From an uncultured Bacteroidales bacterium (GTDB lineage Bacteria > Bacteroidota > Bacteroidia > Bacteroidales > P3), in assembly GCA_900315935.1 (NCBI GenBank), contig ONBB01000013.1, forward strand, positions 116,591-150,270: DNA of 33,680 nt. The letters run 5' to 3'. Positions 1-33,680 of the stretch are shown here, piece after piece (the stretch's first letter is position 1; every line of letters starts with the position of its first letter). Below the pieces are notes generated by a model that saw only the letters and a program-made list of their open reading frames with translations, was not told the origin of the DNA and searched no databases. Both the position numbers and the translations under genes were made by a program.

Positions 1-2
1 AC

Positions 3-431
3 AAGCCCCTGCTCTATCTTTCCACCTACTTTGAAAAACGCAAAGATCTCTATTACGACAACCTGAATGCTGTCAGAGTGAACAATGACATGCTTCATTG
101 GGTGAAGTACTTTTTGGTAGGAGTTGAGCAAACGGCATCGTTGGCCGTCAAAACGCTCTCCGATATACTCGTATTCAAAGAAAAGGCAGAGAACGACATA
201 CGGGCACGCTATGGCCGTAGAAGCACTAGCACAGTACTCCTGTTGCACAGGTTGCTCCGCGACCCATTCACAACCATAGAGGATGCAATGCATGTATGCG
301 ACCTGTCATATAAATCAGCCAACGACATCGTCAAGCAACTCTGTGCCGACGGCTACCTCGTCGAGACCACAGGCCAAAGCCGCAACCGCCTCTTCCAGTT
401 TAAGCAGTATACTGACCTGTTTGCGGAGTAG
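3..431 (+). CDS. Fic family protein, C-terminal part (5' end outside window)
   Basis: The reading frame is open from the first complete codon at position 3, so the gene begins upstream of the window. The visible 142 residues begin with PLLYLSTYFEKRKDLYYDNL, which matches the segment just after the Fic catalytic motif in DUF4172/Fic-type proteins (usual form 'LYLSxYFExxRxxYYDxL'). The region after it, to the stop at 429-431, looks like a helical linker plus a winged-helix domain (about residues 75-142, 'TTIEDAMHVCDLSYKSANDI'). Fic enzymes usually transfer AMP from ATP to protein hydroxyls. The catalytic HxFxxGNGR motif would lie upstream and cannot be judged here. It converges on the next gene with a 16-bp gap. 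Confidence 0.8.
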   Translation, partial: KPLLYLSTYFEKRKDLYYDNLNAVRVNNDMLHWVKYFLVGVEQTASLAVKTLSDILVFKEKAENDIRARYGRRSTSTVLLLHRLLRDPFTTIEDAMHVCDLSYKSANDIVKQLCADGYLVETTGQSRNRLFQFKQYTDLFAE

Positions 432-447
432 TGTTTTATCAGTTGAT

Positions 448-1626
448 TTAATAATGGATGGTACCTTTCCCGTAACAGACTCCGCAACGCCCTCGGCCGA
501 GGCATACTGCACAATCCCCATTTGACAATTCACTCCAACCCCGCCCTGCACATCCAGTACATTTTCCAGAACCCCCACATCCGCTGCATCTTACATCCCC
601 ATGCCGAGGACTCGGGGATTGGTATTCGATAGACGTGCTGTTTTTGGCATTTCTTGGAGCATTCTCTCTCCCGAAATAAGTATCCATTTTACGAAAGGCT
701 GCATGTATTGCGTTTTGAAGTTCACTGTATTCTTCTTTGTCTATTTCTACCATATTAGTATATTTAATTCCTTCCCAAACGTATGTTATATTACTCCAGT
801 CCTTTGCAATTATTAAAGACGTCTCGTCTGTTCTAATATCTATAATTTCTGTTATGGTTTTAAGTGGGATGAGTCCACCGGAACGGTAGTACTCATCAAG
901 ATTAAGGTTACTGCAAATTTTAGCTCGTCTAAAATAGTAGTTTTGACTATCTTCTTGGTATAACCTTTCACAAGATTTCCCTCCTGGAACAAGAGAATTA
1001 CGTGAGCTTTCAGCATAATAAATCCCATTATCAGAAAGAGACATGGATAAAGATAAAGGATGTATGGGGAGGTTGCTACCACCTCCTTCCTTGAAATAGA
1101 ACGTGCCTACCCTCTTCCCATACTTACCGGAGCCAGAAGGTAGTTTTTTCTGCGCAACAGATTGCTGTGCCCCCGTGCCGATAAATGAAACGTATGTCGA
1201 GTTACCTAGCCTTTTTCCATCGTACGCATCTTCTTTGACATTAATTTTTACATAATATGTCTTTTTCCCAGGAGCAAGAGGAATCGCCCTAACGGGCATA
1301 AATAGTTTGAAGTCTTCCCAGTATGTGGATTCGTATGGTAGGTCGACTATTGCTCTAACATAGGGACTATTATCTGTTGTAAGATAGCCCTCTACCCCAC
1401 CCTTCAGATGTTTCTTGTTTTCATCGTAAAAAAAAGCTATAACCCTAGCTTTCTTCCCTTTCATCCCCTTTATTGTAACTTTAGCATGGATTCTCATGCC
1501 AGTCTCACCTCCACTTTGAACACCGTGTTCAATCCATACGTTCTCCACTGCTGCACTTTGAGAATAAACTCTGCTCGTGAATGCGTTCAGAATCAGCAGT
1601 AATAGAATCAATATACTTCGTCTCAT
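448..1626 (-). CDS. Secreted protein with C-terminal DnaJ-type cysteine-rich (zinc-finger-like) repeats
   Basis: The protein has 392 residues from the ATG at 1624-1626, chosen because it starts a clean Sec signal peptide (MRRSILILLLLILNAFTSRV, cleavage after YSQ); a longer frame to 1722 would bury it. Residues about 30-150 look like a beta-sandwich ('VWIEHGVQSGGETGMRIHAK...'). The middle has no family I recognise. The last 40 residues carry CSGCGGSGKC, CTGC, CAVCLGRGRC and CGVCYGKG. These are CxxCxGxG motifs like the zinc-binding region of DnaJ, but there is no J domain. An exported protein with such a motif may bind zinc or misfolded proteins in the envelope; that is inference. Base composition is lower in GC than the genes to its right. 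It is transcribed from a promoter about 270 nt upstream. Confidence 0.85.
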   Translation of the reverse strand: MRRSILILLLLILNAFTSRVYSQSAAVENVWIEHGVQSGGETGMRIHAKVTIKGMKGKKARVIAFFYDENKKHLKGGVEGYLTTDNSPYVRAIVDLPYESTYWEDFKLFMPVRAIPLAPGKKTYYVKINVKEDAYDGKRLGNSTYVSFIGTGAQQSVAQKKLPSGSGKYGKRVGTFYFKEGGGSNLPIHPLSLSMSLSDNGIYYAESSRNSLVPGGKSCERLYQEDSQNYYFRRAKICSNLNLDEYYRSGGLIPLKTITEIIDIRTDETSLIIAKDWSNITYVWEGIKYTNMVEIDKEEYSELQNAIHAAFRKMDTYFGRENAPRNAKNSTSIEYQSPSPRHGDVRCSGCGGSGKCTGCAGRGWSELSNGDCAVCLGRGRCGVCYGKGTIHY

Positions 1627-1700
1627 GTTATTATGCCATTTGTACAGTTGGCGCATCTGTTTTTGTCTGTGGTGGCCTATAGTGTTAATAATGCAAACAA

Positions 1701-1870
1701 GAAGCGTGGCACCGTATACCACGTCTTTCGAATGGAGGTCCTAGGAATAACCTTGTAATGTAGATGTAGCCATAACAGCCCACGCATAACACGTAAACCA
1801 TTATACTCACTTGCATTACAAAATGGAAGTTTCCTAGGTTCCCATTCGCAAGTACGAAGTATAACGCTTC
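1701..1870 (-). repeat. 170-bp imperfect inverted repeat in the leader of the secreted cysteine-rich protein gene
   Basis: Blocks recur in mirrored order on both sides of a centre near 1787: GAAGCG (1701-1706) with CGCTTC (1865-1870); GTATAC (1714-1719) with GTATAAC (1859-1865); CGAATGG (1729-1735) with CCATTCG (1842-1848); CCTAGGAA (1740-1747) with TTCCTAGG (1831-1838); TTGTAATG (1753-1760) with CATTACAA (1814-1821). The whole dyad lies between the minus-strand promoter (1895-1925) and the start codon at 1626, so it would be transcribed as one long stem. It could be a structured leader RNA or a decayed miniature transposable element. No convincing gene lies in 1627-1894. Confidence 0.6.
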
Positions 1871-1894
1871 GTGATTTCCTCGTGAAATCGGATG

Positions 1895-1925
1895 CAAAAT
1901 TACAAACTTTTCCCGACATGGCAAA
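1895..1925 (-). promoter_or_regulatory. Predicted Bacteroidetes promoter for the secreted cysteine-rich protein gene
   Basis: Read on the minus strand, a -33 TTTG (1922-1925) is followed after exactly 19 nt by a -7 TAATTTTG (1895-1902), fitting the TTTG-N19-21-TAnnTTTG consensus. The start site should be near 1888, leaving a leader of about 260 nt. The spacer begins CCATGT, as does the spacer of the rmuC promoter at 10843-10873. Confidence 0.7.
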
Positions 1926-1949
1926 ATAAATTTTTCCCTCTCCCCTGCC

Positions 1950-2033
1950 CTTCCGCTGACAAGGCGGAAGAGGGTATTAAGTTAGGAAGAAGAGGGGAAG
2001 AAGAGGATGCCTACAATGTGCTGACAATCAGCC
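1950..2033. repeat. Dispersed intergenic repeat, copy 1, with adjoining hairpin
   Basis: A 7-bp hairpin, CTTCCGC (1950-1956) with GCGGAAG (1964-1970), is followed by a 50-bp purine-rich unit at 1984-2033. That unit matches 10926-10975 closely and base for base in length. It ends in a small hairpin, GCTGA-CAA-TCAGC. A partial third copy is at 24911-24932. Copies 1 and 2 sit in the same setting, between a minus-strand promoter and a divergent plus-strand promoter. Apart from this repeat and the promoters I see nothing in 1871-2206. Confidence 0.65.
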
Positions 2034-2149
2034 TATCGCATTCCTGCCTTTTTGCCCCTTTTTTCGGACTTTTTACAGTTTTTTCACCACTTTTCCGCCC
2101 CTACTCTACCTTTCTGATACACAGCAATCTGCACCCGTTTTTGACTTTT

Positions 2150-2182
2150 TTTGCCCCTGTTGCCAACTTTTTTGTATCTTTG
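2150..2182 (+). promoter_or_regulatory. Predicted promoter for the anti-sigma factor gene
   Basis: TTTG at 2150-2153 and TATCTTTG at 2175-2182 are separated by 21 nt, which fits the Bacteroidetes -33/-7 consensus. The start codon follows 24 nt after the -7 box. Confidence 0.65.
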
Positions 2183-2206
2183 TGGCACGTATATACCCCC
2201 GAGATT

Positions 2207-2662
2207 ATGACGGAATCCTTTGTAATACAGTCTGATATCGCCAACTTGGCCCAGGTCGAGGAGCGCCTCTTTCACTTTTGCCGCCTCTGCAACGTCGGCA
2301 ACTACTACTCCGCCCTCGAGGTGGCCACCCTCCAGGCCGTCGAGAACGCCATCCTGCATGGCAACCAGTCCGACCCCGCAAAGGCCGTCTCCCTCACCTT
2401 CGGCACCTGCCGTGGCGGCCTCTTCATCGAGGTCTCCGACCAAGGCCAGGGGTTCGACCACTCGCAGTTCGGCGACCTCCCTGCCGGCGAGTCGACTCGC
2501 GGCGAGGGCATTTTCGTCATGCGCCAGCTCTCCGACCGCATGACCTTCTCCGAAGGGGGTAGGGTAGTGCGGATGGAATTCGACGTCAACGGCATCGACC
2601 CCGCCGACGCCCTACAGCGCATCGCCGTCCTCCAGAGCCACTACCACCCTGTCGCCGCATGA
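2207..2662 (+). CDS. RsbW/SpoIIAB-like anti-sigma regulatory factor (HATPase_c_2)
   Basis: The protein has 151 residues from the ATG at 2207, just after the predicted promoter; the open frame extends further upstream only through repeat sequence. It has the GHKL ATPase motifs in order: N box 'VENAILHGN' (about 44-52), G1 box 'EVSDQGQGFD' (about 77-86) and G2 box 'TRGEGIFVMRQLSD' (about 98-111). Relatives are serine kinases that bind a sigma factor or phosphorylate an STAS-domain anti-anti-sigma factor. No sigma factor or STAS gene is adjacent, so its partner is unknown. It is followed, 133 bp later, by ybeY on the same strand. It may act in a partner-switching stress pathway. Confidence 0.85.
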   Translation: MTESFVIQSDIANLAQVEERLFHFCRLCNVGNYYSALEVATLQAVENAILHGNQSDPAKAVSLTFGTCRGGLFIEVSDQGQGFDHSQFGDLPAGESTRGEGIFVMRQLSDRMTFSEGGRVVRMEFDVNGIDPADALQRIAVLQSHYHPVAA

Positions 2663-2710
2663 GGCATTCCTCGTTTTCCGTCGCTCGCAGAGCACAACTG
2701 CCCTGCCGCC

Positions 2711-2725
2711 CTGCCGTTACGGCAG
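2711..2725 (+). terminator. Small hairpin between the anti-sigma factor gene and ybeY
   Basis: CTGCCG (2711-2716) pairs with CGGCAG (2720-2725) over a TTA loop, followed by CCATTTT. The stem is short and the T-run weak, so this may be a weak terminator or nothing. Confidence 0.3.
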
Positions 2726-2795
2726 CCATTTTGAGGAATAATCCCATTTGTATTAGTCGTATTCTTTTGTATATCAATATCTTATATTGATTTCT

Positions 2796-3239
2796 ATGTC
2801 TATCCGCTTTGCAGTACAAAATATAGATTTTGAGCTTCCCGAGCCCCAAAAGGTCCGCCAGTGGGTCGCCGAGGTGGTGCAGCGGCGTGGGAAGCATGTC
2901 GGCAACCTCTCCTACCTCTTCTGCGACGATGAGCATATCCTTGAGGTCAACCGTCAGTTCCTTGACCATGACACCTACACCGACATCATCACCTTCGACT
3001 ATGTAGCGGCCGACCTCATCTCGGGAGACATCCTCATCAGTGTCGATAGGGTAGGGGAGAACGCCCGCACCTATGGCGTGCCGTTCGAGCAGGAGCTGCA
3101 TCGGGTTGTCATCCACGGTGTCCTCCATCTCCTTGGCCAGGGCGACAAGTCGCCCGACGAAGCCGCCGAGATGCGCCGCCAGGAGGCCGAGGCATTGGCG
3201 CTATGGGAGCAGATGTTTCACGAGGAACATAATGCGTAA
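2796..3239 (+). CDS. ybeY: Endoribonuclease YbeY (16S rRNA maturation)
   Basis: The protein has 147 residues. The ATG at 2796 is preferred over a TTG three codons earlier. YbeY is a metal-dependent RNase for 16S rRNA 3'-end maturation and ribosome quality control. The family signature is present as 'HRVVIHGVLHLLGQGDKS' (about residues 104-121): the first two metal-binding histidines (HGVLH) are there. The third, a His in E. coli (GYDH), is replaced by Asp (GQGDK), as I recall for Bacteroidetes members generally. The strongly conserved 'NRQFLDHDTYTDIITFDY' also fits. mnmG follows after 12 nt, so the two form an RNA-maturation operon. Confidence 0.95.
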   Translation: MSIRFAVQNIDFELPEPQKVRQWVAEVVQRRGKHVGNLSYLFCDDEHILEVNRQFLDHDTYTDIITFDYVAADLISGDILISVDRVGENARTYGVPFEQELHRVVIHGVLHLLGQGDKSPDEAAEMRRQEAEALALWEQMFHEEHNA

Positions 3240-3251
3240 CTATCATGCTCT

Positions 3252-5117
3252 ATGATATTTGAGCCATACGATATAGTGGTTGTGGGTGCCGGTCACGCCG
3301 GTGCCGAGGCCGCTGCTGCCGCTGCACGGCTGGGCTGCCGTGTCCTGCTTATTACCCAAATGCTCGACACCATCTGCCAGATGTCCTGCAATCCCGCCAT
3401 GGGCGGCGTGGCCAAGGGGCAGATAGTGCGCGAGGTGGATGCCCTGGGCGGTTGGAGTGGCATCGTTACCGACCGCTCGGCCATCCAGTTCCGCATGCTC
3501 AATATGTCCAAGGGGCCCGCCATGTGGAGCCCCCGCGCCCAGTGCGACCGCATGCTTTTCTCGCTTCATTGGCGTCAGGTGTTGGAGAATACCCCCAATC
3601 TTTCCCTCTGGCAGGATGAGGTAACGTCGCTGTTGCTGGATGGCAATGCTGTCAGCGGTGTGCAGACGCGCATGGGGCATACGGTACCTGCCCGTGCTGT
3701 GGTGCTCACCAGTGGCACCTTCCTCAACGGCACCATCTACATCGGCACCGATTCGTGGCAAGGGGGTAGGGTAGGGGAGGTCTCTGCTGTGGGGCTTTCC
3801 GACCAGTTGCGCTCCCTCGGCTTCGAGGTGCAACGCCTCAAGACTGGCACGCCTGTGCGTGTCGATGGCCGCACAATCGACTTCTCTAGGCTGCAAATCC
3901 AGCCTGGCGACGAGCATCCTTCCAAGTTCTCTTTCGCTGATACCAAGCCTCTTGCCGACCAGCGTCCCTGCTATATTGCCAATACCAACCTGCGCACCCA
4001 CGACATACTCCGCACCGGTTTCGAGCAGTCTCCCATGTTCACCGGCCGCATACAGGGGCGTGGCCCGCGCTACTGTCCCTCGATTGAGGACAAGATTGAC
4101 CGTTTCGCCGACAAGGATCACCACCAATTATTCATAGAACCAGAGGGTTGGCACACGCAGTCCTATTACATCAATGGCTTCTCTTCGTCGCTCCCTCTCG
4201 AGGTGCAGCTGGAGGCGTTGCGTTCCATAGAGGGTTTCTCCGATGCCCGTATTTTCAAGCCAGGCTATGCCATCGAGTACGATTACTTCCCGCCTACCCA
4301 GCTTTCCTATACCCTTGAGACCAAGCATGTTGAGAACCTCTATTTTGCTGGTCAGGTGAATGGTACCACGGGCTATGAGGAAGCTGCCTGTCAGGGGCTT
4401 ATGGCTGGCATCAATGCCGCCCTCAAGCTGCAGGGCAAGGCTCCTTTTGTACTCTCGCGCTCGCAGGCGTACATAGGTGTCTTGATTGATGATTTGGTTA
4501 CGAAGGGCGTCGATGAGCCCTACCGCATGTTCACCTCCCGTGCCGAGTACCGTATTTTGCTGCGTCAGGACAATGCCGACCAGCGCCTCACGCCCCTCGG
4601 CCATGCCATCGGTTTGGCCGACGATGAGCGTATGCGCCGGGTGGAAAAGAAGCAGGAGCAGGCCAGGTCGCTCCGTCGGTTGGTGGAGGAGACGCCTGTT
4701 ATCCCGTCTGATGTCAATGCGTGGCTCCTGGAGCATGGTTCGGCAGGGCTGAATCAGAAAGTACGTCTCTCCAACCTGCTGCTGCGCCCAGAGCTAACAC
4801 TCCGTGAACTAGGTGAGGTGGCTCCAGCGGTGGCCGAGGCCATGGCAGCCCTCCCTGATGAGGTAGTGCAGGAGGTGGAGACCGCCATCAAGTACCAGCG
4901 CTATATCGAAAAGGAGCAGGAGGTGGCCAACCGTATCTTGAAGTTCGAGGAGATACCGCTGCCGGCTGGCTACGATTATTTCCAGCTCGACGCGCTCTCC
5001 TATGAGGCGCGCGAGAAGCTTTCCAAGCAGTGCCCTGCCACCATAGGGCAGGCATCGCGCATCAGTGGGGTTTCGCCTGCTGATGTGTCTGTCTTGCTTA
5101 TTACTTTTGCCCGTTAG
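3252..5117 (+). CDS. mnmG: tRNA uridine-5-carboxymethylaminomethyl modification enzyme MnmG (GidA)
   Basis: The protein has 621 residues, the normal length for the family. It opens with the FAD-binding Rossmann motif 'VVVGAGHAGAEAAAAAARLG' and continues with 'CNPAMGGVAKGQIVREVDAL', a MnmG signature. A second one, 'GTFLNGTIYIG', is at about 156-166, with 'AGQVNGTTGYEEAACQGLMA' near residue 370. The C-terminal helical domain includes 'IKYQRYIEKEQE'. With MnmE it installs cmnm5 or nm5 on the wobble uridine of certain tRNAs, using FAD and methylene-THF. mnmE is not in the window. In many bacteria gidA lies near the replication origin, which is relevant to the parS-like site immediately downstream. 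Confidence 0.98.
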   Translation: MIFEPYDIVVVGAGHAGAEAAAAAARLGCRVLLITQMLDTICQMSCNPAMGGVAKGQIVREVDALGGWSGIVTDRSAIQFRMLNMSKGPAMWSPRAQCDRMLFSLHWRQVLENTPNLSLWQDEVTSLLLDGNAVSGVQTRMGHTVPARAVVLTSGTFLNGTIYIGTDSWQGGRVGEVSAVGLSDQLRSLGFEVQRLKTGTPVRVDGRTIDFSRLQIQPGDEHPSKFSFADTKPLADQRPCYIANTNLRTHDILRTGFEQSPMFTGRIQGRGPRYCPSIEDKIDRFADKDHHQLFIEPEGWHTQSYYINGFSSSLPLEVQLEALRSIEGFSDARIFKPGYAIEYDYFPPTQLSYTLETKHVENLYFAGQVNGTTGYEEAACQGLMAGINAALKLQGKAPFVLSRSQAYIGVLIDDLVTKGVDEPYRMFTSRAEYRILLRQDNADQRLTPLGHAIGLADDERMRRVEKKQEQARSLRRLVEETPVIPSDVNAWLLEHGSAGLNQKVRLSNLLLRPELTLRELGEVAPAVAEAMAALPDEVVQEVETAIKYQRYIEKEQEVANRILKFEEIPLPAGYDYFQLDALSYEAREKLSKQCPATIGQASRISGVSPADVSVLLITFAR

Positions 5118-5130
5118 GTTGGGATGGAAA

Positions 5131-5162
5131 AGCCCCGTTGTTTCACGTGAAACAACTGGGCT
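5131..5162. other. Perfect parS-like centromere site within a 32-bp dyad
   Basis: Positions 5139-5154 read TGTTTCACGTGAAACA, a full match to the chromosomal ParB-binding consensus TGTTNCACGTGAAACA. The symmetry extends outward to AGCCC/GGGCT (5131-5135 and 5158-5162) with one mismatch (5136/5157). It lies in the 75-bp gap between the convergent mnmG and rubrerythrin genes, so a role as a transcription-terminating hairpin is an alternative or additional explanation. A second near-match lies at 13467-13482. Confidence 0.6.
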
Positions 5163-5192
5163 AAATGTTTTGTTCTATGCCTGTTAGGTGGA

Positions 5193-5897
5193 TTAATAAT
5201 TCTGTTTATTAATCTCGAAGTATGCCTGTGGGTGGTTGCAGACAGGGCAGACGTCGGGTGCGTTGGTGCCTACCACGATGTGGCCACAGTTGCGGCATTC
5301 CCATACTTTCACTTCGCTCTTTGCGAAGACCTCCTGTGCCTCCACGTTGTGCAGCAGAGCGCGGTAACGCTCCTCGTGGTGCTTCTCGATGGCGGCCACG
5401 CCACGGAACTTCTCGGCCAGCTCCTTGAAGCCTTCGGCCTCGGCGGTGCGGGCGAAGCCCTCGTACATGTCGGTCCATTCGTAGTTCTCGCCAGCGGCGG
5501 CAGCGGCCAGGTTCTCGGCGGTGCTACCGATGCCATTCAGCTCCTTGAACCACAGCTTGGCGTGCTCCTTCTCGTTGTCTGCTGTCTGCAGAAAGAGGGC
5601 GGCAATCTGCTCAAATCCTTCCTTCTTGGCTTTCGAAGCGAAGTAGGTGTACTTGTTGCGTGCCTCGCTTTCGCCAGCAAAGGCGGCCATCAGGTTCTTT
5701 TCGGTCTGGGTGCCGGCATAGGGGTTGCTTTTGGGTTCCTCAATGGCTTGGAACATCTCTTTGCCTTTCTTGCATTTGGGGCATTTCCAGTCGGCGGGCA
5801 GTGCCTCAAACGGGGTTCCCGGGGCAATGCCCTGGGTGGGATCTCCTTGTGCGGGGTCGTAGATGTACCCGCAGATGGTGCATTTGTACTTTTTCAT
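5193..5897 (-). CDS. Rubrerythrin with rubredoxin domains at both ends
   Basis: The protein has 234 residues; typical rubrerythrin has about 190. The N-terminal domain is a full rubredoxin (Cys6, Cys9, Cys39, Cys42: 'CTICGY' and 'CPKC'). The middle is a four-helix ferritin-like diiron domain (about 62-190) with 'GESEARNKY', 'DNEKEH', 'TAEAEGF' and 'IEKHHEERY'. The C-terminus is a second short rubredoxin-like knot (Cys201, Cys204, Cys217, Cys220: 'CRNCGH' and 'CPVC'). Rubrerythrins reduce hydrogen peroxide in anaerobes, using electrons passed through rubredoxin-type iron. The extra N-terminal rubredoxin may be a fused electron donor. It lies 35 bp downstream of aroB on the same strand, so it may be cotranscribed; I do not see a clear separate promoter. 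Confidence 0.95.
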
Positions 5898-5932
5898 TTT
5901 TGATGGGGTTTTGTAATGTTGTTTATTGAAAA

Positions 5933-6949
5933 TTATACTTTTAGCAGTGCGTCGCGCACTTCGTTATCCGTGAGGGGCACATCTATCACTGTGGCACCGA
6001 TTTCTTGGAGCAGCACGCAATGCAGGGTGCCGTCCTGTGCTTTCTTGTCTTGGTGCATCAAGGGGAGCATCTGCTCAATGTCCTTAAGGGTGAACTTGGG
6101 TAGTTTGATGTGCTCGTTAATCCATTTGGAGTATGATAGATAGGTCGTTTCCGCGAGGCCGGTTTTCTTTGTGGAAAGGTACATGGCGGCTTTCATTCCG
6201 ATGCCGACGGCTATGCCGTGTGGTAAGCCGGAAAAAAGCTCTATGGCGTGTCCAAAGGTGTGTCCGAAGTTCAATATCTTCCTGATTCCATGGTCATAGG
6301 GGTCGGATTTTACGATGCGGTTCTTGATTCTTGCCACCTCGACAATCTGTTGCTTGGTGATGCTGTTGGATGATGTAAGTCGTTCGTACAGAGCAGTGTC
6401 TGTTACTGCGGCAGTCTTCACCATTTCCATCTGTCCACAGAGCATCTGTTCGGGCTCTAACGTTTCGCAAAATACATGGTCTATGACAGTTAGCGCGGGC
6501 TGGTGGAAGAATCCGACACTGTTCTTGATTCCGCCGAAATCCACGGCTGTTTTTCCGCCGATAGCGGCGTCAACCATTGATAACAAGGTGGTTGGGATAT
6601 TGATGTGGCGTATGCCGCGTTTGTAGCCTGCTGCTACGAAGCCGCCGAGGTCGCACACCGAGCCACCGCCCAGGTTCACCATCACATGCTGGCGGTCGGC
6701 ACCGCTTTCGAGCAGTGTCTGCCACACCTGCGCCGCCACCTCGAGGCTCTTGCAATCCTCGCCAGCGGGCACTTCGATAAACTCTGCCTCCTGCAGTGCC
6801 TCCACTTGCGAGATAAGCTGTGGCAGGCACAGTTGGAACGTGTTCTCGTCCAGCAGTATGGTGTATGTAGCTTCTGCCCATTCTGGTTTTGCCAGTTCGC
6901 GCCCCAGCGCAGGCAGCCCTCCATAGAGTATCTTGTTTTGTCTTTTCAT
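5933..6949 (-). CDS. aroB: 3-dehydroquinate synthase AroB
   Basis: The protein has 338 residues from the ATG at 6947-6949; an alternative ATG six codons upstream lies inside the intergenic dyad. AroB converts DAHP to 3-dehydroquinate, the second step of the shikimate pathway, with NAD and a divalent metal. Visible signatures are '[20 protein letters not shown]' (nucleotide binding, about 91-110), '[19 protein letters not shown]' (about 119-137) and '[12 protein letters not shown]' (metal-binding histidines, about 230-241). It is divergent from the U32 peptidase gene, with only 34 bp between the start codons. Confidence 0.95.
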
Positions 6950-6986
6950 GCAATAAATAACGCGCATAGACGTTGTTTATTGCATG
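6947..6986. promoter_or_regulatory. 40-bp dyad covering the start codons of aroB and the divergent U32 gene
   Basis: CATGCAATAAATAACG (6947-6962) and CGTTGTTTATTGCATG (6971-6986) are inverted copies with one mismatch, separated by 8 bp. Each arm includes the start codon of one of the two divergent genes. Both genes therefore have nearly identical sequence just before the ATG. No TAnnTTTG box is seen here, so promoters may lie inside the coding sequences or the dyad may be an operator. Confidence 0.6.
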
Positions 6987-8810
6987 AAACTTGAATTGCT
7001 TGCTCCTGCCAAGAACCTCGACTTTGGTCGCGAGGCCATTAATCATGGTGCCGATGCGCTCTATATCGGTGCTCCGGCTTTTGGTGCCCGACAGGCTGCC
7101 ACCAACAGCATCGAGGACATTGAGACGCTGGTAAGATATGCCCATCTATTTGGTTCCAAAGTGTTTGCTACGGTGAACACGCTGCTATTCGACGATGAGT
7201 TGGAGCCTGCCGTGCAGATGATACGCCAGCTCTACAATATCGGCGTGGATGCGTTGATTATCCAAGACTTAGGTCTTTTGGAATGCGACCTGCCGCCCAT
7301 CGAGCTGCATGCCAGTACCCAATGCCATAATGCCACTGTGGAGCGCGTAAAATTCATGGAATCAGTGGGATTCAAGCGTGTCATCCTGGCGCGCGAGACC
7401 TCATTGGAGCAGATGCGCGCCGTGCGCGAGGCCACCAATGTCGAACTGGAAGCTTTCGTCCATGGCGCCCTTTGCGTCAGTTACAGCGGCCAATGCTATA
7501 TGAGTCAGTACCTTAACCAGCGCAGTGGCAACCGTGGATGTTGCTCCCAGCCCTGCCGTTCCACCTACGACCTGCTGACCGAGGAAGGCCGAACGGTGAT
7601 GAAAAACCGCCACCTCCTCTCGCTCAAAGACTTCAATGCTTCGCAACATGTTGGTTCCATGATAGATGCTGGTATTTCCTCGTTCAAGATTGAGGGTCGC
7701 TTGAAGGATCTCTCATACGTGAAGAATATCACCGCCTATTACCGACAACTGCTTGATTCCATGATGAATGGCCACGAGCGTGCCTCCTCGGGCCGTACCA
7801 CTATTTTTTTTACGCCCGACCCCGAGCGTACCTTCAACCGAGGCTATACTGACTATTTCCTCCGCGAGCGCCAGCCCATGGCCTCGTTTGCCACACAAAA
7901 GTCCATCGGCAAACCTGTGGGCGAGGTCGCCACGCTGGGACGTTTTACACTGACAATCAAAAGCAAAGAGACTTTTGTCAACGGCGACGGCATCTGTTAC
8001 TTTGACGAGCGCAACCGCCTGCAGGGCTTCCTGGTCAATGGGGTTGAGGGCAACGTCATCACGCCCAACCAGATGCCCAACCTCAAAGTGGGCACTCCCC
8101 TTTGGCGCAACCAGGACCAGGCTTTCGAGAAACTGCTTGCAGGGCGCACCGCCGAGCGCAAGATAGGCGTCCGCATGCTATTCTGTGTAACGCGCCGCGG
8201 CTTCAGCCTAGACCTCAAGGATGAGGACGGAGTCTCGGTCGTGCAGCATATCGCCGCCGAGCACCAGCCCTGTGACCGCCCAATCAAGTCGTCCAACACC
8301 ATCGTGAAGCAGCTCTCGAAGCTCGGCGACAGTCCCTTTGTGGCCGAGGAGGTAACCGACACCACCGAGGGGCGCTATTTCATTACTGCCGGCACCCTCA
8401 ACGACCTCCGCCGCAAGGCGGTCGAACTGCTTAAAGAGTATAGAATCAAACACTTCGCCCCTGCCGCCACAGAACTCACAACTCTTCACCCCTCACTCCT
8501 CACTCCTCACTCACTGGACTATCGTGCCAACGTCATCAACCAGCGTGCCGAGGACTTCTATAAACATCATGGAACAAGCGAGATAGAGCGTGGTGTGGAG
8601 CAGACGGGCGACTATGCTGGCAAGACGTTGATGACCACCAAGTACTGCCTCCGCCACGAGCTGGGCTGCTGCCTCCGCGACGGCGGCCCCAACCCCTATG
8701 GGATAGCTCCTTCTGACACCCTCCTGCTCCGCAACAACAAGCAGTTGTTCCGCCTCGCATTCGACTGCGGCGAGTGCGTGATGCGTATCGAGGCTGTTAC
8801 TTTAGGCTGA
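6984..8810 (+). CDS. Peptidase U32 family protein with DUF3656 domain, RlhA-like
   Basis: The protein has 608 residues. The N-terminus 'MKLELLAPAKNLDFGREAIN' with 'GADALYIGAPAFGAR' is the U32 start. The family signature 'ELEAFVHGALCVSYSGQCYMSQ' (about 152-173) is followed by the cysteine cluster 'NRGCCSQPCR' and 'LKDLSYVKNITAYYR'. The C-terminal part fits the DUF3656/collagenase-like extension of E. coli RlhA (YdcP), which takes part in hydroxylation of 23S rRNA C2501. The cysteines suit an iron-sulfur or metal centre. The protease name is historical. Residues about 500-512 are encoded by a repeat insertion (8484-8517). The stop overlaps the convergent lipoprotein gene by 14 bp. Assignment to RlhA rather than another U32 subfamily is moderately sure. 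Confidence 0.88.
   Translation: MKLELLAPAKNLDFGREAINHGADALYIGAPAFGARQAATNSIEDIETLVRYAHLFGSKVFATVNTLLFDDELEPAVQMIRQLYNIGVDALIIQDLGLLECDLPPIELHASTQCHNATVERVKFMESVGFKRVILARETSLEQMRAVREATNVELEAFVHGALCVSYSGQCYMSQYLNQRSGNRGCCSQPCRSTYDLLTEEGRTVMKNRHLLSLKDFNASQHVGSMIDAGISSFKIEGRLKDLSYVKNITAYYRQLLDSMMNGHERASSGRTTIFFTPDPERTFNRGYTDYFLRERQPMASFATQKSIGKPVGEVATLGRFTLTIKSKETFVNGDGICYFDERNRLQGFLVNGVEGNVITPNQMPNLKVGTPLWRNQDQAFEKLLAGRTAERKIGVRMLFCVTRRGFSLDLKDEDGVSVVQHIAAEHQPCDRPIKSSNTIVKQLSKLGDSPFVAEEVTDTTEGRYFITAGTLNDLRRKAVELLKEYRIKHFAPAATELTTLHPSLLTPHSLDYRANVINQRAEDFYKHHGTSEIERGVEQTGDYAGKTLMTTKYCLRHELGCCLRDGGPNPYGIAPSDTLLLRNNKQLFRLAFDCGECVMRIEAVTLG
8484..8517 (+). repeat. CTCACTCCTCACC-type dispersed repeat inside the U32 gene
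   Basis: A pyrimidine-rich tandem of CACTCCT units interrupts the DUF3656 part of the gene. The 17-mer TCACCCCTCACTCCTCA (8486-8502) recurs exactly at 25997-26013 inside the WbqC gene. It is read here as Leu-His-Pro-Ser-Leu-Leu-Thr-Pro, a different frame from that used in wbqC, and both reading frames stay open. Confidence 0.7.
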
Positions 8811-9288
8811 GTCGTAAGCTGCCGCATTGGGAGAACCGTTGGTTCAAGGGGTGGCCATATCGTGCCTTATTCAGATATGTGTCCAATGCCTTGTGGAACA
8901 GTGCCTTCCACTCGACGGTGGGTTGGATGTCCTCATCCCAATTGTATATGCAGAGATCCACCGTTCCGTCGGCAGCGAAGAAAATGCGTATCGAGAATCG
9001 GTAGGGTGAGTCCCATGTTACCCCCTGTGCCTGGATGTCGGCCATCATCTCCTGCAAGAATGCGTGCCATGCCCGTAGGTATCCCTGCGAAACACTGTCT
9101 CCCTGCAGCTCCATCCCGTTGGGATATAGTTTGTCCATTTTGCTGTTAAGCTTGATGCCGGCTTTCTTGGCTTCGGTGGGGGTGATTGCTTTGTAGGGGT
9201 ATGCCGTAAGCTTGCGTTCCAGGCTTTTGGTGGTCGCACAACCCATGGCCAGCAAGGCTGTCATGACCATGAAAGCAACTTTTCTCAT
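8797..9288 (-). CDS. Putative lipoprotein of unknown function
   Basis: The protein has 163 residues. The ATG at 9286-9288 gives the signal 'MRKVAFMVMTALLAMGC' with a lipobox (LAMGC, lipidated Cys17). An alternative ATG six codons upstream is possible. The mature part is mixed alpha/beta ('YRFSIRIFFAADGTVDLCIY', 'VEWKALFHKALDTYLNKARY'), faintly like the fold of TonB C-terminal domains, but I do not recognise a family. It lies 29 bp downstream of rmuC on the same strand and overlaps the 3' end of the convergent U32 gene by 14 bp. Confidence 0.8.
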   Translation of the reverse strand: MRKVAFMVMTALLAMGCATTKSLERKLTAYPYKAITPTEAKKAGIKLNSKMDKLYPNGMELQGDSVSQGYLRAWHAFLQEMMADIQAQGVTWDSPYRFSIRIFFAADGTVDLCIYNWDEDIQPTVEWKALFHKALDTYLNKARYGHPLNQRFSQCGSLRLSLK

Positions 9289-9317
9289 ACAATTTAGATT
9301 AATCATTGTGGCGGCGG

Positions 9318-10820
9318 CTAGTCCTGCGGGGTGTCGATGGGCAGGGTGGGGGAGTCGCTGTCTGGGGCGGTGGGGTCGAGGCCCAGGTAGTCCTTCGGGA
9401 TGATGGTGTCCACGCCCTTCTTGTTCTTGACGCTCTTGAGGTTCGAGATGCCGAGTGCCAGTATCTGGTTGGCGGTGGTGCTGATGCTCTTGCCGCCGGG
9501 GAGCAGCTTCTTCTTGCTGGCCTCGAAGGCGCCGAGGGCCTGCTCGAGGTTGCGCCCTATGCCGTCGAACTCGCTCAGGAACGTGCCGGTACGGTTCACC
9601 ATCTCCTGCGCCAGCTCGTAGAGGCGCTGGTGGTTGCGCTCTTGGTCGATGTGGGTCCAGGTGATGCGTATGATGCGCAGGGCGGCGTAGAGCGTCTGCT
9701 CGTCGGCGATGAACACTTTCTTCTGCATGGCGTCTTGCCACAGCGAGGGCTCCTCGTTGGCGGCTGCCCAGAGGGCGGGCGACTGCGGCACGAACATGAT
9801 GACGAAGTCCAGGTGCGGATTCACTTGGTACTGCGGGTAGTTCTTGGCCGAGAGTTCGTCGACGTGGGCTTTGATGCTGGCGATGTGCTCCTTGAGGTAC
9901 TGGCGGCGCGCGGGCTCGTCCTCGGCGTTGGCGTAGTTGATGAAGGCCGTCATCGAGACCTTGGAGTCGATGATGACGTCGCGTTTCTCGTCCAGGTGCA
10001 GCAGCACGTCGGGGCGCATGCGGCCGCCGTCGCCGGAGAGTATGGTGCGCCCCTCCTCGTCCTTCATGGTGTATTGGGTCTCGAAATCTTTGCCCTCGGT
10101 GAAGCCCTGCTTCTCCAGCAGGTTGCTGAGCACCACCTCGCCCCAGTCGCCCTGCGTCTTGCTCTCGTGCTTGAAGGCGCGGGTCAGCTCCTCGGCACTG
10201 CGCTGGGCCTCGATGCTCTGGCGTATCATGTGCTCCATGTTGGTCTTGATTTCGGCGCTCATGTTGGTCTGCACGGTCGAGTTGCGGGCCATCTCCTCTT
10301 TCATCTTGTCGATGGTCTCCTTGAGGGGTTTGACGATGCTGTCGATGTTCCTCGAACTGCTATCGGAGAACTCCTCCTGGCGTTGCTTGAGCATGGTGTT
10401 GGTGGTGTTCTCCACCTGCTCGCGGAGGGCTTTCACGGTGTCGGCAAAGCGCTTCTCGAGGGCCTCGCTGTCGGCCTGGTGCCGGCGGTCCTGCTCGCGC
10501 ACGAAAGCCTCGTGGGTCTGCTTGATTTCGTCCACCACCGTGTTGTGTCGCCGCAGCACCTCCTCCTTGTAGTCGGCCAGGCGTTTCTCGGCCTCCTCCT
10601 TGGCCTGTTGCAGGGCGTGCGCCGACTCGGCCCGCTGGGTGTCGAGCTGCTTGTTGAGGAGGGTGGTCTCGGCGGTGTGGCTCTGCCGGGCTGCCGCCAG
10701 CTGGCCCTCGAGGGTGTGTTTCTCTGCCGTCAGCGTGTTCTTTCCGCGTCCGCCGACAAGGTAGCCTGCCAGGGCGCCTACGGCCAGCCCCGTGAGTGCT
10801 GCGATAAGTGTCAGGGTCAT
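9318..10820 (-). CDS. rmuC: DNA recombination protein RmuC
   Basis: The protein has 500 residues. An N-terminal membrane segment (about 3-24, 'LTLIAALTGLAVGALAGYLV') is followed by a long charged coiled coil (about 35-215). The conserved RmuC core comes next (about 225-440: 'KTQGDWGEVVLSNLLEKQGF', 'MRPDVLLHLDEKRDVIIDSK', 'SMTAFINYANAED', 'YPQYQVNPHLDFVIMFVPQS'). The core resembles restriction-endonuclease folds; RmuC limits inversions at short inverted repeats. The tail after residue 480 is Pro/Asp-rich. It has its own promoter at 10843-10873. That a repeat-rich window carries it is probably coincidence. Confidence 0.95.
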   Translation of the reverse strand: MTLTLIAALTGLAVGALAGYLVGGRGKNTLTAEKHTLEGQLAAARQSHTAETTLLNKQLDTQRAESAHALQQAKEEAEKRLADYKEEVLRRHNTVVDEIKQTHEAFVREQDRRHQADSEALEKRFADTVKALREQVENTTNTMLKQRQEEFSDSSSRNIDSIVKPLKETIDKMKEEMARNSTVQTNMSAEIKTNMEHMIRQSIEAQRSAEELTRAFKHESKTQGDWGEVVLSNLLEKQGFTEGKDFETQYTMKDEEGRTILSGDGGRMRPDVLLHLDEKRDVIIDSKVSMTAFINYANAEDEPARRQYLKEHIASIKAHVDELSAKNYPQYQVNPHLDFVIMFVPQSPALWAAANEEPSLWQDAMQKKVFIADEQTLYAALRIIRITWTHIDQERNHQRLYELAQEMVNRTGTFLSEFDGIGRNLEQALGAFEASKKKLLPGGKSISTTANQILALGISNLKSVKNKKGVDTIIPKDYLGLDPTAPDSDSPTLPIDTPQD

Positions 10821-10842
10821 ATTGTCTCGTTCTTTTTCGTTG

Positions 10843-10873
10843 CAAAATTACACAATCTTCTCCACATGGCAAA
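10843..10873 (-). promoter_or_regulatory. Predicted promoter for rmuC
   Basis: On the minus strand TTTG (10870-10873) is followed after 19 nt by TAATTTTG (10843-10850), an exact consensus fit. The spacer starts CCATGT and ends TGTG, resembling the promoter at 1895-1925. Confidence 0.75.
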
Positions 10874-10925
10874 AAAGTTTTTTTCGCGAACCCCTCCCGC
10901 CCCCCTCCCTTCCCACCCCCAAGAG

Positions 10926-10975
10926 AGGAAGAAGAGGGGAAGAAGAGGGTGCCTGTAAGGTGCTGAAAATCAGCC
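10926..10975. repeat. Dispersed intergenic repeat, copy 2
   Basis: A 50-bp purine-rich unit nearly identical to 1984-2033, ending in the hairpin GCTGA-AAA-TCAGC. It is preceded by a C-rich tract (about 10890-10920). The intergenic stretch 10821-11138 otherwise contains only the rmuC promoter and the promoter at 11083-11114. Confidence 0.65.
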
Positions 10976-11082
10976 ATCCGATTTCGGGCAAAAATGGCAC
11001 TTTCCCGCCACTTTTTTAAAAAAATGCATCTGGTTTTTCCTCCCAGTTCATTTGTCTGGTAGTCAGTGTATTAGTGTAAATA

Positions 11083-11114
11083 TTTGCCAGTTTGGGGAAA
11101 AATGTGTACTTTTG
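11083..11114 (+). promoter_or_regulatory. Predicted promoter for the leucine-rich-repeat lipoprotein gene
   Basis: TTTG (11083-11086) and TACTTTTG (11107-11114) are 20 nt apart, matching the Bacteroidetes consensus. The ATG follows 24 nt after the -7 box. Confidence 0.7.
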
Positions 11115-11138
11115 CCGCTGGATTCAACACATGATGAT

Positions 11139-11846
11139 ATGCGACACCTGGTTTGCTCCCGCTGGATATTGCTGGCAGCCCTGCTGCTGATCGCCTCCTG
11201 CGCCGCGCACCGTCGGCAGGGCGAGGCGGCCATCTATGCCGTGGTGCCCGACGGTGCGTTCCGCTCCTACCTGCTCCATAGCGGCTACGCCGAGCGGGTG
11301 TTCGGACGCACGCTGCGTTCCACGGCCAAAGGGCGCGCATTGGAGGAGATGGCCTGCTACGAGAAAGGCATCAAGTCGCTGCGTGGCATCGAGATGTTTC
11401 CGCAGCTGAAGACCCTCATCTGCAGCGGCAATCCCATCACAACCCTCGACCTCAACGCTTTGCCTCAACTGGAAAAACTGCACGGCATCCACATGCCGCT
11501 GCAGCGGATTGACATCGACAGCTGCCACCGCCTGCAAATGATAGAGTTGAGCTACACGCAGCTTTCCGAGTTCGACCTGCGGCCGTTTCCTGAGTTGACC
11601 TATTTCTTCTGTATCTTCTCGCCGCTCACTCGGCTTGACCTCTCGCCCTGTCCGGCCATGAAGTCGGTCTATATCCGCGGCACGAAGATTACCGACATCG
11701 ACCTCACCCCCTGCACCGACTTCTTCCAGCTGCACGCCACCGACACGCCGTTGCGCACCATCCGCGTTACCGCCGAGCAATATATGGGCGACATCAAGGT
11801 CTCGTGCGACGACAGCGTCTCCATTGTGGTCGCACCTGCGAGGTAA
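11139..11846 (+). CDS. Leucine-rich-repeat lipoprotein
   Basis: The protein has 235 residues. The ATG at 11139 gives 'MRHLVCSRWILLAALLLIAS' followed by Cys21, a lipobox with Ala-Ser before the cysteine. From about residue 85 there are about five short repeats of about 21 residues ('FPQLKTLICSGNPITTLDLN', 'LPQLEKLHGIHMPLQRIDID', 'CHRLQMIELSYTQLSEFDLR', 'FPELTYFFCIFSPLTRLDLS', 'CPAMKSVYIRGTKITDIDLT'), an LRR solenoid of the bacterial internalin-like type. LRRs usually bind proteins. It is likely an outer-membrane or periplasmic lipoprotein with a binding role; the ligand is unknown. It ends 5 bp before the convergent MntP-like gene. Confidence 0.85.
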   Translation: MRHLVCSRWILLAALLLIASCAAHRRQGEAAIYAVVPDGAFRSYLLHSGYAERVFGRTLRSTAKGRALEEMACYEKGIKSLRGIEMFPQLKTLICSGNPITTLDLNALPQLEKLHGIHMPLQRIDIDSCHRLQMIELSYTQLSEFDLRPFPELTYFFCIFSPLTRLDLSPCPAMKSVYIRGTKITDIDLTPCTDFFQLHATDTPLRTIRVTAEQYMGDIKVSCDDSVSIVVAPAR

Positions 11847-11851
11847 CCTCG

Positions 11852-12427
11852 TTAGGCGTTTATGACGGCCGCCACGGCCACGCCTAGCAGCAGCACGCAG
11901 GCGATAATCATCCAGCGTCGGGGGCGGAGGTCTACCTTCTGGCGGCCGAACATCAGGCCGAGGTAGCCCAGCAAGATGCTGGTTATCAGCAGCGGCCAAA
12001 TGATTTTATGTACATTGGGCTCGGGTTCCACGAAGCCCGTTCCGACACCCACCAACAGCACGTTCACGCCGGTGGCCACGGCCATGGAGAGCACCGCCAG
12101 CTTGTCGGCCAGATTGAATATCGGCAGCTGCGGTTCGCGCCGCAGGTAGGGCGCCAGCATCTTGAAAGCCACCACCGCGGCCAGCCCCAGGAAGACATAG
12201 CTGTTGAGGTCGTTGTAGCGGTCGGGCTCCTCGGGCGTGTAGAAGGCTAGGTAGCTGCCCACCAGGGCACCCAGCCAGTAGAGTGCCGCATGGATGGCCG
12301 CCAGGGTTGCCACAATGCCCAGTCCGGGCATCAGCTGCACCGGCGTGGCCTCGCCACAGCGGCGGAAAAGGAGCATGGCACCGATGCCGAAGGCCAGCGC
12401 CAAGATGATATAGGATACTAATGACAT
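11852..12427 (-). CDS. Degenerate MntP (YebN)-like membrane protein
   Basis: The protein has 191 residues with about six transmembrane segments. The layout matches the MntP manganese exporter family: 'MAVATGVNVLLVGVG' corresponds to the family's 'MAVATSIDALAVGVS', and the first helix 'ILALAFGIGAMLLF' to the family's Asp-containing 'LAxGLAMDCFAVS'. The Asp in both family helices is missing here (Gly in helix 1, Asn in 'GVNVL'), so manganese export by the usual mechanism is doubtful. Its start overlaps the end of rsmA by 10 bp, making it the last gene of the TPR-rsmA operon. Homology is judged by eye. Confidence 0.7.
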   Translation of the reverse strand: MSLVSYIILALAFGIGAMLLFRRCGEATPVQLMPGLGIVATLAAIHAALYWLGALVGSYLAFYTPEEPDRYNDLNSYVFLGLAAVVAFKMLAPYLRREPQLPIFNLADKLAVLSMAVATGVNVLLVGVGTGFVEPEPNVHKIIWPLLITSILLGYLGLMFGRQKVDLRPRRWMIIACVLLLGVAVAAVINA

Positions 12428-13185
12428 GATTCTATGGTTTTTGTAAGCTCTATGAATTCGGCTGTAGACAGCTGTTCGGCACGCTTGCCCAGCACCGCCT
12501 CGGGCACGGCATCCACATTCAGCCCCGCCGACCGCAGGGCATTGCGCAGCGTCTTGCGTCGCTGGTTGAAACCCGCCTTGACCACCTTTACGAACAGGTT
12601 TTCATCACATTCCAAGGCAGTTACGTCATTGCGTACAAGCCGTATGACGGCCGATTTCACCTTGGGCGGGGGATTGAATACATGCTCGTGGACGGTGAAT
12701 AGGTATTCTATGTTGTAGAATGCTGATAGCAAGACGGATAGTATGCCGTAGGTCTTGCTTCCGGGCCCTGCCGCCACGCGCTCGGCCACTTCCTTTTGGA
12801 ACATACCCACCACTTCAACGGCCTGGTTTCTGCACTCGAATACGCGGAACAGTATCTGTGAGGATATATTGTATGGGAAGTTGCCTATCACTGCGAAACT
12901 ATCATGGAACAAGGAATTTAGGTCTAGTTTCAGGAAATCTCCCTCGATGACGTCTAGGGTAGGGTAGTGCTCGTGCAGCCAGGCCACCGACTCGCGGTCA
13001 ATCTCCACCACGTGAAAGTCAAGTTCCTTGTTCTCAATCAGGTATTTGGTCAGCACGCCCATGCCGGGGCCAATCTCAATCACATGGTTGGAGCGGCCGG
13101 TGACGCTCTCCACGATGCGGCGTGCAATGCTTTCGTCAGTGAGGAAATGCTGTCCGAGGAACTTCTTGGCTTTTACTTCATTCAT
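12418..13185 (-). CDS. rsmA: 16S rRNA dimethyladenosine transferase RsmA (KsgA)
   Basis: The protein has 255 residues. Signatures are 'KFLGQHFLTDESIARRIV' at the N-terminus, the SAM-binding 'VIEIGPGMGVLTKYL' (about 35-49) and the catalytic 'NFPYNISSQILFR' (about 97-109, NLPY in E. coli). The C-terminal 'FNQRRKTLRNAL' is also typical. RsmA dimethylates A1518 and A1519 of 16S rRNA. Its ATG overlaps the stop of the upstream TPR gene (ATGA), so translation is probably coupled. Confidence 0.97.
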   Translation of the reverse strand: MNEVKAKKFLGQHFLTDESIARRIVESVTGRSNHVIEIGPGMGVLTKYLIENKELDFHVVEIDRESVAWLHEHYPTLDVIEGDFLKLDLNSLFHDSFAVIGNFPYNISSQILFRVFECRNQAVEVVGMFQKEVAERVAAGPGSKTYGILSVLLSAFYNIEYLFTVHEHVFNPPPKVKSAVIRLVRNDVTALECDENLFVKVVKAGFNQRRKTLRNALRSAGLNVDAVPEAVLGKRAEQLSTAEFIELTKTIESCH

Positions 13186-15005
13186 CTTGTTTTCAGTGCA
13201 TTATAACGTTTGCGGGCGCGGTCTGCATAGAGTGATGTGGGGTAGTCCAATAGCAGTTTTTCGTAGCATTCCAGTGCCTTGGCAGGGTTGTTCAGGTGGT
13301 CCTCGTTGAGTTCGGCTTGCAGGATGAGGGCATCGTCGGCCGTAATGTCGGTGGGGTAGAAGTCTACCACCCGCTGCAACAGGCTGTCGGCCTCTGCGTA
13401 CCGTGCCTGTTTCATGCGTATCTGCGCCTTGCGCATCAGCACCTCGTCGAAGAGCGGGTGCGACAATGTTCCACGTGAAACCATGTCGAATCCCTCCCAT
13501 GCCTCGTCCAATTGGTTGCGGTAGAGCAGCAGGTCGGCATCGGCGAAGAGTTCCAGCGTGCCGTAGGTGCTGTCATCTTCCATGTTGTCAGAGATTAGCA
13601 GCGACAGTTCCATGGCGTCGTTGGCTATGAGTTTGGAGGTCGAGGCGCGCAGCACTTTGAGCTGCGAGGCTGCCCAGGCGAAGTCGTGGTTGTAGTACGA
13701 CAGCTTGGCGTTCTTGAACTTGGCCTGTGCGCCGAGCAGGTCGTTTTTGTTGGCCTTGTCCACCTGCATGTAAAGCAGCGAGGCATCCCATACCGAGCCT
13801 GCAAAAAGCAGCAGGTCGCCCAGCTCCAGCTTTACCTCGTCGCGCACGTTGGCCTTGAGGCGTGGCAGTTCCAGCACGTCGTCGAGCATCGAGGCAGCCG
13901 CCTGCGCATCGTTGCCATAGTAGGCTTTGAGGTGGGCGTAATGGCGCATCAGCGGGATGGTACGTTCGTTCTTGCCCAGCTCGGCGATGGTGGTCTCATA
14001 CTTCTGCATGAGTTGTGCAAACTGCTTGCTGTCAATGGAATAGTTGTGGTTGATACGTGCGAAGTCCACCTCCAGCTCGCCCACCCTGGCATCGAAATAA
14101 TGGGTGCTTTCCTGTCCTTTCTGCTGCAGCAGGCGGTAGCTCTCGGCGGCCACGTCGTAGTCTTCGTTGGTGAAGGCTATCTGTGCCACCCGCATCAGTT
14201 GCTCGCCGCCTTGGTCGGGGAATCGGGCGTCGACGGCGCGCGCCTGGGTCAGCGCGAAGCGGAAGTCCTTCTGCTGCAGGGCGAACCATATCATCATCTC
14301 CAGGTAGCTGCGGTTGTTGGGGTGCTCGCGCACACGCTCCACCAAGGCTTGTTTCACGCCTTCGGCCAGGCGGTCGTCGGGTGCCTCCTGCAGGGTTTTC
14401 TGCATGGAAATCTGTATGGAGGGCATCATGCCCGGCTGCTTGTCCAGCAGGTCGAAGTACTCGTTGGTCATGGCCGTGTAGTCGCCCATGGCTTGGTAGA
14501 CGCCTACCAACTCGTTGAAATAGAGGTGTTCGTTGCGTGTTTTGCTCCTCGCCGTCAGGTAGGTTTTGGCGGCGTAGTCGTGGCGGCCGATATTGGAGAA
14601 CGCCATGGCCAGGTCGGGCACCGGCGCCAGGTTCGAGGTGATGGCCTCGATGGCTTTGTCGAAGCATTTGTCGGCTTTTTTCTGCTGTTTCTGAATGAGA
14701 TAGACGTTGCCCTCGTCTACATACAGTGCCAACTCCTTGGGCTGCTGCTTCTGCCGCTTCTCCACCAGCCGCACGGCATCCCTGTACTCGCCTAGTTTGA
14801 GGTAGGTGGTGTAAAGTCGCTGGTAGTAGTATTTGTTCGTAGTGCGTTTGTAGAGAGACTCATACAGTTGCGCCGCCTGTGCATACTCGCCCTGGTCATA
14901 GTAGTAGGCCGCCATCTGCTCTTGCGACTGCTGTGCGGCCAGCGGCGTGCAGATGCAGAGCGATGCCAACAGGCATGCTATCAGTATTTTGCCTACTTTC
15001 TTCAT
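13182..15005 (-). CDS. Secreted/outer-membrane tetratricopeptide-repeat protein
   Basis: The protein has 607 residues. The ATG at 15003-15005 starts a signal peptide ('MKKVGKILIACLLASLCICT', cleavage near PLAAQ). The frame stays open upstream but only into the tRNA. Degenerate TPR units run through the protein, e.g. 'YYYDQGEYAQAAQLYESLYK', 'LALYVDEGNVYLIQKQQKKA', 'KAQIRMKQARYAEADSLLQR' and 'AELNEDHLNNPAKALECYEK'. The C-terminal pair resembles BamD/YbgF-type envelope TPRs. It is probably an envelope scaffold; no partner is known. It lies 48 bp downstream of two tRNA-Lys genes and is coupled to rsmA by a 4-bp stop/start overlap. A parS-like site is embedded at 13467-13482. Confidence 0.9.
   Translation of the reverse strand: MKKVGKILIACLLASLCICTPLAAQQSQEQMAAYYYDQGEYAQAAQLYESLYKRTTNKYYYQRLYTTYLKLGEYRDAVRLVEKRQKQQPKELALYVDEGNVYLIQKQQKKADKCFDKAIEAITSNLAPVPDLAMAFSNIGRHDYAAKTYLTARSKTRNEHLYFNELVGVYQAMGDYTAMTNEYFDLLDKQPGMMPSIQISMQKTLQEAPDDRLAEGVKQALVERVREHPNNRSYLEMMIWFALQQKDFRFALTQARAVDARFPDQGGEQLMRVAQIAFTNEDYDVAAESYRLLQQKGQESTHYFDARVGELEVDFARINHNYSIDSKQFAQLMQKYETTIAELGKNERTIPLMRHYAHLKAYYGNDAQAAASMLDDVLELPRLKANVRDEVKLELGDLLLFAGSVWDASLLYMQVDKANKNDLLGAQAKFKNAKLSYYNHDFAWAASQLKVLRASTSKLIANDAMELSLLISDNMEDDSTYGTLELFADADLLLYRNQLDEAWEGFDMVSRGTLSHPLFDEVLMRKAQIRMKQARYAEADSLLQRVVDFYPTDITADDALILQAELNEDHLNNPAKALECYEKLLLDYPTSLYADRARKRYNALKTR
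13467..13482. other. Second parS-like site, inside the TPR gene
   Basis: TGTTCCACGTGAAACC matches the parS consensus at 15 of 16 positions (last base C instead of A). The flanks add further symmetry: CGACA (13461-13465) and TGTCG (13484-13488). It is within codons for Met-Val-Ser-Arg-Gly-Thr-Leu-Ser and lies about 8.3 kb from the perfect site at 5139. Chromosomal parS sites commonly occur in coding sequence. Confidence 0.5.
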
Positions 15006-15053
15006 ACTAAAAAAACCGGCACTTGCGCGTCGGTCCTTCGTGTGTTGGTTTGG

Positions 15054-15126
15054 TGACCCAGCTGGGGCTCGAACCCAGGACCCCAACATTAAAAGTGTTG
15101 TGCTCTACCTGCTGAGCTACTGAGTC
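15054..15126 (-). tRNA. tRNA-Lys (anticodon TTT)
   Basis: A 73-nt cloverleaf on the minus strand. The acceptor stem is GACTCAG with CTGGGTC plus discriminator A; the anticodon stem is CAACA/TGTTG around loop CTTTTAA, so the anticodon is TTT. The T arm includes GGTTCGAGCCC. No CCA is encoded. It differs from the copy 24 bp upstream by one base in the D arm (15111 against 15207). Confidence 0.96.
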
Positions 15127-15149
15127 TGGTAGCATGGTTGTAGTCGGTG

Positions 15150-15222
15150 TGACCCAGCTGGGGCTCGAACCCAGGACCCCAACATTAAAAGTGTTGTGCT
15201 CTACCTACTGAGCTACTGAGTC
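15150..15222 (-). tRNA. tRNA-Lys (anticodon TTT), second tandem copy
   Basis: A 73-nt cloverleaf almost identical to 15054-15126, with the same TTT anticodon, no encoded CCA, and a single D-arm difference. It is the promoter-proximal copy. The 23-nt spacer implies cotranscription and processing. Confidence 0.96.
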
Positions 15223-15260
15223 ATCAATTTTTGGCCACTTTTTGGCGTAAATTGAGTTTG

Positions 15261-15291
15261 CAAAAGTACAACTTTTTTCAGAACCGACAAA
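15261..15291 (-). promoter_or_regulatory. Predicted promoter for the tRNA-Lys pair
   Basis: On the minus strand TTTG (15288-15291) is followed after 19 nt by TACTTTTG (15261-15268), a consensus fit. The first tRNA begins about 39 nt after the -7 box. The downstream TPR-rsmA-mntP-like genes may share this promoter, as no other is clear. Confidence 0.75.
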
Positions 15292-15447
15292 ATATTTTCT
15301 CAAAGAGTTCTGTATGTATGTCAGATGTTGTTGAAATACAGAAGTATACAATATTCTAATCTTCTTCTCTTTCAGGGCTTGTTCTTTGGTGATTAATGCT
15401 GTTTTCATCCATTTCTACCTGGATTTTGCCCTAGGTGTAAATTTAAT

Positions 15448-15478
15448 TTTGCCAATCCAATTTTATTTCGTAATTTTG
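15448..15478 (+). promoter_or_regulatory. Predicted promoter for the TM2/DUF2752 pair
   Basis: TTTG (15448-15451) and TAATTTTG (15471-15478) are 19 nt apart. The ATG at 15506 follows 27 nt after the -7 box. The 283-bp gap from the tRNAs holds only this and the divergent tRNA promoter. Confidence 0.7.
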
Positions 15479-15505
15479 CACTCAAAATATAAAGCATTTC
15501 AGACT

Positions 15506-15850
15506 ATGGACAAACAAACCCTCATCGACATGTTTCTCGCCAACAAGGGCGAGTGTTTTCCCGCTGAGAGCATTGCTCACATCCGTTCCAAACTCGCCTC
15601 GATGGACGAGGAGCGCGTCTTCATGATGACCAACATTGAGTACAAGAAGCCGCTCATTATGCTTCTGATTTCCATTTTCGTTGGCGAGCTCGGCATAGAC
15701 CGCTTCATGCTTGGCGACACGGGTCTCGGCGTGCTCAAGCTGCTCACCTGCGGTGGCTGCGGTGTGTGGTGGCTGGTGGACCTCTTTCTTGTCAGCGATA
15801 AGACCAAACAGCATAACTATCAGAAGTTTACTAGCATGGCTGGTTATTGA
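15506..15850 (+). CDS. TM2 domain-containing membrane protein
   Basis: The protein has 114 residues. A soluble N-terminal helix region (1-45) is followed by a TM2 domain: a first hydrophobic helix ('[20 protein letters not shown]'), the conserved turn with '[19 protein letters not shown]', then '[15 protein letters not shown]'. TM2 proteins have no well-defined biochemical role. The ATG at 15506 sits at a proper distance from the promoter. It ends TGATG, overlapping the start of the DUF2752 gene; this pairing of TM2 with DUF2752 is common in Bacteroidetes and suggests the products act together in the membrane. Confidence 0.92.
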
Positions 15851-16173
15851 TGACCCTGCAGTTCTGCATCTTCAAGCAGCTCACAGGCGTGCCCTGCCCC
15901 GGGTGCGGTTGCACCCGGGCATTCTTCTCCCTGCTCCATGGCGACGTAGGTAAAGCTTTGTGGTACAATCCATTGGCTATCGTGCTGACCGTTGGTGCAT
16001 TGGCTCTGGGCATAGCCACCCTTTACGAAATCCTTGTGCTGCACCGCCATCCTTGGCACCCCGATTCGCTCTACAGCCGCCTCTTCCGCCGCCGCCTGCC
16101 CTCGTGGGTCATCGTGGCGGCCGCCCTCCTCACCGCCGCCAACTGGGCCTGGAACATCGCCAAAGGGCTGTAA
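15850..16173 (+). CDS. DUF2752 membrane protein
   Basis: The protein has 107 residues from the ATG at 15850, which overlaps the TM2 stop codon (TGATG). It carries the DUF2752 hallmark 'TGVPCPGCGCTRAFFSLLHG' (about 13-32), the CPxCGxTR motif, then hydrophobic helices at about 38-58 and 88-104. Function is unknown; the paired cysteines could bind metal or form a disulfide. It overlaps the TM2 gene and is followed by a strong hairpin terminator. Confidence 0.92.
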   Translation: MTLQFCIFKQLTGVPCPGCGCTRAFFSLLHGDVGKALWYNPLAIVLTVGALALGIATLYEILVLHRHPWHPDSLYSRLFRRRLPSWVIVAAALLTAANWAWNIAKGL

Positions 16174-16223
16174 GGAATCGCTCTTATCACTAGAAAAATC
16201 GCGCTTTTATACAATTATTGAAT

Positions 16224-16238
16224 TTATAATAATTATAA
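16224..16238. repeat. AT-rich palindrome downstream of the ATPase gene
   Basis: TTATAAT-A-ATTATAA is a perfect palindrome. The core TATAATAATTAT also occurs upstream of the ATPase gene on the minus strand (about 17542-17553). Its role is unknown. Confidence 0.35.
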
Positions 16239-16263
16239 AAGCAATAATTTCCCCTTCAAGTAC

Positions 16264-16303
16264 AAATTTTGTTCAATAGAAGCGGTTCTATTGAATAAAA
16301 TTT
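16264..16303. terminator. Bidirectional hairpin terminator between convergent genes
   Basis: An 18-bp stem (arms 16264-16281 and 16286-16303) has a single G/T position and closes on the tetraloop GCGG. The inner ten pairs are TTCAATAGAA with TTCTATTGAA. AAATTTT and AAAATTT at the base provide a T-run for either direction. It separates DUF2752 (plus) from the ATPase gene (minus), as expected for a shared terminator. Confidence 0.75.
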
Positions 16304-16384
16304 CCGATTTTTTACTCAATTGCCATTGCCTTTTTGTCAATAAAATGGTTGGCTCTGTAAGAAAAGCCGAGCCCGAATTATATA

Positions 16385-17524
16385 CTAATAGTTCATTTGC
16401 ATCCATCGGCCGAGGAAAAGGTCGCTGATGCAGTAGCCGTTGTCAGTGGCGGAGACTATCTCTTTCTCTTCCAGACTACGGAGGGCCGACTGGACCGAGC
16501 TGGCCGAGTCCAGTGAATGTTTTTTGATAAACGCGCCAGCGGTGGGCGACTTGACCGACCCTTCGCGGGCAATGGCTTGCAGGAGGTGCTTCTGCTTGGG
16601 GGACAATAGGTTGAGTTGCATCCTGTAGCTCCCTTCCTGCACCTCGAGGATGTTTCGCTCGGCCACGGGAAGCATGGCGGAGGTGCAGACAGCCCCTTCG
16701 TCAGTCAGGGCGAAAAGTTCGTTCATCATCATTTGCAGGTACCAGGTGGTACCCCTGTATTCATCATACACCAGCTCCACCGCTTCGCGTTCAATCCGCT
16801 TTCCCTTCTGTTCGAAAAGCCGCGAGGCAAAGCCGGCATACACATCCTCCGCTATCGGCCGCAGGTCCATCAGCTGCGCACTCTGGTAGAACGGCCTTGC
16901 CTTGGTGTGGAACATCTGGCTGATGGTGTGTTGCTTGCTCCCGCTGAACAGGAACGATGTGTTGGAGCAGCCCTGTATCATGCCCCGCAGGAGAGCCTCC
17001 ACGCGTTTTTCCTGAAATTCGGCAATCTGTTGGAACTCATCCAACGCCAGCAGACAGGGGCGTTTTGCCGCCTCCAGGTACTGGAATATCTCTTCCAGGG
17101 TAACAGCCGGGTCTTCAATGGCTCCGATGCCGAGTTCCAGTTTGGGTTCCCCGCTGATGCTGTCCACCTTGAACCCCATGCGTAGCGACTTGATTGTCTG
17201 GAAGAAGGCTTCCCAATTCCGCTCGCGTGTTGACTTCAGCTGCTCGAAAACGGCCTTGCCCAAGATGTAGCTCATTTCTTGCAGCGTGGTGGCCGAATAA
17301 ATGTCCACAAAGAACGTGTAATAGTGCTCCTGGATTTCCTTTTGTTGGAACAGATGGTGAATCAATCCGGTTTTCCCCATCCTGCGGGGCGACACCAGCA
17401 CCACATTTCGTCCGTTCTGTACCTGCTTTATAAGGAACGCCGTCTCCTCCTTCCTGTCGCAAAACAGCTCCTCTGGGATGCTTCTGGAGATTACGAATGG
17501 ATTGTTTATATTGCTTGTTTTCAT
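16385..17524 (-). CDS. AAA/STAND-type ATP-binding protein with C-terminal helix-turn-helix
   Basis: The protein has 379 residues from the ATG at 17522-17524; upstream sequence is promoter and AT-rich. Walker A is 'VSPRRMGKTGLIHHLF' (about 45-60) and Walker B 'CLLALDEFQQIAEF' (about 162-175), followed by a sensor-like 'NTSFLFSGSKQH'. The last 70 residues form a winged helix ('SVKSPTAGAFIKKHSLDSAS', 'SLEEKEIVSATDNGYCISDL'). It belongs to the archaeal-type ATPase families (ATPase_2/AAA_14, COG1672) that are numerous in Bacteroidetes; their substrates are mostly unknown. It stands alone, between a bidirectional terminator and its own promoter, with AT-rich related sequence on both sides, consistent with an independently mobile gene. 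Confidence 0.85.
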   Translation of the reverse strand: MKTSNINNPFVISRSIPEELFCDRKEETAFLIKQVQNGRNVVLVSPRRMGKTGLIHHLFQQKEIQEHYYTFFVDIYSATTLQEMSYILGKAVFEQLKSTRERNWEAFFQTIKSLRMGFKVDSISGEPKLELGIGAIEDPAVTLEEIFQYLEAAKRPCLLALDEFQQIAEFQEKRVEALLRGMIQGCSNTSFLFSGSKQHTISQMFHTKARPFYQSAQLMDLRPIAEDVYAGFASRLFEQKGKRIEREAVELVYDEYRGTTWYLQMMMNELFALTDEGAVCTSAMLPVAERNILEVQEGSYRMQLNLLSPKQKHLLQAIAREGSVKSPTAGAFIKKHSLDSASSVQSALRSLEEKEIVSATDNGYCISDLFLGRWMQMNY

Positions 17525-17571
17525 AAAGATACGAATTATTATAAAAATAATTATTATATTTTCAATAATTG

Positions 17572-17601
17572 CAAAAGTAATAAATATTCTGCACATACAA
17601 A
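17572..17601 (-). promoter_or_regulatory. Predicted promoter for the ATPase gene
   Basis: On the minus strand TTTG (17598-17601) precedes TACTTTTG (17572-17579) by 18 nt, one short of the usual spacing. The leader (about 17525-17565) is almost pure A/T with the palindrome AATAATTATT, a possible operator. The promoter lies back to back with the plus-strand one at 17610-17641. Confidence 0.55.
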
Positions 17602-17609
17602 AAAATATT

Positions 17610-17641
17610 TTTGGCCAGTACGGGAAAAAGTTGTATTTTTG
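17610..17641 (+). promoter_or_regulatory. Predicted promoter for the six-gene exported-protein cluster
   Basis: TTTG (17610-17613) and TATTTTTG (17634-17641) are 20 nt apart, a good fit. The start site should be near 17648, giving a leader of about 320 nt before the ATG at 17968. Confidence 0.65.
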
Positions 17642-17646
17642 CACTC

Positions 17647-17967
17647 GCAAACCATTGAGATTTGGTTTGCCGAGAAAGTTGCATTTTTCGCCTTATTCCG
17701 ATCTTGTGAAACTGGACACTTCACTTTGAATGATGTTAGGAATAAGGGCAGACGGATGCTCCAATGGGATACAGTATGTCTTGTATACTGCCTCGTGGAG
17801 CGACTCATAAAGCCTTTATTTTACATCATAGGGAGTCCAGCCCTCACAAGAGAAATAGGGTTTAAATGGATGGCTCCACTTTCTTCGTTAATATCGATTC
17901 ATCTCGACGAGCCTTGGGAAAAAATAAAGCCGATGGGCCCGATGGCTAATAATGGGTCGATAATGCG
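17647..17967 (+). other. Long untranslated leader of the exported-protein cluster
   Basis: No supportable gene lies in these 320 nt. At the predicted transcript start an 8-bp hairpin is visible: GCAAACCA (17647-17654) with TGGTTTGC (17663-17670). A second is CAGTAT (17772-17777) with ATACTG (17785-17790) over a 7-nt loop. The region could be a structured regulatory leader or leftover sequence from the insertion that brought the AT-rich genes. No known riboswitch is recognised. Confidence 0.4.
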
Positions 17968-19656
17968 ATGAAAGTAAGACTATTTTTTGCTATGGTTCTT
18001 GTGCTAGGCACAATAGGTAGCGCAACCGCACAGTATGGCTCTGCCTTGGAGGAGTACTATTTGGGGTTTTTGGACGAGGGTTCCGAAGATTCTGTTTTAT
18101 GCAAAAGGGGATATAATGCCTATCTGTTTGAACAATATGAAGAGGCATATAGGTACTATAGTCGTGTAAGTAAAAAATGGTTCGAAAAAATGAGCGAAGA
18201 AGACTTCTTGGCTTATGCTATCAGTTGTATTAATTTTAGGAAACTAGAAAGTGCCATAGATATATATGAGTTAGGATTGAGAAAATCGCAGTATGCACAC
18301 GTATTGCAGGGAGAAATATTTAAAAAACTCGAAGAATTGGACAACGCTGATCCACAAACTTTGCCCCAGGAAGAGATATATCCGTTGTTGAGATATTGTA
18401 ACGAAAGGCACCAATATGAGAGAACCCTTGAACTGTGTGATAAAGTATACAATTATATAGGGTATAATGAGGTCGTAAATTACTACAAGGCAGAGGCGTA
18501 TTATTCAATGGGTGCTTTGGCAAAGGCAGAGTCTTGTTTGGAAAACCTGGTGAATATCAGCAGTGGAAGGATTCTGGATTCTGCTAGTCTATCTTTTTTT
18601 AATAAGTGGGCTTTCCTTGCGGGAAAAATGTATTATGCTGATGGGGACGTAGAAAATGCTTTTTTCTGGATGAACGAGGTAATGAATAATAGGGTTTTAA
18701 ATGGAGGATTGTATCGCCCTGATGGCATGTCATGGGTTATGTACAATCGCCTGGAAAAGCAAGACGAGGTAGCAAAAGAGCTATTGCCCCCCATCCTAGC
18801 CTGGGACATGGACGCTGATATTAGGTATTTTTCTCAATTTCTTATGGCGGATATATTGCAGCGACAGGGATTTGAATCTGCGTCATTGACTAGTTGGAAA
18901 AATCTTGTAAGTGATGAAAGTCTAAATGGAGACAATGTCTTTTCCCATATTGCGTGTAACAAAATGGGACTCCTCCAAGAAGCTGACGAGTATTTTGATT
19001 TACTTCTTCGTAAGGAGTCAATGACGGAATACGATTATTATTCTGCGGCATACGGATACATTATGCGTGGCGACAAGGAGCGGACTTTGGCTTATGCAAA
19101 ACGCGCGATTGACGCATCCCACGACCCCATGTGGGCTCAATATTTCATAAAGGATGATGTGTTCGCTCCTATCAAAAAACAGGTGAAAGGCTACATGAAA
19201 GAAAAAGAAAAGATGGTCGAAAAAAAGTATCCGAAAAAGAAGTACTCCTACAAGCAGACGGAAATACCTTTTTACTGGGAAAATGGTATAATGATTGTTG
19301 AGTGTTATTTGAATGGTATGAAGAAAAAAATGATTTTTGACAGCGGTGCCTCCTATTCTAATATTGGCATCAGTGAAGCATATGAAATGTATACAAGGGG
19401 GCATCTGTCTGAAGATGATATACTATTTCCAGTAGACGCTCAGGTGGCAGATGGTCGTGTTGTGGAATCTAACATGATACTTGTAAAAGAAATAAAGGTA
19501 GGAGACTTTGTGTTGAAGGATGTTAGAACCATGGTAGATAGCAACGACAGCAATGGGATGCTGTTGTTGGGTCAGTCGGTGCTTACGCGGTTTGAGAAGT
19601 TTGAAATCGATTATGAGAATTTTGTTATCCGCCTCACCTATAAGGTGGAGAAGTAG
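17968..19656 (+). CDS. Exported TPR protein with C-terminal retropepsin-like aspartic protease domain
   Basis: The protein has 562 residues. A signal peptide (1-22, '...GTIGSATAQ') is followed by degenerate TPR helices (about 45-410, e.g. 'AYLFEQYEEAYRYYSRVSKK', 'YYSMGALAKAESCLENLVNI', 'YGYIMRGDKERTLAYAKRAI') and a lysine-rich linker (about 404-428). A clan-AA aspartic protease domain comes last: 'VECYLNGMKKKMIFDSGASY' with catalytic DSGAS at 458-462, and 'GMLLLGQSVLTRF' near 530-542 as the second hydrophobic-Gly signature. Such domains act as dimers on other proteins. Being exported, it would work in the periplasm or on the surface, with the TPR part binding substrate. It begins the AT-rich cluster. 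Confidence 0.85.
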   Translation: MKVRLFFAMVLVLGTIGSATAQYGSALEEYYLGFLDEGSEDSVLCKRGYNAYLFEQYEEAYRYYSRVSKKWFEKMSEEDFLAYAISCINFRKLESAIDIYELGLRKSQYAHVLQGEIFKKLEELDNADPQTLPQEEIYPLLRYCNERHQYERTLELCDKVYNYIGYNEVVNYYKAEAYYSMGALAKAESCLENLVNISSGRILDSASLSFFNKWAFLAGKMYYADGDVENAFFWMNEVMNNRVLNGGLYRPDGMSWVMYNRLEKQDEVAKELLPPILAWDMDADIRYFSQFLMADILQRQGFESASLTSWKNLVSDESLNGDNVFSHIACNKMGLLQEADEYFDLLLRKESMTEYDYYSAAYGYIMRGDKERTLAYAKRAIDASHDPMWAQYFIKDDVFAPIKKQVKGYMKEKEKMVEKKYPKKKYSYKQTEIPFYWENGIMIVECYLNGMKKKMIFDSGASYSNIGISEAYEMYTRGHLSEDDILFPVDAQVADGRVVESNMILVKEIKVGDFVLKDVRTMVDSNDSNGMLLLGQSVLTRFEKFEIDYENFVIRLTYKVEK

Positions 19657-19684
19657 AGTTATATAAATTAAAACAATAAATCCA

Positions 19685-20356
19685 GTGAAACAAACAACTT
19701 TAAGCTTTTTTATGGCAATCTTGCTTTTGGCGGGCTGTTCTCAAAAGAGAGAGGTTGCCGAAATAGGTCTGGACACAATAGGAAAAGTTGATACCGATCC
19801 TCATTTGGAAGAGGATGTTTCTCTAATGAAAAGAGCGCACCCTAGTCCCAAAGCCATGGAAATGGAAATCGGGTCGTTGTCAAATAATACAGAGAAGCTA
19901 GCGCTTGCACAGAGATACCTAGATATAGGGCGTTATGAAATTGCATTGAATATGTTAGAGGAACTATATCAAGAGGCTCCATCCGCTAGAATACTTGCTG
20001 CGATTAAACGATGCAAGAAGGAGTTGATATTGGGTGGATCGGAATACACAGTCTTCGAGCACGAACTTAAGCCCTCGTTCCCTCAAGAGTGGAATTATGG
20101 AAGTAATCTGTCTTTTGGTTGGAAGTGTGGATTGCTTTTTGCGGATGATGTAGAAGTGCAATTCTATTATGGCGAGAATAAGGAGACTATTCTTAAACGT
20201 CGTTATTCTGGGGATAAAGAATCTGATGCAGTTTCATCGGATTTGCTGCAATTACCAGAAGGAACAGAGTTCATCCGTTGGAGAATGGAGGTTGTGTTTG
20301 AGGACGGCTATCGCACGCGAAAAGAGGGGAGAATTAAAGTATTGTGGAAATTATAG
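19685..20356 (+). CDS. Putative lipoprotein of the exported cluster
   Basis: The protein has 223 residues starting at a GTG (19685-19687); this start is needed to give the signal 'KQTTLSFFMAILLLAGC' with a lipobox (LAGC). A TPR-like helical pair ('LALAQRYLDIGRYEIALNML') lies at about 73-100. The C-terminal half is beta-rich ('LSFGWKCGLLFADDVEVQFY', 'RWRMEVVFEDGYRTRKEGRI'), with no family I recognise. It is 28 bp downstream of the protease gene and 9 bp upstream of the next, so it is part of the same operon. Base composition is AT-rich like its neighbours. Confidence 0.8.
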   Translation: MKQTTLSFFMAILLLAGCSQKREVAEIGLDTIGKVDTDPHLEEDVSLMKRAHPSPKAMEMEIGSLSNNTEKLALAQRYLDIGRYEIALNMLEELYQEAPSARILAAIKRCKKELILGGSEYTVFEHELKPSFPQEWNYGSNLSFGWKCGLLFADDVEVQFYYGENKETILKRRYSGDKESDAVSSDLLQLPEGTEFIRWRMEVVFEDGYRTRKEGRIKVLWKL

Positions 20357-20365
20357 CACCATTTT

Positions 20366-20845
20366 ATGTCGGTACTTGTCCGTTTCTTTATCCTCACATT
20401 GGCACTCGGGTTGCTGCCCGGCATGGCGGCTGCGCAAAACCCCGCTAAAGATGCTTTTCTTGGGCGATGGGAGGGTTGCGGTGAGCCCCAACTGGTTGTC
20501 CAATGGAAGGATGGCCGTCTTGTGGCTTCGACGTTCTTCAAGGGGCGAGCTTTGGCAACCACGCAAGTCGTCGTGGCTAACAACAACATTACAATAGATT
20601 TTGTGGTGGAAAAACAGATTGGCCGCAACTACCATGTGGGAGACAAGGGACACATAGGTTTGCGTGCCTGGCCTGCTCCTGATGAAAGAATTGTTAGGCA
20701 TCTTGAGTTTGTCGGCACGCTCAAAGGAAGTAACCTGTTTGTTGAATGCCAATATTATGACGAGATGGAGTCGCATGGACTGGTAGATATATTCCCGTAT
20801 GGCAAGTTTTTGTTATGTAAAGATATGAAGAGATTCCCATTATAG
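20366..20845 (+). CDS. Small secreted protein of unknown function
   Basis: The protein has 159 residues. The signal peptide 'MSVLVRFFILTLALGLLPGM' ends with AAAQ (cleavage at about residue 24). The mature domain is beta-rich: 'FLGRWEGCGEPQLVVQWKDG', 'LATTQVVVANNNITIDFVVE', 'HLEFVGTLKGSNLFVECQYY'. Its opening 'FLGRWEG' is reminiscent of lipocalin-like or small-molecule-binding beta barrels, but I cannot assign a family. It sits 9 bp after the preceding lipoprotein gene. Confidence 0.75.
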   Translation: MSVLVRFFILTLALGLLPGMAAAQNPAKDAFLGRWEGCGEPQLVVQWKDGRLVASTFFKGRALATTQVVVANNNITIDFVVEKQIGRNYHVGDKGHIGLRAWPAPDERIVRHLEFVGTLKGSNLFVECQYYDEMESHGLVDIFPYGKFLLCKDMKRFPL

Positions 20846-20937
20846 TTGTAAAATAGTTTCATCCATAAACCGACGAGCCGATGGGATAACAGGCGGCAAT
20901 AATTATGAAGTATACAAACCTTAAACAGACACAGATT

Positions 20938-22512
20938 ATGAAAAAGATTATTTTAATGGTTGTCCTATTTGTGTTATCAACACCAGCGTTGGAGGCACAG
21001 AAAGGACCTTGGATTGTGAAAATTGTAGAAGGCGTGACTCGTGCTTTAACTAACCCTTCGACGGTTAGGCCAACAGGGAATGGTGACATTCCCTATGTCG
21101 GTCCCGGTGTCAGTCCCGTCCGCCCAATCATCCAGCCAGTCCCAAAGTTGGACTCTTCAAGGGGAACACTGCCAATACCGCCAATACGCGTTCCCAAGCC
21201 TAGCCCCTATTCTCCTGCATTGCCGAATTATCAAGGGTTGTTGTTGTTGACAGAGAAATATAATATGCTTGACCGATTCCTCAAATATGTGCTCATCGAG
21301 TCGCAATCCATCGACGACCCCGACCCCAATTCATTCCCGATGACTGAGGGGCAGCGAACGATTGCCCAACAAATATATGATGAGATTAGAAGCTTTGGCG
21401 GGGGCGTGGAGGTGAAGATGTCTGAAGACTATTATGTTTACGCCAAGGTGCCGTCCAACATGAAAAAGAAGGTTCCCTCCGTGATGTTTATGGCGCACCT
21501 CGATGTTACGCCCGAGGCCAACGGCAAGGGCATAAAGCCGCAGGTGCACCTCAATTACAGCGGTGGCCCTATTGCCCTCGGCAATGGTCTGGTGCTCTCT
21601 CCCGACTCCAAGCAGGGACGCCACCTGAGAGACCTCGTGGGCAAGACTATCGTTACCTCCGACGGCAACACCCTTTTGGGCGCCGATTGCAAGACGGGCT
21701 GCGCCATTTTGGTTACACTTATCGAGCAGATGGTAAATGAGGGCAAGCGTTTCGAGCACGGAGATGTATATTTCTGCTTCTCGCAGAATGAAGATGTCGG
21801 CAAGGCGGCAATGCGTATGGATATGAACATGTTCGACAAAGTGCCCGACATGCTCTTCGATATCGACGGGGACGAGTATGGCACGTTCAGTGTGGCCAAT
21901 TTCACAGCCGAGGGCGGCTCCTACCTTTTCAAGGGCAATCTAGCTCATCCCTCCAACGGCAAGAAGGACGGCTATGCCGACGCCCGCACGGCCATGGCGT
22001 ATTTCCTTGGCCAGCTGCCGCCCGAGGTGCATCCCTCCCATTCCGAAGGCCAGCAAGGGTACATCCACTGCTATGCCATCGACCAGCTCCCCAACCAGCA
22101 GGATGTGCGCCTGCGCTTCCGTGTGCGCTACTTCGACAAGGAGGACGGCGCACGCTATGCCCGGTACCTGGACAATGCCTTGGGCAAGACCCGGGAGGCT
22201 TTCCCTCTGGTGGCAATAGAGAAGGAAGCCTTCGGCAGGCAGTATGACAACATTGCCTACAGTATGCACCCCAGGTCGGTGGAGGTGGTTTCCGTCGCAG
22301 CGCTAAAGACCGGTATCGAGATGAAGCCCGTGGAAATACGCGCCGGCACCACGGCCGCCATGATGGTGGCCCACGGTATGCCCGGCGGCCCCTGCCTCTA
22401 CAGCGGACAGAACGCCGCCCACAGTGTATATGAGTGGTGCTGTATCGAGGAATTGGTCGAACTGACCGGCCTCTGCAAGGAAATCGTTTCACAAATAGCC
22501 AACCAGAAATAA
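20938..22512 (+). CDS. Exported peptidase T-like M20 metallopeptidase with proline-rich N-terminal extension
   Basis: The protein has 524 residues; cytosolic PepT has about 410. The ATG at 20938 starts the signal 'MKKIILMVVLFVLSTPALEA'; an ATG at 20905 behind AGGCGG is an alternative. A proline-rich stretch (about 40-100) precedes the catalytic part. M20 metal ligands are mostly present: HLD (187-189), Asp250 in 'LLGADCKTG', Glu285-Asp286 in 'SQNEDVG' (Glu-Glu in PepT), Asp310 in 'FDIDGDEYG', and His495 in 'QNAAHSVYEW'. PepT's 'GTDG' is GTTA here. It probably cleaves N-terminal residues from short peptides outside the cytoplasm, if active. The first third is AT-rich like the genes upstream, the rest GC-rich like those downstream. 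Confidence 0.88.
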   Translation: MKKIILMVVLFVLSTPALEAQKGPWIVKIVEGVTRALTNPSTVRPTGNGDIPYVGPGVSPVRPIIQPVPKLDSSRGTLPIPPIRVPKPSPYSPALPNYQGLLLLTEKYNMLDRFLKYVLIESQSIDDPDPNSFPMTEGQRTIAQQIYDEIRSFGGGVEVKMSEDYYVYAKVPSNMKKKVPSVMFMAHLDVTPEANGKGIKPQVHLNYSGGPIALGNGLVLSPDSKQGRHLRDLVGKTIVTSDGNTLLGADCKTGCAILVTLIEQMVNEGKRFEHGDVYFCFSQNEDVGKAAMRMDMNMFDKVPDMLFDIDGDEYGTFSVANFTAEGGSYLFKGNLAHPSNGKKDGYADARTAMAYFLGQLPPEVHPSHSEGQQGYIHCYAIDQLPNQQDVRLRFRVRYFDKEDGARYARYLDNALGKTREAFPLVAIEKEAFGRQYDNIAYSMHPRSVEVVSVAALKTGIEMKPVEIRAGTTAAMMVAHGMPGGPCLYSGQNAAHSVYEWCCIEELVELTGLCKEIVSQIANQK

Positions 22513-22518
22513 ATACTT

Positions 22519-23550
22519 ATGAAAAACAACCGTCTTTTGGGTTTGGTATTCTCCTTGCTGCTCCTGGCGGGCTGTACTTACGATGGGAAACCATTGTGGA
22601 GCGATGAATTGTATGAATCCGTCAGCACGGAGGTGAAGGGGCTCCTGGAGGCTTGCGGTGCTTCGGGGGGCGGCTATGTGGCCGTCGAGGTGCAGTCGGG
22701 CAGGAGCGCTGTCAGCAATGTCGTTGTCCGCGACTCGTCAGGACAATACTCAAGCGCCGATGTCGAGAAGATATTGGAACTCGACTATTACCGTTTCCTC
22801 ATGGGCGATCTCTTTGCGCCGGTTCTGCTGACGGCGGCGCTCAATGAGCGGTGTGTGGACACCTCTATGCTGTTCAGCACCAACCGTTTTGCGCCCGATG
22901 CGCAGCAGATGCTCCGGGACGGTGTCCGCGTCGATTCGCTCACCATGCGCGAGGCGTTGGCCATGTGCTCGCATGCCGCCTATGCAGATTTGGGGTTCCG
23001 TTTCCGCGACAGTTTCGCCGGCGACATCCGCACCGCCGTGTCCCCGCTTTTTCCCACCAAGGATCCCAGCCAGGTCATCGAGATGACCGGCTCGCTGCCC
23101 GACGACACCGCTTTCTTCCGCTTCTGCATCGGAGGGGAGTCGCGGATGTCGGTAATGGGTGTGGTGGCGTTCTATAACGCCCTGGCGCGTGGTGGCGTTC
23201 CCATCGAGCCGTTCCCCGTCCCCAACAATGCGCCGACCCTGCCGGGCAAGCCCATCTGCAGCCGCGAGGTGGCGGCGCAGATGACCTCGCTGCTCCAAGG
23301 GGTGGGGGTGTACGGCCCCGCGGCACATGCCTTGCAGGAACTGCCTTTCGCCGTGGCCGGCAAGACCGCCTTCATTCCCGAAGGCTATGACCACTGCGGG
23401 CGCACCTATATGGTGGGCTATTTCCCGGCCGACAACCCCAAGTGGACGCTCCTGCTCTATATGGACGACACCGAGCGCTGCACCGCAGCTCTCGCCGCAA
23501 CGTTTGCCCGCGTGGCCGACGCGGTGATGGCAGAGGATAACCACAAATAG
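22519..23550 (+). CDS. Lipoprotein resembling a penicillin-binding transpeptidase with all three catalytic motifs lost
   Basis: The protein has 343 residues. The signal 'MKNNRLLGLVFSLLLLAGC' has a lipobox (Cys19). The body follows the order of an FtsI/PBP2-type transpeptidase domain: 'YVAVEVQSGRSAVSNVVVRD', then a PGSxFKP-like site reading 'MGDLFAPVLLTAAL' (96-101), then 'SHAAYADLG' at the SxN position (151-153). 'SVMGVVAFYNALARGGVPIE' (about 211-230) is a very good match to PBP 'LAFYNAIANNG'. 'FAVAGKTAFIP' replaces KTG, and 'YMVGYFPADNPKWTLLLYMD' closes the domain. Ser and Lys of SxxK are Asp and Ala, so acyl-enzyme chemistry is not expected. It may be a structural or regulatory envelope protein. 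It is 6 bp after the peptidase gene. Confidence 0.75.
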   Translation: MKNNRLLGLVFSLLLLAGCTYDGKPLWSDELYESVSTEVKGLLEACGASGGGYVAVEVQSGRSAVSNVVVRDSSGQYSSADVEKILELDYYRFLMGDLFAPVLLTAALNERCVDTSMLFSTNRFAPDAQQMLRDGVRVDSLTMREALAMCSHAAYADLGFRFRDSFAGDIRTAVSPLFPTKDPSQVIEMTGSLPDDTAFFRFCIGGESRMSVMGVVAFYNALARGGVPIEPFPVPNNAPTLPGKPICSREVAAQMTSLLQGVGVYGPAAHALQELPFAVAGKTAFIPEGYDHCGRTYMVGYFPADNPKWTLLLYMDDTERCTAALAATFARVADAVMAEDNHK

Positions 23551-23557
23551 CACAGCG

Positions 23558-23875
23558 ATGGATACGAAAGAGAAAAAGCGCCCCTATTTCCCCCACCTGT
23601 TTGGTGATGAAGTGGGCGAGTTAAACATCTTCATGGGACTGTTCCTGGCCGGTGTGGGCGTTCTTTGCGGGGTGATTGCTGGATTGTTCGGGGACTGGAG
23701 TGAATTCACCACGTTCAGCATGATGGGGGTGTTTGCCCTCCTCCTCATGGTGGCGATTGAGATTCTGCGCTGGATATGGCACATCATCCTCACCAAGGGA
23801 GGCAAAACCCCATTGCCGCCCCGCGATGACACTCACATCAACTGGGACGGGTACGACAGCTATAATCGCTATTGA
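23558..23875 (+). CDS. Small two-helix membrane protein
   Basis: The protein has 105 residues and starts 7 bp after the pseudo-transpeptidase gene. A short charged N-terminus is followed by two hydrophobic helices (about 24-45, 'IFMGLFLAGVGVLCGVIAGL', and about 52-72, 'FSMMGVFALLLMVAIEILRW') and a polar tail ('PLPPRDDTHINWDGYDSYNR'). No family is recognised. As the last gene of the exported cluster it may anchor or partner one of the products. It converges on the DUF6266 gene with a 7-bp gap. Confidence 0.75.
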   Translation: MDTKEKKRPYFPHLFGDEVGELNIFMGLFLAGVGVLCGVIAGLFGDWSEFTTFSMMGVFALLLMVAIEILRWIWHIILTKGGKTPLPPRDDTHINWDGYDSYNRY

Positions 23876-23882
23876 GACCCCT

Positions 23883-24839
23883 TTACGGAACTTCGGGCGG
23901 GTCGGTGGCCGCCGTGGGGATGGTGGTGGGGGTTGGATGGTAGGCTGTCGAGCGGCCTGGGTTTGGCTCAATTGTCATGGAATCAGTGGATTCGCCCGTG
24001 ATTTGCAGTGGCTGGGTGTCGCTGTCGGGCTGGCTGACGGTGCCGTGGCCGATGTAGGCGGAGCGGGAGGCGCGGCCGTTGCGGTCGACCACGAAGCCGT
24101 AGAGGTGCACCTCGGTGCCGGACCAGTGCTGCGGTAGCCTCATTTTCACCACTTTGCTGCGGCGCAGGGCGGGGGCGGAGAGCTGGCTCTCGCCCAGCGC
24201 AGGGGCGTAGGCGAAGAGGTAGACGCTGTCCTCCGACGAGGCGCGCGACAGCATGCTATTCTTCTCATACTCAACCCTTACCACCTCGCCCTCCTCGAAC
24301 TGCGGCGCCTTGAACCGCACCTCGGCGGCGGTGCCTTCGGCAATGATAATGTGTTCAAAATCAATCGCGAGGCATGCTCCTCTGTCTTGGGACACACTCC
24401 TCCGCCCTTCGGGCACCTCCCCTAGCTTAGGGGAGGAGTTAAAATGCACATCTGCGCTTCCAAATTCAGTGGTGGGGATGGTGTGTGTGTTCCTCCGCTC
24501 TCCCTCAAAGTTAGAGGGGGTGGCGCCGCCGTGTGCGCCGCCGTGGGCGTGTGTCCGAGCGAAGCAGCGCTTGTTGCTCATAACGAAGTAGTTGCCCTCG
24601 GTCATCTGGTGCCGTTCGGCCTGTTCGCGCAGGCCCAGCAGCAGCGCCTGGCGCGCCGTGGAGGCGAAGCGCACCATGCTCACAAACCAGTCGCGCTCAG
24701 CCTGTTGCATCGGTGTATTGGGGTAGGCCACCGTGCGCTTGTAGGCACGCACACAGGCGCGGCCGCGCCACGAGTAGCCCACCACGGTGCCGACGCGCCC
24801 CGAGAAGGCGCCCAGTATTCCTTGTTCCAGTTTTGCCAT
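23883..24839 (-). CDS. DUF6266 family protein with repeat-derived internal insertion
   Basis: The protein has 318 residues from the ATG at 24837-24839. The start 'MAKLEQGILGAFSGRVGTVV' with 'GYSWRGRACVRAYKR' is the DUF6266 hallmark. The family domain resumes at 'ACLAIDFEHIIIAEG' (about 155-169) and continues to about 266 ('AYIGHG'), with a Thr/Pro-rich tail. Between them about 60 residues (94-154) are not family sequence; they are encoded by GC-rich repeat DNA (24395-24440 and about 24490-24530), giving 'NSSPKLGEVPEGRRSVSQ'. DUF6266 function is unknown; these genes are common in Bacteroidetes and variable in copy number. The frame is intact, so the protein may be expressed with the insertion. 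Confidence 0.82.
   Translation of the reverse strand: MAKLEQGILGAFSGRVGTVVGYSWRGRACVRAYKRTVAYPNTPMQQAERDWFVSMVRFASTARQALLLGLREQAERHQMTEGNYFVMSNKRCFARTHAHGGAHGGATPSNFEGERRNTHTIPTTEFGSADVHFNSSPKLGEVPEGRRSVSQDRGACLAIDFEHIIIAEGTAAEVRFKAPQFEEGEVVRVEYEKNSMLSRASSEDSVYLFAYAPALGESQLSAPALRRSKVVKMRLPQHWSGTEVHLYGFVVDRNGRASRSAYIGHGTVSQPDSDTQPLQITGESTDSMTIEPNPGRSTAYHPTPTTIPTAATDPPEVP
24395..24440. repeat. Palindromic dispersed repeat inside the DUF6266 gene
   Basis: The element contains two hairpins: GCCCTTCGGGC and CTCCCCTA/TAGGGGAG. A second, related hairpin-rich tract follows at about 24490-24515 (CCCTC with GAGGG). The minus-strand frame reads through as Ser-Pro-Lys-Leu-Gly-Glu-Val-Pro-Glu-Gly-Arg-Arg-Ser-Val-Ser, so it behaves like a protein-coding palindromic element. 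Confidence 0.65.
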
Positions 24840-24910
24840 ATTTTTCTGCTTTTTTGTTTCCAGATAGGGTAACGTAGCCCCCTCGTTTTTATTGCCTACC
24901 CGTTGAAGAA

Positions 24911-24932
24911 GAGAGGAAGAAGAGGGGAAGAA
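24911..24932. repeat. Dispersed intergenic repeat, partial copy 3
   Basis: About 20 bp match the purine-rich first part of the repeats at 1984 and 10926; the downstream half with the hairpin is absent or diverged. It lies in the 243-bp gap between the DUF6266 gene and the divergent acidic protein gene. Confidence 0.5.
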
Positions 24933-25006
24933 CATAGAGCTCCGTACTGGCTGATGCAGAGCTACTTGCCTGCGGCGAAAAAAAGCGGAATTTCCTGAAA
25001 ATTTAT

Positions 25007-25037
25007 TTTTCCAGTCCGAAAAAGTTCCGTACATTTG
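25007..25037 (+). promoter_or_regulatory. Possible promoter for the acidic protein-wbqC pair
   Basis: TACATTTG (25030-25037) matches the -7 box; 19 nt upstream is only TTTT (25007-25010) instead of TTTG. The ATG at 25083 is 45 nt downstream. Confidence 0.4.
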
Positions 25038-25082
25038 TACCGACGAACATTGCGCGCCTCTAAACGTAACAGACTATATATC

Positions 25083-25496
25083 ATGAATATGGAGATTACC
25101 CTGCGCCGAGGTATCGGCGACATTACCTTTGGGATGCCGGTGGAGGAGATAGTGGCCCGCCTCGGCAACCCCGACGAAGTGGAGAACATCGACAACGCGG
25201 CCGACGAGAGCACCACTGTGCTGCGCTACAACGAGTTGGGTCTCACCCTCTTTTGCGAGGGCGACAACCCCGTGCTGGCCTGCATCGATGTGGCCAACGA
25301 GGAGTGCACGCTCTTCGGCGAGCCCCTCTTCGACCTCGAGGAGCGCCCCATCGTCGAGCTCATGGTGCGCCACAACTACACCGAGGAGGACGCCGACGAG
25401 GAGGACTGGGGCGAGCGCCGCATCAGCTTCCCCGAGGCCAATGTGGACTTCTACTTCGACCAGGGCGAGCTTGTCTCCATCATCCTTGGCCGATGA
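25083..25496 (+). CDS. Conserved acidic protein of unknown function
   Basis: The protein has 137 residues from the ATG at 25083, preferred over a longer frame with a basic, unlikely N-terminus. It is strongly acidic ('YTEEDADEEDWGERR'). The opening 'IGDITFGMPVEEIVARLGNP' is a Gly-Met-x-x-x-Glu-Val-x-x-x-Leu-Gly-x-Pro pattern seen in small SmpA/DUF-type domains; I cannot place it further. It has no signal peptide, so it is cytosolic. Its stop overlaps the start of the wbqC gene (ATGA), so the two are translationally coupled. Confidence 0.8.
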   Translation: MNMEITLRRGIGDITFGMPVEEIVARLGNPDEVENIDNAADESTTVLRYNELGLTLFCEGDNPVLACIDVANEECTLFGEPLFDLEERPIVELMVRHNYTEEDADEEDWGERRISFPEANVDFYFDQGELVSIILGR

Positions 25497-26149
25497 GCGC
25501 CCTCTTCTCCACGGCCTACCTGCCGCCCGTCCAGTATGTTGCAACATTGTTGCAACATACAGATATCCAGGTGGAAGCCAAGGAAACCTACCCCAAGCAG
25601 ACCTACCGCAACCGCGCCCTCATCCTGACTGCCGGCGGCGTGCGGCCGTTGACGGTGCCGGTGGTGCGCACGCAGGGCAACCATTCGCGCACGGAGGACA
25701 TCGCCATCGACTACCGCACGCGCTGGAATGTGGTGCACCTGCGCACCCTGGAGGCCGCCTACGCCGCCTCGCCTTACTATTTTTACTATAGGGACGGTCT
25801 GGCCGATGCCCTGCAGCAGCGCTACGACCGCCTGCTCGACCTCAACCAGGCGCTCATCGCCTGGCTGCAGAAGTGTTTGAAAACCAATGTGAAGGTGGAA
25901 CTTACCGCCGACTGGTTGCCCTTGGGTGCCGAGGGCGCTCCGGCCCATCAGCATGACTATCGCAACGCGTTTTCGCCCAAACCAACTTCTCACTCCTCAC
26001 CCCTCACTCCTCATTACCCCCCATATTATCAAGTATTTGCCGACCGCCATCCCTTTGTTCCCGGCTTGAGTGTGGTCGACCTCCTCTTCAACCTGGGACC
26101 CGAGGCCACAGGCTATCTACATGCTGTCGCAGAATGTCCTCAGGATTGA
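25493..26149 (+). CDS. WbqC-like family protein
   Basis: The protein has 218 residues from the ATG at 25493, which overlaps the upstream stop. WbqC family features are 'STAYLPPVQYVATLL' at the start, 'ETYPKQTYRNRALILTAGG' (about 32-50), 'LTVPVV', 'IAIDYRTRWNVVHLRTLEAA' and 'YAASPYYFYYRD' (near 90). 'FVPGLSVVDLLFNLGPEATG' is near the end. WbqC proteins occur in polysaccharide gene clusters but their reaction is undefined. Residues about 165-176 derive from a repeat (25986-26021) and read Ser-His-Ser-Ser-Pro-Leu-Thr-Pro-His. A perfect inverted repeat lies at 25534-25560. The 3' end overlaps the convergent lysC by 10 bp. Confidence 0.9.
   Translation: MSALFSTAYLPPVQYVATLLQHTDIQVEAKETYPKQTYRNRALILTAGGVRPLTVPVVRTQGNHSRTEDIAIDYRTRWNVVHLRTLEAAYAASPYYFYYRDGLADALQQRYDRLLDLNQALIAWLQKCLKTNVKVELTADWLPLGAEGAPAHQHDYRNAFSPKPTSHSSPLTPHYPPYYQVFADRHPFVPGLSVVDLLFNLGPEATGYLHAVAECPQD
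25534..25560 (+). repeat. Perfect 27-bp hairpin near the 5' end of the wbqC gene
   Basis: GTATGTTGCAAC (25534-25545) and GTTGCAACATAC (25549-25560) are exact inverted copies around ATT. They encode residues about 15-23 (Tyr-Val-Ala-Thr-Leu-Leu-Gln-His-Thr). A 12-bp stem 40 nt from the start codon could affect translation or bind a repressor. Confidence 0.7.
25986..26021 (+). repeat. CTCACTCCTCACC-type dispersed repeat inside the wbqC gene
   Basis: A CACTCCT-type tandem shares the exact 17-mer TCACCCCTCACTCCTCA (25997-26013) with the U32 gene (8486-8502), in a different reading frame. It lies between two conserved WbqC segments and keeps the frame open. Confidence 0.7.
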
Positions 26150-27408
26150 GGCACAATGAGTTGCTCGGTCGACCGGCTACGCTGCTCCAACAGCACAGGG
26201 CGTCCGGCCACGATGCGGTCGATTACCTCCTGTGTGTAGTAGCGAATGGTAATCAGTTGCAGATTTTCGTTGTAACGAACATGGAATGAGTGCCGTAGCT
26301 GCTCTATCAGCAGTCCCGTGCGCTGCGGGTTGTTGTCGATGCATATCGAGAAGCTCAACGCCGAATTCTGCATCAGATTGACTCTGATTCCCAGCTCGTT
26401 GAGCAGTCCAAAGATGACCTGCAGGTTCTCCTCGGCGATGAATGAGAAGTCCTTCGGCAGGATGGAGAGCAGGATTTGGTTGTTCTTGAAGATATATAGC
26501 GGGGTTTCGGGGCTGATAGTATGATAGTTACCTATCGACGACCCTTCGCTTTCGGGCGTGATGAACGACTTGATATAGAGCGGGATGCCCTTGTTCTGTA
26601 TCGGCTTCACCGTCTTGGGGTGGATGACCGAGGCGCCGTAATAGGCCAGCTCAATGGCCTCATTGTATGGTATTTGGCTTATCTTTACGGTGTCGTCGAA
26701 GTACTTGGGGTCGGCATTGAGGAAGCCGGGCACGTCCTTCCAGATGGTCATGCTCTCGGCTTCGAGGCAGTGAGCCAGGATGGATGCCGAGTAGTCCGAC
26801 CCTTCGCGCCCGAGGGTGGTGGTGTGGCCATCGGCGGTGCCGCCGATGAAACCCTGCGTCAGTATGACGCTATATGTCATGGAATCAGCCACTAGCGCCT
26901 TGCATGCCGCCCGAGTCAGCTCCCATTTCACCTGCCCTTCGCGGTAGTGGTGGTCGGTCTTCACCAGTTGCCGTGCGTCGACCCATAGAGTGTTGATTCC
27001 AAGTGTGTTGAGGTATGCACTGATGATGGTGGTGGAAATGAGTTCGCCGAAGGAGACGATTTGGTCGTAATTGTAGTTGTATTGCTCGGGGGAGGGTACG
27101 AGAGAGACCACCCTGCCGTCGAGGTTGTGCAGCAGGGTGTCAATCTTCTCGATGATATCTAGATGGTTTGGTATCAGTGATTTGGCTATCTCCATGTGGT
27201 AGTCGCGCAGTTGCTGGCGCAGGGTGGCGGCCTCGGTGGCGCTGCTCACGCCCGGCACCAGTTTTTCCAGCAGGTTGGTGGTCTTGCCCATGGCGGACAC
27301 TACCACCACCAAAGGTACTGATTCTATGTGCTTTTGCACTATCTGTGCCATGTTGCGCACCGCCTCGGCGCTGTTGACGGAGGCTCCGCCGAACTTGAAT
27401 ACCTTCAT
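26140..27408 (-). CDS. lysC: Aspartate kinase (monofunctional)
   Basis: The protein has 422 residues. Signatures are the N-terminal 'MKVFKFGGASVNSAEAVRNM', 'LVVVVSAMGKTTNLLEKLV', 'GFIGGTADGHTTTLGREGSD' (about 189-208, substrate and ATP binding) and 'YYGASVIHPKTVKP'. Two C-terminal ACT domains follow (about 296-410), which in this family give feedback control by lysine or threonine. It makes aspartyl phosphate, the first step to lysine, threonine and methionine. It is the last gene of a leftward operon, 3 bp after smpB and close to aspartate aminotransferase, which makes its substrate. No lysine riboswitch is seen. Confidence 0.95.
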   Translation of the reverse strand: MKVFKFGGASVNSAEAVRNMAQIVQKHIESVPLVVVVSAMGKTTNLLEKLVPGVSSATEAATLRQQLRDYHMEIAKSLIPNHLDIIEKIDTLLHNLDGRVVSLVPSPEQYNYNYDQIVSFGELISTTIISAYLNTLGINTLWVDARQLVKTDHHYREGQVKWELTRAACKALVADSMTYSVILTQGFIGGTADGHTTTLGREGSDYSASILAHCLEAESMTIWKDVPGFLNADPKYFDDTVKISQIPYNEAIELAYYGASVIHPKTVKPIQNKGIPLYIKSFITPESEGSSIGNYHTISPETPLYIFKNNQILLSILPKDFSFIAEENLQVIFGLLNELGIRVNLMQNSALSFSICIDNNPQRTGLLIEQLRHSFHVRYNENLQLITIRYYTQEVIDRIVAGRPVLLEQRSRSTEQLIVPQS

Positions 27409-27411
27409 CGT

Positions 27412-27864
27412 TTATGCTAGTTCTCGTTCCATGTCGCGACGCGAGTCCTTGGCTTTCAGCGTCTCGCGTTTGTCGTAGTGGTGCTTGCCCTTGGCCAGTG
27501 CGATGGTCATCTTGGCGTAGCCCTTGGGGTTGACGTACAGCATGACGGGCACGATGGTGAAGCCGCGCTCCTTGATTTTGCTCTGCAACTTCTTGAGTTC
27601 GCGGCGGTTGAGCAGCAGTTTGCGGTCGCGCTTGGCCTGGTGTCCCCAGTAGGAGCCGAATTTGTACTCCGAGATGTGCATGTCGCGGACAAACAACTCG
27701 TTGCCTATAAAGGTACACCAGGCGTCGCCGAGGTTGGCCTTGCCTTCGCGGATACTCTTTATCTCGCTGCCCATCAGCACGATGCCTGCCGTGTATTCGT
27801 CCAGCAGGAAGTACTCGAAGGCGGCCCGCTTGTTCTTGATTTCTATGAGGTTCTTCTCGATCAT
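27412..27864 (-). CDS. smpB: SsrA-binding protein SmpB
   Basis: The protein has 150 residues. The start overlaps the stop of the upstream aminotransferase gene (ATGA). '[20 protein letters not shown]' with '[15 protein letters not shown]' and '[20 protein letters not shown]' are family hallmarks, as is the C-terminal '[20 protein letters not shown]'. SmpB carries tmRNA to stalled ribosomes for trans-translation. The ssrA gene itself is not in this window. Confidence 0.98.
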
Positions 27865-29063
27865 GACAGTTTGGCCAGGGCCTCTTTGATGCGGCGCATG
27901 GCTTCGCGCAGCAGGTCCTCGCTGGTGGCGTAGGAGAGGCGTATGCAGGTGTCGTCGCCGAAGGCGCTGCCCATCACGGTGGCCACGCCGGCCTCCTCGA
28001 GGAGGTAGAATGCCATGTCGGTGCTGTTCTCTATCTTGCGTCCGTTGAACGCCTTGCCGTAGTAGGCGCTGACGTCGGGGAAGAAGTAGAAGGCACCCTG
28101 CGGCAGGCGCACCTTGAGGCCGGGGATGTCGCACAGCAGCTGGTAGACCATGTCGCGGCGCTGCTGGAATATGTTGCGCATGTCGATGATGTCCTTCGAG
28201 GTCTTGGGGTCCATGAGCATGGCGCAGACGGTGGCCTTCTGGGCGATGGAGCAGGTGGCGGAGGTTACCTGTCCCTGCAGCTTGTTGCAAGCCTTGGCGA
28301 TGATGGTGGGGGCGGCGATGAAGCCGATGCGCCAGCCGGTCATGGCGAAGCCCTTGGCCACGCCGTTGACGGTGATGACGCGCTCCTTCACCTCGGGGAA
28401 CTGGGCCAGCGATTCGTGCCTGCCCACGAAGTTGATGTGCTCATAAATCTCGTCGGCCATGACGAAAAGGTTCTCGTGGCGGGCCACCACCTGGGCGATG
28501 CCGCGCAGCTCCTCCTTGGTGTAGAGCATGCCGGTGGGGTTTGAGGGTGAGGAGAACATGATGAGCTTGGTGCGGGGCGTGATGGCGGCCTCGAGCTGCT
28601 CGGGCGTTACCTTGAAGTCGTTCTCGAGGGTGGTCTTCACGAATACGCATTTGCCTTCGGCCAGACGGACGAATTCCTTGTAGGAGACCCAGAAGGGTGT
28701 GGGGATGATGACCTCGTCGCCCGGGTTGATGAGGCACTGCACAGCCTGGAAGAGGCTTTGCTTGGCGCCGGTGCTGACCACGATTTGTTCGGGCTTGTAT
28801 TCCAGTCCGTTGTCGCGCTGCAGCTTGGTGCAGATGGCTTCCTTGAGGTCCTGGTAGCCGGGCACCGGGGGATAGTGGGTGAAATTGTCGTCGATGGCCT
28901 TCTTGGCGGCCTCTTTCACCGCCTCGGGGGTGTTGAAGTCGGGTTCGCCGATGGAGAGGCTGATGACATCTTTGCCCTGGGCTTTCAGCTCGCGGGCCTT
29001 GGCGGTCATGGCGAGGGTCTCGCTCTCGGCCATATTGAGAATGCGGTTGGATAGGATTTCCAT
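27861..29063 (-). CDS. Pyridoxal-phosphate aminotransferase, aspartate aminotransferase type Ib
   Basis: The protein has 400 residues. It starts '[20 protein letters not shown]' with the subgroup-Ib motif '[17 protein letters not shown]'. The PLP-contacting residues are seen in '[18 protein letters not shown]', 'SPSNPTG' (about 176-182), '[10 protein letters not shown]' and the Schiff-base lysine in '[16 protein letters not shown]' (about 232-247). It interconverts oxaloacetate/glutamate with aspartate/2-oxoglutarate; some family members also use prephenate. It supplies aspartate to lysC two genes downstream. The stop overlaps the smpB start; gtrA ends 2 bp upstream. Confidence 0.93.
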
Positions 29064-29065
29064 AA

Positions 29066-29473
29066 CTATTTCTGTTTAAAGGTAAACAACATGTTTCCAA
29101 GGAAGTTCCAAAGGGTGGTAACGCCCACGGCAAAGATCCAAAGGATGTAAAAACGCCAGTCGGCATTCCACTCGGGCAGCATACGTCCGCTGAGCCACAG
29201 GGTTCCGTTGTTGATACCCAGGCCAATAAGCGACACGATGATGAATTTCATGTATTCCATCCCCACCTGCTTATCGTGGCTGCGGAAGGTCCAGATGCGG
29301 TTGAGGATATAGTTGGTCGTGGCTGCTACGATAAAGCCTAGGGTGTTGGATATAAATGTGTTGATGCCCAGCACATCCCTGCAAAGGTAGAGTACACAGA
29401 GATGCACCACCATGCCGCTGGCACCCACGATGCCAAACTTTACAAACTTGAGAATAAGGGGTTTCAGTTCCAT
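29066..29473 (-). CDS. GtrA family membrane protein
   Basis: The protein has 135 residues with four transmembrane helices. It contains the GtrA pattern 'FVKFGIVGASGMVVHLCVLY' (about 10-29) and 'TNYILNRIWTF' (about 53-63), with a 'NFLGNMLFTF' C-terminus. GtrA proteins are thought to flip or move lipid-linked sugars in the inner membrane. It lies in an operon with an exported protein upstream (6 bp gap) and the aminotransferase downstream (2 bp gap), with no glycosyltransferase close by. Confidence 0.93.
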   Translation of the reverse strand: MELKPLILKFVKFGIVGASGMVVHLCVLYLCRDVLGINTFISNTLGFIVAATTNYILNRIWTFRSHDKQVGMEYMKFIIVSLIGLGINNGTLWLSGRMLPEWNADWRFYILWIFAVGVTTLWNFLGNMLFTFKQK

Positions 29474-29479
29474 GCCGAA

Positions 29480-30118
29480 CTAGTTGAAGACTTTGTCCTC
29501 GGGGCCGTGGATGATGCCGGTCTTGCGCACTTTCTGCTTGCGGTCGCGAGGCTTGGACTTGCTGATACGGGGACCGGGTTTCTTGACGCGTGGCAGGTAG
29601 GCCACCTCGTCGCCCGACTCGTTCACCTCGAGGCCGTAGACCTTGCGGGTGGCGAGGTTGCATTTGAGGCGCCAGAAACGGCCGCAGCCGCCCTTGGTGA
29701 GCAGTACGTCGGAGGCCAGCTTGTCGTCGGTCAAGTTGTCGTCCCACAAGAAGTTGGCCCAGATAATATGGTCGCCGCGGTCGTTGGTGAAGCCCACGTA
29801 TTGGCGACGGTATTTGCGCATGTGCTCGTCGATGATGGGGCACATGCCGCCCTGGTTGTAGTGGTCGCGGTTTACGTAGGCGATACGTTTCTGTATCAGC
29901 GCCTCGGCATCGGCGATTTCCTCGTCGGTGGGAGTGAAGCGGCCGTCTTGGCCCTCGACGGTGAAATCGACCTCCCAGTCCTGATGGAACGACCAGCCGT
30001 GGTAGTTGTTGCCCCACACCTCGGCCACTTTCCATTTCTCGACGGGCTCCTCGTATTCCTGTGCGCTCACAGCAACGCCAAACAGCGTGATTACAAGCGC
30101 AAAAAGCAGTCTTTTCAT
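29480..30118 (-). CDS. Secreted protein of unknown function
   Basis: The protein has 212 residues from the ATG at 30116-30118, which begins a clean signal peptide ('MKRLLFALVITLFGVAVSAQ'). The mature part has conserved-looking stretches such as 'WGNNYHGWSFHQDWEVDF' and 'YVGFTNDRGDHIIWANFLWD'. 'LLTKGGCGRFWRLKCNLATR' carries two cysteines that could pair. It ends in a very basic tail ('VKKPGPRISKSKPRDRKQKV'). No family is recognised. It is the first gene of the leftward operon ending in lysC and has a consensus promoter. Confidence 0.8.
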   Translation of the reverse strand: MKRLLFALVITLFGVAVSAQEYEEPVEKWKVAEVWGNNYHGWSFHQDWEVDFTVEGQDGRFTPTDEEIADAEALIQKRIAYVNRDHYNQGGMCPIIDEHMRKYRRQYVGFTNDRGDHIIWANFLWDDNLTDDKLASDVLLTKGGCGRFWRLKCNLATRKVYGLEVNESGDEVAYLPRVKKPGPRISKSKPRDRKQKVRKTGIIHGPEDKVFN

Positions 30119-30145
30119 CTTCTTTTTTGCTTTAATTTCCAACTG

Positions 30146-30177
30146 CAAAAGTACTCATATTTTGCCACTTGGACAAA
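30146..30177 (-). promoter_or_regulatory. Predicted promoter of the secreted protein-gtrA-aminotransferase-smpB-lysC operon
   Basis: On the minus strand TTTG (30174-30177) precedes TACTTTTG (30146-30153) by 20 nt. It is back to back with a plus-strand promoter. Confidence 0.7.
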
Positions 30178-30181
30178 TTTT

Positions 30182-30213
30182 TTTTACCAATTGCAAAAAA
30201 TGGTGTATATTTG
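30182..30213 (+). promoter_or_regulatory. Predicted promoter for the CoA-transferase A gene
   Basis: TATATTTG (30206-30213) matches the -7 box; TTTT (30182-30185) lies 20 nt upstream in place of TTTG. The ATG at 30259 is 45 nt downstream. Confidence 0.5.
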
Positions 30214-30258
30214 CACGCTGATTTGGATAACGAAACAACAAGTAAAATAGTATATATC

Positions 30259-30906
30259 ATGAAGAAATTTGTCTCTGTAAAAGAAGCCGCCGACAAGATT
30301 CAGGACGGCATGACCGTAATGGTAGGTGGTTTCCTCGGCGTGGGCAACCCCATCGCCCTCATCGACGAGCTGGTGGCCCGCAACGTCAAGGATCTCACCA
30401 TCATCTGCAACGACACCGCCTATCCCGAGGTGGGTGTGGGCAAGCTCATTACCAACCACCAGGTCAAGGAGCTCATTGCCACTCATATCGGCACCAACAA
30501 CAACACCATCGACCAGATGAACAGCGGCGAGCTGAAGGTTACGCTCCAGCCCCAGGGCACCTTGGCCGAGCAGATTCGCGCCGCCGGCGCAGGTCTGGGT
30601 GGCGTGCTGACGCAGACCGGCCTCGGCACCGTGGTCGAGAACGGCAAGCAGAAAGTTACCGTCGACGGCAAGGAGTACCTGCTGGAGAAGCCCGTCCGTG
30701 CCGACGTGGCCATCATCGGCGCCAACATCTGCGACGAGGACGGCAACCTGGTCTACAAGGGCACCAGCCAGAACTTCTGCCCCATGATGGCCACCGCAGC
30801 CGACACCGTCATCGTCGAGCCCCAGGAGATTGTCCCCACCGGCAGCATCGCTCCCGAGAATGTCAAGACTCCCGCTATCTTCGTTGATTACATCATCAAG
30901 AAGTAA
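30259..30906 (+). CDS. 3-oxoacid/acetoacetate CoA-transferase, A (alpha) subunit, without a neighbouring B subunit
   Basis: The protein has 215 residues from the ATG at 30259, about the length of E. coli AtoD. Family features are 'DGMTVMVGGFLGVGNPIALI' (about 15-34, GxGxP), 'DLTIICNDTAYPEVGVGKLI' and 'VTLQPQGTLAEQIRAAGAGL'. The C-terminal 'PVRADVAIIGANICDEDGNL' with 'GTSQNFCPMMATAADTVIVE' also fits. Together with a B subunit, which carries the catalytic Glu, it moves CoA between short-chain acids. The B gene usually follows directly, but here a terminator and a convergent gene follow. Codon use is strongly C-ending, suggesting high expression. Confidence 0.9.
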   Translation: MKKFVSVKEAADKIQDGMTVMVGGFLGVGNPIALIDELVARNVKDLTIICNDTAYPEVGVGKLITNHQVKELIATHIGTNNNTIDQMNSGELKVTLQPQGTLAEQIRAAGAGLGGVLTQTGLGTVVENGKQKVTVDGKEYLLEKPVRADVAIIGANICDEDGNLVYKGTSQNFCPMMATAADTVIVEPQEIVPTGSIAPENVKTPAIFVDYIIKK

Positions 30907-30924
30907 GCGCGTCTGTCAGATGCA

Positions 30925-30957
30925 ACCGCGGGGCCATGTTCGACATGGCCCCGCGGT
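30925..30957. terminator. Strong hairpin terminator after the CoA-transferase gene
   Basis: ACCGCGGGGCCATGT (30925-30939) and ACATGGCCCCGCGGT (30943-30957) pair perfectly over TCG, followed by GTGTGTTTT. The GH3 gene on the other strand ends at 30964, so it may serve both directions. Confidence 0.8.
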
Positions 30958-30963
30958 GTGTTT

Positions 30964-32037
30964 TCAGCCCTGCAGTCGGCGTATCCTTGCAGCGGAGCGC
31001 TGGATGCGGTCGGCGGAGACGGTGCCGTCGGCGACAAGCCCTTTGATGATGGCCACGGCCTTGGGCACGAGGTCGGGGTCGTACTGGCGGCCGTTGTTGC
31101 TGAGGCAGAGGAGGTCGGCGCCGGCCAAGAGGGCCAGGCGGAGGGTCTCCTCGAGGCTGTAGTGGTCTGCGATGGCGCCCATGGCCAGGTCGTCGGTTAC
31201 GATGACGCCCTGGAAGCCTAGCGTGTCGCGCAGGAGCGAAGTGATTCTGGGCGAGAGCGATGCCGGCAGGCCCGAGGGGTCGAGCTGGCGGTTGATGACG
31301 TGGGCGGTCATCACCATGCCGGCGCGGCTCACATCGCGATAGGGGGCCAGCTCGCTGCGCTGCCATGTCTTGGTAACGTCGACCAGTCCCTTGTGTGTGT
31401 CGCCCTTGGCGCTGCCGTGGCCGGGGAAATGTTTCAGGCAGCTCACCACCTCCCGCTTCCGCTGCTCGCTCGCCCAGATGGAGCAGCAGGCGGCCACCAC
31501 GGCGGTGTCGGCCGAGAAGGAGCGCTCCAGCTTGCCGATGACGGGGCAGCCGGGGTTGACATCGACGTCGGCCACGGGGGCGAAGTTGAGGTTGATGCCC
31601 AGCGAGTGCAGCATGTCGGCGGTGAGGGCGGCATAGTGGCGCAGCGAGTCGTCGCCGAGGGCGGCCAGGCGTTTGGCGGTGGGCACGGCCGGAAATCCGT
31701 AGCGCGGGCTGAGGCGGCTCACGCGGCCTCCCTCCTGGTCGATGCCGACGAGCAGGGCGGGGTTGATGGAGCGCAGCTGGGTGCAGAGGCGTTGCAGCTG
31801 GTCAGCACTCTGTATGTTGCGGCCGCGGGTGCCGGTGGGCACGTCATAGTCGAAGAGGATGACGCTTCCGACATGGTAGTCGCGCAGGTCGCGCACGATA
31901 TGGTTCGCGTCATCAATCCCGGTGCCGCGGAAGCCCACCAGGAGCATCTGCCCGATGGCCTCGTCGAGGGGTACGGTGTCGGAGGATCCGGTGGTGGCAT
32001 TGCCACAGGAGCAGAATACCAGTGCCAGGAGCAGCAT
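30964..32037 (-). CDS. Glycoside hydrolase family 3, NagZ-like beta-N-acetylhexosaminidase, lipoprotein
   Basis: The protein has 357 residues from the ATG at 32035-32037. The signal 'MLLLALVFCSC' is short and lacks a basic n-region. The N-terminus may therefore have been altered by the adjoining repeat, although a lipid-attachment cysteine is present. GH3 features are 'LVGIDQEGGRVSRL' (about 96-109), 'NFAPVADVDVNPGCPVIGK' and the NagZ motif 'KHFPGHGSAKGDTHKG' (202-217, with the catalytic Asp-Thr-His). 'GVIVTDDLAMGAI' (about 277-289) carries the nucleophile Asp. It likely cleaves N-acetylglucosamine from cell-wall fragments or glycans in the envelope. The REP-like element begins 30 bp upstream of the start. 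Confidence 0.9.
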   Translation of the reverse strand: MLLLALVFCSCGNATTGSSDTVPLDEAIGQMLLVGFRGTGIDDANHIVRDLRDYHVGSVILFDYDVPTGTRGRNIQSADQLQRLCTQLRSINPALLVGIDQEGGRVSRLSPRYGFPAVPTAKRLAALGDDSLRHYAALTADMLHSLGINLNFAPVADVDVNPGCPVIGKLERSFSADTAVVAACCSIWASEQRKREVVSCLKHFPGHGSAKGDTHKGLVDVTKTWQRSELAPYRDVSRAGMVMTAHVINRQLDPSGLPASLSPRITSLLRDTLGFQGVIVTDDLAMGAIADHYSLEETLRLALLAGADLLCLSNNGRQYDPDLVPKAVAIIKGLVADGTVSADRIQRSAARIRRLQG

Positions 32038-32066
32038 AGCATATTGCAGATGGATGGCAGTGCCTC

Positions 32067-32158
32067 GGGCGCCCCGTCGGGGCGCCCCACTACAGGCAGG
32101 GGTGGCAACCCCTGCAGCATAGGTGGGGGTGTTTGTAGGAGCCCCGAAGGGGCGACCC
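32067..32158. repeat. Left flank of nested REP-like palindromes around the transposase gene
   Basis: Three hairpins lie in a row: GGGCGCCCC-GTC-GGGGCGCCC (32067-32087), GCAGGGGT-GGCA-ACCCCTGC (32096-32115) and a GCCCC/GGGGC hairpin (32139-32158). The block is mirrored, in reverse order and orientation, on the other side of the transposase gene (32622-32716). Confidence 0.75.
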
Positions 32159-32161
32159 TTC

Positions 32162-32617
32162 TCAATCGGTGAACAAGTAGCGTTCGTCATAGTCTATATG
32201 ATATGCGTCTAGAAACATTTTATATTCTTCTTGGAAGGTTCTTTTACTGTGGTGTTCTCCTTGGCTGCGAATATAATTTACGGTCTTGTCGATTAGTGAT
32301 GGACTGACCGAGAATGCACCGTAGCCTTCTTGCCACTCAAACTTGGCATACTGCACTCCTTTGCCTTTCATCCACTTGCTGCTCACCGCTTTAATGTCCC
32401 GTACATAGTCCGATAAGCTCATAGTCTTGGGGAGTGCCGTCAGGATGTGTATATGGTCAGGCATACCGCCTATTTCCAAGGCCAGCCCATTGCGGCGATT
32501 GATAATGCCACCGATATAGCTGTAGAGCGATGGAAGCAGGGTAACGTCAATCCTGGGACTGGTTGATTTGACATGAAAAACTATATGTAGGTCGTTCTTT
32601 ACAAGTGTACTTGCCAT
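32162..32617 (-). mobile_element. IS200-type (Y1/HUH) transposase gene, REP-associated
   Basis: The protein has 151 residues. The HUH motif is 'GGMPDHIHIL' (His55-Ile-His57) and the catalytic tyrosine is probably Tyr115 in 'KTVNYIRSQGEHH'. 'DIKAVSSKWM', 'FEWQEGYGAFSVS' and 'DYDERYLF' are typical of Bacteroidetes IS200-like transposases. These enzymes cut and rejoin single-stranded DNA next to hairpins. There is no TnpB gene. The gene is full length and could be active. It lies inside inverted nested palindromes, the layout of a RAYT/REP unit or an IS200-like element with large subterminal hairpins, between the GH3 gene and recR. Confidence 0.9.
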
Positions 32618-32621
32618 AATT

Positions 32622-32716
32622 GGGTCGCCCCTTCGGGGCTCTGTTGATTGTTTGGTTTTTGCAGGGGCTTGCTTCGCAGCACCCCTGCCTGTGATTGGGG
32701 CACCCCTTCGGGGCGC
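32622..32716. repeat. Right flank of nested REP-like palindromes around the transposase gene
   Basis: GGGTCGCCCCTTCGGGGCTC (32622-32641) is the exact reverse complement of 32139-32158. GCAGGGG/CCCCTGC (32661-32667 and 32682-32688) and the CAGGCAGGGGTG complement (32680-32691) mirror the middle hairpin at 32093-32115. A GGGGC...GGGGCGC hairpin (32697-32716) mirrors the outer one. The block ends 4 bp before the recR stop codon. Confidence 0.75.
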
Positions 32717-32719
32717 AGG

Positions 32720-33334
32720 CTATCCTTCAAACGGTATTCTATGGGCTATGCTACGGCCCAGGGTAATCTCGTCGGCGTACTCGAGGCTGTCGCCTACGGC
32801 CACGCCGCGGGCCAGGGTGGTTACCTTGACGCCGAGGGGCAGCAGCTGGCGGTGGAGGTAGTAGCCCGTGGTGTCGCCCTCCATGGTGGTGGGCAGGGCG
32901 AGGATGACCTCCTCGACGGGCGCGGGGTCGGCGGTCTGTACGCGGCGCAGCAGCGACGCAATCTCGAGGTCGTTGACACCGATACCGTCGATGGGCGAGA
33001 TGACACCGCCCAGCACATGGTAGAGGCCGCGGTACTGCTGCGTGTTCTCCAGCGCCATCACGTCCTGCACGTTCTCCACCACGCATACGATGCCGCGCTG
33101 ACGCTTGTCGGAGGCGCAGATAGGGCACACCTCGGTGTCGGACACATTGTGGCAGTGGCGGCAGCGGTGCAGGTGGGTCTTCAGCCGCAGCACCGCCTCG
33201 GCGAAATCGCGCACCTTCAGCTCGTCCTCCTTCATCAGGAAAAGGGCGTGCCGCAGAGCCGACCGCTTGCCCACTCCGGGAAGGGTGGCGAGCTGTTCGA
33301 CGGCCTGTTCGAGGATGGTGCTGGGCAGGTTCAT
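32720..33334 (-). CDS. recR: Recombination protein RecR
   Basis: The protein has 204 residues from the ATG at 33332-33334. A helix-hairpin-helix 'LATLPGVGKRSALRHALFLM' (about 15-34) is followed by the four-cysteine zinc finger 'CRHCHNVSDTEVCPIC' (about 58-73), the Toprim domain ('GIVCVVENVQDVMALE') and the Walker-B-like 'YHVLGGVISPIDGIGVNDLE'. RecR works with RecO and RecF to load RecA at gaps. The stop codon lies directly against the REP-like block. Confidence 0.97.
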   Translation of the reverse strand: MNLPSTILEQAVEQLATLPGVGKRSALRHALFLMKEDELKVRDFAEAVLRLKTHLHRCRHCHNVSDTEVCPICASDKRQRGIVCVVENVQDVMALENTQQYRGLYHVLGGVISPIDGIGVNDLEIASLLRRVQTADPAPVEEVILALPTTMEGDTTGYYLHRQLLPLGVKVTTLARGVAVGDSLEYADEITLGRSIAHRIPFEG

Positions 33335-33367
33335 GGTGCGTCCGTTTTTTGTTGCCCTAGACAACGT

Positions 33368-33395
33368 GCGGCGGCACAAATTATTGTGCCGCCGC
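33368..33395. terminator. Hairpin terminator after the T9SS-cargo gene
   Basis: GCGGCGGCACAA (33368-33379) pairs with TTGTGCCGCCGC (33384-33395) over ATTA. It lies 27 bp after the stop of the minus-strand gene. No good T-run follows on the minus strand, so efficiency is uncertain. Confidence 0.55.
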
Positions 33396-33421
33396 CAGAA
33401 ATTGTCTTAATGTAGATGCGC

Positions 33422-33680
33422 CTAGCGTACCAGCAGCTTCTTCACGGCGGTGCCGACGGGGGTGCGTAGGTGGAGGAGATAGGCGCCGGCGGGGAGGGCG
33501 GAGATATCGAGGGTGTGCATCGTGCCGGCGAGCCCCTGGCGCTCGAGCACAAGGGTGCCGGCCGTATTGTAGACGCTCACACCCGAGATGCCGAAGGAGG
33601 AGGCGAGGGTAACCCTGTCGGCCGCCGGGTTGGGGTAGAGGTCCGTCATCCGCTCCACCGTCTCGATGCTCACCTCGCCC
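33422..33680 (-). CDS. Secreted protein with type IX secretion C-terminal sorting domain (C-terminal part only)
   Basis: The frame is open to the window edge, so the N-terminal bulk is missing. The 85 visible residues form a T9SS type A sorting domain: 'MTDLYPNPAADRVTLASSFG' (the LYPNP motif), 'VSVYNTAGTLVLERQG', 'LDISALPAGAYLLHLRTPVG' and the terminal basic 'TAVKKLLVR'. Such domains direct folded proteins through the type IX machinery to the cell surface or medium. The cargo domain cannot be seen. It places the organism among T9SS-bearing Bacteroidota. Confidence 0.88.
   Translation of the reverse strand, partial: GEVSIETVERMTDLYPNPAADRVTLASSFGISGVSVYNTAGTLVLERQGLAGTMHTLDISALPAGAYLLHLRTPVGTAVKKLLVR

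Follow-up and report, generated by a model that had tools for sequence, protein, structure and literature searches.

Results

A six-gene operon of exported and membrane proteins occupies a variable slot

The window, i.e., the whole 33,680-nt stretch of DNA from an uncultured Bacteroidales bacterium (genome G000), carries six co-directional, close-packed open reading frames (ORFs), g1 to g6, on the plus strand at 17610..23875, with intergenic gaps of 28, 9, 92 (or 59), 6 and 7 nt in order. By reading the sequences, we recognized a signal peptide or lipobox on five of the six products, the remaining one being a membrane protein. The signal peptides of g1, g3 and g4 terminate at A|Q and so fit the Q-rule for Bacteroidetes signal peptides, as set out in the accessible part of PMC10653852, and g2 and g5 share the lipobox LLAGC. 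An earlier note on this DNA, which had proposed six exported or membrane-protein genes separated by mostly tiny gaps, was thus borne out by the ORFs, the gaps and the signal peptides or lipoboxes.

The first gene, g1 (17968-19656, 562 aa), encodes an exported TPR-type protein with a C-terminal retropepsin-like (clan AA) domain, assigned by profile and motif. It scored 40.4 bits against PF13975, the retroviral-type aspartyl protease family (cut-off 28.2), and 39.6 against TIGR02281, under the cut-off of 57.95; TPR matches N-terminal to the protease domain were all sub-threshold, and the retropepsin D-[ST]-G-A motif is intact as FDSGA. The g2 product (19685-20356, GTG start, 223 aa) is a lipoprotein whose last ~90 aa show a weak similarity (20-23% overall) to the C-terminal domain found in anti-sigma-like proteins of relatives. 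It is followed by g3 (20366-20845, 159 aa), a small secreted protein for which single-sequence structure prediction gave an all-beta model that was set aside as too poor (pLDDT 48). The last gene, g6 (23558-23875), encodes a small membrane protein of 105 aa that contains two hydrophobic segments and lacks a signal peptide, and has a same-place homologue of 33% identity in a relative, G065. A family profile search returned nothing above cut-off for g2, g3 or g6.

Comparison with relatives identified the six genes, as judged from these genomes, as the cargo of a slot that varies in content and adjoins tRNA-Lys genes. Two of the latter (15051..15222, minus strand) form its left edge, and g8 together with a gene that we take to be WbqC-like (25080..26149, plus strand) forms its right edge. 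The slot also holds a TM2-domain gene and a small gene, both on the plus strand, and a minus-strand AAA ATPase gene (15386..17650 for the three), the last with a 73% identical counterpart in G108. A DUF6266 gene (23883..25034, minus strand), a frequent slot occupant in relatives, is convergent with g6 and ends 7 nt past it. Among the 20 relatives inspected, the slot was empty in nine and held none of g1-g6 in any. GC content is 0.40 in g1, 0.42 in g2, 0.49 in g3, 0.55 in g4 and 0.62 in g5, a rise that makes it look as if the operon had been put together from two sources. PADLOC anti-phage defence profiles did not match g1-g6 at E<=0.01, and a defence-system reading of the six genes was dropped on that ground; the adjoining AAA ATPase gave weak PDC matches.

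An exported peptidase T recurs with an FtsI-derived pseudo-transpeptidase

The g4 product (20938-22512, 524 aa, or 535 aa from an alternative upstream ATG at 20905) is a PepT-like M20B metallopeptidase that is exported and extended at its N-terminus by about 108 residues. It exceeded the cut-off of the PepT subfamily model NF003976 (265.7 against 255) and fell under that of the equivalog TIGR01882 (206.6 against 285.75). Full-domain matches were obtained to the peptidase T structures 3ife, 1vix and 1fno (E 8e-52 to 5e-47). At the metal-ligand and catalytic-acid positions, which we assigned on our understanding of Salmonella PepT, H187, D189, D250, E285, D310 and H495 are invariant among eight aligned sequences; one ligand Glu is replaced by Asp in the window protein. 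The catalytic residues are thus retained and g4 is a predicted peptidase. The two peptidases that the earlier note had recognized, g1 and g4, both look intact.

The same note had described g5 (22519-23550, 343 aa) as a PBP-like lipoprotein lacking its active site, and alignment with FtsI of the same genus agreed: SIFK has become DLFA, SSN has become CSH and KTG has become KTA. The protein matched the transpeptidase family PF00905 (35.6, cut-off 22.1) and, by profile, FtsI/PBP2 structures (4ztk, E 4e-10). By these alignments, g5 is a lipoprotein that stands alone and derives from the transpeptidase domain of FtsI, its SxxK and KTG motifs having been destroyed. An exact-peptide scan of genome contigs found no relative of g5; relatives came from whole-genome searches. 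Only one of five, that of G141, has both SxxK and SxN preserved (with KSA), and the KTG segment is missing in G121 and shortened in G086. Genes of the g5 type are intact ORFs in six genomes, SxxK being absent in five of these, and their products share invariant residues outside the active site. Structure prediction from five sequences was poor (pLDDT 47).

Within the 119 genomes of the genus, full-length PepT was found in eight and the stand-alone pseudo-transpeptidase in six. Five genomes had both, in every case adjacent or separated by a single gene (Fisher P 1.8e-6 for co-occurrence, the genomes not being phylogenetically independent). Exported PepT without these partners is widespread in gut Bacteroidales. 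In relatives, the neighbours of the two genes include sigma and anti-sigma-like genes, Hsp70, or CHAT/CHASE2 genes; partners and gene order vary, and g1-g3 are not conserved alongside g4-g6. G065 keeps the order g4-g5-g6 (81%, 44% and 33% identity) and has CHAT, CHASE2 and, by reading of the sequence, FecR-like genes 5' of PepT in place of g1-g3. Comparison of these gene sets showed a recurring cargo core of exported PepT and pseudo-transpeptidase lipoprotein. As to the gene neighbourhood, by which the earlier note had proposed to test its reading, the outcome goes partly against the note: the full six-gene set was absent from every other genome examined and the slot varies in what it holds, but the pair recurs in five of the six genomes with a pseudo-transpeptidase.

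A structured leader RNA heads the operon

The "one promoter" of the earlier note is present but understated what precedes g1. A 258-nt element at 17630..17887 (plus strand; cmsearch 231.1 bits; 66-copy alignment) combines a promoter with a ~245-nt structured leader RNA, and TATTTTTG at 17634-17641 is presumably its Bacteroidota-type -7 box. A consensus promoter and terminator scan gave counts close to shuffled expectation, the consensus being one that does not cover Bacteroidota promoters. By comparison of genomes, the element is one of a class of structured RNAs, which is scattered through the genus and also occurs in other families of the order. We collected and aligned 66 distinct copies in the genus, and found matches in 92 of 149 genomes of the family and in 26 of 393 of the order. 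The element has at least eight copies in G000 and 12 in G108. The window contains a second, divergent copy at 1698..1906 (minus strand, 24.2 bits), and this copy overlaps the beginning of a reading frame for an exported protein (448-1722, minus strand). The leader also heads the G065 cluster that holds PepT and the pseudo-transpeptidase, and in G108 it precedes different cargo at the same slot. No Rfam 15 family fitted the leader, whether the window was searched at gathering score or 15 loci at E<=1, and the few matches listed lie elsewhere in those loci; plasmids held no match, and no viral contig contained an exact 20-mer of it.

Predicted leader helices were paired in 93.0% of 3124 cells, as compared with 41-52% when the partners were slid, and both-side changes numbered 177 against 50 +- 5.5 in shuffles. 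Most helices derived from one half of the copies held in the other half. An independent set comprised 31 copies, 17 from other genera of the family and 14 from other families. In this set H1, H0, H2, H3, H4, H5 and the pseudoknot H7 exceeded 500 shuffles, a test that leans towards the nested helices H1, H0 and H2-H5, to which the alignment had been fitted, and has no such lean for H7. Helices H3b and H6 were good in the genus, failed in the independent set and were dropped from the fold. The kissing loop joins CUGGAC (17712..17717), in the loop of a GUGAA/UUCAC hairpin, to GUCCAG (17835..17840), in the loop of an AGGG/CCCU hairpin, both on the plus strand. Each of the 66 genus copies has it, with 5-7 bp, and its own pairs surpassed every one of 500 permutations whether the genus copies, the 31 independent copies or just the 14 other-family copies were taken.

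The strand GUGGAGC can pair with upstream UGCUCC or with downstream GCUCCAC. Over the 31 independent copies, both competing helices gave 0/2000 permutations, but each was weak in one subset: H3 in the 14 other-family copies (41/2000), where the alternative helix gave 10.0 bp for own against 7.2 bp for crossed pairs (0/2000), and the alternative helix in the 17 copies from the family's other genera, where permutations were not beaten (646/2000). This competition may amount to a two-state switch. Frame shifts or loss of the ATG in several copies led us to reject a leader ORF with ATGGATGGCTCC as start codon; the near-invariant GGCUCCAC is better explained as a pairing strand.

A sense ORF of >=60 codons begins within 180 nt of 60 of the 66 genus copies, a count that has no chance control, and just after 26 of the 31 copies outside the genus. 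By home-made export patterns, and with related leader copies not being independent, 47 of the 60 genus ORFs encode exported proteins as compared with 145 of 469 control ORFs, and 28 encode lipoproteins as compared with 35 of 469. The link to exported genes was not seen in the 31 copies outside the genus, where a looser export test scored 16 as exported, 10 as not and five as having no ORF (control 234 of 469).

Discussion

On the reading to which we give about even weight, a regulatory leader RNA precedes a variable operon that encodes envelope proteins. Transcription would start just 5' of the first stem of the leader, and the RNA would fold with its kissing loop. A signal may then select whether GUGGAGC pairs upstream or downstream, and this choice of fold could set expression of the genes that follow. 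At the envelope, the g1 retropepsin would make an endoproteolytic cut and PepT might trim N-terminal residues off the resulting peptides, and the pseudo-transpeptidase would serve as a binder or scaffold that does not catalyse, its partners perhaps being peptidoglycan-type peptides. In relatives, these parts are connected with sigma/anti-sigma-like, Hsp70 or CHAT genes, which suggests a role in signalling by proteolysis rather than in feeding.

The earlier note had gone further and proposed an envelope proteolysis or peptide-processing system, of which the exported operon and the PepT/pseudo-transpeptidase pairing stand. A single, co-evolved six-component machine would account for the tight co-directional packing, the two plausible peptidases, the export or membrane location of all products and the g4-g5-g6 order in G065. 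We nevertheless regard it as very improbable: the complete set occurs in no other genome examined, other genes replace g1-g3 in G065, all 20 relatives inspected lack the six genes at the slot, and GC content shifts between g1-g2 and g4-g5. A doubtful but somewhat better candidate is a branch of sigma/anti-sigma regulated proteolysis, in which the retropepsin would cut an anti-sigma-type protein to release a signal and g2 would be a detached sensor domain. In G141 a TPR-retropepsin gene lies immediately 5' of sigma and anti-sigma-like genes; in G121 it comes three genes after them, in G118 it is close to them, and in G100, G106 and G083 it lies a few genes from what, by reading of sequences, are sigma-like, anti-sigma-like or CHAT genes; Pfam confirms the sigma factor in G118 only (PF04545, 28.2 bits, cut-off 24.1). 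The resemblance of g2 to the C-terminus of anti-sigma-like proteins also fits, but it is weak, the anti-sigma-like protein tested had no Pfam match, and such a sigma gave no match in G000 at E<=1e-10, 20 of the 119 genus genomes having one.

It is unlikely that the operon serves ordinary peptide scavenging, with protease and exported aminopeptidase feeding the bacterium and g5 a relic. Record titles of close PepT relatives do often name ruminant stomach or gut sites, and exported PepT is common across gut Bacteroidales, whereas the intact g5-type ORFs, with residues invariant beyond an active site that five of six have lost in SxxK, and the regulators and chaperones associated with operon parts speak against it. 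Similarly improbable is a mobile or selfish MITE-like repeat, of RNA or DNA, that merely happens to bear a promoter. The multiple copies per genome, the patchy spread and the varied cargo at one site would be expected of such a repeat, but the lack of plasmid or viral matches, the nearby sense ORFs and the enrichment of exported genes would not; nor would covariation across families, kissing loop included, which implies selection on the folded RNA. With the regulatory leader RNA as the preferred reading, there is roughly an even chance that it is the founding member of a new Bacteroidales cis-regulatory RNA class, with a ~245-nt fold, a kissing loop, two competing helices and several copies per genome, acting as the common switch of a lipoprotein/exported-protein regulon that includes the PepT/pseudo-transpeptidase operon.

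The protein part shows an envelope gene set built from swappable parts, in which an FtsI-derived pseudoenzyme is paired with an exported peptidase. The RNA part has a wider bearing: genes for surface and other exported proteins in this genus are marked by a complex, multi-copy leader, which also offers a handle for co-regulated envelope genes in uncultured gut Bacteroidales that have no known regulator. Among the titles and abstract openings listed from the literature searched, which lacked most subscription journals and bioRxiv, we found no description of the leader RNA or of a PepT/pseudo-transpeptidase exported operon.

Among known systems, g4 resembles peptidase T (M20B) in its metal and catalytic positions, and differs in being exported with a Q-rule signal peptide and N-terminal extension, in having Cys for the second Asp of GADD and in having ED for EE. 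Likewise, g5 aligns along the transpeptidase domain of FtsI, a class B PBP, and lacks the N-terminal non-penicillin-binding domain and TM anchor. According to the accessible part of PMC10028731, sigma release under protease control is an established mechanism for RseA and a proposed one for Csx29/Csx30. As in SpoIIGA and Csx29-Csx30, retropepsin or CHAT genes of relatives lie near sigma/anti-sigma-like genes; the window operon, in contrast, has no sigma gene. The leader is comparable with Bacteroidales-1 and other structured RNA motifs found in Bacteroidetes by comparative genomics (PMC2864571, Table 1, in the portion available), but unlike known motifs it matches no Rfam 15 family. Finally, the rlo operon of Pseudomonas, as described in the accessible part of PMC12239564, encodes a secreted retropepsin, RloA, beside an inactive transglutaminase, RloB. 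The window operon likewise sets a secreted retropepsin beside a dead enzyme with a predicted envelope role; its retropepsin is TPR-fused, its dead enzyme is of another kind, and the Pfam matches of g1-g6 include no transglutaminase or ATP-grasp family.

The operon and its products

The six forward-strand ORFs of the operon (g1-g6, window 17968-23875) are present as the earlier note described them, with gaps of 28, 9, 92, 6 and 7 nt, in a genome of 2.29 Mb and 31 contigs. Pfam and NCBIfam place a TPR-like region followed by a retropepsin-like domain in g1, a PepT-like M20 peptidase in g4 and a transpeptidase domain in g5, with no family above cut-off for g2, g3 or g6. By sequence reading, the signal peptides of g1, g3 and g4 end in A|Q, in line with the Bacteroidetes Q-rule (PMC10653852). 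The same reading gave a lipobox, LLAGC, in g2 and g5 and two hydrophobic segments in g6.

In g4, H187, D189, D250, E285, D310 and H495 are kept and are invariant across eight aligned sequences; at one of what we take to be the PepT ligand positions, g4 has Asp where PepT has Glu. The g5 protein aligns along the transpeptidase domain of same-genus FtsI, with SIFK, SSN and KTG replaced by DLFA, CSH and KTA. Among five other stand-alone members, both SxxK and SxN are kept only in G141, where KTG reads KSA; the KTG segment is missing in G121 and shortened in G086. From these motif changes, the stand-alone family therefore looks like an FtsI domain that has departed from peptidoglycan synthesis.

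A recurring pair within a variable gene set

A stand-alone pseudo-transpeptidase was found in 6 of 119 genus genomes (the window genome G000, G065, G141, G118, G121 and G086), with at most 18 candidates scored per genome and the remaining listed matches in long, FtsI-size frames. Across the order, scoring five candidates per genome at E≤1e-60, a threshold too strict for short members like the one in G086, it was found in 1/393 genomes, namely the window genome. Full-length exported PepT occurred in 8/119 genus genomes, with partial or weak matches in four more. Five genomes carry both genes, at most one gene apart (Fisher P 1.8e-6, genomes treated as independent): PepT directly precedes the pseudo-transpeptidase in G000 and G065, one gene intervenes in G141, and the order is reversed in G121 and G086. 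TPR/clan-AA matches were present in 21/120 genomes, many of them in unrelated settings. PepT proteins bearing a Q-rule signal peptide are common outside the genus; the pattern was seen in 25 of 27 loci scored among the best 28 (L079-L106; the other lacked the searched-for motif), Xylanibacter, Phocaeicola and Segatella records included, and in only 1/52 of the next loci (L107-L158), mostly Chryseobacterium. For close relatives of this PepT, many record titles mention a ruminant stomach or gut as the site.

The operon lies in a slot bounded by TPR635 and two tRNA-Lys genes (15051-15222, -) on the left and by g8 and a WbqC-like gene (25080-26149, +) on the right. In 20 further genomes, surveyed out of 107 matching the left-hand gene, none carries any of g1-g6 at the slot. 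It is empty in nine, right-hand genes directly following the tRNA genes (two with an intervening ORF of 93-101 codons, only one tRNA-Lys being called in one of the two), and also in G088, additional to the 20. Four hold other cargo, each time with DUF6266, five have tRNA-Lys and DUF6266 before other genes, and two show a different neighbourhood. In G108, the closest relative by left-hand gene (86%), the cargo consists of the AAA ATPase (73% identical to the window's), a lipoprotein of another kind, a gene read as Fic-like and DUF6266. The window's DUF6266 gene (23883-25034, -) represents a frequent slot occupant in relatives, and a partial copy ends the G065 cluster; such genes may be markers of variable cargo.

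Taken as a unit, as the earlier note had it, the operon stands only in part: its PepT/pseudo-transpeptidase core recurs in five genomes, but the protein set is a mosaic around that core, with varying partners and order.

A conserved leader RNA

The leader RNA is a stronger discovery than the protein set. This element (promoter plus about 245 nt of structured RNA, window 17630-17887, +) precedes g1, and the 341 nt upstream of g1 matched 84/119 genus genomes and at least six places in G000, with six candidates scored per genome. A profile search of the collected stretches yielded 75 full-length copies (66 distinct, 237-273 nt), a non-random sample from the better-scoring places. The element begins GTAnTTTTGCA and ends GGCTCCACTTTCTT. 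Nine helices, set down from covariation and reading and then counted on the same alignment, were paired in 93.0% of 3124 cells, compared with 41-52% after sliding partners; 24 pairs showed changes on both sides, with 177 such cells versus 50 ± 5.5 in 500 shuffles. Most helices held in split halves of the genus copies: 115-118/236-239, 82-85/258-261, 92-95/247-250, 18-24/36-42, 69-75/125-131 and 222-227/270-275 at 0/300, 241-244/254-257 at 4/300 and 162-165/187-190 at 13/300. Helices 147-152/202-207 (90/300) and 8-11/266-269 (300/300) failed.

A covariance model, from which pseudoknot H7 is absent, gave matches in 92/149 family genomes and 9/12 genera at E≤1e-4, with eight matches in the window genome, and in 26/393 order genomes and 21/206 genera at E≤1e-5, the weakest of these matches being perhaps fragments or chance hits. 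On 31 copies outside the genus, drawn from other genera and families, helices H0, H1, H2, H3, H4, H5 and H7 exceeded 500/500 shuffles; H3b and H6 did not beat them all. Complementarity between the loops CUGGAC (17712-17717) and GUCCAG (17835-17840) extends over 5-7 bp in 66/66 genus copies, with 11 forms listed, some nested in others. Own pairing of this kissing loop surpassed every one of 500 permutations, both within the genus (6.59 vs 4.52 bp) and in the 31 outside copies (7.10 vs 4.97 bp) and the 14 of other families (7.00 vs 4.58 bp). The strand GUGGAGC can pair with upstream UGCUCC or downstream GCUCCAC, each at 0/2000 permutations over all 31 copies. In the 14 other-family copies, the downstream pairing reached 10.0 vs 7.2 bp (0/2000) and the upstream 6.4 vs 5.8 bp (41/2000); in the 17 copies of the family's other genera, the upstream pairing stood out (12/2000) and the downstream showed no excess (646/2000). 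No Rfam 15 family matched the element at gathering score in the window, nor at E≤1 in 15 loci, the window's included. No leader match was found in plasmids, and no viral contig shared an exact 20-mer.

A sense ORF of at least 60 codons starts within 180 nt of 60/66 genus copies. By the stricter signal test, 28/60 of these encode lipoproteins and 47/60 exported proteins, versus 35/469 and 145/469 control ORFs; the control set includes spurious ORFs, and the leader copies are related to one another. Outside the genus this link was not seen (16/31 vs 234/469 by a loose test). The leader heads the G065 CHAT/CHASE2/PepT cluster (L026 783-1038) and an unrelated lipoprotein at the window's slot in G108 (L176 6561-6827, -): the leader is the same, the cargo swapped. 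A weak match (19.9 bits) lies directly ahead of the G141 retropepsin. In the window, a divergent second copy (1698-1906, -; 24.2 bits) overlaps the beginning of a reading frame for an exported protein (448-1722, -).

Partner genes and possible mechanism

Partner names in relatives are sequence readings unless Pfam-confirmed. The G121 cluster comprises a TPR protein, sigma, anti-sigma-like protein, lipoprotein, Hsp70, TPR-retropepsin, a small gene, Sel1, TPR, pseudo-transpeptidase, PepT and a membrane protein; G141 has TPR-retropepsin, sigma, anti-sigma-like, two small genes, PepT, one gene and pseudo-transpeptidase; G118 has sigma, anti-sigma-like, Hsp70, TPR, pseudo-transpeptidase and a membrane protein; and G065 has CHAT, one gene, CHASE2, a FecR-like gene, PepT, pseudo-transpeptidase and a membrane protein. 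Of these names, Pfam confirmed G118 sigma and Hsp70, the G141 protease domain, G065 CHAT and CHASE2 and G121 Sel1; it matched neither the anti-sigma-like protein of G118 nor the FecR-like protein of G065. The g2 C-terminus weakly resembles the relatives' anti-sigma-like proteins; no sigma of the type in those relatives was detected in the window genome at E≤1e-10. Systems in which a protease frees a sigma factor are described in PMC10028731. The sigma/anti-sigma-like, CHAT and other partners in relatives point to similar signalling by proteolysis, the window operon itself being without a sigma.

Elsewhere, TPR-retropepsins lie a few genes from sigma-like, anti-sigma-like (by reading) and CHAT genes in three genomes (L060, L061, L062), a candidate regulated-proteolysis module. 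In one row (L100 3826-12836), PepT is joined by Sel1-repeat genes, a gene with a caspase domain, sigma-like and anti-sigma-like genes (again by reading) and a CHAT gene, possibly a protease-controlled sigma cluster. Clan-AA protease genes also sit within large clusters whose other members read as zinc-ribbon-like, tubulin-like and MotB-like proteins (L067-L070, L073). A second uniform genus operon (sigma, short anti-sigma-like, then proteins of about 485, 188, 271 and 415 aa) recurs with variations in nine genomes (L159, L160, L164-L169, L172).

The mechanism with the most support starts from a promoter and folded leader, which comparison of copies shows. We propose that the leader switches between its two pairings; the exported proteins would then be translated, and, judging from their families, the retropepsin would cut and PepT trim in the envelope, with the pseudo-transpeptidase perhaps a binder or scaffold. 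The nearest experimental parallel to this mechanism is the rlo operon, whose secreted retropepsin acts together with an inactive protein of the transglutaminase type during osmotic and cell-wall stress (PMC12239564).
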